The notes below the pieces were generated by a model, which worked only from the letters and a program-made list of their open reading frames with translations, was not told the DNA's origin and ran no database searches. Positions 1 to 64,000 of a stretch of DNA of 64,000 nucleotides are shown here, in pieces. A program made the translations under genes and the position numbers. Position 1 is the stretch's first letter, and the number at the start of each line of letters is the position of its first letter. This DNA comes from Fodinicola acaciae (GTDB lineage: Bacteria; Actinomycetota; Actinomycetes; Mycobacteriales; HKI-0501), in assembly GCF_010993745.1 (NCBI RefSeq), contig NZ_WOTN01000002.1, positions 372,001-436,000 of the forward strand, in the 5' to 3' direction.

Positions 1-5
1 CGTAC

Positions 6-794
6 GTGTTGTCGGAGACCGGACTGGGGATCTGGCACTTCCGTTTTCCCGAGTTTCTCGGCACGACACAACTCGCCGGCGTGCTGCCCGGCGCCTACCT
101 CGGCCCGATCACGGCGGCGGCGCTGGTGACCGCGCTCGCCGACGGCCGAGCCGGCATCCGGGTGTGGGTCGGCCGGCTCCTGCGCTGGAAGGTGAGCTGG
201 CGCTGGTACGCCGGCGTGCTGCTCGGCGTACCGGCCGTCATCGTCCTGTTTTCCACCGCTCTGGCCGACGGGAAGGTGGTCGCGCCGCCGGCCGCCGTGC
301 TGATCGCGTACGTGCCGGGCCTGTTGTTGCAGATGATCACCACCGGGCTGGCCGAGGAGCCCGGCTGGCGTGACTTCGCACAGCCCCGGTTGCAGCAGAA
401 GTACGGTCCGCTGGCGGCGGCCTTCATCCTCGGACCGATCTGGGGCGTGTGGCACCTGCCGCTGTTCTTCAGCGAATGGGGTGACTGGCCGCACGTCACC
501 GTGCTCGGCATCGTCGAGTTCGTCGCCGCCACCACCGCGTTGAGCATCGTGATGGCGTGGGTTTTCAACCGTACCGGCGAAAGCCTGCCGCTGGCGATGC
601 TGTTGCACGTCAGCATCAACAACTTCTTCTCGATCGTCTGGTCGAGCATGTATCCGACCCTGACCAAGGACGACGTCGGACACGTGATGCTGCTGGCCTG
701 CGCGGTCGTGGCGGTCATCGTGCTGGTGGCGACCCGCGGCCGGCTCGGCCTGCCGAAGACGTTAGCCAGGAAGGCGATGCAGGATCAGCTCTAG
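6..794 (+). CDS. CPBP-family intramembrane metalloprotease, possibly 5'-truncated
   Basis: Polytopic membrane protein of the CPBP (CAAX protease / bacteriocin-processing) family, which cleaves peptides within the membrane. The signature is visible in order: EEPGWR at residues 117-122, WHLP at about 149-152, and the third-motif histidine in LLHVSINN near 203; these are the predicted catalytic Glu and His residues. At least five hydrophobic segments flank them. The reading frame opens at a GTG six bases into the window, so the true start may lie upstream. Its 3' end overlaps the 3' end of the convergent GntR gene by about 30 bases. The family call is firm; substrate and physiological role are unknown. 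Confidence 0.85.
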   Translation: MLSETGLGIWHFRFPEFLGTTQLAGVLPGAYLGPITAAALVTALADGRAGIRVWVGRLLRWKVSWRWYAGVLLGVPAVIVLFSTALADGKVVAPPAAVLIAYVPGLLLQMITTGLAEEPGWRDFAQPRLQQKYGPLAAAFILGPIWGVWHLPLFFSEWGDWPHVTVLGIVEFVAATTALSIVMAWVFNRTGESLPLAMLLHVSINNFFSIVWSSMYPTLTKDDVGHVMLLACAVVAVIVLVATRGRLGLPKTLARKAMQDQL

Positions 795-1379
795 CGCGAA
801 CTCGACGTGGTCACGTGCGGCCGCCTCGGCACGGTCCGGGTCGCGGTCGCACACCGCGTCGATCAGCGTGTCGTGCTGCTCGGTCGACTTGACCAGGTCG
901 GCCTCGGTGTAGAGGCTCGCGACCGTACGGTTGAAGAAGTAGAGCCGGCTGGTGCGGGTCTGTCGGAGCAGGGTTTCGTTGTGCGACAACCGGATGATCG
1001 AGTCGTGCAGGTGCTCGTTGTAGTCAATGCGCTGGTCCCTGGTCTGGCCTCCGCGCAACGCGGCGATGGCGACCAGCTCGTCGTCGGTCGCGCGCAGCGC
1101 GGCCAGCCGCGCCGAATAGCTCTCCAGCGCGGCGCGCACCTCGTAGATCTCGGAGATCTCCGCCTTGCTGTGCTCGTAGACGATCCACCGGCGCCGGTGC
1201 GAGGTGATCAGGCCTTCGGAGGCGAGCCGCTGCAGGCTCTCGCGCACCGGCGTACGGCTCACCTGCAGCCGCTCGGCGATCTCCACCTCCGACAGCGACT
1301 CGCGCGGCCGCAGGTCGCCGTGCACGATCTCCTGGCGTAACCGCCGGTAGACCTCTTCGGAGAGGCTGGGACCGTCCAT
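762..1379 (-). CDS. GntR-family (FadR/FCD type) transcriptional regulator
   Basis: DNA-binding regulator of 205 residues. An N-terminal winged helix-turn-helix (about residues 5-75, with VSRTPVRESLQRL as recognition segment) is followed by an all-helical FCD ligand-binding domain. FadR/FCD regulators usually repress a neighbouring catabolic operon and release DNA when an organic acid binds. It is the last gene of the minus-strand run that starts with the transporter at 6165, lying 12 bases beyond the ThDP enzyme gene, so autoregulated control of that operon is the natural inference. The effector is not apparent. Confidence 0.88.
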   Translation of the reverse strand: MDGPSLSEEVYRRLRQEIVHGDLRPRESLSEVEIAERLQVSRTPVRESLQRLASEGLITSHRRRWIVYEHSKAEISEIYEVRAALESYSARLAALRATDDELVAIAALRGGQTRDQRIDYNEHLHDSIIRLSHNETLLRQTRTSRLYFFNRTVASLYTEADLVKSTEQHDTLIDAVCDRDPDRAEAAARDHVEFALELILHRLPG

Positions 1380-1391
1380 CCGGCCATTTTC

Positions 1392-3068
1392 TCAGTAGAC
1401 CGGTCGCTCGCGGTCACCGGCCAGCGCACGCGACCAGGCCGGCACCGGCGGCAGGTGGTCGATCAGGTGCGGCACCTCGACGTCGACGTAGACCGGCATG
1501 CGGTCCCGTACGGCCTCGCTGACCGCCTTGCGCACGTCGTCGAGGTCCGTCGCGCGTACGCCCCGGATGCCGGATGCCTCGGCGACCTTGGCCGCGTCGA
1601 TCGTGCCCGGGTCGACGCTGAAGTAGCGCTGGCCGGTGTAGAGGTGCTGCAACATCTTGATCCAACCCATGCTGTGGTTGGTGAACTGGATGAAGACGAT
1701 CGGCAGGTCGAGGCGTGCGGCGGTCTCCAGCTCACCGCAGGCCATCGCGAAGCTGCCGTCGGCGGTGAGCGCCAGCACCGGCTCGCCCGGCCGCGCGATC
1801 GCGACGCCGATGGCCGCCGGGATCGCGTATCCCATCGGCCCGTGGCCGCGCGGCACGATGACCGAACGCCCGGGCGCTTTGACCTTCCAATACGTCGCCA
1901 CGTTCGGCGTCGGCGTACCGGGATCGGCCACCACCGGCACCTGACCGAGCACCTCCTGCGCCGCCTCGATCACCTCCTCCGGCAGCAGCACCCCGTCGTT
2001 TTTGCCGCAACGCCTCGTTACTGGCACTGGAGGACAGTAACGAGGCGTCGCGGCAGGTTGGCGGATCGCGTTGGCGAGCGAGGTGAGGGTGGTGTCGGCG
2101 TCGCCGACCAGGCGTACGGCATCGGGGTAGTTGCGGCCGGCGCGCGCGGGGTCGATGTCGATGGCGATGATCTTGGCCGTACGCTGAGGTGCCGTGAAGC
2201 CGTCGGTGTCCGTGGCGTTGGCGCGCGTGCCGACCAGCAGCACCACGTCGGCCTTGGCGAGGTGGTCGTTGACGGCCTCGTCGCCGCCGTTGTTGCCGGC
2301 GACGCCGATGCTCAGCGGATGGTCGTCGGCGATGACCCCCCGGCCGTGGATCGTCGTCGCGACCAGCGCCTGCGTCTTCTCGGCGAGCCGGCGCAGGCTG
2401 TCGTACGCGCCGGAGGTGTGCACGCCGCCGCCAGCCAGGATCGCCGGCCGCTCCGCGCCACTCAACATTTCCGCCGCCAGCTCGACGTTTTCCGGCACGG
2501 GACGGTCGTACGGAACGTCGGTCGCCAGACCGTCCAATGTGGATTCGTCGACAATTACTCGTTGGTCGAGCACGTCCTCCGGCAGGATCACCGCGGCCGG
2601 CGCCGGCCGTCCGGAGGTGATCTGCCGCAGCGCCTCGCGAACGGCGTTCGGGATGTCCTCGGCCGCGGTCACCCGCGTGCGCCATTTGGTGACAGCGCTG
2701 AAAAGCGCCTCCTGGTCGATCTCGGTCAGCGCGCCGGTGTCGCGGCTGCGCGTGTGGATGTCCGAGGTGATCAGCAGGACCGGGACGCCGGACGCGTACG
2801 CCTCGCCGAGGCCGCCGACCACGTACGTCGTGCCGCCACCACTGGACACCTCGACCACGCCGACGGTGTTCGTGACGCGCGCGTAGCCGTCGGCCATCGC
2901 GGCCGCGTGCCGCTCGTCGCGTGCCAGGACGTGCCGGATGTCCTTCGTACGCTCGTAAAGTGCGTCGTAGAAAACGACGCCGGTGTCGCCGGGCACGCCG
3001 AAAAGGTGCCGCACACCGGCCCGCACCAGGCACTCGACGAGCAGGTCAGCCCCCCGACCGCTGAACAT
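1392..3068 (-). CDS. ThDP-dependent enzyme (acetolactate synthase / 2-oxoacid decarboxylase family)
   Basis: Thiamine-diphosphate enzyme of 558 residues with the three-domain layout of the acetolactate synthase/benzoylformate decarboxylase superfamily. The N-terminal Pyr domain has the catalytic Glu in RDERHAAAMADGYAR; the C-terminal PP domain has the ThDP/Mg motif ADGSFAMACGELE ending in FTN. Such enzymes decarboxylate or ligate 2-oxoacids. It sits in an operon with a racemase, a FAD amine oxidoreductase and an MHS transporter, so it may process the 2-oxoacid made by the oxidoreductase (inference). The linker before the PP domain carries an in-frame palindrome (2003-2055) that adds an atypical stretch with two cysteines. 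RBS-like AGGAGG lies just upstream of the ATG at 3068. Confidence 0.85.
   Translation of the reverse strand: MFSGRGADLLVECLVRAGVRHLFGVPGDTGVVFYDALYERTKDIRHVLARDERHAAAMADGYARVTNTVGVVEVSSGGGTTYVVGGLGEAYASGVPVLLITSDIHTRSRDTGALTEIDQEALFSAVTKWRTRVTAAEDIPNAVREALRQITSGRPAPAAVILPEDVLDQRVIVDESTLDGLATDVPYDRPVPENVELAAEMLSGAERPAILAGGGVHTSGAYDSLRRLAEKTQALVATTIHGRGVIADDHPLSIGVAGNNGGDEAVNDHLAKADVVLLVGTRANATDTDGFTAPQRTAKIIAIDIDPARAGRNYPDAVRLVGDADTTLTSLANAIRQPAATPRYCPPVPVTRRCGKNDGVLLPEEVIEAAQEVLGQVPVVADPGTPTPNVATYWKVKAPGRSVIVPRGHGPMGYAIPAAIGVAIARPGEPVLALTADGSFAMACGELETAARLDLPIVFIQFTNHSMGWIKMLQHLYTGQRYFSVDPGTIDAAKVAEASGIRGVRATDLDDVRKAVSEAVRDRMPVYVDVEVPHLIDHLPPVPAWSRALAGDRERPVY
2003..2055. repeat. Palindromic insertion inside the ThDP-enzyme gene
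   Basis: Two arms, 2003-2023 and 2035-2055, are complementary over 21 positions with one mismatch (outer pair T2003-A2055) and enclose an 11-base loop. The palindrome lies within coding sequence and keeps the frame open, contributing residues around PRYCPPVPVTRRCGKN to the linker before the C-terminal ThDP domain. No other copy was found in the window. It resembles a REP-like or protein-inserted palindromic element rather than ancestral protein sequence. Confidence 0.75.
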
Positions 3069-3080
3069 CGATAGTCCTCC

Positions 3081-4193
3081 TTAGAAACGTACGCCTTCGG
3101 CGGCCAGCTCGGCGTCGCCGAAGCGCGACGGCCGCAGCCGGTCGAGGTCGATCGACGGCTTGCCGTCGAGCAGCCAACGCGCGATTTGTTCGCCGATCGC
3201 CGGCGACTGCATGAATCCGTGGCCGGAAAAGCCGGCCGCGGCCCACACGCCGTCGGTCACCGGCCCGACAATGCCGTGGTCGTCCGGCGTCATTTCCCGT
3301 AATCCGGCCCAACCGCGGACGATCTCGGCGTCTTCCATCTCCGGGATGCGGTGTGTCAACGCGCGGATCAGCGGCTCGGTCAGCGACCAGTCGACGGTCG
3401 TGTCGGTGCCTTCCGGCACGTCGCGGTCGTTGCCGCCGATGACGCCGCCGCTGCTGTCCGGATGGACGTACGCGCCGCTGCCGAGGTCGACGGTCAGCGG
3501 CAGCTCGGCGCGCAGCCACGGAAGTGGCGCGATCGCGAAGGCCTGCCGGCGGTGCGGTCCGACCGGCAGCTCGACGCCGGCCAGCCGGCCGGTGGCGCGT
3601 GCCTGCGGACCGGTCGCGATGATGACCGTCTCCGCCTCGATCCGGTCTTCCTTGGTGCGTACGGCTTTTCCCGGCTCGATCGCCACGACCTCGGTGTGCT
3701 GGCGGACGTCGACGCCGAGTTTTCTCGCCGCCTTCGCGAAACCAGCGGTCGCGTCGGCCGGTGATCCGGAGCCGTCGGTCGCGCAGTAAGCGCCGCCGAG
3801 CAGATCGTCGACCCGGATTTTCGGGTTGACGGCGGCGATCTCGTCCGGTGTGAGCAGTTGCGTCGGCACACCGTACGACCGCTGCATCCTGGCCGCCTCG
3901 GTGAAGGCCGTCAGCTGCTTCTCGTTGTCGAGCAGGAAAAGATAGCCGTGCTGGCGGAAGTCAAACGGTGAGCCGGTGTGTTCGGCGAAGTTTTCGAAGA
4001 ACCGTACGGAGTCGCGCACCAGCTGCACGTTGACCTCGGAGGTGAACTGCTGGCGGATGCCGCCGGTCGCGTACGCCGTCGCGCCTTCGCCGAGCCGGCC
4101 GCGCTCCAGCAGCACCACGTCGGAGTTTCCGCGCCTGGCGAGGTGAAACGCGATCGAGGTGCCGACGACGCCGCCGCCGATGATGACGATCAT
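3081..4193 (-). CDS. FAD-dependent amine/D-amino-acid oxidoreductase (DAO family)
   Basis: Flavoprotein oxidoreductase of about 370 residues. It begins MIVIIGGGVVGTSIAFHLAR, the dinucleotide-binding beta-alpha-beta motif, and ends with the DAO-family FAD-contact segment (WAAAGFSGHGFMQSPAIGE). The family oxidises amines or amino acids (sarcosine, glycine, D-amino acids) to imines/2-oxoacids. The ATG at 4193 is preferred over an upstream frame extension because it puts the nucleotide-binding motif at the N terminus and overlaps the preceding racemase stop in ATGA. Together with the racemase and the ThDP enzyme it suggests a racemise-oxidise-decarboxylate sequence on an amino acid, but the substrate is not visible. 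Confidence 0.85.
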   Translation of the reverse strand: MIVIIGGGVVGTSIAFHLARRGNSDVVLLERGRLGEGATAYATGGIRQQFTSEVNVQLVRDSVRFFENFAEHTGSPFDFRQHGYLFLLDNEKQLTAFTEAARMQRSYGVPTQLLTPDEIAAVNPKIRVDDLLGGAYCATDGSGSPADATAGFAKAARKLGVDVRQHTEVVAIEPGKAVRTKEDRIEAETVIIATGPQARATGRLAGVELPVGPHRRQAFAIAPLPWLRAELPLTVDLGSGAYVHPDSSGGVIGGNDRDVPEGTDTTVDWSLTEPLIRALTHRIPEMEDAEIVRGWAGLREMTPDDHGIVGPVTDGVWAAAGFSGHGFMQSPAIGEQIARWLLDGKPSIDLDRLRPSRFGDAELAAEGVRF

Positions 4194-4861
4194 GCGGCAA
4201 CTCCGGCGCGCAGCCAGTCGATCATGGTGAGCGCGTCCCAGACCGGCAGGCCGGTGGCGGCGCGTACGGCACCGCCGTAGGGCGGCAGGTTCGTACACTC
4301 AAAGACGAAAGCGCCGATCGACGGGTCGTCTTGTGTCGCTTTCGTTGCCGCCGCGACGACTTCGGCCTCCGCGGTCGGCACGTCGAGGTCTTTCCGCTTG
4401 CCGACGATCATCGGATAGAAGTGTTCGGTGTGCTCCAAACCGACCAGGTTGACGCGCTCGGTGATGCCGACAGCAGCGAGGTGCCGGTCGGTCAGTGTCG
4501 ACGCGTTGACCGTGAGGACACAGACTTTCTGCTCTGGTTTGAGCATCCGGAGCACCAGCGGCACCTGCAGCAGGCTCGAGGTCGCCACCGGCACGTCCTG
4601 CGTCGCCGCCAGCTCTTTCTGATAGATGGCCAAGAAACCGCAGCACGTGGTGATCGCGCGTACGCTCTTGTCGCGCAGCCGCGCTGCGGTGGCCTTCACC
4701 GCCTCGAGAAGACCGACGGCGCTCTGCTCGACGACCAACGTCGTCTCGGCACCGGGACACACGTCGTATGCGATCGGATAGGCAAAACTCCGCGGGTTGC
4801 CAATGTCGCCGACCGGCCGCGGCAGGTCGTTGTCGAGCATGATCACGCCGATGTCGGTCAC
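4190..4861 (-). CDS. Aspartate/glutamate racemase superfamily protein
   Basis: Protein of 223 residues of the Asp/Glu/hydantoin racemase fold. The two catalytic cysteines expected in this superfamily are visible in TTCCGFLA (about residues 71-78) and FECTNLPPY (about 187-195). Members include amino-acid racemases, maleate isomerase and arylmalonate decarboxylase, and the sequence alone does not discriminate. Its stop overlaps the start of the downstream FAD oxidoreductase, and its own start overlaps the transporter stop, so the three genes should be translationally coupled. A role in supplying the right isomer to the oxidoreductase is plausible. Confidence 0.8.
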   Translation of the reverse strand: MTDIGVIMLDNDLPRPVGDIGNPRSFAYPIAYDVCPGAETTLVVEQSAVGLLEAVKATAARLRDKSVRAITTCCGFLAIYQKELAATQDVPVATSSLLQVPLVLRMLKPEQKVCVLTVNASTLTDRHLAAVGITERVNLVGLEHTEHFYPMIVGKRKDLDVPTAEAEVVAAATKATQDDPSIGAFVFECTNLPPYGGAVRAATGLPVWDALTMIDWLRAGVAA

Positions 4862-6165
4862 GCCGCCTCCTCGCTGATGTCCTCACGATGTCGGTCGCGG
4901 ATCAGCACAGCACACACCAGCGAGACGAGACAGCCGGCGATCACATAAAGCGAGACCGCCCGGGTCGTGCCGGTCGCGCTGATCAGCCAGGTCGCCACGA
5001 TCGCCGCCGGCGCGCCGGAAATCACGCTGCACAGCTGATACGAGACCGACGCGCCGGTGTAGCGGACGCGCGTCGGAAACTGCTCGCTGTAGAGCGCGCC
5101 GTGCAGCGATCCGGCCGAGGAATGGCCGATGCCGAGGCCGATCGCCAGCGCGACCCAGATCAGCACCTCGCGTTGGGTGTCCATCAGCCAGAAGAACGGA
5201 AACGCATACGCGGCAAGGAAAACGACCGAGAAGAGGTAGACCGGCCGGCGGCCGAGCCGGTCGGAGATGGTGGCGAAGACCGGCATCGTCACGAACTCCA
5301 CGGCCGCCGCGATCAACACACCGACCAGGGCCCAGCTGCGGGGCAGATGCAGCACGGTCGTCGCGTACAGGGAGGAATAGACGGTGAACAGGTAGTACGC
5401 GATGTTGGGGCCGCTCTGGATGAACGTCAGCAGGATCGTTGGTTTCGCGGCCGTACGGAACACTTCTACGATCGGCACCTTGGCCTTTTCGCTCAGCCGC
5501 TGGAAATGGATCGTCTCGGCCAGGCCGAAGCGGACGAACAGGCCGATCAGCAGGAGCACGGCGCTGAGCAGGAAGGGCACCCGCCACCCCCAGCTGTAGA
5601 ACGCGTCGTCGGGAAGTGCCGAGAACAGGCCGAAAAGTCCGGAGGCGAGCAGCTGGCCGGCCGGCACTCCCATCTGCATGCCGACCGCGTACCGGCCGCG
5701 GCTGCCCGGTGGCGCGTTCTCGATCGAGATCAGCGCCGCGCCACCCCACTCGCCGCCGAGCCCGATGCCCTGCAGCATGCGCAGGATGATCAGCAAAATC
5801 GGCGCCGCGAGGCCGATTTGCGCCTGTGTCGGCAGCAGACCGATCAGGCAGGTGCCGCCGCCCATCAGCAACAGCGTGAGGATCAGTACGCGCTTGCGGC
5901 CGAGCCGGTCACCGAAATGGCCGAAGATGATGCCGCCGACCGGTCGCAGGACAAACGCCACCGCGAACGTCGCCAGCGACACGATCGTGCCGACCGTCGG
6001 ACCGAGATTGGCGAAGAACAGCTTGGGAAAGACCAGCGCCGCCGCGCTGCCGTAGAGGAAATAGTCGTACCACTCGACGCTGGTGCCGACGAAGCTCGCC
6101 ACCGCGGCCCGGCGCGGTGAGTTGCCTTTCACCGCCGGTCCAGCGTCCGCCACCCTGACCGTCAT
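4858..6165 (-). CDS. MFS transporter, metabolite:H+ symporter (MHS) family
   Basis: Twelve-helix secondary transporter of about 435 residues resembling MHS-family permeases (proline/betaine, shikimate, citrate type). The N terminus has the family hallmark SVEWYDYFLYG; the loop between helices 2 and 3 has FGHFGDRLGRKRVL. The ATG at 6165 follows a GGAGG ribosome site, and the upstream frame extension lacks hydrophobic content. First gene of the operon with racemase, oxidoreductase, ThDP enzyme and GntR regulator; it presumably imports the substrate. Confidence 0.88.
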   Translation of the reverse strand: MTVRVADAGPAVKGNSPRRAAVASFVGTSVEWYDYFLYGSAAALVFPKLFFANLGPTVGTIVSLATFAVAFVLRPVGGIIFGHFGDRLGRKRVLILTLLLMGGGTCLIGLLPTQAQIGLAAPILLIILRMLQGIGLGGEWGGAALISIENAPPGSRGRYAVGMQMGVPAGQLLASGLFGLFSALPDDAFYSWGWRVPFLLSAVLLLIGLFVRFGLAETIHFQRLSEKAKVPIVEVFRTAAKPTILLTFIQSGPNIAYYLFTVYSSLYATTVLHLPRSWALVGVLIAAAVEFVTMPVFATISDRLGRRPVYLFSVVFLAAYAFPFFWLMDTQREVLIWVALAIGLGIGHSSAGSLHGALYSEQFPTRVRYTGASVSYQLCSVISGAPAAIVATWLISATGTTRAVSLYVIAGCLVSLVCAVLIRDRHREDISEEAA

Positions 6166-6316
6166 CCGCGCCTCCTGCCGGGCACCTCCCCGTGCTGGCT
6201 CTGACCGCGGTGACTCTACTCTGCATGCAGGTCTGCATACAAGTCTTGAAAGTGGGGTGGGGGTGGGTTCTTTGAGTTGCGTTTTGGGAGGTGGGTGCGT
6301 TTTTTGGTTGTTGCGG

Positions 6317-6560
6317 GCGCCGACGGGGAGAACGAGCAAGCCGGGTCACGTATGGGAAGCAACCCGTCAGGCTGGATGCCAGCACAGCGTCTGTAGCGCT
6401 AAATGTCTATCTTGCCGGTTTGTGGTTTGGTGGCAGGGCCTCCTTACGTGCGTCTGACGCACGTATGGGGGCCATGCGAACATCCCGGGGTGGCTGGGGT
6501 GGTGCTGGTGTGACTGGCAATGCGGGTGAGGTGGACGGACCGCGTAATACCTGGCTAACA
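6317..6560. repeat. Dispersed intergenic repeat, copy A
   Basis: About 240 bases between the MHS transporter and the HpcH aldolase that match 45193-45455 in blocks: GCCGACGGG-AGAACGAGCAAGCC, a central GCGCTAAATG, then GGCCTCCTTACGTGCG and CCATGCGAACATC. It contains a hairpin (6445-6453 with 6457-6465, loop CTG). The two copies have different stop codons in all frames, so it is unlikely to code. It ends in an AT-rich stretch with TAATA/TATTA dyad near 6545-6570. Function unknown: candidate non-coding RNA or remnant of a mobile element. Confidence 0.7.
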
Positions 6561-6590
6561 AGATATTATGCCGACATTGGTACGAGCGGA

Positions 6591-7343
6591 TCAGGAGTGT
6601 GCGGCTTTCAGGTGTGCGGTGGCGGCCTGTTCCAGGTGGGCCAGGTCGTTGCTGATCGTCGTGATCGTGAAGCCGCGTTCCAGCCAGCGCGCCGCGTCCT
6701 CGCCGCTCTGGCAGTGCATCGCGCAGGCCAGGCCGTTCTTCTCGGCGGCGACCAGGATACGGTCGACGGCCTCGTCGAAGGCCGGGCGTACGGCCGGGTC
6801 GCCGGGGAAGCGGCCGCCGACGCCGAGCGTCAGGTCGGCCGGGCCGACGTACAAGCCGTCCAAACCCGGCGTCGCGCAGATCTCGTCGAGATTGCGCAGG
6901 CTCTCGGCGGTCTCGATCATCGCGAGGCAGACGATCTCGCGGTTGGCGTCGGCCGGCTCCGGGCCGATGCGCAGCGACGAACGGAAGGGCCCAAAGCTGC
7001 GGATGCCGTCCGGCGGATAGCGGCACGCGCGCGCGGCGATGGACGCCTCCTCGGCGGTGTTGACCAGCGGTACGATCACGCCGCGCGCGCCGGTGTCGAG
7101 TGCCTTGCCGATCCACATCGGATCAGCCGCCGGCACGCGGATCAAGCCGGCGGAGGCGCCGACCGCGTCGATCGCGGTGATGGCGGCCAGCCACGCGCGC
7201 GTGTCGAGCAGACCGTGCTGTCCGTCCAGCGCCACGTAGTCATAGCCGATGCCGGCGATTCGCTCGGCGGCCGGCGCGTTGTCGGTGACGATCCAGTAAC
7301 CGACCAGCTTCTCGCGGCCGCGTACTCGTTCGGCGAAGGTCAT
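6591..7343 (-). CDS. HpcH/HpaI-family class II aldolase
   Basis: Metal-dependent pyruvate/2-oxoacid aldolase of 250 residues. Family residues are visible: the His in ALDGQHGLLD, Arg in RVPAADP, metal-ligand Glu in MIETAES and Asp in LYVGPADLTLG. Relatives cleave 4-hydroxy-2-oxo acids produced from aromatic or sugar-acid catabolism into pyruvate plus an aldehyde. ATG at 7343 was chosen because the family conservation begins there; the longer open frame overlaps folK. It is divergent from folK and separated from the MHS operon by repeat copy A, so operon membership is uncertain. Confidence 0.87.
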   Translation of the reverse strand: MTFAERVRGREKLVGYWIVTDNAPAAERIAGIGYDYVALDGQHGLLDTRAWLAAITAIDAVGASAGLIRVPAADPMWIGKALDTGARGVIVPLVNTAEEASIAARACRYPPDGIRSFGPFRSSLRIGPEPADANREIVCLAMIETAESLRNLDEICATPGLDGLYVGPADLTLGVGGRFPGDPAVRPAFDEAVDRILVAAEKNGLACAMHCQSGEDAARWLERGFTITTISNDLAHLEQAATAHLKAAHS

Positions 7344-7380
7344 AGCCGACCCTAACCCGCCGGTGGAGCATGATCGAGGG

Positions 7381-7875
7381 ATGAGCAAAGCGGTGTTGTC
7401 GCTCGGCGCGAACCTCGGAGACCGGCTGCGTACGCTGCGCGAGGCACTGGCCGGCATCGGCCCCGCGCTGGTGCGCGCGTCCAGCACATACGAGACGCCC
7501 CCGTGGGGTGACACCGACCAGCCGGCGTACGCCAACGCCGTCGCGATCGTCGACGACCCGGCGGTCGACGCGCACGGCTGGCTGACTTTGGCCCAGCGGC
7601 TGGAAAACTCGGCTGGTCGGGTCCGGGACCCGGATCGCCGCTTCGGTCCTCGTACGCTCGACGTCGACGTGATCGCCGTCTGGTCGGACGGTGTTCCGGT
7701 CGTCCAGGACGACCCGGCGCTGATCCTGCCGCATCCGCGTGCGCATCTGCGCGCATTCGTGCTCGTGCCGTGGCTGGAGATCGATCCGGCCGCCGAGCTG
7801 CCGGGACACGGGCCGGTCAGCGGCCTCCTCGACGGGCTCGCCGACGACATCGCCGGCATCCACAAGCTGGCTTGA
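7381..7875 (+). CDS. folK: 2-amino-4-hydroxy-6-hydroxymethyldihydropteridine pyrophosphokinase
   Basis: Transfers pyrophosphate from ATP to hydroxymethyl-dihydropterin in folate synthesis. Of 164 residues, typical for HPPK: LSLGANLGDR at the N terminus, the ETPPWGDTDQPAY loop, the signature DRRFGPRTLDVDVI and PHPRAHLRAFVLVPW. ATG at 7381 is preceded by GAGGG; an ATG 18 bases earlier is less well placed. The usual folP/folB neighbours are absent from the window, so this is either a detached folK or an extra copy. Confidence 0.9.
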   Translation: MSKAVLSLGANLGDRLRTLREALAGIGPALVRASSTYETPPWGDTDQPAYANAVAIVDDPAVDAHGWLTLAQRLENSAGRVRDPDRRFGPRTLDVDVIAVWSDGVPVVQDDPALILPHPRAHLRAFVLVPWLEIDPAAELPGHGPVSGLLDGLADDIAGIHKLA

Positions 7876-7941
7876 CGCAACCTTTCCGCCGCCTGACCGC
7901 GTAGTGGTCTGTGAGTGGGCCGTCAGAAAGGCAAGCGGGGA

Positions 7942-8276
7942 ATGTCGGGTGACGAGGAGTTCACCGAGTTCGTACGACAGACGTCAGGTCGGCTCCTGGC
8001 GACCGCGTACGCGCTCACCGGCGACCGGGGTCGAGCCGAGGACCTCACGCAGGCCGCCTATGCCAGGACATACGTGGCGTGGTCGCGCATCCGCGCCGAC
8101 GACGCCGCGAACGCGCGGTCGTGGTGTTGCGCTACTACAACGACATGTCCGAGGCGGAGGTCGCCGAGACCCTCGGAATCAGTGTCGGGACGGTCAAGTC
8201 GCAGGCGTCCCGCGCACTGGCGAAGCTGCGCGCTCACTCGGCCAGCGAAAGCGTGCCGACAGGGGAGAGCCGATGA
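7942..8276 (+). pseudogene. SigE-type ECF sigma factor with internal deletion and frameshift
   Basis: Starts normally ([17 protein letters not shown]..., sigma region 2, ending [23 protein letters not shown]) and ends normally in another frame ([20 protein letters not shown]..., sigma region 4 helix-turn-helix, then ALAKLR). The join near 8095-8115 lacks roughly 50-60 codons: the end of region 2, with its promoter -10 contacts, and the linker. The product would be out of frame after the join. The ATG at 7942 and terminal TGA overlapping the next gene's ATG are preserved, so the deletion looks recent. Unlikely to make an active sigma factor. Confidence 0.75.
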
Positions 8277-9067
8277 CAGATTTCGAAGACGACGTACGAG
8301 CGGCGTTGTCCACGATCGAGACCGAGCGGCCGCTCGATCCGGTCGGGGTTATCAAACGAGGCAGGAAAATTCGTACGCGCCGCCGCGTGCTCGCCGGGTT
8401 GGCGGCGGTCGCGGTGGTCGGTGCGGCGGCGGTCGTGCCGAGGCTTGGCGCCACCACGGTGACCACCAGCGCGTCCGATGACGCGTCGCGGTCGTATGTG
8501 TGTCCGGCGCCTGGCGTCGCGCGGAAGCCGGCGCCAGGTTCGGTGCCGCTCAAGGAAATCAAGGTGAGTAACCTGGTTCCTGCGGTGCCGGCCGGCGACG
8601 CCATCTGCACCGGCGCGTTCGACAGCAAAGGCGAGGCGATCATCTTTTTCGTACGTACAAACGGCGATCCGACCAAGTTCACCATCTGGGAAGGCAGACG
8701 CGATGCGGCCGGCGAGTACTTCGGCTATTTTCGCGGCGAGGACTACAATTTGACCAGCGGATCCGCCGACCTGAAACCTGGTTTTCACATCCTGCTCGGC
8801 GACGGTTTCAACAACTTCGTCTTCGGCTATTACGCCGGTCCGGCGGCTGAGGTGGAGTTCATCGCGCAAGGCCGGAAGATGGACACGCACGTCCAGAAAT
8901 GGAGTGAGAATCCGGATGTGCGGTTCGTCTGGTTCCGCATTCCGTCCGGAGTCGACCCCGACAGGATCTACGACACCATCTATCGCAAGCCTGGCGACGT
9001 GAAGATCACCGTACGAGACACAGATGGGAACGTGCTGCCGCTGGGCAACGTGACCATCGCCGGCTAG
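8273..9067 (+). CDS. Putative membrane-anchored partner of the ECF sigma factor
   Basis: Protein of 264 residues: a cytoplasmic N terminus with acidic helix and basic RKIRTRRR stretch, one transmembrane segment ([17 protein letters not shown], about residues 41-57) and an extracytoplasmic domain with two cysteines and aromatic-rich C-terminal half. No zinc-type anti-sigma motif was recognised. Position immediately after the sigma gene with ATGA overlap, and the single-TM layout, match the membrane proteins that follow SigE-type sigma genes in actinobacteria. It remains intact though the sigma gene is broken. Its TAG stop shares a CTAG with the stop of the convergent RidA gene. Confidence 0.65.
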
Positions 9068-9450
9068 AGCACCGCGGTGGCGATGATCTCGACCATCGCC
9101 TGAGGGTCGAAAAGCTCGCTGACACCGAGCAAAGCCATGGCCGGGTAGTGCCGTCCCAGGTGGGATCGGTAGACCCGGCCAAGTGCTTTCAACGATCCGC
9201 GGTATGCCGCCATGTCGGTCGTGTAGATGACCATCGATGCGATGTCCTCCGGTTTTCCGCCGGCGGCGGCCAACGCGGTGACCACATTGGACAGCGCGCG
9301 GTCGAACTGGCCGACGAGGTCGTCGCCGACGATCTTGCCGGACGAGTCCTGCGCGGTCTGGCCGCCGAGATAGACCGTACGACCTGCCACCGTCGCGTGG
9401 GAAAACCCCACGGCCGGACCGAGAGCCGGCGGATTCACCATCTCGTGCAT
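9064..9450 (-). CDS. RidA (YjgF/YER057c/UK114) family protein
   Basis: Small trimer-forming family, 128 residues. RidA proteins hydrolyse reactive enamines/imines to ketones; many diverged members do other steps in catabolic pathways. The YLGGQTAQD, QFDRALSNVVTALAAAGG and VSELFDPQAMVEI blocks are typical. The arginine that true RidA enzymes use for imine deamination appears replaced (YPAMALLGV at about residues 101-109), so canonical deaminase activity is uncertain. Last gene of the minus-strand paaX operon, directly abutting the enoyl-CoA hydratase gene, which suggests action on an amino-substituted ring-opening intermediate (inference). Confidence 0.87.
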   Translation of the reverse strand: MHEMVNPPALGPAVGFSHATVAGRTVYLGGQTAQDSSGKIVGDDLVGQFDRALSNVVTALAAAGGKPEDIASMVIYTTDMAAYRGSLKALGRVYRSHLGRHYPAMALLGVSELFDPQAMVEIIATAVL

Positions 9451-10278
9451 CTAACGGCCCTGCCAGCGCGGCGGCCGTTTGCCGGTGAAAGCCGCGTGAA
9501 ACTCGCGATAGTCCTGGCCGTTCATCAGCAACGCCTGGGTCGTCGCGTCCAGTTCCAGAGAAGCCGACAGGCTCATGTCCAGCTCGCGGGTCAACACCGC
9601 CTTGGTCGACGCGTACGCCTGAAACGGTCCGTCGGCCAGCCGGCGCGCCAGATCGCCGACCCGGCTGGACAACTCACCGTCCGGCACCACCTCGGTCACC
9701 AGGCCATATCGCTCGGCGGTCGTCGCGTCGACGGTGTCGCCGAGCATCAGCAGCTGTGTCGCGCGGCCGACGCCGACCATCCGCGGCAGCAGATACGCGG
9801 CCCCCATGTCAGCGCCGGACAGGCCGACCTTGGTGAACAGGAAGGCAAACCGGGCGGCTGGGGTGGCGATCCGGAAGTCCGAGGCCAGTGCCAGCACGGC
9901 GCCGGCTCCGGCGGTCATGCCGTGCAGGGCGGCCACGATCGGGATCGGACACTCGCGCATCGCGCGTACGACCTCGCCGGTCATCCTGGTGAAGGACAGC
10001 AGCTGGTCGGTCCCCATCCGCAGCGTCAGGCCGATGATGTCGTCGACGTCGCCGCCGGAGCAGAATCCCTTTCCCTCACCACGCAAAACCAGCACGCGCG
10101 TGTCGTTTCGGTGCGGCAGCTCGGCAAGCAGGTCGCGCAGGTCGGCATATGCCTGGAAGGTCAACGCGTTGAGCTTGTCCGGCCGGTTGAAGGTGAGCGT
10201 GGCGACGTTGTCGGCGCGCTCCAGCCGGAAATGTTTCCATTCCTCGGTGAATCCCACCGAACCGCGGAACGGGCTCAT
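9451..10278 (-). CDS. Enoyl-CoA hydratase/isomerase family protein
   Basis: Crotonase-fold CoA enzyme of 275 residues. Visible elements are the substrate-binding FNRPDKLNALT, first oxyanion-hole segment GEGKGFCSGGDVDD, second oxyanion-hole segment LHGMTAGAGAVLALASDFRIA and FTKVGLSGADMGAAYLLPR. Crotonases hydrate, isomerise or hydrolyse acyl-CoA thioesters. ATGA overlap with the SDR stop and direct abutment to the RidA gene place it in a beta-oxidation-like set probably acting on a cyclic CoA ester made by the ligase and monooxygenase nearby. Exact reaction not determined. Confidence 0.87.
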   Translation of the reverse strand: MSPFRGSVGFTEEWKHFRLERADNVATLTFNRPDKLNALTFQAYADLRDLLAELPHRNDTRVLVLRGEGKGFCSGGDVDDIIGLTLRMGTDQLLSFTRMTGEVVRAMRECPIPIVAALHGMTAGAGAVLALASDFRIATPAARFAFLFTKVGLSGADMGAAYLLPRMVGVGRATQLLMLGDTVDATTAERYGLVTEVVPDGELSSRVGDLARRLADGPFQAYASTKAVLTRELDMSLSASLELDATTQALLMNGQDYREFHAAFTGKRPPRWQGR

Positions 10279-10997
10279 AGCTGCAGGCCTCCTCCGTCCA
10301 GGACGAGCGACTGGCCGTTCACGCAGCCGGCCTCCTCACTGGCGAAATACGCTACCGCGCCAGCGACCTCGGCGGGCTCGATCAGCCGACCCAACGGCGA
10401 CGCCGACGCCAGTGCCTTTTCACCGTCTTTGCCAGTGCGCGACTCGATCAGCGCGATCGACCGGTCGGTCATCGGTGTGCGTACGAAGGCCGGACACACC
10501 GCGTTGCTGGTGATGCCGCTGCCGGCGACCTCCGCGGCCAACGCGCGTACGACGCCGAGCATGGCGTGTTTCGAGGCCGTGTAAGCGGTCGTGTAGCGCG
10601 CGCCGACGTGCGACGCGGTCGAGGCGACCGCGACGATCCGGCCCCAGCCAGCAGCGCGCATCTGCGGCAGGAAAGCCTGTGACACCAACAAAGCGCTCAT
10701 GGCGTTCGTACGCAGCTGCGCGTCCCAACTGTCCACAGTGGTCTTTTCGAAGCGCGCGGTGTCGGCCATGCCGGCGTTGTTGACCAGCACCGCCACCGAG
10801 TCGAGCTTTCCGGCCAGCTCGGCCACCTGCTCCGGATCCGTGACATCGCAGTGAAAGCCGGTGATGCGGTCGTCGTCGTACGCGGCCGCGGCGCGACTGA
10901 CGGCCGCGACGGCATAGCCGGAGGCGGCCAGCCGCCGGCAGACCGCCCGCCCGATCCCGCCGGAACCGCCGGTGACGACCGCAACGCGCACGCTCAC
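10275..10997 (-). CDS. Short-chain dehydrogenase/reductase
   Basis: Classical SDR of 240 residues: cofactor motif TGGSGGIG, NNAG, catalytic Ser of ASTASHVG and Tyr/Lys pair in YTASKHAML, with a C-terminal G-x-x-L-V-L-D-G-G. Related to 3-oxoacyl-ACP/3-hydroxybutyrate dehydrogenases. Begins with GTG at 10997; the 27-base gap upstream holds a match to the motif also seen at the paaX/ligase and monooxygenase promoters. Operon partners (hydratase, RidA) suggest it oxidises or reduces a hydroxyl on a CoA-bound ring intermediate. Confidence 0.87.
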   Translation of the reverse strand: MSVRVAVVTGGSGGIGRAVCRRLAASGYAVAAVSRAAAAYDDDRITGFHCDVTDPEQVAELAGKLDSVAVLVNNAGMADTARFEKTTVDSWDAQLRTNAMSALLVSQAFLPQMRAAGWGRIVAVASTASHVGARYTTAYTASKHAMLGVVRALAAEVAGSGITSNAVCPAFVRTPMTDRSIALIESRTGKDGEKALASASPLGRLIEPAEVAGAVAYFASEEAGCVNGQSLVLDGGGLQL

Positions 10998-11003
10998 GAA
11001 CGT

Positions 11004-11028
11004 ATCACGCTTTCGTTATTGTCGTCAC
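11004..11028. promoter_or_regulatory. Putative PaaX-type operator upstream of the SDR-hydratase-RidA genes
   Basis: A 25-base site agrees at 18 positions with the site at 13534-13558; the block TGTCGTCAC is identical. It occupies the short gap between the FAD oxidoreductase stop and the SDR start, with GATACG just upstream of the SDR GTG on the minus strand. Suggests an internal regulated promoter. PaaX binding is inferred from the proximity of paaX. Confidence 0.5.
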
Positions 11029-12665
11029 TGACGCGCTATACGAAGGTTGTCGATCCGGTCCCTGATCTGCTTCAACGGCGGCGGAGTGGTCAGCGCGGTG
11101 GCCACCAGATGTCCGGATCCGCCGCCAAGACCAGGCCCGGGATGCGTCGACGCACCGATGTGCCAGAGGTTCTCGACCGGCGTGCGATGCGCGCGAGCGG
11201 ACGGCAATGGCCGCCAGAACAGCATCTGGTCCAGCTCACAGGAACCGCCGTACGGATCGCCGTGACGCGCGTTGAGGTTGGCCGCGGCCAGATCGACCGG
11301 TGTGATGATCTTCTTACCGAGCACCAGCTCGTCCAGCCCCGGCGCGTGTTTTCCGATGCGCTCCAACACTCTTCGCGCGTAGGCCTCGGCCAGCTCGTCG
11401 GTCCAGCCGGCGGAGGTGTCCAGCTCGCCGGCCGCGTCGCCGACCGGCGCGTACGGCACCTCCTGCAGCTGGATCCACAGCGCGGCCGCGCCTTTGGGCA
11501 CCCGCGAGGGATCCAGCACGTCCTGCCGGCCGAGCACCACGGTCGGCGCGGCCGGCAGCAGGCCGGCTTCGGCCTGGGCGCAGGCGATCCCGGTGCTCGC
11601 CGAGCCGTCGGTGAAATGCACCATCGGCACCTTCGCCAGCCGCTCGTCCCGCCAGGCCGGCGGCGCCGACAGCGCCACGTGGATCTGCATCGCGCCGCGG
11701 CCATAACGAAACCGCGCCGCCTCTTTCCGTAGCGGCTCCAGCTCGGCGATTTTCACTTTCTCCGCCGGCATCAGCTCGGTGTAGAGCGCGTCAGGCGTGA
11801 CCGAGGCCAGCACCGCTCGGCTGGCCGACAGCCGCTCCTCGCCGAGCCGCACGCCGATGGCTTTTCCAGCGGCGACAACGATTTCGTCGACCGCCTTGCC
11901 GAGGTGCAGTCGTACGCCGAGCTCGTCGAACAACTTTTCGAAGGCGGAGAGGAAGTTGCCGGCGCCACCGACGGCGACCGGCATGCCGGCGCCGTGCAGG
12001 CTGGCCGCCAGCAGCGGCTCCATCAGGCCACCCATCGCGTGGTCCGGCGACAGGCCGGCGTGCAGCAGCCATGGCGCGTAAAGATGGTCGACCTCCTGGC
12101 CGGCGAACCGCCGGCGAGCCCACGCGCGTCCGCTGGACATGGTCGTACGCAGCACCGACTCCAGGCCCTCGCGGTCGGATCTGCGCCACAGGCCGGCGAA
12201 GCTTTTCAGGCTGCCAGGCGAGATCGGCTCACTGGCGAGGAATCCACCGACCATCGGCAGCTGCTTTTCCAGCTCCTGCAGCATCGCCAGATATTCCGCG
12301 CGGTCGGCCGGCTCGGTGAGGTCTTCCGCCGTACGCTCAGGATCGCGATAGGCGATGCTGATCCGGCCGTCGTCGGCGACGCTCGCCGTCACCGCGCCGT
12401 CGGTGTTGCGATATTCCAGGCCGTGCCGGTGCAGGTCCGCACCGAGCGCCGCGTATCCGCCGCCGGTCAGGAAAAGCGGATGCCACGACGAATACGTGTC
12501 GTGCACATAGCCGGGGACGGTCAGCTCGCCGGAGGCGATGAAACCACCGATCCGCTCACCGCGGTCGACCAGCGCCACCGACCAGCCGGCCTTGGCCAGC
12601 TCGGCCGCGGCGATCATTCCGTTGATGCCGGCGCCGATCACGATCGCATCGGTCTGGCTCACCAT
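11025..12665 (-). CDS. Phytoene-desaturase-like NAD(P)/FAD oxidoreductase
   Basis: Flavoprotein of 546 residues of the CrtI/amine-oxidase superfamily. N-terminal Rossmann motif VIGAGINGMIAAAELAKAG, a following VDRGERIGG segment and the C-terminal HPGPGLGGGSGHLVA FAD contact are present. Carotenoid neighbours are absent. It lies between paaX (10-base gap) and the SDR gene on the same strand, so it likely belongs to the aromatic pathway, perhaps dehydrogenating or isomerising a cyclohexene intermediate. That role is inference; the fold assignment is sound. Confidence 0.82.
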   Translation of the reverse strand: MVSQTDAIVIGAGINGMIAAAELAKAGWSVALVDRGERIGGFIASGELTVPGYVHDTYSSWHPLFLTGGGYAALGADLHRHGLEYRNTDGAVTASVADDGRISIAYRDPERTAEDLTEPADRAEYLAMLQELEKQLPMVGGFLASEPISPGSLKSFAGLWRRSDREGLESVLRTTMSSGRAWARRRFAGQEVDHLYAPWLLHAGLSPDHAMGGLMEPLLAASLHGAGMPVAVGGAGNFLSAFEKLFDELGVRLHLGKAVDEIVVAAGKAIGVRLGEERLSASRAVLASVTPDALYTELMPAEKVKIAELEPLRKEAARFRYGRGAMQIHVALSAPPAWRDERLAKVPMVHFTDGSASTGIACAQAEAGLLPAAPTVVLGRQDVLDPSRVPKGAAALWIQLQEVPYAPVGDAAGELDTSAGWTDELAEAYARRVLERIGKHAPGLDELVLGKKIITPVDLAAANLNARHGDPYGGSCELDQMLFWRPLPSARAHRTPVENLWHIGASTHPGPGLGGGSGHLVATALTTPPPLKQIRDRIDNLRIARQ

Positions 12666-12675
12666 GTCCGCACTC

Positions 12676-13503
12676 CTAGTTGGCGATCACGGCGTCAAGG
12701 TGACGCCTGGCCGGTTTCTCCAGTTTTTCGCGTACGCCGGTGAAAAGCTCGGCGGCCTTGGCGCCGTTCCAGCCGGCCGGCAGCAGGTCGGCCGGCAGGC
12801 CGGGGTCCAGATACGGCAGCCGGCGCCATTCGGTCAGGATCGGCACGTAGTCGGCGAAAGCCTCGCGGTCGGTGCCGTCCCGCCGCCGGCTCCACCGCCG
12901 CCACGCCGGTTGCGCGCTGGCGAGAAAGTCCGCGTACGAGTCGTGCAGCCGGTCCAGATCCCACCAGCTGCCGATTTTCTCGCGCAGATCGGAGTTTCGA
13001 TAGTGCGCGCCGAAAAACTCCACGTATGGTGTGAGATCCAGCCGGTCGACCAGTTCGTGCGCGCTGGCTTCCAAATGGGCCGGCGCGATCCAGACGCCGG
13101 GCGAGACCGTGCCGAAGCCGAGCCGGCTCAGCTGCGTACGCAACGTGTGCCGCTTGTCGCGCTCGGACTCCGGCACCGAGAAAACCGCGAGCAGCCAGCC
13201 ATCGTCGGCGGCTGGCCGCGGTGGCGCGAAGATCCGCTGGTCGCCCTCGTCCAGGATGTGCCGCGCCGACTCGGAAAGCGCGTATCCGGCCGCGCCGCCG
13301 ACCTTCTCCGCGGTCAGCATGCCGCGCCGTTTCAACCGCGACACCGACGACCGTACGGCCGGCTCGTCGATGCCGAGGTCGGCGAGCAGCCGGACCAACG
13401 CGGCCACCGAAAACCACCGGCCGGCCTCGCGGCCGTCCAGTCCGTGCAGGCCGTACAGCGTCACGATCAGGTGCCGCGGTTGCGCTTCGGTCACATCCGT
13501 CAC
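12676..13503 (-). CDS. paaX: PaaX-family transcriptional regulator
   Basis: PaaX proteins repress aerobic aryl-CoA (phenylacetate-type) catabolism and are released by the aryl-CoA thioester. Family blocks: PRHLIVTLYGLHG with an N-terminal winged helix (VRSSVSRLKRRGML), central GWLLAVFSVPESERDKRHTLRTQL, and C-terminal WRRLPYLDPGLPADLLPAGWNG. GTG at 13503 (275 residues) is preferred because an upstream GTG at 13533 lies at the edge of the presumed operator; the longer form cannot be excluded. Divergent from a 2-aminobenzoate-CoA-ligase-like gene and first in the run to RidA, so an aminobenzoyl-CoA effector is a reasonable prediction. Confidence 0.82.
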   Translation of the reverse strand: MTDVTEAQPRHLIVTLYGLHGLDGREAGRWFSVAALVRLLADLGIDEPAVRSSVSRLKRRGMLTAEKVGGAAGYALSESARHILDEGDQRIFAPPRPAADDGWLLAVFSVPESERDKRHTLRTQLSRLGFGTVSPGVWIAPAHLEASAHELVDRLDLTPYVEFFGAHYRNSDLREKIGSWWDLDRLHDSYADFLASAQPAWRRWSRRRDGTDREAFADYVPILTEWRRLPYLDPGLPADLLPAGWNGAKAAELFTGVREKLEKPARRHLDAVIAN

Positions 13504-13533
13504 GATAACGGCTGCTCCGGGGTTCGCGCGCAC

Positions 13534-13558
13534 ATAGCGTTCTCTTGACTGTCGTCAC
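13534..13558. promoter_or_regulatory. Divergent paaX/CoA-ligase promoter with putative operator
   Basis: Contains ATAGCGTT, then TCTTGAC, then CGTC; 20 of 25 positions equal the site at 24417-24441 in front of the monooxygenase/reductase fusion. A plus-strand promoter overlaps it: -35 TTGACT at 13545-13550 and -10 GATACT at 13567-13572 with 16-base spacing, leading to the ligase ATG at 13590 behind AGGAGG. An operator covering the -35 fits repression. Confidence 0.6.
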
Positions 13559-13589
13559 GGATCAGCGATACTGAGGGCAGGAGGGTGCT

Positions 13590-15149
13590 ATGCGGCTAAC
13601 CCAGTCTGCGCATCTTGACCCGTTCTGCCGGGAAAACCTTCCGGCGGCGCCGTTGTGGCCGGAGCTGGACTTCACGCTGCCCGAGCTGACATATCCGGAT
13701 TCGGTCAACTGCGCGGCCGCTCTCCTCGACGAGACGATCGAGCGGTTCGGCGCCGACCGGCCGTGCGTGACCGGAGCCGGCGATTCCTGGACATACGGTG
13801 AGCTGGCCGCGCGCGCTCGCACGGTCGCGGCCGTCCTCGTCAACGAATACGGCCTGGTGCCGGGAAACCGCGTGCTGCTGCGGTCACCCAACAATCCGTG
13901 GCTGGTCGCGTGGTGGCTCGGCGTGTTGCTCGCCGGCGGCGTCGTGGTGACCACGATGCCGTTGCTGCGCGCCGGCGAGTTGCGGACCATCGCCGAGATT
14001 TCGCAGCCATCGCTGGCGATCTGCGACACACGCTTTCTCGATGATCTCATCGCGGCGGACATTCCAGGTTTACCGATCGTGCCCTCCGACCAGTTGGCGG
14101 CCGCGCCGCCAGCCGATTTTTCGCACGTACGCACGGCGGCGGACGACGTGGCGATGCTCGCGTTCACCTCCGGCACGACCGGTCGCCCAAAGGCAACCAT
14201 GCATTTCCATCGCGACGTGCTGGCGATCGCCGACACGTACGGCCGGCACGTGCTGCGAGCCGAGCCGACCGATGTTTTCGTTGGCACGCCGCCGCTTGCG
14301 TTCACCTTCGGCCTCGGCGCTCTGGTGGTCTTTCCGATGCGCGCCGGCGCTTCGACCGTACTGTTGGAAAAGCCATCACCGGACACGCTGGCCGCGGCGA
14401 TCGAAGACCACTCCGCGACGGTGGTCTTCACCGCGCCGCTGGCCTATCGCGCGTTGTTGTCGGTCGGAAAACTCGCCTCGTTGCGGCGATGCGTGTCGGC
14501 CGGCGAGCACCTGCCGGAGTCGGTCTGGCGGGAATTCCGCGACCGGACCGGGATCGCCATCCTGGATGGCATCGGCGCGACCGAGATGCTGCACATTTTC
14601 ATTTCCCGCGTGGACGGCGACGACAAACCGGGCTCGACCGGCCGTCCGGTGCCCGGCTATCAGGCGATGGTCGTGGACGAGTCCGGCTCGGCCGTGCCGG
14701 ACGGCACGGCAGGCCTGCTGGCCGTACGCGGTCCGACCGGTTGCCGTTATCTGGCCGACGAACGGCAGCGCAAATACGTGCGAGATGGCTGGAATCTCAC
14801 CGGTGACGTCTATGTGCGCGACTCCGACGGCTATTTCTGGTATCAGGCGCGCAGCGACGACATGATCGTCTCCGCCGGCTACAACATCGCCGGACCGGAG
14901 GTCGAGGAAGCGTTGCTGCGCCATCCCGACGTGGCCGAGTGCGCGGTCGTCGGTGTGCCGGACGACAGCCGCGGCATGATCGTGAAGGCGGTCGTGGTGC
15001 CGGCGGCCGGCGTGACGCCGTCCGCGGAAGTGTTGCAGGACTTCGTGAAGAAGGAGATCGCGCCGTACAAGTATCCGCGGCTGGTCGAGTTTCGCGACGA
15101 GCTGCCGCGTACGGCCACCGGAAAGCTGCAGCGCTTCCGGCTGCGCTGA
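13590..15149 (+). CDS. Aryl-CoA ligase, 2-aminobenzoate/benzoate-CoA ligase type
   Basis: ANL-superfamily adenylating enzyme of 519 residues that would activate an aromatic acid with ATP and CoA. Motifs: A3 FTSGTTGRPKA at about residue 191, PPLAFTFGLGALVVFPM typical of benzoate/2-aminobenzoate-CoA ligases, A5-like DGIGATEMLHIF, A7 LTGDVY, A8 SDDMIVSAGYNIAGPEVEEALL and the A10 lysine in RTATGKLQRF. Divergent from paaX and in the same neighbourhood as a monooxygenase/Old-Yellow-Enzyme fusion known to act on 2-aminobenzoyl-CoA or salicylyl-CoA. Anthranilate is the favoured substrate by context; benzoate or salicylate remain possible. Confidence 0.85.
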   Translation: MRLTQSAHLDPFCRENLPAAPLWPELDFTLPELTYPDSVNCAAALLDETIERFGADRPCVTGAGDSWTYGELAARARTVAAVLVNEYGLVPGNRVLLRSPNNPWLVAWWLGVLLAGGVVVTTMPLLRAGELRTIAEISQPSLAICDTRFLDDLIAADIPGLPIVPSDQLAAAPPADFSHVRTAADDVAMLAFTSGTTGRPKATMHFHRDVLAIADTYGRHVLRAEPTDVFVGTPPLAFTFGLGALVVFPMRAGASTVLLEKPSPDTLAAAIEDHSATVVFTAPLAYRALLSVGKLASLRRCVSAGEHLPESVWREFRDRTGIAILDGIGATEMLHIFISRVDGDDKPGSTGRPVPGYQAMVVDESGSAVPDGTAGLLAVRGPTGCRYLADERQRKYVRDGWNLTGDVYVRDSDGYFWYQARSDDMIVSAGYNIAGPEVEEALLRHPDVAECAVVGVPDDSRGMIVKAVVVPAAGVTPSAEVLQDFVKKEIAPYKYPRLVEFRDELPRTATGKLQRFRLR

Positions 15150-15190
15150 CCGGTGTATCGTTTCACCTGGCATGAGCCGGGGAGGCGACG

Positions 15191-16225
15191 ATGGCGGTGA
15201 CGATCCAGGAGGTGGCGCGGGCCGCCAACGTGTCGCCGAGCACCGTGTCCAACGTGCTGAACGGCCGCGACGGCCGGATGTTGCCGGAGACCAAGCTGCG
15301 GGTCGAGGCCGCCATCGCACGGCTGGGTTACCGGCCGAACCGGGCCGCGCGGCAACTGCGTACCGGCCGGATCCAGATGCTCGGCCTGGTGGTGCCGTCG
15401 GTCGCCAACCCGTTCTGGGGGACTTTCGCGCAGCTGGTGGAATCCGTCGCGTTGCGGTCGGGTTTTCGGGTGTTGCTCTGCAACAGCGAGCGTGATCCGG
15501 AGCGTGAGCACGAATATCTCGAGGAGCTGTGGGCCGACGGCGTCGGCAGCGTCGTGCTCTGCTCGTCGCTTCCCTCGATCGCGCACGTCGAGCCGTTTTT
15601 GCGGCAGGGCATGCGGATCGTCGCGTTCGACCGGATCAGCCAGCTCGGCGATCCGGCCGGCCTGACCAACATCAGCGTCGACAACTCGCTCGGCGCGCAG
15701 CTGGCCACCTCGCACCTTCTGGAGCTCGGACACCGGCGATTGGCTTTCGTGTCCGGAAAACTGCAAAGCGTCAACCGGCAGGAGCGGCTCACCGGCTTCC
15801 GGTCCACTGTGGACCGTCTCGGCGTGCCCGCGGTGGTGTGGACCGACGACGGCTCAGGCCGCGGCGGTGACCTGGACGCCGCCGAGGTCGGCCGCGCGGC
15901 CGCGTACGAACTGCTGGACAGCGCCGAGCCGCCGACGGCTTTCTTCGCTGTCAACGACATGTGCGCGCTCGGCGTCTGCGCCGGCGTACGCGACGCCGGT
16001 CTGGTCGTCGGCACCGACGTGTCGGTGGTCGGTTTTGACGACATCGCCTTGGCCGACCTGGCTTTTCCGGCGCTCACAACGATCCGGCAGCCGCTGCCGG
16101 AGATGGCGGCGGCTGCCGTGACGTATCTGGTCGGCTCGGCCGACTCCGGCGCCGGCCAGTCCGTGATGATGCGACCGGAGCTGGTCGTACGCGCGTCGAC
16201 CGCGGCTAACGGCTCGGGGCACTAG
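15191..16225 (+). CDS. LacI-family transcriptional regulator
   Basis: LacI/GalR repressor of 344 residues. N-terminal helix-turn-helix TIQEVARAANVSPSTVSNVLN with the hinge region, then a periplasmic-binding-protein-like effector domain (GLVVPSVANPFWG, VDNSLGAQLATSHLLELGH, VVGFDDIALADLAFPALTTIRQP). Forty-one bases after the CoA ligase on the same strand but with its own GGAGG; the effector could be a sugar (an alginate-lyase-like gene lies downstream) or a catabolic intermediate. The TAG stop lies inside a CTAG that also starts a hairpin. Confidence 0.88.
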   Translation: MAVTIQEVARAANVSPSTVSNVLNGRDGRMLPETKLRVEAAIARLGYRPNRAARQLRTGRIQMLGLVVPSVANPFWGTFAQLVESVALRSGFRVLLCNSERDPEREHEYLEELWADGVGSVVLCSSLPSIAHVEPFLRQGMRIVAFDRISQLGDPAGLTNISVDNSLGAQLATSHLLELGHRRLAFVSGKLQSVNRQERLTGFRSTVDRLGVPAVVWTDDGSGRGGDLDAAEVGRAAAYELLDSAEPPTAFFAVNDMCALGVCAGVRDAGLVVGTDVSVVGFDDIALADLAFPALTTIRQPLPEMAAAAVTYLVGSADSGAGQSVMMRPELVVRASTAANGSGH

Positions 16226-16265
16226 GCCTGAATCCACCAATTACTGACTGGTGGATTCAGGCTAG
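16222..16265. terminator. Hairpin bracketed by CTAG after lacI-type gene
   Basis: Fourteen-base perfect arms (GCCTGAATCCACCA and its complement) around a 9-base loop, without a clear T-run. CTAG occurs at both outer ends (16222-16225 and 16262-16265). It can serve as a bidirectional terminator between the LacI gene and the convergent lyase gene, but the CTAG borders also match the borders of the IS5-type element at 29965-30817, so a miniature insertion is possible. Confidence 0.6.
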
Positions 16266-16590
16266 GAGCCGCGTAACTGAGGAGCCGGCGACAGCTGAGC
16301 CCGGGCGCGGCCCGCCACATAGCGGGACACTCGTCAGTGTCGCCCCGGACATCGAGCCCAGCCCGGCGAGCAGCCACAACGGCATTACTGGCCTCAGCAG
16401 TCACAGCCACCACAGGTGCTGGCGGTCACGCAGACGTGAAGGCCCGTGTTCGTGCATCTGGCGTCGCTGCGCTGCCCGACGATGACCCGGATGGGCAGCT
16501 CTTGGAGCAGGATAGGCCAGCGCTGCTGTGACCGCCGATCCCGACGATGCCTGGAATTCGACTCTCACCCACCCACTGTGTGTGCGACCG
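16266..16590. other. Intergenic stretch without a supported gene
   Basis: About 325 bases between the CTAG hairpin and the end of the lyase gene. Short open frames exist on both strands but none has a start, ribosome site and recognisable similarity. One minus-strand frame ends in a cysteine-rich tail (CTNTGLHVCVTASTC then GGCDC) but has no usual start codon. Possibly decayed sequence. Confidence 0.5.
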
Positions 16591-17352
16591 CTAGGTGTGC
16601 GTCACGGTCAGGCCGTAGATGACGACCTCGCCGTAATTGCTGTCCTCACAGGGATCCGAGTTGCCGCAGTTGGCCTGTGTGTAGGCACCGGCCTTGAAGT
16701 AGTTGCCGCTCTTGCTGCTGGAGATCGTCGTCTGCAGGACGCCGTTGTAGTAGGCCTTGATCTTTCCGCCGCTGGCCACGAACTTGGCCTGGAACCTGGT
16801 GCCGAGCTGGTAGTTGTCGGTCACCAGCTTGTAATGTGTGGTGTCGCCCTTGGTGACGTAGAGTTTGCTGCCTTCCAGCCGGAAAACCGTGACGTCGTCG
16901 TCGGCGTCGTGGATCTGCGCGCCGACCACGTGCGGTTTCTCCGCCGGCAGGTGGGTGAACGCCTCGTCGACCACCATCGTGTGCGTGCCGGAGGTCATCG
17001 ACCAGCTCGCGTTTTTCGTGCCGTTGTCGGACATCTCCCGCAGCTCCGAGCGCGGGTTGGAGGAGCCGCTGGTGGTCACGCCGTTGACCGCGGCGCGAAA
17101 TCGTACGCCGGTGCAGTCCGAGGTCGGCAGGAACCACGGCGACTTCACGTACGTCTTCAGTGCCGGTTGCTTGATCTCGGTCGGTTTTTCGTCCGAGCCA
17201 ATGGGAAGGGTGATCTTCCAGTTGGTCAGGTTGAGCACGTCGGCCGGATACGTGCAGGCCGCCGCCGGTGCGGCCGCATGCGCCGGTGGTCCGAGCGCCG
17301 CACTGACCGCGGCCGCCGCGGCCACCATCGCGATGAGCTTCTTGGCGTACAT
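16591..17352 (-). CDS. Secreted polysaccharide lyase, family 7 (alginate lyase type)
   Basis: Exported beta-jelly-roll lyase of about 253 residues. Signal peptide MYAKKLIAMVAAAAAVSAA ending near AHA; the catalytic-domain motifs of family PL7 are all present: RSELRE, QIHD and YFKAGAYTQ. These carry the Arg, Gln/His and Tyr used for beta-elimination of uronic-acid glycans such as alginate or polyglucuronate. ATG at 17352 starts the signal peptide directly; the frame extends eight codons further. The nearby LacI regulator might control it. It seems unrelated to the aromatic genes around it. Confidence 0.88.
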   Translation of the reverse strand: MYAKKLIAMVAAAAAVSAALGPPAHAAAPAAACTYPADVLNLTNWKITLPIGSDEKPTEIKQPALKTYVKSPWFLPTSDCTGVRFRAAVNGVTTSGSSNPRSELREMSDNGTKNASWSMTSGTHTMVVDEAFTHLPAEKPHVVGAQIHDADDDVTVFRLEGSKLYVTKGDTTHYKLVTDNYQLGTRFQAKFVASGGKIKAYYNGVLQTTISSSKSGNYFKAGAYTQANCGNSDPCEDSNYGEVVIYGLTVTHT

Positions 17353-17819
17353 TTCTCGCCGCCTTTCCAGGTCCACTGTGGAGGGTGAGCGGCTCCAGCC
17401 ACCGGCTGCCGGCGAGACCTGGCGAGCAGGTCAGGCCGGCGACCGCGACATCGCCGGCCTGACAGCGCCAGTGTAGGTGCCACCGGTCGCCGCGCAACCG
17501 CGCTGGCAGGGAAATGCCAGATCTCGCACCGGAAGCAGCGTCCACTGTGGACGGCGGCCGGCGGCGATCGGGGATCCTCGCCATTGGCGCCGCCTTCCGG
17601 TCGGTCAGCTCGGTGCATCGATTTACTGGAACCGGCTCACGAGGCTAGGTGCTGCGGTGGACGGTGTCAATGCAACGATCAACTTCCTGCCATCGGCCTT
17701 GACACGGTCGACGGTCAGCGAGGTTTTCCATCCGTGCCGTCTTGGCCGCGGGGGGTGGCGACGGCGGCGAAGATCGGGAAAGCTCCACACCGGACACCGT
17801 CGAGGCGAGGAGGTGCGTC
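17353..17819. other. Divergent intergenic region with a 13-bp hairpin
   Basis: 467 bases between the lyase (minus) and an SDR gene (plus). It holds a perfect inverted repeat, 17430-17442 with 17451-17463 around an 8-base loop, and two copies of the palindrome GTCCACTGTGGA (17371 and 17540). ATTTACTGGAACCGGCTC near 17620-17640 resembles LacI-type half-sites. No coding frame here is supported. Confidence 0.5.
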
Positions 17820-18608
17820 GTGGCCGATCTGTCCGGCCGGGTTGCCGTGGTCACCGGCGGCGCGACGATCATCGGCGCGGCGGTCGTACGCGTGATGCAC
17901 GCCGCCGGAGCGAAAGTCGTCATCGCCGACATCGACGGCGACGGTGCCGACCGGGTGGCGGCGGAGTGCGGTGACGGCGTTGTCAGCATTCACACGGACA
18001 TCACCGACGACGCCGCTTTGGTGTCCTTAGTGGACGGTGCGGTGGCCGAGTTTGGCCAGCTCGACAATGTCGTCAATCTGGCTTGCACCTACGTCGACGA
18101 CGGCTTTACGTCGACGCGCGCACAATGGCTGGAAGCCCTGAATGTCAACGTCGTCAGCGCCTCGATGCTGGTGCACGCGGCCTATCAGCAGCTCAAGGTC
18201 AGCGGCCGCGGCGCGGTGGTGAATTTCGCCTCTGTCTCGGCGAATGTCGCGCAGACCGGGCGCTGGCTCTATCCGGTCAGCAAGGCGGCGATCGTACAGC
18301 TGACCAGGAACATGGCGATGGACCTGGCGGCCGACCGGATCCGCGTCAACGCGGTGTCACCGGGATGGACGTGGTCGGCGGTGATGGACCAGCTCAGCGG
18401 CTCGGACCGGCGGAAAACCGACGCGGTGGCGGCGCCTTTCCATCTGACGAGGCGGGTCGGCGATCCGGAGGAAGTGGCCGAGGTCGTCGCGTTTCTGTGT
18501 TCTGACGCGGCAAGCGTGGTCACCGGTGCGACCTGGGCCGCCGACGGCGGCTACTCGGCGATGGGGCCGGAACAGGCCATCTCCGCCATTCCGCTGCTGA
18601 GCCAATAA
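17820..18608 (+). CDS. Short-chain dehydrogenase next to StyA-type monooxygenase
   Basis: SDR of 262 residues with GTG start at 17820 behind GAGGAGG. The nucleotide motif is TGGATIIG and the active site Ser (NFASVSANVA) with Tyr-x-x-x-Lys in YPVSKAAIV; a C-terminal ATWAADGGYS closes the fold. NNAG is replaced by NLAC. It precedes the styrene/indole-monooxygenase-like gene by 36 bases and is surely co-transcribed. In the Acinetobacter iif indole operon an SDR accompanies the monooxygenase and oxidises the indole diol; the same pairing is seen here, so oxidation of a hydroxylated indole or aromatic alcohol is the working inference. Confidence 0.82.
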   Translation: MADLSGRVAVVTGGATIIGAAVVRVMHAAGAKVVIADIDGDGADRVAAECGDGVVSIHTDITDDAALVSLVDGAVAEFGQLDNVVNLACTYVDDGFTSTRAQWLEALNVNVVSASMLVHAAYQQLKVSGRGAVVNFASVSANVAQTGRWLYPVSKAAIVQLTRNMAMDLAADRIRVNAVSPGWTWSAVMDQLSGSDRRKTDAVAAPFHLTRRVGDPEEVAEVVAFLCSDAASVVTGATWAADGGYSAMGPEQAISAIPLLSQ

Positions 18609-18644
18609 AGTAAGCGTCGATACTTCACGCGACAGGAGCCAACC

Positions 18645-19886
18645 ATGCCCAAAGTCACCGTGGTCGGTGCCGGCCAGTCCGGCCTGCAGCTGGCGATCGG
18701 CCTGCTGGACAACGGTTTCGATGTGACCGTCGTGTCCAACCGTACGCCGGAGCAGATCGAACAGGGCCGGGTGATGTCCAGCCAGTGCATGTTCGACACC
18801 GCACTGCAGCACGAACGCGACCTGCGGCTGAACTCCTGGGAAGAGCAGTGTCCACCGGTGGAAGGCATCGCGTTTGCCGTGCCGGCGCCGCCGGACAGCC
18901 CGCAGGCCGGCGGAAAGGCCATTTCCTGGTCGGCGAAACTGGACCGGATCGCGCAGGCGGTCGACCAGCGGATCAAGTTTCCCGGCTGGATGGCCGAGTT
19001 TGTCAAGCGTGGCGGCGATCTGGTGATCCACGAGGCGACCGCCGACGACCTGGAGGCGTATGCGCGCGACTCCGACCTGGTCGTGGTGGCGGCCGGAAAA
19101 GGCGACATCGCACGGCTTTTCGAGCGCGACGCCGAGCGCAGTCCATACGACAAGCCGCAGCGCTCGCTCGCGTTGACCTATCTGCACGGAGTCGAGCCGC
19201 GGCCGGAGCACTCCGCGGTCTGCTTCAACCTGGTCCCCGGGCTCGGCGAATACTTCATCTTCCCGGCACTGACGCTGAGCGGTCCGTGCGAGATCATGGT
19301 TTTCGAGGCGGTGCCGGACGGTCCGATGGATCGCTGGTCGCAGGCGACCGATCCGGAGAAACACCTGGACGTGTCGCTGTCCATCGTGCGTGACTTCGTG
19401 CCGTGGGAATACGAGCGGTGTGAGAATGCCACGCTGACCGACGAAAACGGCGTGCTGACCGGTCGTTACGCGCCGACCGTACGCAAGCCCGTCGCCACCC
19501 TGCCCTCCGGCGCGAAGATTCTCGGCCTCGCCGACGTCGTCGTGCTCAACGACCCGATCACCGGCCAGGGCTCCAACAATGCCAGCAAATGCGCCGCGTC
19601 CTACCTGAAGTCCATTGTGGACCATGGCGACCAGCCGTACGACGAGGCCTTCCTGCGCGGCACGTTCGAGACTTTCTGGGACGACGTGCAGTATTCGACG
19701 ATCTGGACCAACGCACTGCTCGCGCCGCCACCCGAGCACGTGCTGAAGCTGCTCACCGCCGCCGGCGACGAGCCGAGGATCGCGCACCGTTTCGCGAACG
19801 ACTTCGACGACCCGCGCGACTTCTTCAACTGGTTCATGGACCCGGACAAGGCCGACGCCTACCTCGCCGAGCTGGCCACGTCCTGA
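18645..19886 (+). CDS. StyA-type (styrene/indole) FAD monooxygenase
   Basis: Group E flavoprotein monooxygenase of 413 residues. N-terminal VVGAGQSGLQLAIGL FAD motif, QCMFDTALQHERDLRLNSWE and the C-terminal LNDPITGQGSNNASKCA segment are the hallmarks of StyA/indole oxygenases, which epoxidise styrene or indole with FADH2 supplied by a separate reductase. No StyB-type flavin reductase lies in the immediate neighbourhood. With the preceding SDR and the downstream genes for anthranilate-type acids, indole is an attractive substrate. The Shine-Dalgarno-like ACAGGAG lies upstream of ATG 18645. Confidence 0.85.
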   Translation: MPKVTVVGAGQSGLQLAIGLLDNGFDVTVVSNRTPEQIEQGRVMSSQCMFDTALQHERDLRLNSWEEQCPPVEGIAFAVPAPPDSPQAGGKAISWSAKLDRIAQAVDQRIKFPGWMAEFVKRGGDLVIHEATADDLEAYARDSDLVVVAAGKGDIARLFERDAERSPYDKPQRSLALTYLHGVEPRPEHSAVCFNLVPGLGEYFIFPALTLSGPCEIMVFEAVPDGPMDRWSQATDPEKHLDVSLSIVRDFVPWEYERCENATLTDENGVLTGRYAPTVRKPVATLPSGAKILGLADVVVLNDPITGQGSNNASKCAASYLKSIVDHGDQPYDEAFLRGTFETFWDDVQYSTIWTNALLAPPPEHVLKLLTAAGDEPRIAHRFANDFDDPRDFFNWFMDPDKADAYLAELATS

Positions 19887-19900
19887 CCGGATAACCGGCG

Positions 19901-19928
19901 CGCTGGCTGCCGCCGCTGGCAGCCAGCG
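19901..19928. terminator. Bidirectional terminator hairpin
   Basis: Eleven-base perfect stem (CGCTGGCTGCC with its complement) and a 6-base loop, placed between the convergent StyA-type and amidase genes. No long T-run follows, as is usual for GC-rich actinobacterial terminators. Confidence 0.6.
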
Positions 19929-21341
19929 TCAGCGGACGTTGAGGATTTTCTCGATCTTCTGGCCGATCCCCAGCAGCGTACGGTCGGTCCACGGCAGGCC
20001 GTCCAGGCTCAGGCCGACCGGCAGGCCGTCCGGCACCGGCGTCATCGGTACGGTCAGGCCGGGCAGGCCGGCGATGCTGCCCGGCGAGGTGTTGCGCACC
20101 ATGGTGGGGAAAGTCGGAAACCGTTCGGACCCCAGCTCGATCTGCCCGTCGGTGTCCGCCAGCGGACCGGCGCATCGTGGTGTGGTCGGGAAAACCAGGG
20201 CATCCAGCCGGTATGTGCTGAACAGGTTCCAGTAGATGTCGCGCAACCGCATCGGGCCCTCGGCGAGAGCCGCGCGGTATTCGTGTTCGGCGACGCGGTT
20301 GACGGCGCCGTGGACGATCTCCTCGAGGAACAGCCGGCGTACGTCCGGGCCGCTGATTTTTCCGGCCAGATCGGCAAGGCTCGTGTCCGGCACGTAATGG
20401 CCGAGATATTTGGTGAGCTCCACACCGGCCTCGTACGTGGTGATCACCTGGCCGACATGCTGTTCGACCCGCCGGAACTCGCCGGTCGGCACGTCGACCA
20501 GGGTGACGCCGGCGCCGGCGAGCACGGCCAGCGTGTGCTGGAAAGCGGCGCTGGTCTCCGGGCCGAGTGGCTCGGTGAAATACTCGCGCGGCACGCCGAG
20601 CCGGATTTCCCTTATCGGAGCGACGATCGTTTCCATGTCGTCGTCGGCCAGCACGGCGTCGAGCAACATCAGGTCGGCGACGGTGCGCGCGATGGGTCCG
20701 ATGGTGTCCCGCGTCGAGGAAAGCGGTGTGACGCCGGCGCTCGGATAGCGGCCGGTGGTTGGCCGGAAACCACAGACGCCGTTCAGAGCGGCCGGAATGC
20801 GCACGGAACCGCCGGTGTCGGTGCCGAGCCCGGCGAGACCGCCGCGAGCCACCGCGACGGCCGTGCCGCCACTGCTGCCACCGGCGAAACAGCTGCTGTC
20901 CCAGGCATTGCGCGTCGGTCCCGCGGCCGAAGACGTGCCGGTGATGCCAAAAGCCAGCTCGTGCATGTTGGTTTTGCCGATGACGAAGGCACCCGCGTCG
21001 ACCAGCCGCTGGACGGCCGGTGCGTCGGCGCGCGGTGTGAAACCGGCCAGGGCCGGCGTGCCGGCGGTGTTGGGCATGCCGGCGACGTGGATGTTGTCCT
21101 TGACCACCAACGGAATTCCGTGCAGCCTGCCGCGTTGCGACGACCGGTCGTGATGGCGTGCGGCGGTGAGCGCGCGACTGTGGTCGAGCGTCACGAATGC
21201 GCCGAGTTCGGCATCGCCTTCGGCCTGCCGCAAGGCCCATTCGGTGAGCGCGGTGCTGGTCGCGCCACTTCCGAGCCGTTCCAGCGCCGCGGAAACCGTG
21301 AGCATGCCGCTCTGCTCGATTTCCTCGCGCAGCGTGGTCAC
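19929..21341 (-). CDS. Amidase (amidase-signature family)
   Basis: Hydrolase of about 470 residues with the Ser-cis-Ser-Lys amidase signature: catalytic Lys in VVKDNIHV, and the Gly/Ser-rich block SCFAGGSSGGTAVAVARG followed by GLGTDTGGSVRIPAALNG. Family members hydrolyse carboxamides such as indole-3-acetamide, nicotinamide or allophanate. GTG at 21341 is chosen because it overlaps the transporter stop (GTGA) and puts the family N terminus in frame; a longer frame runs antisense through the transporter gene. With the adjacent aromatic genes, an aryl or indolyl amide substrate is possible but unproven. Confidence 0.85.
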   Translation of the reverse strand: MTTLREEIEQSGMLTVSAALERLGSGATSTALTEWALRQAEGDAELGAFVTLDHSRALTAARHHDRSSQRGRLHGIPLVVKDNIHVAGMPNTAGTPALAGFTPRADAPAVQRLVDAGAFVIGKTNMHELAFGITGTSSAAGPTRNAWDSSCFAGGSSGGTAVAVARGGLAGLGTDTGGSVRIPAALNGVCGFRPTTGRYPSAGVTPLSSTRDTIGPIARTVADLMLLDAVLADDDMETIVAPIREIRLGVPREYFTEPLGPETSAAFQHTLAVLAGAGVTLVDVPTGEFRRVEQHVGQVITTYEAGVELTKYLGHYVPDTSLADLAGKISGPDVRRLFLEEIVHGAVNRVAEHEYRAALAEGPMRLRDIYWNLFSTYRLDALVFPTTPRCAGPLADTDGQIELGSERFPTFPTMVRNTSPGSIAGLPGLTVPMTPVPDGLPVGLSLDGLPWTDRTLLGIGQKIEKILNVR

Positions 21342-22765
21342 GGCGAGATGTCCCCGAGCCGGCGGCCGCGCGTACGCACCGCGAGCAGGTTGACCGCGGC
21401 CGCGATCACCAGGAATCCGCCGATCAGCAGCAAAGCACCGAGCACCGACAGGTTGCCGAGCAGGCCGGCGATGACGAACACGCCGATGCCGCCGCCGATG
21501 TGTCCGACGCTGTCGGCGATCGCGTAGCCGCTGGTGCGGAACCTGGTCGGAAAACTCTCGGCGGTCAGCGAATACTGTGGCGCGACCCAGACGTTCTGGC
21601 CGAAGAACAGGACGATCGCGCCGACCAGCGCGACGATCATGCTCGCGCCGGCCAGCGCCACCAGCAGTGCGCCGAGGACGGTGATGCCGGCACCGACCGC
21701 CAGCCAGTATTTTCGCTCCAGTTTCTCGGCGAACAGGATCGCAACGACCGCGCTCGCGATGAAGCCGATGAGGCCGACGGCGGCGATGACGCCGGCGGTG
21801 GACGGCGAGAAGTTCAACGCGGTGAGCACACTGGTGAAACCGGCGCCGAAGCCGTAGAGCGTGACATAGCCGGCCATCCAGGCGACCGCCAACACCACAC
21901 ATCGCAGCAAGTACGTGCGGCTGCCGAAAAGTTGCCGGTAGGCGCCTTTCTGGATCACCGGCTCGGCCGTCACCTCCGGCTGCGGATCCGGCAGCGGATC
22001 AAACCGCGAAGCGCGTTTTTCCATGTCCTGTACGACCGCCAGCGCCTCGGCCAGTCGGCCGCGAGCGAGCAGCCAACGCGGCGACTCCGGCAGCTGGAAG
22101 CGCAGCGCGACCGACACCAGCGCGAGAATCGCGCCGAGCGCGTACATCCACCGCCAGCCGTTCGAGAAATCGGCGCTGGCCAGCGCAAACGGCAGGCCCT
22201 GCGGCCACGGCGCGCTCGGGGTGGTGAGCAGCAGGCCGAGCCAGACCCCAAGCGCGGAGCCAATCGCGGCGAGGACGAACAGCACAGAGGTGTATTTGGC
22301 TCTGGCCGCGCGTGGTGCCACCTCGTTGACGTAGGTGTTGACGATCGCCAGGTCGGCGCCGATGCCGACACCGGTGATGAACCGCGAGGCGGTGAAGTTT
22401 CCGTAATCCTGCGACAAAGCCGTGTAAAGCGAGCCGAGGCCGGTGAGCAGCATGGTGAGGACGAGCATGTGCCGGCGGCCGATCCGGTCGGCCAGCGGTG
22501 CGAAGCCGATCGCGCCGATGCCATAGCCGACCAGGCTCAGCAGGATCGGCAGATTCAGGAAACCGACGGCGTTGGCCGGCGTGCAGCCGGGCGTGATCGC
22601 GACGCAGGTCTGGATGAACGAGACGTTGATGTCGAAGATGTCGTACTGGACGAAGAGCACGCCGAGGCCGAGGATCGCGATGAACAGGCGCGACAGGCTC
22701 CAGGTCGGGATCCGGTCGAGCCGGCCGGTCAGCTGCGCCGCGGTGTCGGCCTGGTCGACTGTCAC
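21338..22765 (-). CDS. MFS transporter, aromatic-acid/sugar-acid type
   Basis: Major facilitator permease of about 475 residues with twelve predicted helices. Motifs: LADRIGRRHMLVLTML after helix 2, SRFITGVGIGADLAIVNTYVNE, and PESPRWLLARGR at the end of helix 6. GTG start at 22765 follows GAGGCGGG. Upstream of and translationally coupled to the amidase, and divergent from an AraC regulator. Probably imports the amidase substrate or an aromatic acid. Confidence 0.85.
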   Translation of the reverse strand: MTVDQADTAAQLTGRLDRIPTWSLSRLFIAILGLGVLFVQYDIFDINVSFIQTCVAITPGCTPANAVGFLNLPILLSLVGYGIGAIGFAPLADRIGRRHMLVLTMLLTGLGSLYTALSQDYGNFTASRFITGVGIGADLAIVNTYVNEVAPRAARAKYTSVLFVLAAIGSALGVWLGLLLTTPSAPWPQGLPFALASADFSNGWRWMYALGAILALVSVALRFQLPESPRWLLARGRLAEALAVVQDMEKRASRFDPLPDPQPEVTAEPVIQKGAYRQLFGSRTYLLRCVVLAVAWMAGYVTLYGFGAGFTSVLTALNFSPSTAGVIAAVGLIGFIASAVVAILFAEKLERKYWLAVGAGITVLGALLVALAGASMIVALVGAIVLFFGQNVWVAPQYSLTAESFPTRFRTSGYAIADSVGHIGGGIGVFVIAGLLGNLSVLGALLLIGGFLVIAAAVNLLAVRTRGRRLGDISP

Positions 22766-22906
22766 GTCCCGCCTCGGAAATGCGGATATTTCGGACGGAT
22801 TATCGGAGAAATCCGACGCTACCCCGTCCGAGATCGATATGGTTGCTCGAAAGCGTACATTTCGCGCGCCGCCCGCAGTGGTCCCTGGCCGCACAAGGAG
22901 TTGCCC
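22766..22906. promoter_or_regulatory. Divergent promoter region, transporter-amidase versus AraC regulator
   Basis: 141 bases between divergent starts. It is richer in A/T than its surroundings and contains repeated GGA/TCC half-sites (CGGATATTTCGGACGGA, then GAGAAATCCGACG, then CCGTCCGAG), forming imperfect dyads suitable for AraC-family binding. A GGAG site lies seven bases before ATG 22907. Confidence 0.5.
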
Positions 22907-23878
22907 ATGAGCGCACAGCTTTCCGGCGTTCTGGACCTCTCGACGGAGCCGATCACTCCTCGTGAACGCTTTGACTACTGGCAGGATGTCATCTGCGACG
23001 TTTTTGTCAAGCTGGAGGCCGCACGGCTGACCGAGGCCGACGGGTTCACCGCCAAGCTCAACTCGGTGCAGTCCGGCAACGTGCGGCTCAGCCGGATCGC
23101 CTGCCAGCCACATCAGGTCACCAGAGCCAAACGCGGCATCGCCCGCGACTCGGAGCAGTATTACCTGGTCAATTTGCTGATGTCCGGCCGCTGCGACGCG
23201 CTGACGCAGGACGGGCGTACGGTCGCGCTCGAGCCAGGCGACTTCGCGGTTTCGGCCACTTCCCGGCCTTACCGGCTGCGCTTCGAGACCGCCTTCGACA
23301 TGTTTGTCTTCCACATCCCGGAAACCATGCTCGACGGCCTGCTGCCGGGTGCGCCCAGCAGCTCCGCGCTGGTGGTCGGCCAGGACACCGCGACCAACGC
23401 GCTGTTGGCGCCACTGCTGGAAAACATCGTACGGAAGGCGTCGACGCGGTCGAGCGCGAGTGTGCCGCACCTGACCGCGGCGGCGGTCGACCTGGTGGCC
23501 GCGTCGCTGACCGAGTCCTATGAGCTCGGGTCGACGCCGTCGACGCGTACGGCGCACGTTTTGCGCGCCAAGACCTACATCGAGGAGCGCGCCGGCGATC
23601 CGGAGCTGTCACCGGCCGAGATCGCCGCCGCCAGCAGCGTGTCGCCGCGCTATCTGCATGCCTTGTTCCAGGCCGAAGGCACGACGGTGGCGCGCTATCT
23701 GCTCGCCCGCCGGCTGGCGCACGCGGCTCGTGACCTGGTCGACGCGCGGCTGGCGTCGATCCCGGTCGGCGAGATCGGGCGGCGCGCCGGTTTCAAGGAC
23801 GCGTCGCATTTCACCCGGTCGTTCAAGGAAAAGTACGGCGTGACGCCGCGCGAGTATCGCTCCGGCGACCGACACTAG
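22907..23878 (+). CDS. AraC-family transcriptional regulator
   Basis: Activator of 323 residues. The N-terminal AraC-binding-like sensor domain (FDYWQDVICDVFVKLE..., typical of regulators of aromatic and indole catabolism) is followed by two C-terminal helix-turn-helices (SPAEIAAASSVSPRYLHALFQ and IGRRAGFKDASHFTRSFKEKYG). Divergent from the transporter-amidase pair. Regulators of this subfamily are found with anthranilate and indole operons, so it probably activates one or both flanking units. Its TAG shares CTAG with the convergent peroxiredoxin stop. Confidence 0.87.
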   Translation: MSAQLSGVLDLSTEPITPRERFDYWQDVICDVFVKLEAARLTEADGFTAKLNSVQSGNVRLSRIACQPHQVTRAKRGIARDSEQYYLVNLLMSGRCDALTQDGRTVALEPGDFAVSATSRPYRLRFETAFDMFVFHIPETMLDGLLPGAPSSSALVVGQDTATNALLAPLLENIVRKASTRSSASVPHLTAAAVDLVAASLTESYELGSTPSTRTAHVLRAKTYIEERAGDPELSPAEIAAASSVSPRYLHALFQAEGTTVARYLLARRLAHAARDLVDARLASIPVGEIGRRAGFKDASHFTRSFKEKYGVTPREYRSGDRH

Positions 23879-24330
23879 GCGCGCAGCACTTCCAGCGCCT
23901 TGTCCGCGTGCAGGTCGAAACGCAGCTCGCTGGAGATCACGTCCTTGACGATGCCGTCGATGCCGATCACGAAGGTCGTTCGCTTCACCGGTGACAGCGC
24001 GGACAACAGTTTTCGCCGCACGCCGTACGCCTCGGCGACCAGGCCGTCCACATCGGACAGCAGCGGATAGTCGAACGAGTGCTTGTCGGAAAACTCGCGC
24101 TGCCGGTCGACCGGGTCGACGCTGATGCCGATCCGCTGCGCGTGTGCCTGCGCGAACTCGCTGGCCAGGTCGCGGAAATGGCAGCTCTCCGCGGTGCAGC
24201 CGGTGGTCATCGCGGCCGGGTAGAAGAACAGGACGACCGGCCCGTCCTTCAACAACGTCCTGAGCCGCCGGCTCCTGCCGTACTGGTCGGAGAGCTCGAA
24301 GTCCGGCGCTTTCTCGCCTGGTCGCACCAT
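23875..24330 (-). CDS. Peroxiredoxin (BCP/AhpC-TSA family)
   Basis: Thiol peroxidase of 151 residues. Thioredoxin-fold start GEKAPDFELSDQYG, peroxidatic cysteine in TTGCTAESCHFRD with a second cysteine five residues on (C-x4-C), the usual 1-Cys/atypical 2-Cys arrangement of bacterioferritin-comigratory-type peroxiredoxins. ATG at 24330 is used; the longer frame adds a basic tail outside the family. It is divergent from the monooxygenase/reductase fusion and may clear peroxide leaked by flavin monooxygenases, an inference from position only. Confidence 0.88.
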   Translation of the reverse strand: MVRPGEKAPDFELSDQYGRSRRLRTLLKDGPVVLFFYPAAMTTGCTAESCHFRDLASEFAQAHAQRIGISVDPVDRQREFSDKHSFDYPLLSDVDGLVAEAYGVRRKLLSALSPVKRTTFVIGIDGIVKDVISSELRFDLHADKALEVLRA

Positions 24331-24416
24331 CTGGCGAACCTTTCTCGCTGGTCTCGCGGAACGGATAATACGGTCATTCGGCATCGCCGGCTAGTAGTAC
24401 TACTCGTGGTCTCGAT

Positions 24417-24441
24417 ATAGCGTTGTCTTGACGAGCGTCGC
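24417..24441 (+). promoter_or_regulatory. Putative operator/promoter of monooxygenase-cyclase-ThDP operon
   Basis: Shares 20 of 25 positions with the paaX/ligase site (ATAGCGTT, TCTTGAC, CGTC in the same order and spacing). The -35 TTGACG is at 24428-24433, with TATCCT at 24452-24457 as a possible -10, and GGGGAGG before GTG 24485. A separate 12-base palindrome, AGTAGTACTACT, lies at 24393-24404 between this site and the divergent peroxiredoxin gene. Confidence 0.55.
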
Positions 24442-24484
24442 AGGGGCGACATATCCTGGCGGACACGAGACCGGGGAGGCGGCT

Positions 24485-26839
24485 GTGCGGATCGCGGTGG
24501 TCGGCGGCGGGCCCGGCGGCCTGTACTTTTCCGCGCTGGTCAAGCAACTCGGGCCACGGCACGAGGTGACCGTCTGGGAACGCAACGCGCCGGACGACAC
24601 GTTCGGCTTCGGCGTCGTGCTGTCGGACGAGACGCTCGGCGGCATCGAGCACGCCGATCCGGCGGTCTTCGCCGAGATGCAGCGGCATTTCGCTCGCTGG
24701 GACGACATCGACGTGCACCTGCCGGGCGCGCCGGTGACCACCTCCGGAGGCCACGGTTTTGCCGCCATGAGCCGCAAGAAGCTGCTGCAGATCCTCCAGG
24801 AAAGGTGCCGGCGACTCGGGGTGGAGCTGCGGTTTCGTGAGCAGGCGCCGGAAGTCGGCGAGCTGTCCCGGTCGTACGACCTGGTGCTCGGCTGCGATGG
24901 CGTGAATTCGACCGTACGCGCCACATATGCCGACACCTTCCGGCCGTCGGTCGACCATCGCCGCTGCCGCTACATGTGGCTCGGCACCGATCTGGTCTTC
25001 GACGCGTTCACCTTCCACATCCTGCAGACGCCATACGGAATCATGCAGATCCACGGCTATCCCTACGACCGCACCGGCAGCACTTTCATCATCGAGATGG
25101 CCGACCGCGTGTGGCAGCGCGCCGGGTTCACCGACGTTTCCCTGAAGCCGGGCGAAAGCGACCTCGCCTCGATCGAGACGGTCCGGCAGCTGTGTGCCGA
25201 CATCCTGGACGGCCACCGGGTCTTCGCCAACAACTCCAAGTGGTTGAGTTTCGCCACCGTACGCAACGAAACCTGGCGGCATGGCAACGTGGTGCTGCTC
25301 GGCGACGCGGCGCACACGGCGCATTTCTCCATCGGGTCGGGCACCAAGCTGGCGATGGAGGACGCGCTCGCGTTGGCCGCCTGCCTGCACGAAAACACCG
25401 ATGTCCAGACCGCCCTCGCGGCGTACGAGGCGGAGCGCAAGCCGGTGGTCGAGTCCACCCAACGAGCCGCGCAGGCGAGCCTGGAGTGGTTCGAGAACAT
25501 CGGCCAGTACGCGCATCAGGACCGGGAACAGTTCGCCTTCAACATTCTCACGCGCAGCCGCCGCGTCACCTACGAAAACCTGGCGATGCGCGATCCGGAG
25601 TTCGTCGCCGGACTCGACGAGTGGTTCGCCCGGCAGGCCGGCGGCGACCTGCGGCCACCGATGTTCCAGCCGTTCCGGCTTGGCCGGCTGGAGCTGAAAA
25701 ACCGCGTCATCGTCTCGGCGATGGACATGTATTCCGCCGAAAACGGCGTGCCGACCGACTTTCACCTGGTGCACCTGGGAAGCAAGGCGCTCGGCGGCGC
25801 GGCGCTGGTGATGACCGAGATGGTGTGCGTCTCGCCGGACGGCCGGATCACGCCTGGCTGCACCGGCCTTTACGCGCCGGAGCAGGAAAACGCCTGGCGC
25901 CGCGTGGTGGATTTCGTGCACACCTCGACGGACGCGCGGATCGGTGTCCAACTGGGACACTCCGGTCGCAAGGGGTCGACCCGGCTGATGTGGGAAGGCA
26001 TCGACCAGCCGCTGCCGGACGGAAACTGGGACATCTGCGGACCGTCGCCGCTGCCGTACGCGCCGTTCAGCCAGCGGCCACGTGAGCTGACGCCGGCCGA
26101 GATGGCGCAGATCACGGCCGATTTCGAGGCGTCGGCGCTGGCCGCGGCGCGGGCCGGATTCGACCTGCTGGAGCTGCACTGTGCACACGGCTATCTGTTG
26201 TCGTCGTTCATCTCGCCGCTGTCCAACCACCGCACCGATGAATACGGTGGTTCGCTGGATGCGCGGCTGCGCTATCCGCTGGAGGTTTTCGACGCCGTAC
26301 GAGCCGCCTGGCCGGCCGAGCGGCCGATGACCGTACGCATCTCGGCCACCGACTGGCATGACGGCGGCATCGACGCCGACGACGCGGTGGAGATCGCGCG
26401 TGCTTTCGCCGAGCACGGCGCCGACGGCATCGACGTGTCCACCGGACAGGTGGTTTCCACGGAAAAACCGGCATTCGGCCGCAGTTACCAGACACCGTAC
26501 GCGGACCGCATCCGCAACGAGATCGGCCGCAAATACGGCGTCGCGGTCATCGCGGTCGGCGCGATTTCGTCGTACGACGACGTCAACTCGCTGTTGCTGG
26601 CCGGCCGGGCCGACCTGTGTGCGCTCGGCCGCACGCACCTCTACGATCCGCAGTGGACGTTGCACGCCGCGGTGGAGCAGGATTACACCGGTCCGGCGGC
26701 GGCCTGGCCGGTCCAGTTCGCCGCCGGCCGGCGCAAGCCGCCGAGCGGTCGCACCGATGGGCCGAAACCGCGGCTGGCGTTGGTCCGCGATGGCGCGCCG
26801 GCCACCCGGCACCGGAGGTGGCGGCCAAAGGAGGGGTGA
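24485..26839 (+). CDS. Aryl-CoA monooxygenase/Old-Yellow-Enzyme fusion (2-aminobenzoyl-CoA monooxygenase/reductase or salicylyl-CoA 5-hydroxylase type)
   Basis: Two-domain flavoprotein of 784 residues. Residues 1 to about 385 form an aromatic-ring monooxygenase: VRIAVVGGGPGGLYFSAL for FAD, and LLGDAAHTAHFSIGSGTKLA near residue 273. From about 390 to 770 comes an OYE-type FMN reductase: FQPFRLGRLELKNRV start, HCAHGYLLSSFISPLSNHR at about 564 and EYGGSLDARLRYPLE. This fusion is known for 2-aminobenzoyl-CoA monooxygenase/reductase, which hydroxylates and then hydrogenates the ring, and for salicylyl-CoA 5-hydroxylase. GTG 24485 puts the FAD motif at the N terminus behind GGGGAGG. First gene of a three-gene unit; the nearby CoA ligase would make its substrate. 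Confidence 0.86.
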   Translation: MRIAVVGGGPGGLYFSALVKQLGPRHEVTVWERNAPDDTFGFGVVLSDETLGGIEHADPAVFAEMQRHFARWDDIDVHLPGAPVTTSGGHGFAAMSRKKLLQILQERCRRLGVELRFREQAPEVGELSRSYDLVLGCDGVNSTVRATYADTFRPSVDHRRCRYMWLGTDLVFDAFTFHILQTPYGIMQIHGYPYDRTGSTFIIEMADRVWQRAGFTDVSLKPGESDLASIETVRQLCADILDGHRVFANNSKWLSFATVRNETWRHGNVVLLGDAAHTAHFSIGSGTKLAMEDALALAACLHENTDVQTALAAYEAERKPVVESTQRAAQASLEWFENIGQYAHQDREQFAFNILTRSRRVTYENLAMRDPEFVAGLDEWFARQAGGDLRPPMFQPFRLGRLELKNRVIVSAMDMYSAENGVPTDFHLVHLGSKALGGAALVMTEMVCVSPDGRITPGCTGLYAPEQENAWRRVVDFVHTSTDARIGVQLGHSGRKGSTRLMWEGIDQPLPDGNWDICGPSPLPYAPFSQRPRELTPAEMAQITADFEASALAAARAGFDLLELHCAHGYLLSSFISPLSNHRTDEYGGSLDARLRYPLEVFDAVRAAWPAERPMTVRISATDWHDGGIDADDAVEIARAFAEHGADGIDVSTGQVVSTEKPAFGRSYQTPYADRIRNEIGRKYGVAVIAVGAISSYDDVNSLLLAGRADLCALGRTHLYDPQWTLHAAVEQDYTGPAAAWPVQFAAGRRKPPSGRTDGPKPRLALVRDGAPATRHRRWRPKEG

Positions 26840-26842
26840 GTT

Positions 26843-27610
26843 TTGTCGGTACTGCGGGACTTTGCCGAGCAGCTCGGGTCCGGCCGGATCCGGGTCGTCG
26901 ACCTGACCGCCCCGTTGCGGGACAGCACGCCGATTCTGCAGCTGCCGCCGCCGTTCGGAAACACGGTGCCGTTCCAGCTGGAGGAAATCAGCCGATACGA
27001 CGACCGCGGGCCGGCCTGGTACTGGAACAACATCCACACCGGCGAACACACCGGCACGCATCTGGACGCACCGGTGCACTGGGTCACCGGTAAGGACGGC
27101 CACAGCGTCGCCGACATTCCGCCGGCCGAGCTGATCGCGCCGGCAAGTGTGCTGGATTTCGCCGGAAAAGCCCAGGCCGATCCCGACTTTCTGTTGCGGG
27201 TCAGCGATGTCGAGGCGTGGGAGGCTGAGCACGGCACGGTCGGCGGCTGGTTTCTCTATCGCACCGGCTGGGACGCGCGCAGCGGCAGCCAGGACGCTTT
27301 CCTCAACGCCGACGAAAACGGACCGCACACCCCGGGGATCGCCGCCGACTGCGTCGCCTGGCTGCTCGCCGAGCGTACGATCGTCGGCATCGGCGTCGAA
27401 ACGGTCGGCACCGACGCCGGCGCGGCGCATTCTTCCGACCCGCCGTTTCCGTGCCACGGCGCGCTGGCCGGATCCGGTCGTTATGGCTTGACGCAGCTGC
27501 AAAACCTGGCCGAGCTGCCGCCGACCGGCGCCGTCGTCATCGCCACCGGCCTGCCGATCGTCGGCGGTTCGGGCAGTCCAGCACGCGTGCTCGGCCTGGT
27601 GGAGCCGTGA
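26843..27610 (+). CDS. Cyclase-family metal-dependent hydrolase (kynurenine formamidase/isatin hydrolase fold)
   Basis: Protein of 255 residues of the metal-dependent amidohydrolase ('cyclase') family that includes kynurenine formamidase and isatin hydrolase. The metal motif H-x-G-T-H-x-D is visible in GEHTGTHLDAPVHW at about residues 70-83. It opens the ring amide of isatin or cleaves formyl-kynurenine in characterised members. TTG start at 26843 follows AGGAGGGG; its TGA overlaps the GTG of the ThDP enzyme. Sitting directly after an aryl-CoA monooxygenase fusion and before a ThDP enzyme, isatin hydrolysis to isatinate is a good candidate reaction (inference). Confidence 0.84.
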   Translation: MSVLRDFAEQLGSGRIRVVDLTAPLRDSTPILQLPPPFGNTVPFQLEEISRYDDRGPAWYWNNIHTGEHTGTHLDAPVHWVTGKDGHSVADIPPAELIAPASVLDFAGKAQADPDFLLRVSDVEAWEAEHGTVGGWFLYRTGWDARSGSQDAFLNADENGPHTPGIAADCVAWLLAERTIVGIGVETVGTDAGAAHSSDPPFPCHGALAGSGRYGLTQLQNLAELPPTGAVVIATGLPIVGGSGSPARVLGLVEP

Positions 27611-29232
27611 CCGTTGCCGAGCTGGTCGGCCGCGCGCTCGCCGGTTTCGGCGCCGATCACGTGTTTGGCGTGGTCGGCAGCGGAAACTTCCACGTCACCA
27701 ACGCGATGGTCGCGGCAGGTGCGCGTTTTGTGGCCGCCCGCCACGAAGGCGGTGCGGCGACCATGGCCGACGCGTACGCGCGCACCAGCGGCACGCTCGG
27801 GGTGCTCTCGGTGCACCAGGGATGTGGTCTCACCAACGCGATGACCGGCATCACCGAGGCGGCCAAGAGCCGCACGCCGATGATCGTGCTCGCGGCGGAC
27901 ACCGCCGGTGCGGCCGTACGGTCGAACTTCCGCGTCGACCAGGACGGTCTGGCGACCGCCGTCGGTGCGGTGAGCGAGCGCGTTTACGGTCCAGCTACTG
28001 CGATCGATGATGTCGTACGCGCCTGTCGCCGCGCCGTCGAGGGACGGCGTACGGTTGTGCTCAACCTGCCGTTGGACGTGCAGGCCGCGCCTGCATCGGG
28101 TGCCGACGTTCCGGCGATTTTGCCGCCACAGGTGGCAAATCCGGATCCGGCGGCGGTCGAGGCACTAGCGCGCGTGCTGCTCACCGCACAACGACCGGTT
28201 TTCATCGCCGGCCGAGGAGCGCGGCACGCTCGGGCCGAGTTGCGCCGGCTGGCCTCGACCTGCGGTGCCCTGCTGGCGACTTCCGCGGTGGTCAATGGGC
28301 TTTTCGCCGGCGATCCGTGGTCTTTGGGGATATCCGGCGGATTCGCGACGCCGCTGGCCGCCGAGCTGATCGGCTCGGCAGACCTGATCGTCGGCTGGGG
28401 TGCGTCGCTGAACATGTGGACGATGCGCCATGGCGCGTTGATCGCGCCCGACGCGACGGTCGTGCAGGTGGATCTCGAGCCGGACGCGATCGGTGCGCAT
28501 CGACCGGTCGACCTCGGCGTCGTCGGCGACGTGGCGCGTACGGCCGAGGCTTTGGTCGACCTGGTGGCCTCTGCCGACGGATATCGGCAGCCGGCGATTC
28601 GCGAGCGGATCGCCACCGAAGGTCGCTGGCGCGACGTGCGGCACGACGACGTGTCCACAGTGGACCGCATCGATCCACGTACGCTCTCGATCGCGCTCGA
28701 CGACGTGCTTCCCGACGAGCGTGTCGTGGCCGTCGACTCCGGGAACTTCATGGGATATCCGGCGGCCTATCTGTCGGTGCCGGACGAGCGCGGTTTCTGC
28801 TTCACCCAGGCATATCAGTCGATCGGTCTCGGCCTGGCGACCGCGATCGGCGCCGCTTTGGCCCAACCGCAACGACTTCCGGTCGCGGCGCTCGGCGATG
28901 GTGGTGCCTTGATGTCCATCGCCGAGGTGGACACGGTCGTACGGCTCGGCCTGCCGATGGCGATCGTCATCTACAACGACGAGGCCTACGGCGCCGAGGT
29001 GCACCATTTCGGCCCGCACGGCTACAACCTGGACACCGTCGTCTTTCCGGAGACCGACATCGCCGCCATCGGCCGCGGCTTCGGCGCCGACGGCATCACC
29101 GTACGCAAACCGTCCGATGTGGACGATCTGCGCGACTGGTTGGCCGGTCCACGAGACGGACCGATCGTCGTCGACGCGAAGGTCACCAGCGGACCGTCCT
29201 GGTGGCTGGAGGAAGCCTTCAAAGGTCACTAG
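27607..29232 (+). CDS. ThDP-dependent 2-oxoacid decarboxylase-like enzyme
   Basis: Thiamine-diphosphate enzyme of 541 residues, distinct from the one at 1392. Catalytic Glu in AARHEGGAATMADAYAR, ThDP/Mg motif GDGGALMSIAEVD ending with YNDEAYG. Closest by appearance to benzoylformate decarboxylase/acetolactate-synthase-like proteins. GTG at 27607 overlaps the preceding stop (GTGA). Since isatinate is 2-aminobenzoylformate, a decarboxylase beside an isatin-hydrolase-like gene could remove its oxo-acid carboxylate. The TAG stop is in a CTAG that adjoins a broken transposase gene. Confidence 0.83.
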   Translation: MTVAELVGRALAGFGADHVFGVVGSGNFHVTNAMVAAGARFVAARHEGGAATMADAYARTSGTLGVLSVHQGCGLTNAMTGITEAAKSRTPMIVLAADTAGAAVRSNFRVDQDGLATAVGAVSERVYGPATAIDDVVRACRRAVEGRRTVVLNLPLDVQAAPASGADVPAILPPQVANPDPAAVEALARVLLTAQRPVFIAGRGARHARAELRRLASTCGALLATSAVVNGLFAGDPWSLGISGGFATPLAAELIGSADLIVGWGASLNMWTMRHGALIAPDATVVQVDLEPDAIGAHRPVDLGVVGDVARTAEALVDLVASADGYRQPAIRERIATEGRWRDVRHDDVSTVDRIDPRTLSIALDDVLPDERVVAVDSGNFMGYPAAYLSVPDERGFCFTQAYQSIGLGLATAIGAALAQPQRLPVAALGDGGALMSIAEVDTVVRLGLPMAIVIYNDEAYGAEVHHFGPHGYNLDTVVFPETDIAAIGRGFGADGITVRKPSDVDDLRDWLAGPRDGPIVVDAKVTSGPSWWLEEAFKGH

Positions 29233-29876
29233 CCCGGCTGTTTCGTGCCACCAGCAGGCTGAGGTGGCCTGTGTAGGGCTTCTCGTCCATGCAGACCACC
29301 GGAACGGCCCGATCGTAGGGGCGAACGTAGACGTCCAGGACGTCTTCCATTCGCGCGACGAACTCGCCGTTGGCCGCGGCGGGGATGGTCCAGCACTCCT
29401 TCAGGTGAGGACGAAACGCCGTTTTTTGACAACCTTCCCGATAGTCGAGTGATCCAGATTCGGCATGTCCCGCATCAGCGCGATGTGCTTTTCCAACAGT
29501 CGCAGCGTCCACCGCGACCTGCCCTCCGGGGGCGTCGAGCATCCCAGCGCGATCAGCCGGGCCTCGACCTCACCGGTCACGATCGGCTCGACCGGCGGCG
29601 TGGACCGCCTCTTACGCCGGATCGTGGCCCCGACATCACCGTCATGCTCGACATACGCCCTGGCCACGTTCGTGATCGTCTGCGGATCGACACCGACCTT
29701 CTCGGCGACCGCGCGCCGACTCGGCGGCTCACCCGGAGTCTCACCGACGCCCTCGTCCAACTCCAACAGAATCCGCGAACGCCGCACCTCTGCGCCGGAT
29801 GCACGCCAGTCCGCACAATCCGGGTCAGCCACTCACGATCATCAGCAGTCAATCTCACCGACGGCATACTCGACAT
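29229..29876 (-). pseudogene. IS630-family transposase, frameshifted and truncated
   Basis: Three consecutive pieces in different frames reconstruct an IS630/Tc1-like transposase. N-terminal SVRLTADDREWLTRIVRTG (from ATG 29876), then a winged-helix part VAEKVGVDPQTITNVARAYV, PPEGRSRWTLRLLEKHI, and, after a further shift at an A6 run near 29425, the start of the DDE domain (ANGEFVARMEDVLDVY, then VVCMDEKPY). It stops soon after the first catalytic Asp region and directly meets the ThDP gene stop. One shift at the A-run could be programmed, but the C-terminal loss and the other shift make it inactive. Confidence 0.75.
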
Positions 29877-29964
29877 CGCCACAACACCCTCTGGCAGCAG
29901 ATAGGGGAAAGACTGCCACCAACGGTCTACCGCAACACCGACGAATTCTAACGGCGACACTCTA

Positions 29965-30817
29965 CTAGGCCGTGTTTCTAAACTAGTGATTTGGTCCAGA
30001 TGAGCGTGGCGGCGAGGGTGAGTCCGGCGAGATAGCTGCGTGCGGTTTTGTCTGTTCTCATGGCGATGCCGCGCCGGGCCAGGTAGTCGCGGCACGGCTT
30101 GCCGGTGTACGCCTTGTCGGCGATCACCCGGTCCGGCCTGGTCCGCGGCCGGCCGGGCCGGCCATTGGAGATGCTGATGGTCTCCAGTACCACGTGCATG
30201 AACGTGGAGTCCGCGGCGTGTCCGCCGGTGACCACCAGCCCCAACGGTCGCTGCTTGAGGTCGGCCGCGACGTGGAACTTCGTCGTCAGGCCACCCCTGG
30301 ACTTACCGATTCCGTGACCGGCCGGTTCACCTGGTCCGGGGTCGCGGGTTTTCTTGTAATTCGACAGAGCCCCCTGTAGAGCCCCCTGTAGAGCCCCCTG
30401 TGTGGTCACCTGCGTCACTCGTGTCGCGCGCGAGGGTTGCGCCGTGCTGATGGACACGCACGATCGACCCGTCCACCGACACCACCCACTCCAGGTCACC
30501 AGCGCTGGCGGCCTGTTTCCGCACCTCCTGCAGCACTCGATCCCAGGTACCGTCTTTCGACCAGTCCCAGAACCAGCCATAAATCGTGTTCCAGTGCCCG
30601 AAACGCTCCGGCATATCCCGCCACGGCGCCCCGGTCCGAAACCGCCACGCGACCCCCTCCACCACCCGCCGCATATCCGAGATCGGCCGACCATTCCCCT
30701 TCCACTTCGGAAAAAACGGCTCCAACAAAGCCCACGACTCGTCCGAAATCTCCTGCCTAAACACCATCACCCCAGCATGCCCGAAAACAGCACCGAGGGT
30801 TTGGAAACACGCCCTAG
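29965..30817. mobile_element. IS5-type insertion element with CTAG borders
   Basis: Inverted ends are GGCCGTGTTTCTAAAC (left) and the complement of GTTTGGAAACACGCC (right), about 85 % alike; CTAG is present at both edges (29965-29968 and 30814-30817), matching the CTAG/YTAR target duplication common in the IS5 family. The internal transposase is defective. The right CTAG supplies the stop codon of the DUF222/HNH gene, and the left end abuts the IS630 remnant. Confidence 0.82.
29978..30770 (-). pseudogene. IS5-family (IS427/IS1031-like) transposase, internally deleted
   Basis: Two overlapping frames, as normal for this IS group. The first (from 30770) has ISDESWALLEPFFPK, PWRDMPERFGHWNTIYGWF and the first catalytic Asp in VSVDGSIVRVHQH. 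The second has SRGGLTTKFHVAADLKQRPL and the second Asp in VIADKAYTGK, but then jumps from LARRGIAMR to TDKTARSYLAGLTLAA. The segment carrying the catalytic Glu (usually ...ERCFNRLK...) is missing. A three-unit 12-base tandem repeat (AGCCCCCTGTAG on the plus strand, 30366-30400) lies in the frame-overlap region. Mobility in trans remains possible, in cis unlikely. Confidence 0.8.
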
Positions 30818-32040
30818 GACTTCGTTTCCGGAGTGACGATGTACATGCGGCCGAGTGGTGAGGTCCAGACGTACGTGCCGGGCGTCACCTGGGTGACATC
30901 CCAGCCGTGGTGGGTTTTGCAGTCATGGTGGAACTTGCACAGCGGCTTGAGATTGTCGGCCGAGGTGGGGCCTTCCGGGAATGGCACGGTGTGGTCGAGC
31001 TCGCAGGACATTGCTGGCCGGTTGCAGCTTGGGAAGATGCAGGTTGGGGTGTTGGCTCTGACGTAGTCGGCGAGCGCGGGGTTGGGCTTGTATTTGAGGC
31101 GGCCGTAGTCCAGGACCGTGTCGGTCGGGCCGTCGGTCCAGAGGCGGAACCATTCGCTGCCGGGCTGAATGCCCAGCTCCCGCGCATGATCGGCCGTAAT
31201 CGGCCCGTGGCCCACAATCTGACCTGGCTCGTTGTCCAAGCCCATCATCGTGGTGGCGTTGACCTTGACATCGATCCGGATTTTCACGTTACTGGGGTCG
31301 CCGAGGACGCGGTCAGCGAGCACGTCGGCGCGGATCTCGTCCATCGAACGCGGGTCGTCGGCTGTTTTCTGGCTGTGTGCGATTTTGTTGATGAGCTGGT
31401 AGATCGCCTCGGTCTTCTCGGCCGGCAGCAACGCGCTCAGCCACGCCATCCCATCCTCAGCGTCTTCCTTCTCCACCCGCCGCTGGCGCTTCTTTTCCTG
31501 GCGGCGCTGCTCGGAGCCTTCCGGGTCGAGGGTGGCGATGGTGCGCTTGACGGTGTCGCGGAACCACCGGTAGTTCCGGTTCTCCGCCTCTGGAATCACG
31601 GTGTCCTCAACCTGGCTGGCGATGTCCGGGTCGATGATCTCGGTCTGCTCGACCATGGTCCGCGCCTTGGCGATATCAATGATGCCGGCGCAGAGCGCCG
31701 CCAGCGTACGCGGCAACGTGGTGGTCAGATGTTCACCCCACTCCAACCTGCTGGCCGCCGCTCTGGTGGTCCATTTCAACGCCGAGGCGACTTCCGCCGC
31801 CGCGTACCGCCGCGCCAGCGGATCGTACTGGGTAATAAACCGCCCCATCGCGGCAAGCTGCATCCCCTGCATTGCCGCGATCAACCGGTTCGTCACCTCC
31901 ATTATGGCAAGGCACTCGTACCTGTTCGCAGCGCCTAGATCGAGCTCCCGCAGAACCCGAACGGTGTCCGCGTCCGGCGGCGCATCCGAAAAATCCAACG
32001 CGAACCGCGGATCCCCAATAACCCCCGTGCTACCGTCCAT
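30814..32040 (-). CDS. DUF222/13E12-repeat protein with C-terminal HNH nuclease domain
   Basis: Protein of about 408 residues of the large actinobacterial DUF222-HNH family (M. tuberculosis 13E12 repeat proteins), often multi-copy and associated with mobile DNA. The HNH domain is near the C terminus: CIFPSCNRP zinc-knuckle half, ELDHTVPFPEGPTSADNL, LCKFHHDCKTHHGW. Function of the family is unproven. ATG 32040 is taken; an in-frame GTG lies at 32067. The last codons run into the CTAG border of the IS5 element, so the natural C terminus may have been altered by the insertion. Confidence 0.87.
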   Translation of the reverse strand: MDGSTGVIGDPRFALDFSDAPPDADTVRVLRELDLGAANRYECLAIMEVTNRLIAAMQGMQLAAMGRFITQYDPLARRYAAAEVASALKWTTRAAASRLEWGEHLTTTLPRTLAALCAGIIDIAKARTMVEQTEIIDPDIASQVEDTVIPEAENRNYRWFRDTVKRTIATLDPEGSEQRRQEKKRQRRVEKEDAEDGMAWLSALLPAEKTEAIYQLINKIAHSQKTADDPRSMDEIRADVLADRVLGDPSNVKIRIDVKVNATTMMGLDNEPGQIVGHGPITADHARELGIQPGSEWFRLWTDGPTDTVLDYGRLKYKPNPALADYVRANTPTCIFPSCNRPAMSCELDHTVPFPEGPTSADNLKPLCKFHHDCKTHHGWDVTQVTPGTYVWTSPLGRMYIVTPETKS

Positions 32041-32188
32041 GCCACCATTGTACCCCACGATCCGCACACAATGGGCCGCAACTTCCCTTGAAAATCAACC
32101 AAAACCCCCCGCACCCAAGCCGCACACCAACACCCCTTCCCCTCTCTCCCTGAGGTAAGGTCTTCGTTCCCCAAACGCAACCACCCAC

Positions 32189-32633
32189 ATGCCGCACCAA
32201 AAAGACGAAACAACCACCTCCTTAACGCAACACAACGGCTTCGCAACCAACGAAGTCAAAGGACAAGCGGTCGTGGAGGCGGCCGCCGGCATGGATGCCG
32301 AGGCGCGGGTCGAGCTCTTCCGAGCCAACCTCAGCCTGGTCGCGGAGAGTCGACGCGTGATCGACCGGCTCACGGCGACGCACCCGATCGTGGATACGTT
32401 CGTGCTCGGCGCTCGGCATTACCGAGCCAACCGGTTCGTGACCTCAGGGGCTTCGAAGCGAGTTTTCGCTGGCAGGCCCGGGCGGCGATCTCGCCGGAAT
32501 ACGGTGGGACGACCTACAGTTTGCGCGTGCCTATGACCCCGACACGGTCATGCGGCAATGCGGGAAGCCGTTCGGCCCCGGTGCCGCCGAGCGTCTTGCC
32601 CGGATCACCGCGGATCTGCTTCGGGATTCCTAA
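32189..32633 (+). pseudogene. Fragmented gene of unknown function
   Basis: Two pieces in different frames: the first, 32189-32460, reads VVEAAAGMDAEARVELFRAN and HPIVDTFVLGARHYRANRF; the second, about 32463-32633, reads GGDLAGIRWDDLQFARAYD and MRQCGKPFGPGAAERLARIT. Codon use in the second is like that of real genes. No family was recognised. It converges with the permease gene and overlaps it by 29 bases. It may be two remnants rather than one frameshifted gene. Confidence 0.4.
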
Positions 32634-34062
32634 GAGGCTCGGTCGTGTCGAGGTCGGTCAGGCGGGCGCCGAGGCGGCTGGTCAGGCCGGGCGCGGCGAG
32701 GACCCAGATCACCGCGATCAGCAGAATGCCGCCTGCGACAACCGGAAACCAACGCGCCGGACCGGACGTGGGGTAGGGGATGATGTTGACATAGATGGTG
32801 TAGCCGAGCAATGCGATCGCGCCGATCGGAAAGACGATCTGCCACGCGGGCACGGACATCTTGCGTCGTACGAAAACCAGCCAGATCGCACCGATGGTGG
32901 TCAGCAGATAGACGACCAGCAGGATCAGCGTGCCGATGGTGCCGGACCAGGCGAAGGTGTCTTTCGTCGTGGCGCCGAAGAAAACCGTGCAGATGGCGAC
33001 GAAGGCGGCGGCCGCGAGCACGACGGCGGCGGTCGCGTACGCCGGCGTACCGGTGCGGCCGACCTTGCCGATGCCGCGATCTCCGGCGACGTCGCGGCCG
33101 ATCGCGAACAGCATTCGCGAGCCGCCGACCACGCAGGCGAGGCAACAGCCGAAGGCGCTGATGGTGGCGCCGAGGCTGATCAGGTCACCGGCCCACGCGC
33201 CGACATAGCCGGTGCCGAGATCGCCGAGCAGCGAGCCGGACTCGCTGAACTTCTTCACTCCGGCGGCATCTGTGCCGAAGGCCATCATCTCGACGGCGGT
33301 GACGACGACGAAGTACGCGCCGCCGAAGATCGCCGTGCCGAGGATCGCGCGGGAGATGTCGCGGCGCGGACGCCGGGTTTCCTCGCCGAGCGTGGCCGCC
33401 GCCTCGAAACCGGCGAAGGACAGGAAACCGAAGACCGCGCCGAGGAACACGCCGGAAAGTCCGGTGTCGGCGGTGAAAGTGAAGACCTCGAAGGTGAAAC
33501 GCTGGCCGCCGGGAGCGGTGCCGCCGATCAGCCGGACCGCGATGATCGCGGTGATCAGCAGGATGAGTGCGACGGTCACGCCTTCCACCGCGAGCAGGAC
33601 ACTGGTGCCGCGGCGCGCGGGAACGACCGCGAGCCACCAGCAGCCGGCCAGCGCGATCGCGGTGAGGACGAACGGAGCCCACGCCGGCGGATTTGGCCAG
33701 ATGCCCACCTCGGTCAGGAAAGCGGTGCCGAGATTGCCGGTCGCCGACGACGTGACGACCGCGTAGAAGGTGTACGTGCCGAGCAGGCCGACCCCGGACA
33801 CCACGCCGGCGCGCGGTCCGAGAGTCGCGCCGACAAAGGCATAAACCGAGCCGGCGTGCTGATAATGCTGACACAGCCGTACGAAACCGTACGCCACCAG
33901 CAGGACACCGAGCGCGGACAGGAAAAACGCCAGCGGTACGGCACGGCCGGCCGCGCCTGCGGTTTGCTGCGGATTGATGTTGGCCGCCATGCTCGGCGCC
34001 ATCAGCGCCACCGACAGGCCGATCGCCTGCCACACCGACAACGTGCGCCGCAGGCCGGTCAC
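32605..34062 (-). CDS. APC-family amino acid permease
   Basis: Twelve-helix amino acid/polyamine transporter of about 485 residues. N-terminal SVWQAIGLSVALMAPSMAANI and FGFLSFAGFEAAATLGEETRRP are the hallmark helix 1 and helix 6 segments of this superfamily. GTG start at 34062 overlaps the stop of the enolase-superfamily gene (GTGA), so the two are coupled. Substrate not evident; by coupling it may import the acid acted on by the dehydratase/racemase, though APC carriers usually take amino acids. Confidence 0.85.
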   Translation of the reverse strand: MTGLRRTLSVWQAIGLSVALMAPSMAANINPQQTAGAAGRAVPLAFFLSALGVLLVAYGFVRLCQHYQHAGSVYAFVGATLGPRAGVVSGVGLLGTYTFYAVVTSSATGNLGTAFLTEVGIWPNPPAWAPFVLTAIALAGCWWLAVVPARRGTSVLLAVEGVTVALILLITAIIAVRLIGGTAPGGQRFTFEVFTFTADTGLSGVFLGAVFGFLSFAGFEAAATLGEETRRPRRDISRAILGTAIFGGAYFVVVTAVEMMAFGTDAAGVKKFSESGSLLGDLGTGYVGAWAGDLISLGATISAFGCCLACVVGGSRMLFAIGRDVAGDRGIGKVGRTGTPAYATAAVVLAAAAFVAICTVFFGATTKDTFAWSGTIGTLILLVVYLLTTIGAIWLVFVRRKMSVPAWQIVFPIGAIALLGYTIYVNIIPYPTSGPARWFPVVAGGILLIAVIWVLAAPGLTSRLGARLTDLDTTEPLRNPEADPR

Positions 34063-35246
34063 AGCTGGCTCCTCCGCGTCGAGGCGACGATGTCGTCGCG
34101 CAGGCTGACGCCGTGGCCGGGCGCCGTCGGCACGGTTACGGTGTCGCCGGTAAGTTCCGGAAATCCGGTGGCCAGCTCGCCATACCAGGTGCGGACGAAC
34201 GACCGCGCGGTCTCCTGGATGAGGCCGTTGGGCTGACTGGTGACGACCTGCACGGCGACCGCCAGCGACACCGGTCCGGTGCAGTCGTGCGGCGCGATCG
34301 GTACGGTGTAAACGTCGGCGAGGCTGGCGATCTTGACCGCCTCGGTGATGCCGCCGGTCCAGCCGATGTCGACGGTGACGACGTCGACGCCGCCGTTTTG
34401 CAGCAGCGGCAGGAATCCGCGCCGGCCGATGCAGGTTTCGCCGGTGGCGATGGGAATGTCGATGTCGTCGCGCAGCGCGGCGAGTCCGCCGGCCGCGTCC
34501 GGCCGCAGCGGGTCCTCGATCCAGTACGGTCGCAGGTCGGCCAGTGCGCGCGCGATTTTCGTTGCCGCGTGGCGGTTCCACAGACCGTGCAGCTCGATCA
34601 TGACGTCCAGCTGGAAGCCGACCTCGGCGCGGATCGCCTCGACCACACCGATCCCGGCGGCCAGGCCGGCAGTGTCGATGTCGACACCGTTGTTGGCCTC
34701 GGCTGCGGTGTCGAACGGCCAGATCTTCATGCCGGTGATGCCTTCGTCCAGCAGCTCGCGAGCCAGCTCGGCCGGCCGGTGCAGGAAGGCGTCCAGGTCC
34801 TCGTAACGTCCGCGGTCCTCGCCGGGAAGACCCCAGTTTTCCGAGTTCTGCCGGCTTGTCGTGCTCACGTAACGTGCGCCGGCGCAGGTGTTGTATGTGC
34901 GGATGCTGTCGCGTACCGGTCCGCCGAGCAGCTGCGCGATGCTCCTGCCGGTCTGTTTGCCAAGTAGGTCCCACAAAGCGATGTCGACCGCGCCGTTGGC
35001 GCGCGTTTCCACGCCACCGCCCTGGAATCCGACGTACGGCGCCAACGTCGCGGCCATCCGTTGCGGTGCCGGGTCGGCAATGCCGAGCAGCACTGGCGCG
35101 ATCGCGTCGTGGACGTACGCCTCGACCGCCGCCGAGCCGAAGAACGACTCACCGAGACCGGTCAGGCCGTCGTCGGTGTGCAGCCGGAGAAAACACAGGT
35201 TTGACTGCACGTCCGGTCTCAGCGTTTCGATGGCGACGATTTTCAC
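34059..35246 (-). CDS. Mandelate racemase/muconate lactonizing enzyme family protein
   Basis: Enolase-superfamily enzyme of 395 residues. Capping domain followed by the barrel: KIWPFD, metal-ligand Asp in DVMIELHGLW, Glu in YWIEDPLRPD and Glu in PIATGETCIGRRG, then DIGWTGGITEA and the His in PIAPHDCTGP. The Asn/His pattern and HDCTGP resemble sugar-acid (galactonate/gluconate) dehydratases of the mandelate racemase subgroup rather than cycloisomerases. Coupled to the APC permease. Most likely dehydrates or epimerises a hydroxy acid. Confidence 0.86.
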   Translation of the reverse strand: MKIVAIETLRPDVQSNLCFLRLHTDDGLTGLGESFFGSAAVEAYVHDAIAPVLLGIADPAPQRMAATLAPYVGFQGGGVETRANGAVDIALWDLLGKQTGRSIAQLLGGPVRDSIRTYNTCAGARYVSTTSRQNSENWGLPGEDRGRYEDLDAFLHRPAELARELLDEGITGMKIWPFDTAAEANNGVDIDTAGLAAGIGVVEAIRAEVGFQLDVMIELHGLWNRHAATKIARALADLRPYWIEDPLRPDAAGGLAALRDDIDIPIATGETCIGRRGFLPLLQNGGVDVVTVDIGWTGGITEAVKIASLADVYTVPIAPHDCTGPVSLAVAVQVVTSQPNGLIQETARSFVRTWYGELATGFPELTGDTVTVPTAPGHGVSLRDDIVASTRRSQL

Positions 35247-35312
35247 CTGGCGTCCCTCGGTCCGGCGATCCCCACCTGACCAAAGCCATCCGCCAGCGCT
35301 TTGTCAAGCCCC

Positions 35313-36092
35313 TCAGCAGGCCGGCGAAAGCTGACGATCCGCCGGAAACGGGACCGGCTCGATGCCGATACGGTTCATCTGGCGCTGATAGTCGCGATAT
35401 TGCCGCCTCGCGCGATCGTGCTTACCGGTACGCGAGAGCGCCGTGATCAGGCCAAGATGCGCCTGCTCGTCGAACGGATCGCGTTCCAGCGCCAGCAACT
35501 GGTAGGTCTGCGCGCGTTCGTAGTCAGCCGACCGAGCCGATGCGGAGGCGAGCGTGCGGACCAGGTCGAGATAGCTCGCGCGCGCCAGCTCGCGCAGCGA
35601 CACGGCCCACTCCTGGCGGGGATCCTCGGCCAGGAATTCACCGGCGTACGCCGCCTCCGCCAACGCCAGCGCGGTCATCGCGTCTGGCTCGTCACGTTCG
35701 TACCGCAGCTGCGCTTCGCGTGCGGCGGCAAGGAAAACCTCGACGTCGATGGTGACGTTGGCCAACATCACGACATATTTGTCGGTGCTGACGAAATGAT
35801 CGGGTGAATACCGGCGATACGGGTCCAGCGCCGTGCGGATGGTGGACAGTGCGACGGAAAGGCGGTTGCCGCACCGGCCCGGGTCGTCATCCGGCCACAG
35901 GTTGTCCATCAGCAGCTCACGCGCGGTCGGGCGACCGCGCCTGGCGACCAGCAGCTTGAGCAGGTCACGTGCTTTCCTCGACGGCCATTGCGCGGATGTC
36001 TGGTCGCGCACGACCTCGAAGGCCCCCATGGTGCGGATGTATGGCGTGGCACCAGGAACACCGTTGGTCCGGTGGGTCGATACATCTGTCAT
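35313..36092 (-). CDS. SARP-type regulator (winged helix plus BTAD), stand-alone
   Basis: AfsR/DnrI/RedD-like protein of 259 residues: OmpR-type DNA-binding domain (SRKARDLLKLLVARRGRPTA to NRLSVALSTIRTALDP) and a TPR-like bacterial transcriptional activation domain. It is strikingly similar to the C-terminal part of the 1078-residue protein encoded immediately upstream; LLKLLVARRGRPT and NRLSVALSTIRT recur almost unchanged. Probably derived from it by duplication, giving a sensorless version. ATG 36092; the operonic gap from the larger gene is 74 bases. Targets unknown. Confidence 0.84.
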   Translation of the reverse strand: MTDVSTHRTNGVPGATPYIRTMGAFEVVRDQTSAQWPSRKARDLLKLLVARRGRPTARELLMDNLWPDDDPGRCGNRLSVALSTIRTALDPYRRYSPDHFVSTDKYVVMLANVTIDVEVFLAAAREAQLRYERDEPDAMTALALAEAAYAGEFLAEDPRQEWAVSLRELARASYLDLVRTLASASARSADYERAQTYQLLALERDPFDEQAHLGLITALSRTGKHDRARRQYRDYQRQMNRIGIEPVPFPADRQLSPAC

Positions 36093-36166
36093 GGTGAGAA
36101 TTCTGGTCCCCGTACGGGGTACTTATCATCCGTGCCACCACGTAATTCCACTGAGGACTAGTAGTA

Positions 36167-39100
36167 CTAGCTGCGTACGGCGGCGATCCGGAGCGTGTTG
36201 CGGCGCGGGAACGGTGCCGGCTCGATGCCGATCTCGGCCATCTGGCCGCGATAGATCTCATAGCGCCGCTTGGCCTCGCCATGCCGGCCGGCGGCCACCA
36301 GGGCGCCGATCAGGCCGAGGTGCGCTTCCTCGTCGAAGGTGTCCCTTTCCAAGGCACGCAAGCGATAACGCGCCGCGCGGTCGTATTCGCCGGCGTTTTC
36401 GGCGAGACCGGCCAGCAGGCGTACGAGCTCGAGATAGCGCGCTTTCGCTTCCTCGCGCAGTGGCACGGCCCAGTCCTGATACGGGTCTTCCTCAAGGAAA
36501 TCGCCGCTGTAGGTGGCCTCGGCCAGGGCCAGCGCACGCGGTGCGTCGGCGCTGCGCCGCTCGTACTCGGTCTGCGCCTTCGCCGCGATGGCAAGGAAAA
36601 CCTCGACGTCGACGGCCAGGTTGCGCAACTCGATCGCGTATTTGTCGGTGCCGACGAAATGGTCTGGCGGATATCGCCGGTCGGGGTCGAGCACCGTACG
36701 GATCGTCGACAGCGCAACGGAAAGCCGGTTGGCGCACCGGGTCGGATCGTCGTCCGGCCACAGAATGTCCATCAGCGACTCACGCGGAGTCGGCCGGCCG
36801 CGCCGCGCCACCAACAGCTTGAACAGGTCGCGCGCTTTCTTCGACCGCCATTCCTCCGCACCAACCAGCTGGCCGTCGCGCAGCAGGCCGAAGCCGCCGA
36901 GCGTACGCACCTCCAGTGAGTTCGGCGCCGGGATCGGTACGAAGCGCAGCAGGCCGGCCGCGGCCTCGGCGGCCGGATGCACGCCGTACTGCCGCAAAGC
37001 CGCGGTCGCCGCCTCCAGGACCGGCGCCGGCGCCTCGGTCAGCCGCGCGACCGCGACACCGACGCGTGCCGCGCCGATCAGCTGGCCGGTCGCGGCCCAG
37101 ATGTCGGCGGCCTGGTGCAGCAGCCGCAGCTGCTCGGCCGGCTGGTCGGCGAGCGCGGCGGCCCGCAGCTCCAGCAGCCGCGCGAGTCCGCCGCGGTCAG
37201 CGCCGATGCCGACACCGGCGCTGGCCGCGGCGACCGCCTCGGACAGGCGTCGCCGATCCCCCCGGGACAGCGCCACCCATCCGGCGACGATCTGTGCGCG
37301 TACGCGCACCGAGCCCTCGGACGCCGCGACCGCCTGCTCGGCCAGCGACGCCGCGGCCTCCGGGTCGTCGGCCAGCCGCACCTGCGCCAGGCCGGTCAGC
37401 GCGACGCCGTGCAGCTCCTGGTCACCGGACTCGGCGGCGATGTCGGCCGCCTCCTGGTACGCGGCGGCGGCGAGCGCCAGGTCGCCGTGCTCGCGATAGA
37501 CCTCGCCGAGACCGACCAGCGGCCGCGCGCTCGCGCCGGGACCACCGCGTTGATAGCCGGCGCGCGCCGCCTGGAAGTCGGCGGCGGCCTCGTCGAGCCG
37601 GCCGAGCGCGAGCTTGGCGGTGCCGCGGTGGCAGTGCGTGAAGAGCACCATGTTGCGGTCGCGGCTGCGCTCCGCCGACGACACCGCCACGTCGAGCTGC
37701 GCCAAGCCAGGCCGTATGTCGCCGCGGGTGATCAGCGTCCGCGCGTAGTTGGTGTGCGCGAAGATCATGTGCATCGCGTTGTTGCTCAGCGCGGCGGCCT
37801 CGATCGCCGCCTCGTGGTGCGCGTCGGTGTCGATGCCGTTGAGCAACCCCATCACGCTGTACGAGTCGGCCAGCGCACCTGGGTTGCCGGAAGCCTGCGC
37901 CACTCGCAACGCGCGCGCTGCGATGTCGCGACTGGCCGGATGCTCGTTGCGGACCCAGTGCGAGTACGCGGTCCACGCCAGCACCAGCGCCTCGTCCGCA
38001 CTCGCCGGGCCGGCCGTACCGACCGCGGTCACCTGCTCGCAGATCGCCAGCGCGCGGTTTGGCTCGCCGAGGAAGTGATAGAGCGCGGCCAGCCGCCAAC
38101 CGAACCGCGGCTCGACCGCGCCGGCGATGTCGATGCCGCGATAGAAGCAGCGCAGCGCGCCGCTCCAGTCGCCGAGGCAGAAGCGCGCCTGGCCTTCGAC
38201 GCGCGCGGTGTCGGCCGTACGGGCCCACGGCGGCAGCTGGCCGAAGGCCTCCAGGATGACGGTCGCCGCGCCGCCATGCAGCAGCCGCGACGCGTTTTCG
38301 CAGATGAACGAGGCCGTCATGGCCTGGTCACCCAACGCGCGTACGCACCGCAGCGCCTCTTTGGTGTCGTCGTTGCGCAGATACCAGGCGGCGGCCTGCT
38401 GGTGCAGGATCGACCACTCCTCGGCGGGCAGCGGCGCGGTCGCGCGTACGGCGTCGCGCGCGAGCGGACTGACCGCGAAGGTGCCGTCGTCCTGCCGCCA
38501 CAACAACGCGCCGGCGCGCGCCAGCCGGTCGAGGTGGTCGCCGCCGAGGACGAGGCCGACGCTCGAGCAGAGGTCGGCGGTGACCTTACGCAGGGGTGCG
38601 AGGCGCCGTACGAACTCGGCGACGTCGTCGGGCTGGCCGCGGAAGACCTCGTCGGACACATAGCCGAACAGCGGACCGCCGGGATGGCCGAGCCGGTCGA
38701 TCTCGTCGGCGCGCGTCTCCGCGGAGCGGTCCGCCAGCCACCGCGCGGCGAGTACGGTCGCGGCCGGCCAGCCGCCGGTGACCGCCTGCAGCCGGTCGGC
38801 CAGGTCGTCGGCCGCGGGCTCGCCGAGCGCGGTGGACAGCAGAGCGTGCGTCTCGGCGGCGGTGAAGGCCAGCGCGAGGCCGTCCAGCTCCAGCAGCTCG
38901 CCGCGACCGCGCTGCCGCTCGACCGAGAACGGTGGCTGGTGCCGCGAGGACAGCACGACGTGCAGGCTGGCCGGCGCGTACCGGCAGATCGCCTCGACCA
39001 GCCGCGCGGCGTCGCCGTCGGCCGGCAGCTCGTGCAGGTCGTCGAGGATCAGCACGAGGTCGTCGGACTGCCGGGACAGCGGACCGAGCAGCGCGGCGGC

Positions 39101-39403
39101 GATGTCGTCGATCGGCTGGTCGAGGCCGGGGACCGGGGTGAGCAGCTGCTCGGACAGGTTGTGGACGAAGGTGGCGAGGACGGCGTCCTTGCGGCTCAGC
39201 GCGTAGCGGCAGTGCGGGACCCGGCCGGCCCAGCTGGTCAGCAGTGAGGTCTTGCCATAGCCGGCGTCGGCGACCAGGATCGTCAGCCGCCGGTCGGTCA
39301 CCTCGGCCAGCCGGCGCACCAGCGACGGACGGTCGACCCAGCCGGGGCCGCCGCGCGTCGCCGTCTTCACCACCTGCAACGAACCGGTCACACGTCCATC
39401 CAT
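36167..39403 (-). CDS. MalT/LuxR-like ATPase-TPR regulator with C-terminal SARP/BTAD domain
   Basis: Large regulator of 1078 residues. N-terminal STAND-type ATPase: P-loop VADAGYGKTSLLTSWAGR and Walker B LVLILDDLHELPA, as in MalT. A long TPR-rich middle follows (about residues 330-820), then a winged helix (VRTLGGFGLLRDGQLV; SKKARDLFKLLVARRGRP) and BTAD to the end. In place of the LuxR helix-turn-helix of MalT it uses the SARP output. Such proteins sense a ligand or protein and, with ATP, activate genes. Stop codon lies in CTAG. Genes controlled are not evident; the adjacent small paralogue could be a partner. Confidence 0.85.
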   Translation of the reverse strand: MDGRVTGSLQVVKTATRGGPGWVDRPSLVRRLAEVTDRRLTILVADAGYGKTSLLTSWAGRVPHCRYALSRKDAVLATFVHNLSEQLLTPVPGLDQPIDDIAAALLGPLSRQSDDLVLILDDLHELPADGDAARLVEAICRYAPASLHVVLSSRHQPPFSVERQRGRGELLELDGLALAFTAAETHALLSTALGEPAADDLADRLQAVTGGWPAATVLAARWLADRSAETRADEIDRLGHPGGPLFGYVSDEVFRGQPDDVAEFVRRLAPLRKVTADLCSSVGLVLGGDHLDRLARAGALLWRQDDGTFAVSPLARDAVRATAPLPAEEWSILHQQAAAWYLRNDDTKEALRCVRALGDQAMTASFICENASRLLHGGAATVILEAFGQLPPWARTADTARVEGQARFCLGDWSGALRCFYRGIDIAGAVEPRFGWRLAALYHFLGEPNRALAICEQVTAVGTAGPASADEALVLAWTAYSHWVRNEHPASRDIAARALRVAQASGNPGALADSYSVMGLLNGIDTDAHHEAAIEAAALSNNAMHMIFAHTNYARTLITRGDIRPGLAQLDVAVSSAERSRDRNMVLFTHCHRGTAKLALGRLDEAAADFQAARAGYQRGGPGASARPLVGLGEVYREHGDLALAAAAYQEAADIAAESGDQELHGVALTGLAQVRLADDPEAAASLAEQAVAASEGSVRVRAQIVAGWVALSRGDRRRLSEAVAAASAGVGIGADRGGLARLLELRAAALADQPAEQLRLLHQAADIWAATGQLIGAARVGVAVARLTEAPAPVLEAATAALRQYGVHPAAEAAAGLLRFVPIPAPNSLEVRTLGGFGLLRDGQLVGAEEWRSKKARDLFKLLVARRGRPTPRESLMDILWPDDDPTRCANRLSVALSTIRTVLDPDRRYPPDHFVGTDKYAIELRNLAVDVEVFLAIAAKAQTEYERRSADAPRALALAEATYSGDFLEEDPYQDWAVPLREEAKARYLELVRLLAGLAENAGEYDRAARYRLRALERDTFDEEAHLGLIGALVAAGRHGEAKRRYEIYRGQMAEIGIEPAPFPRRNTLRIAAVRS

Positions 39404-39607
39404 CCGTCGGTCGATGGCCGCCTCGAATTGGTCTGGACCCGAGATGCGGCCGACTAACAGGGTGCTGGTTGGACCACCTTCGGAGCATCGGGGAAGGTAC
39501 GTATGTTCCTGCCGGCTACGTGCTACGTATGTCCGTATGGACGTTGTCTCGGACCGTTCGGCTGAGTGACGTTCGCTGATCGGTCGGTCTTTCGCTGACC
39601 TTCGGCC

Positions 39608-39805
39608 CTACGCGGGCTCCGGCGGACGCGGGTCGAGCCGGATGCAGTCGTGGATGAAGCCGAGCAGTTCCTCGTCGTCGCAGAAGGTGCCGATCCGGCC
39701 GGACCGTACGTGCTCCACCACGCCGTGCACCTCTGCCGGGATCGGCCGGTCGACCGCATCGCCAGGCTCACCGGGCACCCAGACGCGCACCACGAAGGTC
39801 TGCAT
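39608..39805 (-). CDS. Small conserved hypothetical protein
   Basis: A 65-residue acidic protein (MQTFVVRVWVPGE; EVHGVVEHVRSGR; DDEELLGFIHDCI). Composition and third-position GC agree with a real gene, and similar short proteins occur in actinobacteria, but no function is known to me. It lies 34 bases downstream of the phosphotransferase gene on the same strand. Confidence 0.55.
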   Translation of the reverse strand: MQTFVVRVWVPGEPGDAVDRPIPAEVHGVVEHVRSGRIGTFCDDEELLGFIHDCIRLDPRPPEPA

Positions 39806-39839
39806 GCCGAACGGTAAAACGGCGGTGGGCCCGCAGGCT

Positions 39840-41003
39840 CTATCCGCGGCCCGGGTCTGCCCTTTCGGTCCCCGCCTTCTGGACGTACCAACCGAGATTT
39901 TCCAGTGCCAGCCTCAGCTGTTGCGCCGGATCGCCGTCGTGGTAACCGCGTTCGGCCGGCTCGATGTTGTCCAGGAAACGTTGGTACGTGCCGGCCGCGA
40001 CGACGTGGCCGATGACCCGCATGCCGGCCAGCGCGCGCAGTGGCTCGCAACCGGGCCGGTGCGTACGCCAGGCCTCGGCCCACGCCGCCAGCACCGGCTC
40101 GCGCTGTGCCTCGGGCAGCCAGCCGGTCAGCCGGAGGATGTCGGAGGCCGGATTGCCGGCGTAGCTGTCGGCCCAGTCCAGGATCGCGTGGTGCACCCCG
40201 TCCGACCGCCAGTTGCCGGGATGGAAGTCGCCGTGGACGAGCGTGGTCGGCAGGCCGGCCGCGTCGACCTCCTCGATCAGCCGTGGCAGGTGCTCGAGCA
40301 GCTCATCCGGCGCGTTTCGCAGCGGATCCGGCCGTGGCAGCGCGGGGTCGGTGATCTTCGCCTGTACGGCGACCCAGCGGCGTACGACCTCGCAGGCGAT
40401 CTCCGTCGAGACCGTGAAGCAGTCTTCGCCGGGGAGGTGTTCCAGCAGCGTACGGTGCCGGTCGACGTCGGCCTTGCGGATCCGTGGGACCAGGTCGGGG
40501 TCGTGGCCGGCGACCGACTCGATGATCGCCGCCTCGGAGTTGCCGAACGCCGGTGTCGCCTTGGCCCACAGCTGGCCGGTGGTTGTGTGCAGGTGGAAGA
40601 CACAGGAAAGGTTCCAGCTTTTGACCTGGATCGGCGGCTCGGTCAGCTCCACACCGTCGGTGGCCCAGGCGAGCAGGTCGTGGACGCCGGCCACGGTGGC
40701 CCACGGCGTACGCAGAGGATGCGGCCGCACGACGTCGTCCCACTCCGGTCGCGGCGTTGTGTCGAGGTTGTGCGGCCATGTCAGCGCCTCCACGTGGTAG
40801 GTGACCTCGCCGCCGTGCATCGAGCGGCCTTTCGGCGCGTCGATGATGCGAACGACGACCGTGCGCGCGCGTGTGAGCTCGTCCAGTGCCGCGGTGACCG
40901 ACCGCGTCTCGCTCCACCACGGCTCGGCCACCGGCACCGGTCCGGCCATGCCGGCGAAGTCGCCGCGATGGCTCACGTACGCGCGCACCGTTCGCTTGTC
41001 CAT
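39840..41003 (-). CDS. Aminoglycoside-phosphotransferase-like kinase (APH family)
   Basis: Protein of 387 residues with a kinase-like fold in its C-terminal two thirds. Catalytic loop LVHGDFHPGNW and metal-binding Asp in HAILDWADSYAGNPASDIL are clear. The N-terminal about 140 residues are unrelated to the kinase core and resemble domains fused to APH proteins in actinobacteria. Substrates of such orphan APH proteins range from antibiotics to small metabolites, so resistance should not be assumed. Divergent from the Ser/Thr kinase gene. Confidence 0.8.
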   Translation of the reverse strand: MDKRTVRAYVSHRGDFAGMAGPVPVAEPWWSETRSVTAALDELTRARTVVVRIIDAPKGRSMHGGEVTYHVEALTWPHNLDTTPRPEWDDVVRPHPLRTPWATVAGVHDLLAWATDGVELTEPPIQVKSWNLSCVFHLHTTTGQLWAKATPAFGNSEAAIIESVAGHDPDLVPRIRKADVDRHRTLLEHLPGEDCFTVSTEIACEVVRRWVAVQAKITDPALPRPDPLRNAPDELLEHLPRLIEEVDAAGLPTTLVHGDFHPGNWRSDGVHHAILDWADSYAGNPASDILRLTGWLPEAQREPVLAAWAEAWRTHRPGCEPLRALAGMRVIGHVVAAGTYQRFLDNIEPAERGYHDGDPAQQLRLALENLGWYVQKAGTERADPGRG

Positions 41004-41085
41004 CGCGCCAGGATCGGTCCGGTGGGCCGTCGCGGCAACGCTTTTTCCTGCACCTTAGGGCAACCGCGAGGTGCCGTGCTGGCTC

Positions 41086-41097
41086 TACCCTGGGCCG
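41086..41097 (+). promoter_or_regulatory. Possible leaderless promoter of the Ser/Thr kinase gene
   Basis: TACCCT at 41086-41091 fits an actinobacterial -10 (TANNNT) and ends six bases before GTG 41098. No purine-rich ribosome site precedes that GTG. This spacing is what leaderless transcripts show. The -35 is not clear. Confidence 0.4.
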
Positions 41098-42780
41098 GTG
41101 GCTGAGCGGTTGGTCGCCGATCGTTACCTGATCAGGACGGCGATCGGACAGGGTGGCATGGGTCGGGTCTGGCGTGCCTACGACCGGACGCTCGACCGCG
41201 AGGTGGCGCTCAAAGAGGTGCTGGTGCCGTTTGGCATGTCCGAACGGGCGAAGGCCGACATGACCACCCGGATGCTGCGTGAGGCGCGGCTCGGCGCTCG
41301 GCTGCGGCATCCGGCGATCGTGCGCGTCCACGACGTACTCACCGCCGACGACCATCCGTGGATCGTCATGGAGCTGATCGACGGCCGCAGCCTGGAGGAC
41401 CTGATCCTGTCCACCGGCGCGCTGGCGCCGGAGCGCGTCGCGGCGATCGGGCTGAGCCTGCTCGGCGCTCTGCGAGCCGCGCACCGGGCCGGTGTCATCC
41501 ATCGCGATGTCAAGCCGGCCAACGTACTCGTCGAGGACGACGACAGCGTCGCGCTGACCGACTTCGGCATCGCGTACGAGATGGACCAGGCCTCGATGAC
41601 CGCGACCGGCACGATGATCGGCTCGCCGCAGTACATGGCGCCCGAGCGCGTACGCGGTGACGCGCCGGGACCGGCGAGCGACCTGTTTTCCTTGGGTGGC
41701 ACGCTTTATGCGGCCGTCGAGGGGCGTGCGCCGTTTGAACGTACCGGCCAGTTGGCGACCCTGGCGGCGGTGCTGAACGATCCGCCGGACGCCTTTGACA
41801 AAGCCGGTCCACTGCGGCCGATTCTGGCCGGGTTGCTGGACAAGGACCCGGCTTCGCGGCCGTCCGCCGAGGAAGTCGAGGACGCGTTGCGAAGCGTGGT
41901 GGAGATCGCCGCCGCGCCGACGACCGGTGATTTGTCCGGACCACCGCCCGCTGCTCCGCCTGTCGGAGAACCGCCTGTCGAAACGCGGCCTGCGGAAGCA
42001 CCGCCTGTCTCTGAGCCTCCTGTCGCTGAGCCGGCTGTTGCCGAATCGCCAGCTGTGCCGCCGGATTCGGTCGCAGTGGATACGGTGTCCGCGCCTATCG
42101 CGGCGGCCGTTCCGGACGTACCGCCGCCTTTGCCTTCTGTCACGCCAAAACGCGGCCGGCGCCGGATTTTGCTGTTGGTCGCCGCGGCCGTCGCGGTGGT
42201 TCTGGTCGCTGTCGGCGGCACTTTCGCGTATCTCCAGCTGAGCCGAAAGCCGTTCTACAACGGCATCGCGGCCGGCCGGCCGTTGACGAAACCGAGCGAA
42301 GGTTTCGTCAAGGTCCAAACGCCGGACGGCACCGTCGAGCTCGGCGAGATCGCCACGTTCGGCCGCGCGGTCGCGCAGATTCCGGTCGGTTGGAAACTGG
42401 TCGGCGAGTCGCGGGACGACCGGTGGGGGCCAGGCCTGTCGCCGCCTGACTCGCTGGACGTGGTGCTCAAGCTCCGAGCCGAGGAAGGCCCCCACCTCGC
42501 CGTGCCGATCGAGCGGCTGCGGATCGAGCGGAAATACGCGCAGGCCAACCTGGCCGGCTATCACGAGGTCGTTTTCAAAGCAGTCAACGAGTTTTCCGGC
42601 GACTCCGCGCCTGCCGCCCAGTGGAGTTACACCTGGGACGACAACGGCGTGCGGCGTCGCGTGATGGCGCTCGTACGCCAACGCGACCAGGACCTGTACA
42701 TCTTCTCGATGGCCAATCCGGCTTCGGATGACTACGGCTGGTTTTTCATCGAAATCCTCGGCCACACGACGTTCGGCTAG
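41098..42780 (+). CDS. Receptor-type Ser/Thr protein kinase (PknB/Hanks type)
   Basis: Membrane kinase of 560 residues. Kinase domain: glycine loop GQGGMGRVW (17-25), Lys39 in ALKEV, HRDVKPANV (135-143), DFG (155-157), activation loop GSPQYMAPER. A Pro/Glu/Val-rich linker of about 70 residues leads to one transmembrane helix (about 357-379) and a 180-residue extracytoplasmic domain without PASTA repeats, related to lipoprotein-like sensor domains. GTG 41098 fits a possible leaderless start; an in-frame GTG at 41071 is the alternative. The TAG stop sits in CTAG, shared with the end of an IS5 remnant on the opposite strand. Confidence 0.88.
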   Translation: MAERLVADRYLIRTAIGQGGMGRVWRAYDRTLDREVALKEVLVPFGMSERAKADMTTRMLREARLGARLRHPAIVRVHDVLTADDHPWIVMELIDGRSLEDLILSTGALAPERVAAIGLSLLGALRAAHRAGVIHRDVKPANVLVEDDDSVALTDFGIAYEMDQASMTATGTMIGSPQYMAPERVRGDAPGPASDLFSLGGTLYAAVEGRAPFERTGQLATLAAVLNDPPDAFDKAGPLRPILAGLLDKDPASRPSAEEVEDALRSVVEIAAAPTTGDLSGPPPAAPPVGEPPVETRPAEAPPVSEPPVAEPAVAESPAVPPDSVAVDTVSAPIAAAVPDVPPPLPSVTPKRGRRRILLLVAAAVAVVLVAVGGTFAYLQLSRKPFYNGIAAGRPLTKPSEGFVKVQTPDGTVELGEIATFGRAVAQIPVGWKLVGESRDDRWGPGLSPPDSLDVVLKLRAEEGPHLAVPIERLRIERKYAQANLAGYHEVVFKAVNEFSGDSAPAAQWSYTWDDNGVRRRVMALVRQRDQDLYIFSMANPASDDYGWFFIEILGHTTFG

Positions 42781-43015
42781 GGCGTGTCTCTCAATCCTCG
42801 TGACTTGCGGCGGATGTGGACGACCGCGCATGCCAGGAGTACGCCGCTGAGGTAGGTCATGGCGTATTTGTCGAAGCGGGTGGCGATAGCGCGCCATTGC
42901 TTGAGGCGGTTAGAGCCGCGTTCGACGGTGTTTCGCCGGGCGTCGGCTTTGGGATCGAAAGCCGGCGGTCGTCCGCCTGCTGATCCGTTAGCTTTGTGGC
43001 GCTTGATTTGGTCGC
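42777..43015 (-). pseudogene. IS5-family transposase, C-terminal remnant
   Basis: Minus-strand open stretch reads ANGSAGGRPPAFDPKADARR, NTVERGSNRLKQWRAIATR, FDKYAMTYLSGVLLACAVV and ends DTP-stop. This includes the catalytic Glu region lost from the element at 29965. The terminal bases GGGCGTGTCTC next to CTAG resemble the IS end at 30817. N-terminal two thirds and the other IS end are absent; 43016-43330 shows no recognisable gene and seems to be decayed sequence. Confidence 0.75.
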
Positions 43016-43220
43016 TGCGCAGCCAGGTCGGCCACGCCGCTGAGCATCACCACGCCGGCACGCAGCAGTTCATACTTCATGCCACCTTTCTGGTTGGGTG
43101 AGGAGCGCGGTGCCGGCGTTCCAGCGGCCGCGCGTGATCGACGAACATCACCACCGTCAGGACACCGGCGACACTCGGGCGTCTCGTGCGGAGTGCGATG
43201 TAGCCGGTCCAGTCCCGTTT

Positions 43221-43244
43221 AGCCTCGATCCGTGGATCGAGGCT
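43221..43244. repeat. Palindrome with a second half-copy at 43315-43332
   Basis: AGCCTCGATCC and its complement pair around a 2-base loop, giving a 24-base palindrome. GGATCGAGGCT recurs at 43320-43330, followed by AG, just before the end of the lipoprotein gene. It may act as terminator for that gene or be the end of another decayed element. Confidence 0.5.
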
Positions 43245-43334
43245 TAGACAAACCCGATCAACGCAGGTCAGAGCACACTTTCCTCATTCCACCCGCCGCC
43301 ACGAACCGCCCCGGTCCACGGATCGAGGCTAGGG

Positions 43335-44027
43335 TCATCGGATGACGGAAAGTATGTGTGCTGCTATCTGCTGCGCCGGCAGGTCCGAGCGCGACGGTTT
43401 GTTGGGCCCATCTAGTGGATACCGGTAAAAGGCACGGTAGGCGATGTTGACGATATCGCCACGCCGTGCTGCCGCGAGAACAATCTCAGAAGTTCCGTCC
43501 TGCTGAGCGGCTCGGACGCCGACGACCTCAATGGCCCAGTCACCCAGGTCAGAAACGGGCATCGCCTGGTCGGCAGCGTTGATCGTATGATTCGTGTCCA
43601 CGAACACTTTACCGGATGCTCGGGCACAATCTTCCGCTTTGCAGTCGGCGCCGTCGCCGTATCGACCGAAACCGATCTCTATTGTCAGGAGTGATAGGTA
43701 CTGGTTGCTGCTGCTGGGAGTTTCTGACGTCGAGATCTTGCACCCGGTCGAATTTACATTGAGCGTCGGGTCGGTAACCGACGGATACGGTGACGCTTTC
43801 GGGACATCTGGGCTGCCCAGCGGAAGGCCTGGGGCGATCGAGTCGATGTAACCCTGCCCTAGCAGATCGCACAGATTCTCTGACGGCAGCCGCGAGGCGG
43901 GCGAAGCACTGGGAACGAACGATGATGGCTTCCGGCCCGAGTTCGATGCCGCTGGCCCGCAAGCGCTCACCAACCCGAGTCCGGCAATCGCGGCGAGCGT
44001 GATCAGCAGCCAGTTCCCGAAACGCAT
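43335..44027 (-). CDS. Putative lipoprotein
   Basis: Protein of 230 residues with a lipoprotein signal: MRFGNWLLITLAAIAGLGLVSAC, lipobox LVSAC, then a Ser/Pro-rich spacer. The mature part has paired cysteines (ENLCDLLG, STGCKIS, ADCKAEDC) typical of small actinobacterial lipoproteins of the DUF3558 type. In-frame ATGs at 44060 and 44078 would lengthen the n-region. No operon partner. Base composition is a little lower in GC than neighbours, and it is surrounded by IS remnants, suggesting acquired DNA. Confidence 0.7.
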   Translation of the reverse strand: MRFGNWLLITLAAIAGLGLVSACGPAASNSGRKPSSFVPSASPASRLPSENLCDLLGQGYIDSIAPGLPLGSPDVPKASPYPSVTDPTLNVNSTGCKISTSETPSSSNQYLSLLTIEIGFGRYGDGADCKAEDCARASGKVFVDTNHTINAADQAMPVSDLGDWAIEVVGVRAAQQDGTSEIVLAAARRGDIVNIAYRAFYRYPLDGPNKPSRSDLPAQQIAAHILSVIR

Positions 44028-44733
44028 AGGATGACAACAAACATCTGTACCGTTGGTCATGACATTCAATCTCCACATTGTGACCTGAACAGCGGGCGAG
44101 TACGGTCTCCCTTCCGCGACCGCGGCGGGAAGCCAGACCGTTAGATGAGGTTCACGGATCGCACTGGCGGGCTGACTGTCCCAGAGACGCGACTCCTCCT
44201 TCCATACCATCAGCTCATTCGCTCGGCAGGTGCCGGCCAGTGACCTGAGCCGAAAGCCTTCATTCCGGCAACCACACGGTATCCTAAGACGGCCAGCCAA
44301 CGTGCCGAAATCCGGGCGAGGGGCATGAAACGCCCGCTAGGGACACGTCTGTAGGCTGACCGAAAGTTGGCTTTCGGCGTGCCAGTGCGAGAGCACGCCT
44401 CGCCCGGTCGATCAGCGGAGAAAAGCAGGCTGGTCATGGTGGCGACGAGTCGCGTGACCTTTGGGTTCACGCATTGAGTTGCTGCCGGCGGTCAGATCTC
44501 GGCCAGGCGGCGCGCGGCGCCACGAGGAGATTTGTCACTGACCGGCCAGTTGCACGGTGTGCGTTTCCGGGCACCCGCAGACGTGAGCGAATCGACGACC
44601 TGCAGATTGACCGGTAGCAGCGTGGCGCTTGTTGAGCAATTCGAACGTTAGAATCCGGCGCGAACATTGCAACGACCACGATCGCCGGCAGGCATCTCTG
44701 ACGGATCCTTCATGATTTTTGCAAGACTAGTCG
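44028..44733. other. Intergenic stretch without a supported gene
   Basis: About 700 bases of lower GC content upstream of the lipoprotein. Short open frames exist on the minus strand (for example 44210-44470) but lack ribosome sites and family resemblance. A CTAG occurs near 44727, just before the IS3 remnant. Confidence 0.5.
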
Positions 44734-45060
44734 GTGTCGGAGAAGGAGTTGTCGGTTTCTGAGCGTGTGGAGCTGGAGAAGCTCCGTAGGGAGAATGCTC
44801 AGTTGCAGATGGATAACGCTTTCCTGAAAAAAGCGGCGGCCTGGTTCGCGAAGGGAAACAGGTGAAGTTCGAATCAGCGCGAATCAGGCCTACGAGAAAG
44901 CGTTTCCGGTGGACTGTATGTGCCGGATGCTCGGGGTGTCCCGGGCGGGTTACTACAGGTGGTGCAGCGTCGCCCGTCGCAGCGGGATCGGGACGACTCG
45001 GTGTTTGGAAACGAAGATCGCGGTGCTGTTAAAATGGTGTAAACAAAAGCGGGGAACCCT
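44734..45060 (+). pseudogene. IS3-family transposase remnant (orfA end, orfB start)
   Basis: 44734-44865 encodes the leucine-zipper end of an IS3 OrfA (LEKLRRENAQLQMDNAFLKK, AAAWFAKGNR). OrfB begins at GTG 44862, but a shift follows, after which AYEKAFPVDCMCRMLGVSRA and GYYRW appear in another frame. Nothing of the DDE domain remains. It is a degraded insertion sequence that merges into repeat copy B. Confidence 0.75.
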
Positions 45061-45192
45061 CCTGTTTTCTGTTTGGTGCGTTGGGTGGCTGCGTCGTCAT
45101 TTTGTTGCGTTCGCGACGTGGTGGTTTTCGCCTGCGCGGCGGGCGACCTCAAGTGAGGGGGCGCCTTGATGGTGTCTGCTTGTGTGGGGGTG

Positions 45193-45455
45193 CGCCGACG
45201 GGAAGAACGAGCAAGCCAGCCACATTGAAAAGCAAACCCGTCGCAGTGGACGCCAAATGGTCTTGCTGTGGCGCTAAATGCGGGTCTTGTCTGTTTCTGG
45301 TGTGGTGGCCTGGCCTCCTTACGTGCGTCTGACGCACGTAAGGGTCCATGCGAACATCACGCCGGCGCCAAGCTGTTGCTGGGGTGACTATTGTGACTCA
45401 CGATGCAGAAGAGGTGTCTCCGCGACGCAATACATGTTGATCATGATATGCAAAA
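45193..45455. repeat. Dispersed intergenic repeat, copy B
   Basis: Matches copy A at 6317-6560 (see that entry). It contains a perfect 12-base hairpin, 45317-45328 with 45332-45343 and loop CTG, longer than that of copy A. Its right part (CAATACATGTTGATCATGATATG, split dyad around TGATCA, 45429-45450) could also be an operator for the U32-like gene starting at 45518. Confidence 0.7.
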
Positions 45456-45517
45456 CGGACATATGGCAGCCAAGTGATGACCGTTAGGATCGTCCTGGTC
45501 GAGTGAGAGGACGTCCT

Positions 45518-46447
45518 GTGCAGAGTACGCGCGAGTTCCTGCGGTCGCTGGATCTTCCCGGCGGCGACCTGACCGACCTTCCCAGCAGCACCAAGCGTTT
45601 TCCGGACGGCGCCCAGTATCGCGTGGAGATCCCGAGCGTCGAGGGGCCGCGTGTGCTGGCCGCGGTGTTCGTCGAGGCGGATGCGCGCGGTGTGCTCGTA
45701 CACCGGGTTTCGCAGGGCAGCGGCGGAATGTTGCAGACCGACGGCGAGCTGACCACGATGGCCAAGCTGGCCGCCGCGCGGCAGGTCGAGGTGAGTCTCT
45801 TCGCGCGGCCGCTGGCCGGCTGGGACACCGGCGCGGCCGCGTTGGCCGCCGGCGCCGGCAGCGTGGTCGCGCAGGCGCGCGGCGGCGAGCAACTGGTGCA
45901 TGTGCTGGAGGACATCAAGCGTACGGCCGAATTCGGCATCCGCAGCGTGCTGGTGACCGACCTCGGCGTGCTGTCGGTCGCCGCCGCGATGCGCTCCGCC
46001 GGCGAGCTGCCGGCCGACCTGCGGTTCAAGATCAGCGTCCAGATGGGACTGTCCAACCCGGCCTCGATCCGGCTGGCCGAACGCACCGGCGCCGACACCT
46101 ACAACGTCCCCACCGATCTCAGCCTCGCGCAGCTGGCCGCGATCCGGCAGGCGATCGACATCCCGCTGGATATCTACGTGGAGGCGCCGGACGACCAGGG
46201 CGGGTTCGTCCGGCATTTCGAGATCGCCGAGCTGGTACGGGTCGCGGCGCCGGTCTATCTCAAGTTTGGTTTGCGCAACTCGCCAAACATCTATCCGGCC
46301 GGCACGCATCTGGAGGCGACCGCGATCGCGTTGGCCAAGGAGCGCGTACGCCGCGCCGAGATCGGCCTGGGGTTGCTCCGCCGTTACGCACCGGAGGCGG
46401 TGACCTCGACGCTGCCGGCCAGCGACCTCGCGGTGCCGGTGGGATAG
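45518..46447 (+). CDS. U32-peptidase-like TIM-barrel protein
   Basis: Protein of 309 residues that I would place with the U32 peptidase-like family on the basis of its barrel-type segments (KFGLRNSPNIYPAGTH; DIPLDIYVEAPDDQGGFVRH; RTGADTYNVPTDLSLAQLAA). No protease activity can be inferred. Second GTG (45518) is chosen because AGAGGA precedes it at good spacing; a GTG at 45503 is in frame. It is followed after 37 bases by a cyclase-family hydrolase and then a TetR regulator, so it looks like one enzyme of a small catabolic operon. Confidence 0.6.
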   Translation: MQSTREFLRSLDLPGGDLTDLPSSTKRFPDGAQYRVEIPSVEGPRVLAAVFVEADARGVLVHRVSQGSGGMLQTDGELTTMAKLAAARQVEVSLFARPLAGWDTGAAALAAGAGSVVAQARGGEQLVHVLEDIKRTAEFGIRSVLVTDLGVLSVAAAMRSAGELPADLRFKISVQMGLSNPASIRLAERTGADTYNVPTDLSLAQLAAIRQAIDIPLDIYVEAPDDQGGFVRHFEIAELVRVAAPVYLKFGLRNSPNIYPAGTHLEATAIALAKERVRRAEIGLGLLRRYAPEAVTSTLPASDLAVPVG

Positions 46448-46484
46448 TCTTTGCCTGACAGCGCTGGAAATCGCGAGGAGCAGC

Positions 46485-47177
46485 ATGCCGGACAGCAGCG
46501 CGGTTGAGCAGCTCGGCACCCTGATCGGCGGCCTTCAGGCGATCGACCTGACCCATCCGCTGCGGCCCGGGATGCCGAAATGGCCGACCCACGCGTCGTA
46601 CGAACACGAGCTGGTCGAGTGCTACACCAAGGGTGACGCGGCGCGGCATTTTCGGCTCGCGCTCAGTGAACACTCCGGGACGCATCTGGACGCGCCGGCG
46701 CATTTCGTGGCCGACGCGGCGAGCATTCTCGACCATCCGCTGGACACGCTCTTCGGCCGTGCGGCGAGGATCGAGGCCACCGACGTGCCGGCCGGCAAGG
46801 AGCTCGACCGCGACCGGATTCGCCAGTGGGAACAGGAAAACGGCCGGCTCGACGTGGACGACGCGGTGCTGGTCAGGTTTGGCTGGGACGAGCGCTGGCC
46901 GGCCGGTGGCGACTTCGCGCAGTGGCCGGCGCTTTCGTTGCCGGCGGCCGAATATCTGGTCGACGTGGGCGTACGGCTGGTGGCCACCGACGCGTGCTCG
47001 CCGGACCTTCCCGGATCGGACAACCCGGTGCACCACAAGCTGCTCGGAAACGGTGTGCTGATCGGCGAGAACTTCTGCCGGCTCGGCGAGCTGCCGGCCT
47101 GGTCATATCTGATCACCCTGCCGCTGCCGATCCACGACGGCTCCGGCTCGCCGGTCCGTGCGATCGCTTTCGCGTAG
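46485..47177 (+). CDS. Cyclase-family metal-dependent hydrolase (second copy)
   Basis: Protein of 230 residues of the kynurenine formamidase/isatin hydrolase fold: DLTHPLRPGMPKWPTH, metal motif SEHSGTHLDAPAHFV (H-x-G-T-H-x-D) and a C-terminal PIHDGSGSPVRAIA. Shorter and clearly different from the enzyme at 26843, so they are paralogues with probably different substrates. ATG 46485 follows GAGGAG. Downstream of the U32-like gene and upstream of a TetR gene. Confidence 0.83.
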   Translation: MPDSSAVEQLGTLIGGLQAIDLTHPLRPGMPKWPTHASYEHELVECYTKGDAARHFRLALSEHSGTHLDAPAHFVADAASILDHPLDTLFGRAARIEATDVPAGKELDRDRIRQWEQENGRLDVDDAVLVRFGWDERWPAGGDFAQWPALSLPAAEYLVDVGVRLVATDACSPDLPGSDNPVHHKLLGNGVLIGENFCRLGELPAWSYLITLPLPIHDGSGSPVRAIAFA

Positions 47178-47350
47178 TTTTGGTGAAACCAGTGTTTTGG
47201 TGAGATCAGCGGGAAAAGATGCGCTCGCTGGTCGGGGGGTCCAGCGAGCGCGAGTCACAGGTTACATTGTTGCGAAGCGTTTAGCAACTTTCGCGGGGAT
47301 GCGCTACCTTCTGGTATAGACCAAGTCAGCGATCCCGGAGGTTTGTCGCA

Positions 47351-47983
47351 GTGGCCACCCAGGCAGAACGTTCCGCCGCGAGCCGGCAGCGTCTTCTCGA
47401 CGCGGCCGTGGCACTGCTCGCCGAAAAAGGCGTGCAGGCCACCTCGGTGGCCGAGATCGGCGCTCGCGCTGGGATGAGCCGTGCCGCGGTCAACTTCCAT
47501 TTCGGCTCGAAAGACGCGCTGCTGGCCGCGGTCGTGGCTCGGGTGATCGAGGAATGGGAACGCGCGGTCCTGCAACCGGAGCTCAAAGAGGTCGAGGACT
47601 TCGCCGGTGCCATGCGTGCGGCGCTGACCGCGCATCGCAAGATGGTCACCGAGGCGACCACCACATATCGCGTCTATTACGTGCTGCTGCTGGAATCGCT
47701 CGGACCGTCGCCGCAGCTGCGCATCGAGTTTGTCAGGCTGCGCAGGAAGTTTCGTACGTCCTTTGTGGAGGGCCTGCGCGCCGCCGGCGTCACCGAGGAG
47801 TCCGGTGTCGACCTGGAGGGGATGGCCGCCTGGTTCGTCGGGTCCTTGCGCGGCATCGCTCAGCAATATCTGCTCGAGCCGGACGAGGTCGACCTCAACG
47901 CGGCGCACGACGAGTTGCTGGAGGCCATCCGCGCTCGGGTGGTGGAGGCGCAGCTCAAGTCGCGTCAGGCTGTCGCCACCTGA
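47351..47983 (+). CDS. TetR-family transcriptional regulator
   Basis: Regulator of 210 residues. N-terminal helix-turn-helix in TSVAEIGARAGMSRAAVNFH, with FGSKDALLAAVV; C-terminal ligand domain is helical, with no recognised subtype. GTG 47351 lies behind GGAGG. The promoter region (47178-47350) has an inverted GTTGC/GCAAC pair near 47268-47287 and TATAGA near 47318 as a possible -10. Probably controls itself and the preceding U32/cyclase genes. Overlaps the end of the convergent ferredoxin gene by 29 bases. Confidence 0.86.
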   Translation: MATQAERSAASRQRLLDAAVALLAEKGVQATSVAEIGARAGMSRAAVNFHFGSKDALLAAVVARVIEEWERAVLQPELKEVEDFAGAMRAALTAHRKMVTEATTTYRVYYVLLLESLGPSPQLRIEFVRLRRKFRTSFVEGLRAAGVTEESGVDLEGMAAWFVGSLRGIAQQYLLEPDEVDLNAAHDELLEAIRARVVEAQLKSRQAVAT

Positions 47984-48188
47984 CGATCCGCAACGCGAGC
48001 CGCGGACAGGCCGCGACCGCCTGGTGTGCCTGGTTTTCCAGCTCTGCCGGCACAGTTGGCCGCGCCGTGCCGTCGCGCGGCAGCGGATAGCCCCACTCGT
48101 CCCGGTCGAGCACCTCACCGAGCAGCTCGGTGCAGGTGCCGCGACCGTCGCAGCGGATCCAGTCGATGTGCAGCCGGGCCGCGCTCAT
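47955..48188 (-). CDS. Single-cluster ferredoxin ([3Fe-4S]/[4Fe-4S] type)
   Basis: Ferredoxin of 77 residues. Cysteines in IRCDGRGTCTELL and AACPRLAL: C-x5-C and a distant C-P, i.e. three ligands, as in [3Fe-4S] ferredoxins of actinobacteria. ATG 48188 overlaps the NuoF-like gene stop (ATGA). Last gene of the electron-transfer operon, presumably the soluble acceptor or donor of the SLBB flavoprotein. Confidence 0.8.
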   Translation of the reverse strand: MSAARLHIDWIRCDGRGTCTELLGEVLDRDEWGYPLPRDGTARPTVPAELENQAHQAVAACPRLALRIVRWRQPDAT

Positions 48189-49375
48189 GGCTGCCTCTGC
48201 ACCGGGATCCGTGGCGGGTACGCGGAACACCGGCCGACCAGGTGTAGCTCGATCTCCTTTTCGAAAACGCGCAAACTACTGTGCACCAACCGTGCCGTGC
48301 CGTCCGGATGATGGCATGCGCCGCGCCCGGTGACGAGCGCGGAGAGCCGGTCGATTCGGCCGACCAGGTCGCCGTGCCGATAGCCGTTTGCCAGCAGTTC
48401 CACGGCATCCGCCAGCGCGGGCAGGCCGTTCAGACACGGACCGCATTGTTTTGCCGCTTCCTCAGCCAGATATCGTACGATCCGCGCGACTTCACGCAAC
48501 GCGCACACCGACATCGGCAATGCGGTCAGTACGCCGGCGCCGACCGAGGCGCCAAACCGGCGCAAAGAGGCGTTGCACAATGGCGTCTGGCGTGCCGTCG
48601 CCATCGGCAGCCAGCCGCCGTGACATCCGCCGACGAGCACTGCCTGCAGCGGCACCTTCGGCCTGGTCGCGTCGACAACCTCAATGAGCGGTGTGCCGTA
48701 CGGTATTTCGTAAACGCCGGGCGATGCCAGCGGACCGGTGATCGTCGCGAGAAACGTCCCCGGCTCTGCCGGCGTGCCGAGCCGCCGGAACCAGGCCGGT
48801 CCGTGCCGCGCGATCAGCGCCAGGTGTGCCAGTGTTTCGACATTATGCACCAGCATCCCGGGCGTGAGCCGGCCGGTTGGCAACGCTGGTCGCCCGGAAA
48901 TCTTCGCGATGGCGGCGGTTTCCTGGCCGGCGAGGTAGCGATCAGGTGACGTCACAAGGCGTACGCGATGGCGATCGACCTCTTTTCGCTCAGCGATGGC
49001 GGTTTTGAGGTTGTCGGCGGCTGCCGGCGCATACAGGTATGCCTTCTGCGCACCGACCGCCTCGGCGGCCAGCTGGAGGCCGTCGAGCACGAGGTGCGGT
49101 GCGCGGCGGAGCAGGAAAAGATCCTTGCCGCTGCCCGGCTCGCCTTCGGCGGCATTGCCGATCACCACCGGACGCTCGCCGGTGGCGGCCGCGGCGAGCT
49201 TGCGCCAGGCCGGAAATCCGGCACCACCGTGGCCGACCAGTCCGGCCGACTCGATCGCCGGGATCAGCCGGCCGATGCCACCTTGCCACGGCAGCGGTCC
49301 GTTGCGCCGAACGTGTTCGGCGAGATTTTCCGCGCCAGCGGTCAACAACCGCCGCGTCGGCATGGTCGTCGTCAT
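48185..49375 (-). CDS. NuoF/SLBB-type flavin iron-sulfur oxidoreductase
   Basis: Protein of 396 residues resembling the 51-kDa NADH-binding subunit of complex I. FMN/NADH-type region (ESAGLVGHGGAGFPAWRK; GNAAEGEPGSGKDLFLLRR), SLBB domain (YGTPLIEVV...AVLVGGCHGG) and a C-terminal Fe-S motif (KQCGPCLNG...GACHHPDG). The first cysteine of the usual C-x2-C-x2-C cluster set is displaced, so cluster type is uncertain. ATG 49375 shares one base with the upstream stop (TGATG). With membrane cytochrome, ApbE and ferredoxin it should move electrons between NAD(P)H or ferredoxin and a membrane partner. Confidence 0.82.
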   Translation of the reverse strand: MTTTMPTRRLLTAGAENLAEHVRRNGPLPWQGGIGRLIPAIESAGLVGHGGAGFPAWRKLAAAATGERPVVIGNAAEGEPGSGKDLFLLRRAPHLVLDGLQLAAEAVGAQKAYLYAPAAADNLKTAIAERKEVDRHRVRLVTSPDRYLAGQETAAIAKISGRPALPTGRLTPGMLVHNVETLAHLALIARHGPAWFRRLGTPAEPGTFLATITGPLASPGVYEIPYGTPLIEVVDATRPKVPLQAVLVGGCHGGWLPMATARQTPLCNASLRRFGASVGAGVLTALPMSVCALREVARIVRYLAEEAAKQCGPCLNGLPALADAVELLANGYRHGDLVGRIDRLSALVTGRGACHHPDGTARLVHSSLRVFEKEIELHLVGRCSAYPPRIPVQRQP

Positions 49376-49935
49376 CACCGGCTCACCTTTCGCCGGCCGA
49401 GCTGAGAAATCTCGGCAAATCCTGGGTCGAGTCGCCACACCACGGCAGCCACCACGACCAGCCCGCACAGCAGCACACAGCCGATCATCCAGAGCTGACC
49501 GGCATCGCTGCCGGAGCCGATCGCGTGCACTGCCGCCAACGGCCACATCGCATACGACAGCCAGTGCAGGATTTTCCACGCACGCGGACCGATCCGGCGT
49601 CGCAGCAGGCTGGTGGCGGTGACCGCGACGGCCAGGTCGAAGGCGACCACGCCGAAACCGGTCCACAGTGGACGATAGGTCGAGGCGAACGGCAGGATCA
49701 CGTCGGCGATCCGCAGCTGTGCGTACGGATCGAAGAACAGCGATCCAATGTGGACGGCCAAAAACGCGAGGCCGAGCAGGCTGACGTTGCGGTGCAGCGC
49801 GGAAACCGCAAACCGTGGCAGCCCGGCCAGCTGCCGACCGGATCTGGTCGCGATGCCGAGCGCCAGCGCGATCGTGAACAGGCCAAGCGTCACCAGGCCG
49901 GTCGCGCGGCCGGCATACCAGAGCGCTTCGGTCAT
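49375..49935 (-). CDS. Ferric-reductase-like transmembrane protein
   Basis: Integral membrane protein of 186 residues with about five or six helices. Histidines in paired helices (SALHRNVSLLGLAFLAVHIG and WKILHWLSYAMWPLAAVHAI) are placed to bind haem as in the ferric reductase/YedZ (MsrQ) domain. Starts at 49935, overlapping the apbE stop in ATGA. Likely the membrane electron carrier of the operon. Confidence 0.82.
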   Translation of the reverse strand: MTEALWYAGRATGLVTLGLFTIALALGIATRSGRQLAGLPRFAVSALHRNVSLLGLAFLAVHIGSLFFDPYAQLRIADVILPFASTYRPLWTGFGVVAFDLAVAVTATSLLRRRIGPRAWKILHWLSYAMWPLAAVHAIGSGSDAGQLWMIGCVLLCGLVVVAAVVWRLDPGFAEISQLGRRKVSR

Positions 49936-50837
49936 GTCGGCCAGCCGTTCAGCGTCAGCACACTGGCATCCGGTCGTACGAGACGGCTTGGCAAACGCCG
50001 TTCGCGCAGCCAGCGCGCAGCCCCGCGACCGCGTACGAGCGCGCAGGTGGAGGCCACGTTCGCGGCGTAACACGTGTTTGCCACCACCGAAACACTGCTC
50101 CACACCCGCTCCGCCGGCTGGCTGGTGCGCGGATCGATGATGTGGTGCAAAACGCGGCCGTCGCGGCTCCACTGTCGGCTGCGCGTGCTCGATGTCGCCA
50201 TCGCCGCGCCGGCCGGGATGCGTACGGTGCAGGCCGGGTCGTCCGGCCGGTCCCGCACGAAGATCTGCCATCCGTCTGGCCGCGGACCGGCGGTCGCGAG
50301 GTCGCCGCCGAGGCTGACGAGCGCGCCGGTGCCGGTCCGTGCGGCGACAGTTTCCGCGCATCGATCGGCGGCGATCGCCTTCGCCGTCGCGCCGAGGTCG
50401 AGCACGACGCCGGGCGGGATGGTCAACCGGCGGCCCGTGAGGCGTACGCGGCGCCAGCCAGGTGCCTGTTGGACGACCACGTGTACGGTCGCGCCGCCGT
50501 CGGTGACCAGGTCGAAGTCGCGGTCATAGCCGAGGTCGGCGAGCGCGCCGCCGACCGTCGGCGACACGTCACCACCGGTCGTACGCGCCGCCTCCAGCGC
50601 GGCCGCCAGGATCTCGGCCAGCAGCGGACTGATCGTCACCGTCTGGCCGCCGCGGTGCGCGCGCATCAGCTCCGAGTCGGCCCGAAACCGGCTGCACGCT
50701 CGGTCGATCTCGGCCAGCTCGGCGGTGACGATCGCGCGCGCCGCCGGCAGAGCCGCCGCGTCGGTGACGACCAGCCGCGCGGTCGTACTCCACACCGGCC
50801 ACTCGGCCACCTCCGGCCCGCTGACCAGCGTTTTCAT
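49932..50837 (-). CDS. apbE: FAD:protein FMN transferase
   Basis: ApbE enzyme of 301 residues that attaches FMN to a threonine or serine of a target protein outside or at the membrane, using FAD. Motifs: FRADSELMRAHRGG, VVLDLGATAKAIAADRCAE, ALVSLGGDLATAGP, and HHIIDPRTSQPAERVWSSVSV. No lipobox or clear signal peptide is present, unlike many ApbE proteins. Upstream lies a 70-residue membrane protein and downstream the cytochrome; no FMN-binding-domain (flavinylation target) protein was recognised in the operon. Confidence 0.9.
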   Translation of the reverse strand: MKTLVSGPEVAEWPVWSTTARLVVTDAAALPAARAIVTAELAEIDRACSRFRADSELMRAHRGGQTVTISPLLAEILAAALEAARTTGGDVSPTVGGALADLGYDRDFDLVTDGGATVHVVVQQAPGWRRVRLTGRRLTIPPGVVLDLGATAKAIAADRCAETVAARTGTGALVSLGGDLATAGPRPDGWQIFVRDRPDDPACTVRIPAGAAMATSSTRSRQWSRDGRVLHHIIDPRTSQPAERVWSSVSVVANTCYAANVASTCALVRGRGAARWLRERRLPSRLVRPDASVLTLNGWPT

Positions 50838-50838
50838 G

Positions 50839-51051
50839 TCACGACCCGGACGACTGCGCGTGCGACTGGCTGTCGGCGTTGCCGCTCGACACAGCCGGGG
50901 TCGTGGTTTGTCGCGCAGTGGCGCTCGCCGCGATGCCGAGAGCGATCGCGCTCGATGCGCCGAGGCTGACGGCCAGGATCGCCGCGGTCGCGCCATAGAG
51001 CCGGCGCCGGCCGGTCCGTCGTGTCGCTGTCCAGTCGCTCGCCGATCCCAT
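50839..51051 (-). CDS. Small membrane or exported protein at head of the apbE operon
   Basis: Protein of 70 residues: basic N terminus (ATRRTGRRRLYG), one hydrophobic segment (ATAAILAVSLGASSAIALGI) and a short Ser/Gln-rich tail. ATG 51051 follows AAGGTGGGA. It ends one base before apbE. No FMN_bind domain and no convincing flavinylation motif (only YGAT at the edge of the hydrophobic segment). Could be a membrane anchor or a leaderless remnant of a longer flavinylated protein. Confidence 0.65.
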   Translation of the reverse strand: MGSASDWTATRRTGRRRLYGATAAILAVSLGASSAIALGIAASATARQTTTPAVSSGNADSQSHAQSSGS

Positions 51052-51136
51052 CGCCGTCCCACCTTTCTCCGGGTGCTTCCAGAGTCCGTGCGCCGGCTGT
51101 GGGTCAGCTGTGCGGCCGGTTACCCGCACCTGTGCG

Positions 51137-51240
51137 CTAGGGCCTGTCTCCATACTCCGCGGAGCGATAGCCGAGCCGCTGTCACATCACGACGTTTGGA
51201 TCTCGACTCTCATCCCCCCGGAATATGCAGACAGGCCCCA
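51137..51240. repeat. Fold-back/MITE-like element 1
   Basis: Ends GGGCCTGTCT-CATA-TCCG and its inverted counterpart (GGAATATGCAGACAGGCCC at 51220-51238) match over 20 positions with two differences. CTAG is at the left edge (51137-51140). No coding capacity. The GGGCCTGTCT end resembles the ends of IS5-family elements. Confidence 0.65.
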
Positions 51241-51403
51241 GTGTCCCGAGTCAGAAATTCGTCACTTATCTCGGCGCCCAGACGGCGACTGAGCGCACCG
51301 GAAAGGCGCCCGAATACGCCCGGTATGAGGGCGCTTTTCCGGCACACTCAGTCACCGCCTGGATCCCCGAGCTGAGCAACGAATTTCAGACTCGGGACAC
51401 TAG
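51241..51403. repeat. Fold-back/MITE-like element 2
   Basis: A 160-base stretch whose two halves are complementary throughout: outer 22 bases (GTGTCCCGAGTC...) match with one difference, and inner blocks GACTGAG, CCGGAAA and GCGCCC pair in the same order. It ends in CTAG (51400-51403), which is the stop codon of the phosphoesterase gene. No protein is encoded; typical of a non-autonomous transposable element. Confidence 0.75.
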
Positions 51404-51891
51404 TCGACCGGCACGATCCTGGCTTCGGTGAGCGCGCCGTTTTCGATCTCCAGCACGCCAAACGTGCCGACCGGTTGGCGGCGGCGGTCGGTCGGCGAAC
51501 CGGGGTTGAAGATGCGTACGCCGTCGCCGGACCGGTCCAGCGGGATGTGCGAGTGGCCGAACACGACCAGGTCAGCGGACGGAAAGCGGTGGCGCATCCG
51601 GGCCGTACGCCCGGTCGCCTGGCCGCTGTCGTGGATCATCGCCACCGCGAGTCCGTCGAGGTCCAGCTCCAGCGTCTCCGGCGCACCCCAGGCGACCACG
51701 TCCGGGCCGTCGTTGTTGCCGGCGACGACGTGCACCGGCGCGTACGCGGCGAGCTCGTCGAGGACCGACGGCACGCACACGTCTCCGGCGTGCAGGACCA
51801 GGTCGGCGGCCCGCAGGTGCTCGGCGAGCCGCGGCGGGCAGGACTTCCAGCGCCGCGGAGCGTGCGTGTCGGAGACGACGACAACCCTCAC
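51400..51891 (-). CDS. YfcE/MJ0936-type metallophosphoesterase
   Basis: Calcineurin-like phosphoesterase of 163 residues. Metal-binding motifs in order: VVVSDTHAPRRW (D-x-H), LHAGDVC (G-D), VVAGNNDGPD (G-N-x-D), AMIHDSG and VFGHSHIPL (G-H-x-H), NPGSPTDRR. Such small enzymes hydrolyse phosphodiesters or phosphomonoesters with Mn or Ni. Its TAG is within CTAG bordering fold-back element 2. Confidence 0.88.
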   Translation of the reverse strand: MRVVVVSDTHAPRRWKSCPPRLAEHLRAADLVLHAGDVCVPSVLDELAAYAPVHVVAGNNDGPDVVAWGAPETLELDLDGLAVAMIHDSGQATGRTARMRHRFPSADLVVFGHSHIPLDRSGDGVRIFNPGSPTDRRRQPVGTFGVLEIENGALTEARIVPVD

Positions 51892-51904
51892 GCCAATGAG
51901 TCTC

Positions 51905-52297
51905 TCAGGCGCCGAAGGTGATGACCTTGTCCGGCACCACCCGGACGATGACGCGCAGCAGTTCGGCCGGCTCGTACGGCGGGTCGGCGTCGACGTACTT
52001 GTGCGACAGCTCGCGCGGCAGCGTCTTGTCCGGGTCGTCGGTCAGCTCGGCCCTGCCGCGGATTTCCACGTATCGGTAAGGGTTTTCCGGATCGAAGACG
52101 GACAGGCTGAGCCGCGGGTCGCGGCGCAGGTTGCGAGCCTTCTGCCGGTCGGCTCTGGTCGAGAAGAGCACGCTGTCGCCGTCGCGTTTCACCCACATCA
52201 CCGACGTTTGCGGGCTTCCGTCGGCGTTGAGGGTGGCTATGGTGGCAAAGTTCTTGCCGTCGAGCAGTTTTCTGGCCAATGCGTCCATGTCCATCAT
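51905..52297 (-). CDS. PPOX-class (flavin/F420-dependent) oxidoreductase
   Basis: Split-beta-barrel protein of 130 residues: ARKLLDGKNFATIATLNADG, SVMWVKRDGDSVLFSTRADR, then KARNLRRDPRLSLSVFDPEN and YVEIRGRAELT, the pattern of PPOX-class enzymes, many of which use F420 in actinobacteria. Start at 52297 or 52294 (adjacent ATGs). Divergent from an EthD-like gene across a short promoter region. Confidence 0.85.
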   Translation of the reverse strand: MMDMDALARKLLDGKNFATIATLNADGSPQTSVMWVKRDGDSVLFSTRADRQKARNLRRDPRLSLSVFDPENPYRYVEIRGRAELTDDPDKTLPRELSHKYVDADPPYEPAELLRVIVRVVPDKVITFGA

Positions 52298-52346
52298 GAT
52301 CGGCGTACCCGCGTGGTCGGGGAAGAAGGCACATTGCTGTGACACC

Positions 52347-52362
52347 GGAACACCGGTGTTCC
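52347..52362. promoter_or_regulatory. Perfect 16-bp palindrome, candidate operator
   Basis: GGAACACCGGTGTTCC lies between the divergent PPOX and EthD-like genes. TAAATT at 52367-52372 would be a -10 ending seven bases before ATG 52380, so the EthD gene may be leaderless and the palindrome would cover its -35. A dimeric repressor site is the likely meaning. Confidence 0.6.
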
Positions 52363-52379
52363 ACTGGTAAATTGTCTGC

Positions 52380-53207
52380 ATGACGGCTCGGCTGGGTGAG
52401 ATGCGTGAGCTGGTGCGTGAGGCGCTTTTCCTGCGCGATCATCCCGATCCGCCGAGCCGGTCCTTCGCCGCCGAGCCGGGGACCACGGTCCATCTGCTGC
52501 TCAGAGGCCGGCCAGCCAACGTCGCTTTCTGGAAGGCGGTGCTGGCCGAGATCCGCCGCGACGACCTCGGCGGGCCGCGCGTCCGCGTCTACCGCAACGC
52601 CACCCGGCTCGGCGTCGTGCCGTATGTGTTGCCGCGTACGCGTCCGGGTCTGCGACTGCTCGGCAACCTGTGGGACGTGCCGGCCCCGCCGTACTTCGAC
52701 GCGCACGTGATCCCGCATTTCGACGGCATGATCGAGCTGTGCTACCAAAAATCGGCCGATCCGGCCGCGTTGGATCTCGCCGACCGGGTGCGCACGGTGT
52801 GCGCTGAGCTGTCGACGTTCGAATGCGACCGCCGATACACGATCGTGCCGAGTTCGGGGACCACCCAGCGGTCGGTTTTTCTCACGGTTTTGTCGCGTAC
52901 GCCGTGGAACCGTACGCGAGCCGAGGCGCAGCGATACTGGATCGGCAAGCACGCGCCGCTGGTTTTCGACAACGCCGACCACACCAACATGTGCGGCTAT
53001 GAGCAGGTGCACACGACCCTCGGCGGCAGTTCGTTCGACAACGCCTACGAAGGCGTCGCCTACATCGAGTTTCGGCGGCTGGCCGATTTCCTTTCGCAGA
53101 GCGTACGGCTGGACACGTTGCGGTTCAACAACACGCTGATCGTCGACGAGATGAACATGACGATCAACTCCGAGATCCACCTGTTTCGCCGCTACGACCT
53201 GAGCTGA
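52380..53207 (+). CDS. EthD-domain-like protein
   Basis: Protein of 275 residues that I associate with EthD/dimeric alpha-beta-barrel proteins from the segment WNRTRAEAQRYWIGKHAPLV with NMCGYEQVH and AYEGVAYIEFRRLADF. EthD-type proteins occur with aromatic or ether degradation and include small decarboxylases/hydratases. The N-terminal half (LLLRGRPANVAFWKAVLAEI) appears to be a second, related half, suggesting an internal duplication of the ferredoxin-like fold. Reaction unknown. Confidence 0.6.
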   Translation: MTARLGEMRELVREALFLRDHPDPPSRSFAAEPGTTVHLLLRGRPANVAFWKAVLAEIRRDDLGGPRVRVYRNATRLGVVPYVLPRTRPGLRLLGNLWDVPAPPYFDAHVIPHFDGMIELCYQKSADPAALDLADRVRTVCAELSTFECDRRYTIVPSSGTTQRSVFLTVLSRTPWNRTRAEAQRYWIGKHAPLVFDNADHTNMCGYEQVHTTLGGSSFDNAYEGVAYIEFRRLADFLSQSVRLDTLRFNNTLIVDEMNMTINSEIHLFRRYDLS

Positions 53208-53222
53208 GGTCGTGTCGCCGAG

Positions 53223-54389
53223 TCAGCGGAAGGCGGCGATGCCGGTCACCGACTGGCCGAGGCTGAGCGCGTGCATTTCCTCGGTGCCCTCGTACGTCAG
53301 CACGGTCTCCAGGTTGGCCATGTGCCGCATCACCGGATATTCCAGCGAAATCCCGTTGGCGCCGAGCATCGACCGGGCCGTCCGCGCCACGTCCAGCGCC
53401 GACCGTACGTTGGCCATCTTGCCGAAGCTGACGTGATTGTGGTGCAGTTTTCCGTTGTCCTTCAACACACCGATCCGATGCGCGACCAGGCCGGAGCGGT
53501 TGACCTCGACCACCAGGTCGGCGAGTTTACGTTGCGTCAGCTGGAAACTGGCCAGCGGCTTGCCAAACTGCTCACGTGACAACACGTAGTCCAGCGCCGC
53601 CAGATAGCACGAGCGAGCGGCGCCGACGACGCCGTAGAGAATGCCATATCGCGCCTCGTTGAGGCAGCTGAGCGGCCCGCGAAGTCCACGTACGTCAGGA
53701 AAAACGGCCGACTCCGGCACGCGTACGCCGTCCAGCACCAGCTCGGCGGTCAGCGACGCGCGCAGCGACAGCTTGTGGTGCACCTCGTTGGCGCTGAAGC
53801 CAGGAGTGGCGGTCGGTATGACGAAACCGCGGATTCCTTCGTCGGTCTGGGCCCAGACCACCGCGACATCGGCGACCGTGCCGTTGGTGATCCACATTTT
53901 GGCGCCGTCGAGGATCCAGTCGGAGCCGTCGCGACGTGCGCGCGTGCGCATGCTGCCCGGGTCGCTGCCGGCATCTGGCTCAGTGAGGCCAAAACAGCCG
54001 AGCAGCTCGCCAGTGGCCATCGACGGCAGCCACTGCTGGCGCTGCTCCTCCGTCCCCCAGCGGTGGATCGCGAACATCGCCAGCGATCCCTGCACGGACA
54101 CGAAACTGCGCAAGCCCGAGTCGACCGCCTCCAGCTCGCGGCAGGCGATGCCGTACGCGACCGCGCTGGTGCCGGCGCAGCCGTAACCCTCCAGGTGCAT
54201 GCCGAGCAGGCCGAGTTGCCCGAACCCCTTGGCCAGCTGCTTGGCCGGCAGCGTGCCGGACTCGTACCACTCGGCGACGTTCGGCTCCAGCTCGGCGGCC
54301 GCGTACGACCGGACCGCGTCGCGGATGTCGCGTTCCTCGCCGGTCAGCTCGCTGTCCAGGTCGAGAAAGTCCGCGCGGTCCGGTGTCAC
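53223..54389 (-). CDS. Acyl-CoA dehydrogenase, glutaryl-CoA dehydrogenase type
   Basis: FAD enzyme of 388 residues. GCFGLTEPDAGSDPGSMRT for FAD and substrate, WITNGTVADVAVVWAQT, REQFGKPLASFQLTQRKLAD, and the active-site block LTYEGTEEMHAL with preceding SLEYPVMRHMANLE, which is characteristic of glutaryl-CoA dehydrogenases (oxidative decarboxylation to crotonyl-CoA). Such an enzyme would suit the end of an aryl-CoA pathway or lysine/tryptophan catabolism. Single gene; divergent from an amidohydrolase. Confidence 0.87.
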   Translation of the reverse strand: MTPDRADFLDLDSELTGEERDIRDAVRSYAAAELEPNVAEWYESGTLPAKQLAKGFGQLGLLGMHLEGYGCAGTSAVAYGIACRELEAVDSGLRSFVSVQGSLAMFAIHRWGTEEQRQQWLPSMATGELLGCFGLTEPDAGSDPGSMRTRARRDGSDWILDGAKMWITNGTVADVAVVWAQTDEGIRGFVIPTATPGFSANEVHHKLSLRASLTAELVLDGVRVPESAVFPDVRGLRGPLSCLNEARYGILYGVVGAARSCYLAALDYVLSREQFGKPLASFQLTQRKLADLVVEVNRSGLVAHRIGVLKDNGKLHHNHVSFGKMANVRSALDVARTARSMLGANGISLEYPVMRHMANLETVLTYEGTEEMHALSLGQSVTGIAAFR

Positions 54390-54492
54390 GAGTGCCTCCT
54401 TCGGAGCAGTGTCACCTCACGTTATGCGACCGGCGAGCGGTCGTCAGTGGTCAGGCCCAGTGAAAATGGCAACCCTCTCGTGATAGCTTTTG

Positions 54493-54504
54493 AGAAAGCT
54501 TTCT
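54493..54504. promoter_or_regulatory. 12-bp palindrome upstream of the amidohydrolase
   Basis: AGAAAGCTTTCT, an A/T-rich dyad in a GC-rich setting, 18 bases before the ATG at 54522, with TTATGAG directly following. AGAGGAATT provides the ribosome site. Candidate operator for the divergent acyl-CoA dehydrogenase/amidohydrolase promoters. Confidence 0.45.
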
Positions 54505-54521
54505 TATGAGAGGAATTCGAG

Positions 54522-55772
54522 ATGCTCCTGCTTCGCAACGGCTGTGTGATCGACACCGAGCCGGAGGTAACTGTCCGTCGCGAGACCGACGTGCTGATCG
54601 ACGGCGACCGGATCGCCGCCGTCGGCCCCAACCTGACCGCGGACGCCGAGGTCATCGACGTGACCGGCCGCATCGTGCTGCCGGGACTCGTGGACGCGCA
54701 TCGGCACACCTGGCAGGCGCTGCTACGCAGCGTGGCGACCGACATCGACCTGATGGACTATCTCGACCTCGTCGGCCACCGGCTGGCCGCGCGGTTCACG
54801 CCGGCGGACGTACGGCTCGGCACGCTCGCCGGTGCGCTGGAATGCCTCGATGCCGGCATCACGACCCTGCAGGACTACTCGCACATCCAGCGCTCGCCGG
54901 AGCACACGGACGCGGCGCTGGACGCGCTGCGGGCGTCCGGAATCCGTGCGGTGTTCGCGTACGGCTATCCGGTCACCGCACCTGAGCTGCGTCGGCCCCG
55001 GGAGGTCCGGCGGATCCGCGACCAGCACAAAGACGGTTTGGTGACACTCGCGCTCGGACCGCTCGGCCTGGGGTACGGGCCGATGGCGGACGTTCTCGAC
55101 GACTGGCGGCTGGCCGCCGAGCTCGGGCTGCGCATCTTCGTCCACACCGGCGCGAGGATGGTCTCGCGACCGATCGAGGCGCTGCGGGAGGCCGGCCTGC
55201 TGACCGCCGACACGACGTACGTCCACGCCAACTCGCTCGACGACGGCGATGTCGACCTGATCGCCGACTCCGGCGGCGCGGTCGCGATCACGCCGGCGGT
55301 GGAGGCGCGGATGGGCCACGGCGAGCCGACGGTCGGCCGGCTCCGGGAGCGCGGCATCACCACGGGCCTCGGCGTGGACGTGGTCACCAGCGTCGCCGGC
55401 GATCTGTTCTCGGTCCTGCGGGCGACCCTGTTGACCAGCCAGTTTGGCCGCGGGCCGCGGGTGTCGCCGGCCGAAGTCTTGCGGATGGCGACAATCGACG
55501 GCGCCGCCGCGGTCGGCCTGGAGCGACAAATCGGGTCGTTGCGGACGGGCAAGCAGGCCGACATCGCGGTGGTCGACGCGCGCGCTGTCAACCTGGCCGG
55601 CGCGGTCCAGCACGATCCGGTCGGTGCCGTGGTCACCGCCGCGCATCCGGGCAACGTGGAGTTTGTGCTGGTCGGAGGTCGTTTCGTCAAGCGCGAGGGG
55701 CGGCTTGTCGACGCGCGTACGGCCGAGGTCGGCGAGGCAGTGGAGGTGGCGGCAAGGCGGCTGGCGGGCTAG
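54522..55772 (+). CDS. Amidohydrolase (ATZ/TRZ, cytosine-deaminase-like)
   Basis: Metal-dependent hydrolase of 416 residues. Metal motif VDAHRHTWQALLR (H-x-H), HTGARM with a later YVHANSLDD, and Asp in TTGLGVDVVTSV; C-terminal GSLRTGKQADIAVVD closes the composite beta-sandwich. Family members deaminate or dechlorinate N-heterocycles such as triazines, guanine, cytosine or S-adenosylhomocysteine. Start at 54522 behind AGAGGAATTCGAG. Substrate unknown. Confidence 0.87.
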   Translation: MLLLRNGCVIDTEPEVTVRRETDVLIDGDRIAAVGPNLTADAEVIDVTGRIVLPGLVDAHRHTWQALLRSVATDIDLMDYLDLVGHRLAARFTPADVRLGTLAGALECLDAGITTLQDYSHIQRSPEHTDAALDALRASGIRAVFAYGYPVTAPELRRPREVRRIRDQHKDGLVTLALGPLGLGYGPMADVLDDWRLAAELGLRIFVHTGARMVSRPIEALREAGLLTADTTYVHANSLDDGDVDLIADSGGAVAITPAVEARMGHGEPTVGRLRERGITTGLGVDVVTSVAGDLFSVLRATLLTSQFGRGPRVSPAEVLRMATIDGAAAVGLERQIGSLRTGKQADIAVVDARAVNLAGAVQHDPVGAVVTAAHPGNVEFVLVGGRFVKREGRLVDARTAEVGEAVEVAARRLAG

Positions 55773-55890
55773 TGCTCTCCCCACTTCGTGCCACCTGTTG
55801 GGCCAGAAGGAGCGGACCGCGCCGGCGTTGGGCATTGTTAGGTCATGCCCGGCGGGGAGCTGGGAGTCGGATAAGAAGGAGTGATCGACG

Positions 55891-56229
55891 ATGAGCAACT
55901 TTGTTGGTCTGACTCAGGCGAACGCGCTGGGCCAGGGTGGCGAAAAGCAGGGCCACAACGCGCAGACCCTGCAAGGCAAGCTGAACGCACTGATCGACCT
56001 CATGTCCAAGGACAAGGACGCGATCCAGGGAAACGGACTGGTCAAGTTCCAGCTGGCCAAGAACGAGCTGCTGCAGCGGTTCGGCGAGCTCACGCAGTGG
56101 GTCAACCAGCACGGCATCAAGCTGTCCGAGGCGCAGTCCGGTGTGAACCAGACCGACCAGCAGGCCTCCGACGGCATGTCCACCGCGGCGTCCGGCCTCT
56201 CGGCCCTGGCCGCGAACCCCAACCGGTAG
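55891..56229 (+). CDS. ESAT-6/WXG100-like secreted protein, first of pair
   Basis: Helical-hairpin protein of 112 residues (ANALGQGGEKQGHNAQTLQG; LAKNELLQRFGELTQWVNQH), Gln/Asn/Ala-rich, no signal peptide. A strict W-x-G is lacking; IQGNG occupies the turn, as in the partner-type member of Esx heterodimers. AAGAAGGAG precedes the ATG at 55891. The second gene follows after 43 bases. Expected to be exported by a type VII (ESX) system that is not in the window. Confidence 0.8.
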   Translation: MSNFVGLTQANALGQGGEKQGHNAQTLQGKLNALIDLMSKDKDAIQGNGLVKFQLAKNELLQRFGELTQWVNQHGIKLSEAQSGVNQTDQQASDGMSTAASGLSALAANPNR

Positions 56230-56272
56230 ATCCACTTTTCCGAGACGACAACCTGAGAGCGAGGACAGTGTC

Positions 56273-56572
56273 ATGAGTGGTCAGTACGAGGTCGGTGGCA
56301 ACGTCGGTCACCTGCAGAGCCTGGCAGCCGAGCAGCAGGGCTACCTGAACCAGTTCAACCAGATTCTTGGCGAGATCAACAACGCGGCGCAGAGCACGCT
56401 GTCGCAGTGGGACGGTGCCGCCAAGGACGGCTACTCGCAGGGGCACCGCGAGTACGACCAGCACTACCAGGCCGTACAGGCCGCGTTCAACAAGCTCAAC
56501 TCCGCAACGTCCGACGCGGCGAGCCAGTACAGCGCGCTGATCGGCAAGATGAACAACCTGTTCCCCGGCTAG
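56273..56572 (+). CDS. ESAT-6/WXG100 secreted protein, second of pair
   Basis: Protein of 99 residues with the canonical fold: helix 1 (LQSLAAEQQGYLNQFNQILG), turn SQWDGAAKDGY containing W-x-G, helix 2 (YQAVQAAFNKLNSATSD). No signal peptide. The motif Y-x3-D/E for ESX export fits HREYDQHY or nearby. Forms a likely heterodimer with the preceding protein; a strong terminator follows at 56646. Confidence 0.88.
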   Translation: MSGQYEVGGNVGHLQSLAAEQQGYLNQFNQILGEINNAAQSTLSQWDGAAKDGYSQGHREYDQHYQAVQAAFNKLNSATSDAASQYSALIGKMNNLFPG

Positions 56573-56645
56573 ACGCACCTCGCCAGACTCGCCTCTCAGC
56601 CAGAACGAGCAATCCCACCAGATCCGTAACGGATCTCCCCGAGTA

Positions 56646-56692
56646 GACGGTGGAGTGGTCGCCCCAACCCGACCACTCCACCGTCGCTTTTT
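56646..56692 (+). terminator. Rho-independent terminator of the Esx pair
   Basis: Sixteen-base perfect stem (56646-56661 with 56670-56685), 8-base loop, then GCTTTTT. It is the clearest intrinsic terminator in the window. Confidence 0.85.
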
Positions 56693-56743
56693 GTCGCATG
56701 GCCACCATGCGTGCATCCAACGCACGCATGGTGGCCATGCGAC
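56693..56743. repeat. 22-bp perfect hairpin related to the dispersed repeats
   Basis: Arms 56693-56714 and 56722-56743 with a 7-base loop. The sequence GGCCACCATGCGTGC...GCACGCATGGTGGCCATGCGA parallels the core hairpins of the repeats at 6439-6480 and 45312-45353 (GGCCTCCTTACGTGCG...CGCACGTA...CCATGCGAA). Paired changes in the stem keep complementarity, so structure appears conserved. Confidence 0.75.
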
Positions 56744-56930
56744 CGTCGGACCGGGCCGTTGTACGCCAAGAAGTCTTGGGCTATCGTTGAGGCAACCTGG
56801 GCGGGCGTGCCGACTTTTCCCTTGTTTTCACTGCAAAACCTGCTAATTCGGCTCAGCCGATTCGCCTATTGCGCACCTGCTGCCGGCGGGAAAAAGTAAC
56901 TGCGGTTCCTTTCCTCCCGGAGGCGCGCAG

Positions 56931-59900
56931 ATGGCTTTTCCCCGTCCCAGATTCAAGGTGGTCGCCGGCGCCGTCGCGCTGTTGACCGCCGTACCGTTCG
57001 CCGTCGGACAACCGGTCGCCGCGGCCAAGCCGGCCGCCGCCGCGACCGCTGATCGCGCGATCGTCGTCGTCCTACGTGACCAGCTCGGCGGCGCTCCGGC
57101 GACGAAGGCCCAGTCGAGCAGCCGGCGCGCCAAGGCCACCAGCGCCCAGGACGCGGTGCTCGGCCGGCTGGCCGGCGCCAAGCCGGCGAAGGTCAAGCAT
57201 TTCGCGCTCGGCAACGCGTTCTCGGCCACCGTCACACCGGACCAGGCCGCCGCGCTCGCCGCCGACCCGGCGGTCGCCGCGGTGCTGCCGGACTCCAAGG
57301 TGGAGCTGCCGGAGCCGGCCACCCCGCCGGCCGCCGGCGGCGCGAAAGCGCCGCAGGCAAGGCAAAACACCGAAGCACCCAACGCGATCTGCCCGGCCGA
57401 TCCCAGCAAGCCGCTGGTCGAGCCGGAGGCGCTCACCTCGATACGCGCGTTGAGCGCGGCCGCGCTGGCCGACGGCAAAGGCGTCAAGGTCGCCTTCCTG
57501 GCCGACAACATGAACCCCAACTACGCCGACTTCGTCCGGCCGGACGGCAGCAAGGTCTTCGCCGACTACCAGGACTTCTCCGGCGACGGGCCGGACACGA
57601 CCGAGGGTGGCGCCGAAGCGTACGGCGACGCCTCGTCGATCGCGGCGCAGGGGACAGTCGTGCACGACCTGTCCACGTTCGTCAACCAGGCGCATCCGCT
57701 GCCGCCCGGCTGCAACATCCGGGTCCGCGGCGTGGCGCCCGGCGCCAGCCTGGTCGGCCTCAACGTCTTCGGCTCCACCGCGACCAACTCCGCGGTCCTG
57801 CAGGCGATCGACTACGCGGTGACCGTCGACCACGTCGACGTGATCAACGAGTCGCTCGGCCTCAACCAGTATCCGGACCTCAGCTCGCGCGAGCTTTTCC
57901 AGGTGTTCAACGACAACGCGGTGGCGGCCGGCGTGACCGTGACCGCCTCGACCGGTGACGCCGGCATCACCTCGACGATCGGCGCTCCGGCGACCGACCC
58001 GCTGGTGATCTCGGCCGCCGCGACCACCGACAACCGGCTGTACGCGCAGACCACGTACGCGGCTTTCCCGTTCTCCAACGGAAAGTGGATCAGCGACAAC
58101 ATCTCCGCGCTGTCCTCGTCCGGCATCACGCAGAACGGCCGTACGCCTGACCTGGTGGCGCCGGGCGAAGGCAACTGGGCCGACTGCGACCCGGCGTACG
58201 CCGAGTGCCGCACGTTCCAGTCGCCGTCTCAGGGCGCCGACGTGCAGTCCTTCGGTGGTACGAGCGAGTCGGCTCCGCTGACCGCCGGTGTCGCGGCGCT
58301 GGTGATCCAGGCCTATCGCAACGCGCACAAAGGTGCGTCGCCGAGTCCGGCGCTGGTCAAGCAGCTGATCACCAGCACCACGCGTGACCTCGGCCTGCCG
58401 GCCGACGAGCAGGGCGCCGGCCTGCTCGACGCGCGTGCCGCGGTGGAGGCCGCGCTGACCGCTCCCGGCGGCACCGGCGCGCCGGCCGGCGTCAGCTCCA
58501 ACCTCGCACTGTCGACCAACCAGGTGACGCTGACCGGCGCGCCGGGCAGCCGGCAGTCGACGACGGTCAAAGTCACCAACATCGGCAACAAAAACCTGAC
58601 CGTCGCCGGTGGTACGCGCGGCTTCACGCCGTTGTCGTCGCAGACGCAGAGCCTGACCTTCGACAATGCCACGCTGCCGAAATTCACCTATTACAACGGC
58701 GCCAGCTGGGCCTACAAGAAGGTCACCTTCACCGTGCCGGCCGGCGCGCAGCGGCTGTTTGCCAGGATGACCTGGCAGGGTGGCGCGTCCAAGGTCGTAC
58801 GGCTGACGCTTTTGGCGCCAGACGGCACTTTCGTGGCCAACAGCCGTCCACAGGGTGGCGCGGCGAGCGCCAATTACGCCAACGTCGACGTACGCCAGCC
58901 GGCCGCCGGCACCTGGACGGCGGTGCTCTACTCCGCCACCAACGCCGCCGGTTACAGCGGTCCGATCAAGCTGGTCACCGACACGCAGCGAGCCGTGCCG
59001 TACGGCCAGGTCAGCCCGGCCAACTTCACGTTGGCGCCCGGTGCCAGCCGGCAGGTGCGGGTCACCCTGACCACGCCGGCCAGCGGCGGAGATGCCGATT
59101 ATTCGGCCACTTTCGCCAGCTCCGACGGCCACCAGACCTCGGTCGCGGCGGTCGTACGCAGCCTGATCCCGACGCCGGGGCGGTTCAGCGGCGAGATCAC
59201 CGGCGGCAACGCGCGTGCCGTCTCGCCGGCGCAGACGTTCAGCTATCAGTTCGACGTACGCCGGGGCCACCGTGACCTGGATGTCGCCCTGGCGCTGGAA
59301 AAGGACGCCGGTGACCTGGTCGACGCGGTGCTGGTCGACCCCAACGGCGAGCTGGCTGACGTGAACAGCAACGCCTCGTTGGACCCGTCCTACCAGACGG
59401 TCAGCCAGGGCAGGGGAATCCAGCTGTTCGACGCCAATCCGCTGCCTGGCAGATGGACTCTCGTTGTCGTCGTGCAGAATCCGGTGACCGGCAATGACAT
59501 TTCACAGCGGTTCAACGGAACCATCGCCTACGACAAGGTGGACGTCAAAGCAGCGCTGCCAAACCACACGACGCTGCAGCGCGGCAAGGCCGTGCAGGTG
59601 CCGGTCGTCGTCCACAACACCGGTGTGGAGCCGATCGCGGTCGGCGTCGAAGGACGTACGAACAGCCTGCAGACGCTGCAGCCGGTGCCGATCCAGGGCA
59701 GCACGACGGTGACCCTGCCGGAGAACGGCGCGGACGCGCCGATCTACCTGATCCCACCGGACACCAACAAGTTCAGCGTCGCCACCTCCTCGAGCGTGCC
59801 GGCGCAGGTCGAGCTGCAGGGCTCGGCCGCGGGTCTGGACGTGTTCGGTGACCTGCAGGCGGCGCAGCACGGCAGCACGGTCTCGATCGCGACCATCGCG

Positions 59901-60293
59901 GAGAAATCCGGGTCGGTCAGCCGCGGCATCTGGTTTGCCAGCGTGCAGGAGATCGGTCCGTTCGGTTCGTCCGGCGCGCCATCGGGCACGTCGTCGTACA
60001 CGTCCTCGATGCGTACGGCCGGGTTCGACGCGGCGGTCACGTCGTCGACCGGCGACCCGTATGGCACCGCGGTTGATCCAACCGCCGGCTTCGGTGCGCC
60101 GGCGGTGATCCAGCCAGGCACGACGGCGGTCGTGACGGTGACGATCACGCCGACCGGAGCGAAGGGATCGACGGTGTCCGGCCACCTCAACCTGGTGACC
60201 GTGCCGACCCTGCCGACCGGCGCGACCGGCCTGCCGTTCTATGGCACCGGCGAGGTCGTCTCGTCGCTGCCGTACGCGTACAAGGTGGGTTAG
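56931..60293 (+). CDS. Secreted subtilase-fold serine protease with atypical active site
   Basis: Exported protein of 1120 residues. Signal peptide 1-31 (FKVVAGAVALLTAVPFAVG), an I9-like propeptide (about 40-125), a subtilisin/sedolisin-type catalytic domain (about 165-490) and long C-terminal beta-rich regions (about 500-1120). The Ser motif FGGTSESAPLTAGVAALV has Ser445. Asp192 in FLADNMNP may match the subtilisin Asp. The HGTH motif is replaced by AQGT (Gln240), and the oxyanion Asn motif by STGDAG (Asp343), as in sedolisins. So a Ser-Glu-Asp or another non-canonical chemistry, or loss of activity, should be considered. Start ATG 56931 behind GGAGG. Confidence 0.82.
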   Translation: MAFPRPRFKVVAGAVALLTAVPFAVGQPVAAAKPAAAATADRAIVVVLRDQLGGAPATKAQSSSRRAKATSAQDAVLGRLAGAKPAKVKHFALGNAFSATVTPDQAAALAADPAVAAVLPDSKVELPEPATPPAAGGAKAPQARQNTEAPNAICPADPSKPLVEPEALTSIRALSAAALADGKGVKVAFLADNMNPNYADFVRPDGSKVFADYQDFSGDGPDTTEGGAEAYGDASSIAAQGTVVHDLSTFVNQAHPLPPGCNIRVRGVAPGASLVGLNVFGSTATNSAVLQAIDYAVTVDHVDVINESLGLNQYPDLSSRELFQVFNDNAVAAGVTVTASTGDAGITSTIGAPATDPLVISAAATTDNRLYAQTTYAAFPFSNGKWISDNISALSSSGITQNGRTPDLVAPGEGNWADCDPAYAECRTFQSPSQGADVQSFGGTSESAPLTAGVAALVIQAYRNAHKGASPSPALVKQLITSTTRDLGLPADEQGAGLLDARAAVEAALTAPGGTGAPAGVSSNLALSTNQVTLTGAPGSRQSTTVKVTNIGNKNLTVAGGTRGFTPLSSQTQSLTFDNATLPKFTYYNGASWAYKKVTFTVPAGAQRLFARMTWQGGASKVVRLTLLAPDGTFVANSRPQGGAASANYANVDVRQPAAGTWTAVLYSATNAAGYSGPIKLVTDTQRAVPYGQVSPANFTLAPGASRQVRVTLTTPASGGDADYSATFASSDGHQTSVAAVVRSLIPTPGRFSGEITGGNARAVSPAQTFSYQFDVRRGHRDLDVALALEKDAGDLVDAVLVDPNGELADVNSNASLDPSYQTVSQGRGIQLFDANPLPGRWTLVVVVQNPVTGNDISQRFNGTIAYDKVDVKAALPNHTTLQRGKAVQVPVVVHNTGVEPIAVGVEGRTNSLQTLQPVPIQGSTTVTLPENGADAPIYLIPPDTNKFSVATSSSVPAQVELQGSAAGLDVFGDLQAAQHGSTVSIATIAEKSGSVSRGIWFASVQEIGPFGSSGAPSGTSSYTSSMRTAGFDAAVTSSTGDPYGTAVDPTAGFGAPAVIQPGTTAVVTVTITPTGAKGSTVSGHLNLVTVPTLPTGATGLPFYGTGEVVSSLPYAYKVG

Positions 60294-60910
60294 GTCAGGC
60301 TGACCGGCCCATTGGGGGTGTCGAGTCCGGCGATCAGGCTGGGCTCGGCACCCTCTCGCATGTCCAGCTCGGCGTCGAGCGCGGCGAGTTTTGGCTGGAT
60401 CGCTGCTGGATCCGGATGCAGGCCGTGCAGCGACACGAGTTCGACGGCCGGCAGGCCGGTGGACGGATGCCGGCTGGCTCCCCAACCGATCACGAACGGC
60501 ACGAGGCCGCGCCGGTCGCCGTTGGTCAGCCGCCATTCCAGCAGGTCACCGGCCGGCGTACGGCGGGACAGCGGCTCGATCGGACCGGGGTCGTAGCCGG
60601 CCGCGCGCGAAGCCTCGACGCGAGCGTCGAGGTCGTCGGTGTGGACGGCCCAGGTCACCAGCCGGGTGATCGTCAGCTCGTCGATGCCGAACGGCCGCGG
60701 GCGGTCCGGCTCCGGCTGGTCGTCGTCAACGCCGATGATCTCCAGATAACGCTGGCCACCGAGACCGACCAGGTAGTTGCGCGTACCACGGCCGACGTGC
60801 CGGCCGCCGTCGATCGGCGCGACGCCGGTCATCTCGGCGAACCGTGCGACGGTCCGCGGCAGGTCGGGTGTGACATAGACGAGGTGGTCGAGGTCGCGGT
60901 CCACTGGCAT
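60290..60910 (-). CDS. VOC/glyoxalase-like domain protein
   Basis: Protein of 206 residues: DLDHLVYVTPDLPRTVARFAE start with metal-ligand His, RNYLVGLGGQRYLEIIGVD, and RLVTWAVHTDDLDARVEASR opening the second half. Matches the glyoxalase-3-type VOC proteins of unknown function. Convergent with the protease gene: their stop codons overlap in TTAG. Confidence 0.82.
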   Translation of the reverse strand: MPVDRDLDHLVYVTPDLPRTVARFAEMTGVAPIDGGRHVGRGTRNYLVGLGGQRYLEIIGVDDDQPEPDRPRPFGIDELTITRLVTWAVHTDDLDARVEASRAAGYDPGPIEPLSRRTPAGDLLEWRLTNGDRRGLVPFVIGWGASRHPSTGLPAVELVSLHGLHPDPAAIQPKLAALDAELDMREGAEPSLIAGLDTPNGPVSLT

Positions 60911-60927
60911 GCCGTCAGACTAATGAC

Positions 60928-61476
60928 GTGATCGGCTTGTGCGTCGCAGCCGTGGTCGCGGTGGTTGCCGCCGCGCTGCTGGTCGGTGCGGCGGACGTAC
61001 GCGCCGGCCGCTGGGACGCCTACCTGTCGGAGCTGTCCGGGCCGCTCTACACCAGCGGCGTCCTGCTGGCCGCGCTCGCCGCCGTGCTGCTGGCCGGCGC
61101 GTACGTCCTGCGCCGCCGGTTCGGGCCGGCGGTCGCCCTGGCCTTCGCGGCCGTGGCGCTGGCCGGATCCGCGACGGTGCCTTGTACGGCCGGCTGTCCG
61201 CTGCCGGTCGCCGACGGCATCGTGCCGTTGCAGGACGCTTTTCACGCGTTCATCAGCGTTTTCGCGTTTTTCGCCTTCGCGGCCGCGGCGGCTCTGGACG
61301 AGCGGCCGGTGGTCGCGGTGGTGATGACGGCCGCGATCATGGTGCTGTTCGGCTGGGCCGTGCTGATCCGCAGCCACGATGTCGTGCCGGCCGTCGCCGA
61401 GCGGTTCGCCGCCGTCGTCGTCGCGGCCTGGGCCGTCACGGCGGCCATCCGGTTGTGGCGAGCGGACGAACGATGA
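60928..61476 (+). CDS. DUF998 family membrane protein
   Basis: Integral membrane protein of 182 residues with about five helices (CVAAVVAVVAAALLVGAA; LYTSGVLLAALAAVLLAG; HAFISVFAFFAFAAAAAL). PCTAGCPL in a loop and DAFHAFIS are DUF998 hallmarks. GTG at 60928. The stop overlaps the downstream SDR start (ATGA). Function unknown. Confidence 0.75.
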   Translation: MIGLCVAAVVAVVAAALLVGAADVRAGRWDAYLSELSGPLYTSGVLLAALAAVLLAGAYVLRRRFGPAVALAFAAVALAGSATVPCTAGCPLPVADGIVPLQDAFHAFISVFAFFAFAAAAALDERPVVAVVMTAAIMVLFGWAVLIRSHDVVPAVAERFAAVVVAAWAVTAAIRLWRADER

Positions 61477-62390
61477 AGGTGTGGCGGCGGCGTGACATTC
61501 CTGACCTGACCGGACGCCGGGCCGTGGTGACCGGCGCCAACAGCGGCATCGGCCTCGCGGTGGCGCGAGCGCTCGCGTGGTCCGGCGCTCACGTCACGCT
61601 CGCCTGCCGTGACGCCGGACGCGGTGCCGGCGCGGTCGCGCTGATCACCGGCGGCGGCGTACCAGCCGAGCGAGTTTCGTTGCTGCCGCTGGATTTGGCG
61701 GACCTGTCATCGGTACGCGCGTTCAGCGCCCGGTTTGCCGATGATCGCCTGGACATCCTGGTGAACAACGCCGGCGTACTCGGCCGGCCGAAGCGCCAGA
61801 CGGTCGATTGCTTCGAGACCCATTTCGGCGTCAACCACCTCGGCCATTTCGCGCTGACGGCCGGCCTGCTGCCATCGTTGCTGGCTGCCGATGATCCGCG
61901 GGTCGTGACGTTGACCAGCATCTTCGGCTATTTCGGTTTTCTGGATTTCGACAATCTCGACGGCGAGAGGTTCTATTCGCGTTGGCTGGCGTACGCGCAG
62001 TCGAAGCTCGCGAACCTGTTGTTCGCCTGGGAACTGGCGCGGCGGTGTGACCGGATCCGGAGCCTGGCGGCACATCCCGGCTATGCGCGGACCAACCTGT
62101 TCACCGGCGGTTTCCGGCGCGGCCCGGGAATCGACGCACGGTTGCTCGGATTTTCCGGCTATCTGCTGGCGCAGAGCAGCGACATGGGATCGTTGCCGGT
62201 GCTTTACGCCGCGACGCATCCAGACGTGCGCAGCGGTGCCCTGATCGGACCGGCATTGGCTCAGTGGTGGGGGTTTCCCGTCGAGGTCCGGCCGTTCGTC
62301 CGGCTGCCGGACCACGATCCAGCGATCGGCGCTCGGCTGTGGGCGGAGTCCGAGCGCCTGACCGGAACGAGGTTCGATGTCACTGGATAA
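61473..62390 (+). CDS. Short-chain dehydrogenase (retinol dehydrogenase-like)
   Basis: SDR of 305 residues: TGANSGIG cofactor motif, LVNNAG, FGVNHLGHFALT, Ser in TLTSIFGYF and Tyr-x-x-x-Lys in YAQSKLANLLFAWEL, AHPGYARTNL. This pattern is typical of the RDH11/WWOX-like group acting on lipophilic alcohols or ketones. ATG 61473 overlaps the DUF998 stop, and its last 14 bases overlap the kinase gene, so the three form an operon. Confidence 0.87.
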   Translation: MKVWRRRDIPDLTGRRAVVTGANSGIGLAVARALAWSGAHVTLACRDAGRGAGAVALITGGGVPAERVSLLPLDLADLSSVRAFSARFADDRLDILVNNAGVLGRPKRQTVDCFETHFGVNHLGHFALTAGLLPSLLAADDPRVVTLTSIFGYFGFLDFDNLDGERFYSRWLAYAQSKLANLLFAWELARRCDRIRSLAAHPGYARTNLFTGGFRRGPGIDARLLGFSGYLLAQSSDMGSLPVLYAATHPDVRSGALIGPALAQWWGFPVEVRPFVRLPDHDPAIGARLWAESERLTGTRFDVTG

Positions 62391-62994
62391 TGTGCTGCGC
62401 CAGATTGCGGCGCGCATTCCGGTTATCGACGGCGCGCGGGTTGGCATCGACGGCGTCGATGGTGCCGGCAAGACCGTTTTCGCTGACCGGCTCGCGCAGG
62501 CGATGAGCCGTCCGGTCGTACGCGTCAGTGCCGACGACTTCCACAACGTACGCGCGATCCGGCATCGCCGAGGACGTCAGTCGCCGGAAGGATTCTGGCT
62601 CGACTCCTACGACCACGATCGTCTCCGGGCTCACGTGCTGGAGACGTTTCCGCGCTATCGACCGAAAGCGCACGACCTGGCGACCGACGCGGTCGTGGAC
62701 ACGCCGGAGCTGGTCGCGCCACCAAATGCCGTACTCGTCGTCGACGGTCTCTTTCTCCATCGTGACGAGCTGCGGCATTTTTGGCACCTGTCGGTGTTTC
62801 TCGACGTACCGTTCACCGTGAGCGTCCCACGGATGGCGACGCGGGACGGCACGAATCCGGACCCGGAGCACGTGAGCGTACGGCGTTATGTCGAAGGCCA
62901 GCGGCTCTATTTTCGTAGCTGTGCGCCACAATTGCGTGCCACCGTACTGGTCGACAACACCGACTTCGACGCGCCGAGACTGCTGGCCGGCTAA
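62377..62994 (+). CDS. Uridine-kinase-like P-loop protein
   Basis: P-loop kinase of 205 residues of the uridine kinase/phosphoribulokinase group: Walker A GIDGVDGAGKTVFAD, VSADDFHNVRAIRHRRG (substrate and Mg site), DSYDHDRL and VVDGLFLHRDELRHFWHLSV. Actinobacterial proteins of this type are annotated uridine kinase, with the substrate seldom tested. ATG 62377 lies inside the end of the SDR gene. Confidence 0.82.
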   Translation: MSLDNVLRQIAARIPVIDGARVGIDGVDGAGKTVFADRLAQAMSRPVVRVSADDFHNVRAIRHRRGRQSPEGFWLDSYDHDRLRAHVLETFPRYRPKAHDLATDAVVDTPELVAPPNAVLVVDGLFLHRDELRHFWHLSVFLDVPFTVSVPRMATRDGTNPDPEHVSVRRYVEGQRLYFRSCAPQLRATVLVDNTDFDAPRLLAG

Positions 62995-63238
62995 GGGGTC
63001 GCGCAATTCTATCACCAGCGAACATCGACTCCACATCGCTGACGCACATTTTCCCTTTTTTCAAGGAAATCATGCGCCGCTGGCATCTCTCGCGAGTCGT
63101 TGATGTTTCGGCGGAGGAGCGAGGCCTACACCGGTAGATCCTGCCGCGACTAGGGCCGAGGCATCAAGACCACCATTCCCGACCGCGGAGACCAAAACGC
63201 GCCCGCGCCAACCGTAGTTCGGCCCGGCGGCCGACGCG

Positions 63239-63991
63239 CTAGCTGCGGCTCAGAAAAGCGGCCACCATCGGCAGCAACACGTCGGCGCGACGGAGCAGGC
63301 CGGCGTGGGTCGTGCCGGGGACGACGCCGAGCTGAGCGGTTGGGATCAGCTCCAGCATCTGTGCCGCGTGCTCGATCCGTACGAAGTCGTGGTCGCCGAT
63401 GACGAGCAGCGTCGGAGCCGCCACCGACCGCAGCTCGTCGTCGGTCCAGCCCTTGGACGACGCGACCATCGCGGAGAGTTTTTGCTGGAACGGCTGGAAA
63501 TCCTTCGGACGCGGCGCGACGCGCGCGTATTCGGCGGCCATTTCGGCGAAGTCGTCGGCGGTCGGCATCCGCGTGGAGGTGGCCCAGGCGCTCGGATCGG
63601 TGATGTCGGTGTGATAGCCGTCCGGCCGTGCGTGCGCGGCGGCCAGCACCAGCCGGCCGACGACATCCTGGTGCCGGACGCCGAGCTCCAGCGCGACCAG
63701 CGCGCCGAGGCTGAACCCCATCACGTCGGCGCGCGCCACGCCGAGGTGCTTGAGCAGTGCGGCCACGTCGTCGGCGAACTGGCCGATCGAGAGCTCGCGG
63801 TCGATGTCGGCCGTACGGCCGTGCCCCTGCAGTTCGACGCCGATGACCTGATGCGAGGCCGCCAGCTCCGGCAGCATCGCGCCGAAGCTCAGGTCAAAGG
63901 TGTGCAAGCCGCCATGCAGCAGCACCAGCGGCTCGCCGGTGCCGTGGATCTCGTAGTAAAGCTCCAGTCCGTTCACGGATGCGTAAGTCAT
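63239..63991 (-). CDS. Alpha/beta hydrolase
   Basis: Hydrolase of 250 residues: oxyanion LLHGGLHT, nucleophile elbow MGFSLGALVAL (Ser about 94), acid in VIGDHDFVR and catalytic His in PGTTHAGLL. No subtype could be assigned; meta-cleavage-product hydrolases, lactonases and esterases share these features. Starts at ATG 63991, nine bases from the window end. TAG stop in a CTAG. The 245 bases between it and the kinase gene contain no supported gene. Confidence 0.86.
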   Translation of the reverse strand: MTYASVNGLELYYEIHGTGEPLVLLHGGLHTFDLSFGAMLPELAASHQVIGVELQGHGRTADIDRELSIGQFADDVAALLKHLGVARADVMGFSLGALVALELGVRHQDVVGRLVLAAAHARPDGYHTDITDPSAWATSTRMPTADDFAEMAAEYARVAPRPKDFQPFQQKLSAMVASSKGWTDDELRSVAAPTLLVIGDHDFVRIEHAAQMLELIPTAQLGVVPGTTHAGLLRRADVLLPMVAAFLSRS

Positions 63992-64000
63992 GCCTGAGTA

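Follow-up and report, generated by a model that had tools for sequence, protein, structure and literature searches.

Do two overlapping genes in the genome of Fodinicola acaciae encode consecutive steps in the degradation of isatin? For decades, isatin and isatinate have been observed when indole and auxin are degraded. A search of the literature, mostly of journals readable without subscription, found no paper in which a gene is named for the reaction that follows isatinate. We analysed a stretch of 64,000 nt (referred to as the window; assembly GCF_010993745.1, contig NZ_WOTN01000002.1, positions 372,001-436,000, forward strand), for which an initial annotation had described an isatin hydrolase-like gene coupled to a benzoylformate-decarboxylase-like ThDP gene. 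The two genes are:

26843-27610, + strand: cyclase-family gene, isatin-hydrolase-like (255 aa; Pfam Cyclase, E 9e-37)
27607-29232, + strand: gene for a ThDP-dependent enzyme (541 aa; Pfam TPP N, M and C domains)

Both open reading frames were found as described earlier, including the overlap in GTGA. The cyclase gene starts with TTG, preceded by the ribosome-binding-like sequence AAAGGAGG, and ends with TGA at 27608-27610; the GTG start of the ThDP gene (27607-27609) lies within this stop. A 593-aa reading frame from 27451 was rejected as the ThDP gene, since it is just the longest mechanical reading and the start is the GTG at 27607. The placement of the pair downstream of an aryl-CoA monooxygenase fusion was also borne out: the fusion gene (24428-26839), the product of which scores above the PRK08255 cut-off, stops 3 bp ahead of the cyclase start.

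The coupling of the two genes, claimed for this locus, is widely conserved. We scanned named genomes for relatives and took the best 80 ThDP orthologues. The cyclase adjoined the ThDP gene in 79 of these 80; in the exception, a Cryobacterium, a fusion and a ligase stood in place of the cyclase. Among the 76 pairs with both genes at full length, 53 overlapped (mostly by 4 bp), 13 were spaced by 0-30 bp, 3 were divergent and 2 had the reverse order. We also surveyed 395 actinomycete genomes and examined 40 loci around ThDP matches. The cyclase was present in 25 of them, always near the ThDP gene and on the same strand, and the loci lacking it had ThDP proteins of at most 56% identity. The pair was found on two Deinococcus plasmids and one Rhodococcus plasmid; on an Agrobacterium plasmid the two genes are separated by 5 kb. 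Apart from close relatives, the loci had no flanking genes in common; the pair itself is therefore the unit that is kept. We concluded that the pair is a real conserved module across dozens of genera, beyond chance.

The nearest solved relatives of the cyclase were isatin hydrolases (5nmp, 4j0n, 5nnb and 5nna; E 1e-71 to 1e-82). Its identity was 51.6% to RsIHA of Ralstonia solanacearum, and 49.2% and 46.6% to LaIHB and LaIHA of Labrenzia/Roseibium aggregata. With these three enzymes it shares the fold family, the HxGTHxDxPxH motif, the Mn ligands, the catalytic Asp/His and the Trp59/Trp61 swap. The metal motif HxG[T/A]HxDxPxH reads HTGTHLDAPVH in the window cyclase, in agreement with the H-x-G-T-H-x-D reported initially. 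Equivalents of LaIHA His69, His73, Asp75, His79, Asp193, His207, Trp80 and Leu34 were found in 87/87 paired cyclases, and all Mn-binding and catalytic residues were present in every one of the 87. The aromatic pocket motif WxW/FxW reads WYW in the window cyclase, and W61 was kept in 78 of the 87. In some pairs, from Arthrobacter and others, Trp61 is replaced by His, and substrates may therefore vary.

The window cyclase differs from LaIHA, LaIHB and RsIHA in its ThDP partner enzyme and in the published signature of isatin-hydrolase activity, GLQC/GLAS (PMC6117287), in place of which it has GLTQ. This holds for most ThDP-paired cyclases (T in 85/87, Q in 76/87) and alters the Mn-proximal Gln219 and the proton-gate residue. 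LaIHA, LaIHB and RsIHA formed a clade with support of 100/99 in our tree, and the window cyclase and the paired cyclases fell outside it, in a deeper order that was poorly supported. In view of the GLTQ signature and the place outside the characterised clade, we name the protein isatin-hydrolase-like and do not treat it as a proven member. The name given initially could be kept to this extent: by identity (47-52%) the cyclase goes with the isatin hydrolases and not with N-formylkynurenine hydrolases, but the GLQC/GLAS signature is absent. The isatin-hydrolase-like subfamily to which we assign it probably acts as isatin hydrolases do.

Two other assignments were rejected. The score with the equivalog model TIGR03035 of the kynurenine formamidase KynB was 29.6 bits versus a cut-off of 223, and phloroglucinol-type cyclohydrolases share a paralogous fold only, with substrate residues that differ from those of the window cyclase. 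An AlphaFold model of the cyclase was set aside for its pLDDT below 50 at residues 48-84, the active site. The window contains a second cyclase-family gene (46485-47177, + strand) with 31-36% identity to the first; the WxW and GLxx motifs are missing from it, and no ThDP neighbour was found.

The ThDP protein contains all three domains of ThDP enzymes, and no curated family claims it; its score with NCBIfam PRK07092 was 147 bits, under the cut-off of 493. The initial comparison with benzoylformate decarboxylase could be retained only in part. Ser25, Glu47 and His70 correspond to Ser26, Glu47 and His70 of that enzyme and occur in 110/110 sequences, and the domain order is that of MdlC (1bfd). 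However, identity is only 24-26%, His281 is replaced by Thr272 in 110/110 sequences, and Leu461 of MdlC corresponds to Glu464 in the window protein. Paralogues at 36-39% identity have Thr at position 70. His70 and the Ser26 equivalent are also kept in relatives of 47-55% identity without a cyclase and are therefore markers of a wider subfamily; Gln401, Met382 and His275 follow the pairing more closely. At L056-L060, ThDP relatives of 50-55% identity keep His70 and Ser25, with no cyclase nearby. The solved relatives of the protein are generic (synthases, pyruvate oxidases and benzaldehyde lyase), and a structure search with its model returned the generic ThDP fold with no family standing out.

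The further genes around the pair are listed below.

24428-26839, + strand: FAD monooxygenase/old-yellow-enzyme fusion of the salicylyl-CoA 5-hydroxylase / 2-aminobenzoyl-CoA monooxygenase-reductase type (PRK08255)
13590-15149, + strand: benzoate/2-aminobenzoate-CoA ligase-like AMP-binding enzyme (AMP-binding domain)
18645-19886, + strand: styrene/indole-type flavoprotein monooxygenase, proposed first attack on indole (Smoa_sbd; 571 bits to 7z4x)
17820-18608, + strand: SDR dehydrogenase, proposed diol/dioxindole step (58-66% identity to the SDR of related clusters)
11025-12665, - strand: CrtO-like FAD oxidoreductase (42% to a gene of Azospirillum, L078)
10275-10997, - strand: SDR, putative CoA-thioester lower pathway (41% to the SDR of the Deinococcus operon described below)
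9451-10278, - strand: enoyl-CoA hydratase (PRK08258 equivalog, 393 bits, cut-off 330)
9064-9450, - strand: RidA-family imine deaminase (39% to RidA of the Deinococcus operon)
12676-13533, - strand: PaaX-family regulator (three PaaX domains)
22907-23878, + strand: AraC-family regulator (AraC_binding_2 and HTH_18)
19929-21341, - strand: amidase, nearest to indoleacetamide hydrolase (PRK07488, 511 bits, cut-off 532), pathway link uncertain
21338-22765, - strand: MFS transporter (from its translation only), pathway link uncertain

The fusion, with the domains FAD_binding_3 and Oxidored_FMN, reached 1229 bits with PRK08255 ('bifunctional salicylyl-CoA 5-hydroxylase/oxidoreductase'; cut-off 1078). 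The ligase scored 334 bits with the benzoate-CoA ligase family, below the cut-off of 375. The solved relative 7z4x of the flavoprotein monooxygenase is an entry that we take to be the indole monooxygenase VpIndA1. Homologues of the CrtO-like gene occur near isatin hydrolases at L054, L077, L078, L152, L158, L171 and L172, in the genera Azospirillum, Alloyangia, Tritonibacter, Tsukamurella, Williamsia and Kineococcus. This recurrence suggests a role in the conversion of dioxindole to isatin, and the CrtO-like enzyme is thus a candidate dioxindole-to-isatin oxidase. By its gene content, the window appears to hold most of a pathway from indole via anthranilate-CoA. A LacI-type regulator and a secreted-type polysaccharide-lyase-like protein (15191-17376), between the ligase and SDR genes, are apparently outside the pathway. 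On the minus strand, 1392-6339 carries an acetolactate-synthase-like ThDP gene, then a DAO-family oxidase, an Asp/Glu racemase-like gene and a shikimate-type transporter; this group resembles a separate catabolic operon.

In the window, and likewise at nine other loci (L039, L040, L054, L073, L084, L085, L148, L149 and L158), the fusion gene and the pair are no more than 10 kb apart. An operon of Deinococcus psychrotolerans comprises, in this order, the fusion, SDR, MarR, enoyl-CoA hydratase, acyl-CoA dehydrogenase, AMP-ligase, cyclase, ThDP and RidA genes. Most pairs, those of Streptomyces among them, are isolated and have no fusion nearby, and the genome-wide co-occurrence with the fusion was weak and not significant (12/47 versus 51/347, Fisher p 0.09). 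No aldehyde dehydrogenase gene was found in the window or in the Deinococcus operon, and nine distant ones are located elsewhere in the F. acaciae genome. Near the pair, a search of more than 100 loci revealed a convincing aldehyde dehydrogenase only in Rhodococcus R138.

Two known systems can be compared. The iif/ind cluster of Acinetobacter and Cupriavidus (PMC6221969) likewise has a Group E monooxygenase, an SDR and an AraC regulator and leads from indole to anthranilate, and in Cupriavidus 2-aminobenzoyl-CoA genes are also shared. The window has a CrtO-like oxidase, an isatin-hydrolase-like cyclase and a ThDP enzyme; the iif cluster has no isatin gene and forms anthranilate from 3-hydroxyindolin-2-one by the cofactor-independent IifA. 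Doubts about isatin as a genuine intermediate persisted in 2018 (PMC6221969). The iad auxin locus of Variovorax and Roseibium (PMC12633357) also has an isatin hydrolase (IadI) and also ends in anthranilate, but it begins with the Rieske enzyme IadCDE acting on IAA, and its nine-gene core has no ThDP gene. A Roseibium iad locus encodes a cyclase almost the same in sequence as LaIHA, which was solved with isatinate, and IadI-type genes are therefore isatin hydrolases. In Variovorax, C8H7NO3 and C7H7NO were seen between IadI and anthranilate, and the last steps have no assigned gene (PMC12633357); the two formulae match those of isatinate and 2-aminobenzaldehyde. A paper on a skatole cluster (PMC13101512) makes no mention of isatin, a cyclase or a thiamine gene.

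Another ThDP enzyme, an indolepyruvate:ferredoxin oxidoreductase-like alpha/beta pair, accompanies the isatin hydrolase in clusters of proteobacteria and Tsukamurella. Among 57 plasmids with an isatin-hydrolase-like cyclase, 40 carried the alpha subunit of this type (39 within 30 kb), 5 carried the present ThDP enzyme and none carried both; the chance figure of 4e-123 in this comparison is inflated by closely related plasmids. The cluster of Alloyangia pacifica contains monooxygenase, flavin reductase, fusion, SDR, RidA, hydrolase, CrtO-like and oxidoreductase genes. Cyclases beside the oxidoreductase include those of Tritonibacter (91% to LaIHB) and B. multivorans (78% to RsIHA). Isatin hydrolases beside the alpha/beta pair were also noted at L077, L082, L163, L165, L170, L171 and L172. 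Both ThDP enzymes stand at the same pathway position with ThDP-dependent 2-oxoacid chemistry, whereas their subunits are unrelated and the oxidoreductase would yield 2-aminobenzoyl-CoA directly; it is a candidate isatinate:acceptor oxidoreductase. The alternation of two unrelated 2-oxoacid ThDP enzymes at one position agrees with isatinate being the substrate. We lean slightly towards the view that this ThDP family is devoted to isatinate decarboxylation and fills the step from isatinate to anthranilate, which has no assigned gene, and that this decarboxylase and the 2-aminobenzoyl-CoA-making enzyme are two interchangeable ThDP solutions for isatinate.

From the gene structure, the conserved pairing, the conserved catalytic residues and the cluster content, all of which are observed, we infer the substrates, products and step order of the pair. 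It is likely that the two enzymes catalyse consecutive steps in a branch of indole (or auxin) degradation that passes through isatin and goes on via isatinate, 2-aminobenzaldehyde and anthranilate to 2-aminobenzoyl-CoA. The cyclase, as a Mn-type isatin hydrolase of a new subfamily, would hydrolyse isatin with water to isatinate (2-aminobenzoylformate). The ThDP enzyme would decarboxylate isatinate, in the simplest case with 2-aminobenzaldehyde and CO2 as products, an aldehyde dehydrogenase encoded outside the cluster would oxidize the aldehyde to anthranilate, and the clustered ligase and monooxygenase/reductase fusion would take anthranilate on via 2-aminobenzoyl-CoA. The assignment of isatin and isatinate is well supported. 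The direct formation of 2-aminobenzaldehyde, as opposed to anthranilate, is the least certain part and the weakest link, because no aldehyde dehydrogenase is clustered.

Oxidative decarboxylation of isatinate straight to anthranilate, with electrons passed to a bound flavin, quinone or O2, would make an aldehyde dehydrogenase dispensable. The solved proteins closest to the ThDP enzyme include pyruvate oxidase/PoxB and FAD-containing ThDP enzymes, the cluster has a ligase without an aldehyde dehydrogenase, and the alternative oxidoreductase of related clusters would likewise be oxidative. We nevertheless regard this route as unlikely: the BFDC-type Ser and His70 favour simple decarboxylation, C7H7NO was seen in Variovorax (PMC12633357), and Rhodococcus R138 does have an aldehyde dehydrogenase in its cluster.

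It is still less probable that the substrates of the pair are another cyclic amide or 1,3-dicarbonyl with its 2-oxoacid (compare dihydrophloroglucinol cyclohydrolase), or a substituted isatin, and that the link to the fusion seen in some genomes is secondary. The change to GLTQ, the loss of Trp61 in some pairs and the absence of the fusion near most pairs are in line with such substrates, and C-C bond cleavage is possible for this fold, as seen for DPGC (PMC10470551). Against this stand the indole cluster of the window itself and the 47-52% identity of the cyclase with the three isatin hydrolases of known structure; moreover, at the two substrate positions that differ in DPGC (Ile32, Leu34), the window cyclase has Leu32 and Leu34, which many isatin hydrolases also have. 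Carboligation by the ThDP enzyme, of a lyase or acetolactate-synthase-like type and joining a 2-aminobenzoyl unit to an aldehyde or oxoacid, appears very improbable, even though the best structural matches were a 2-hydroxyketo-acid synthase, acetolactate synthases and benzaldehyde lyase. No acceptor-making gene is conserved, the next clustered steps require anthranilate, and carboligation in vitro is common among ThDP decarboxylases.

If the reading of the pair as isatin hydrolase and isatinate decarboxylase is true, it would supply the gene for a step in indole and auxin degradation that lacks a known gene. As the two-gene module occurs in many actinomycetes and two Deinococcus, and more loosely spaced in an Agrobacterium, the route is testable with two small proteins. 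The pair would also serve as a marker for the removal of indole and auxin by the isatin route in soil and plant microbiomes.
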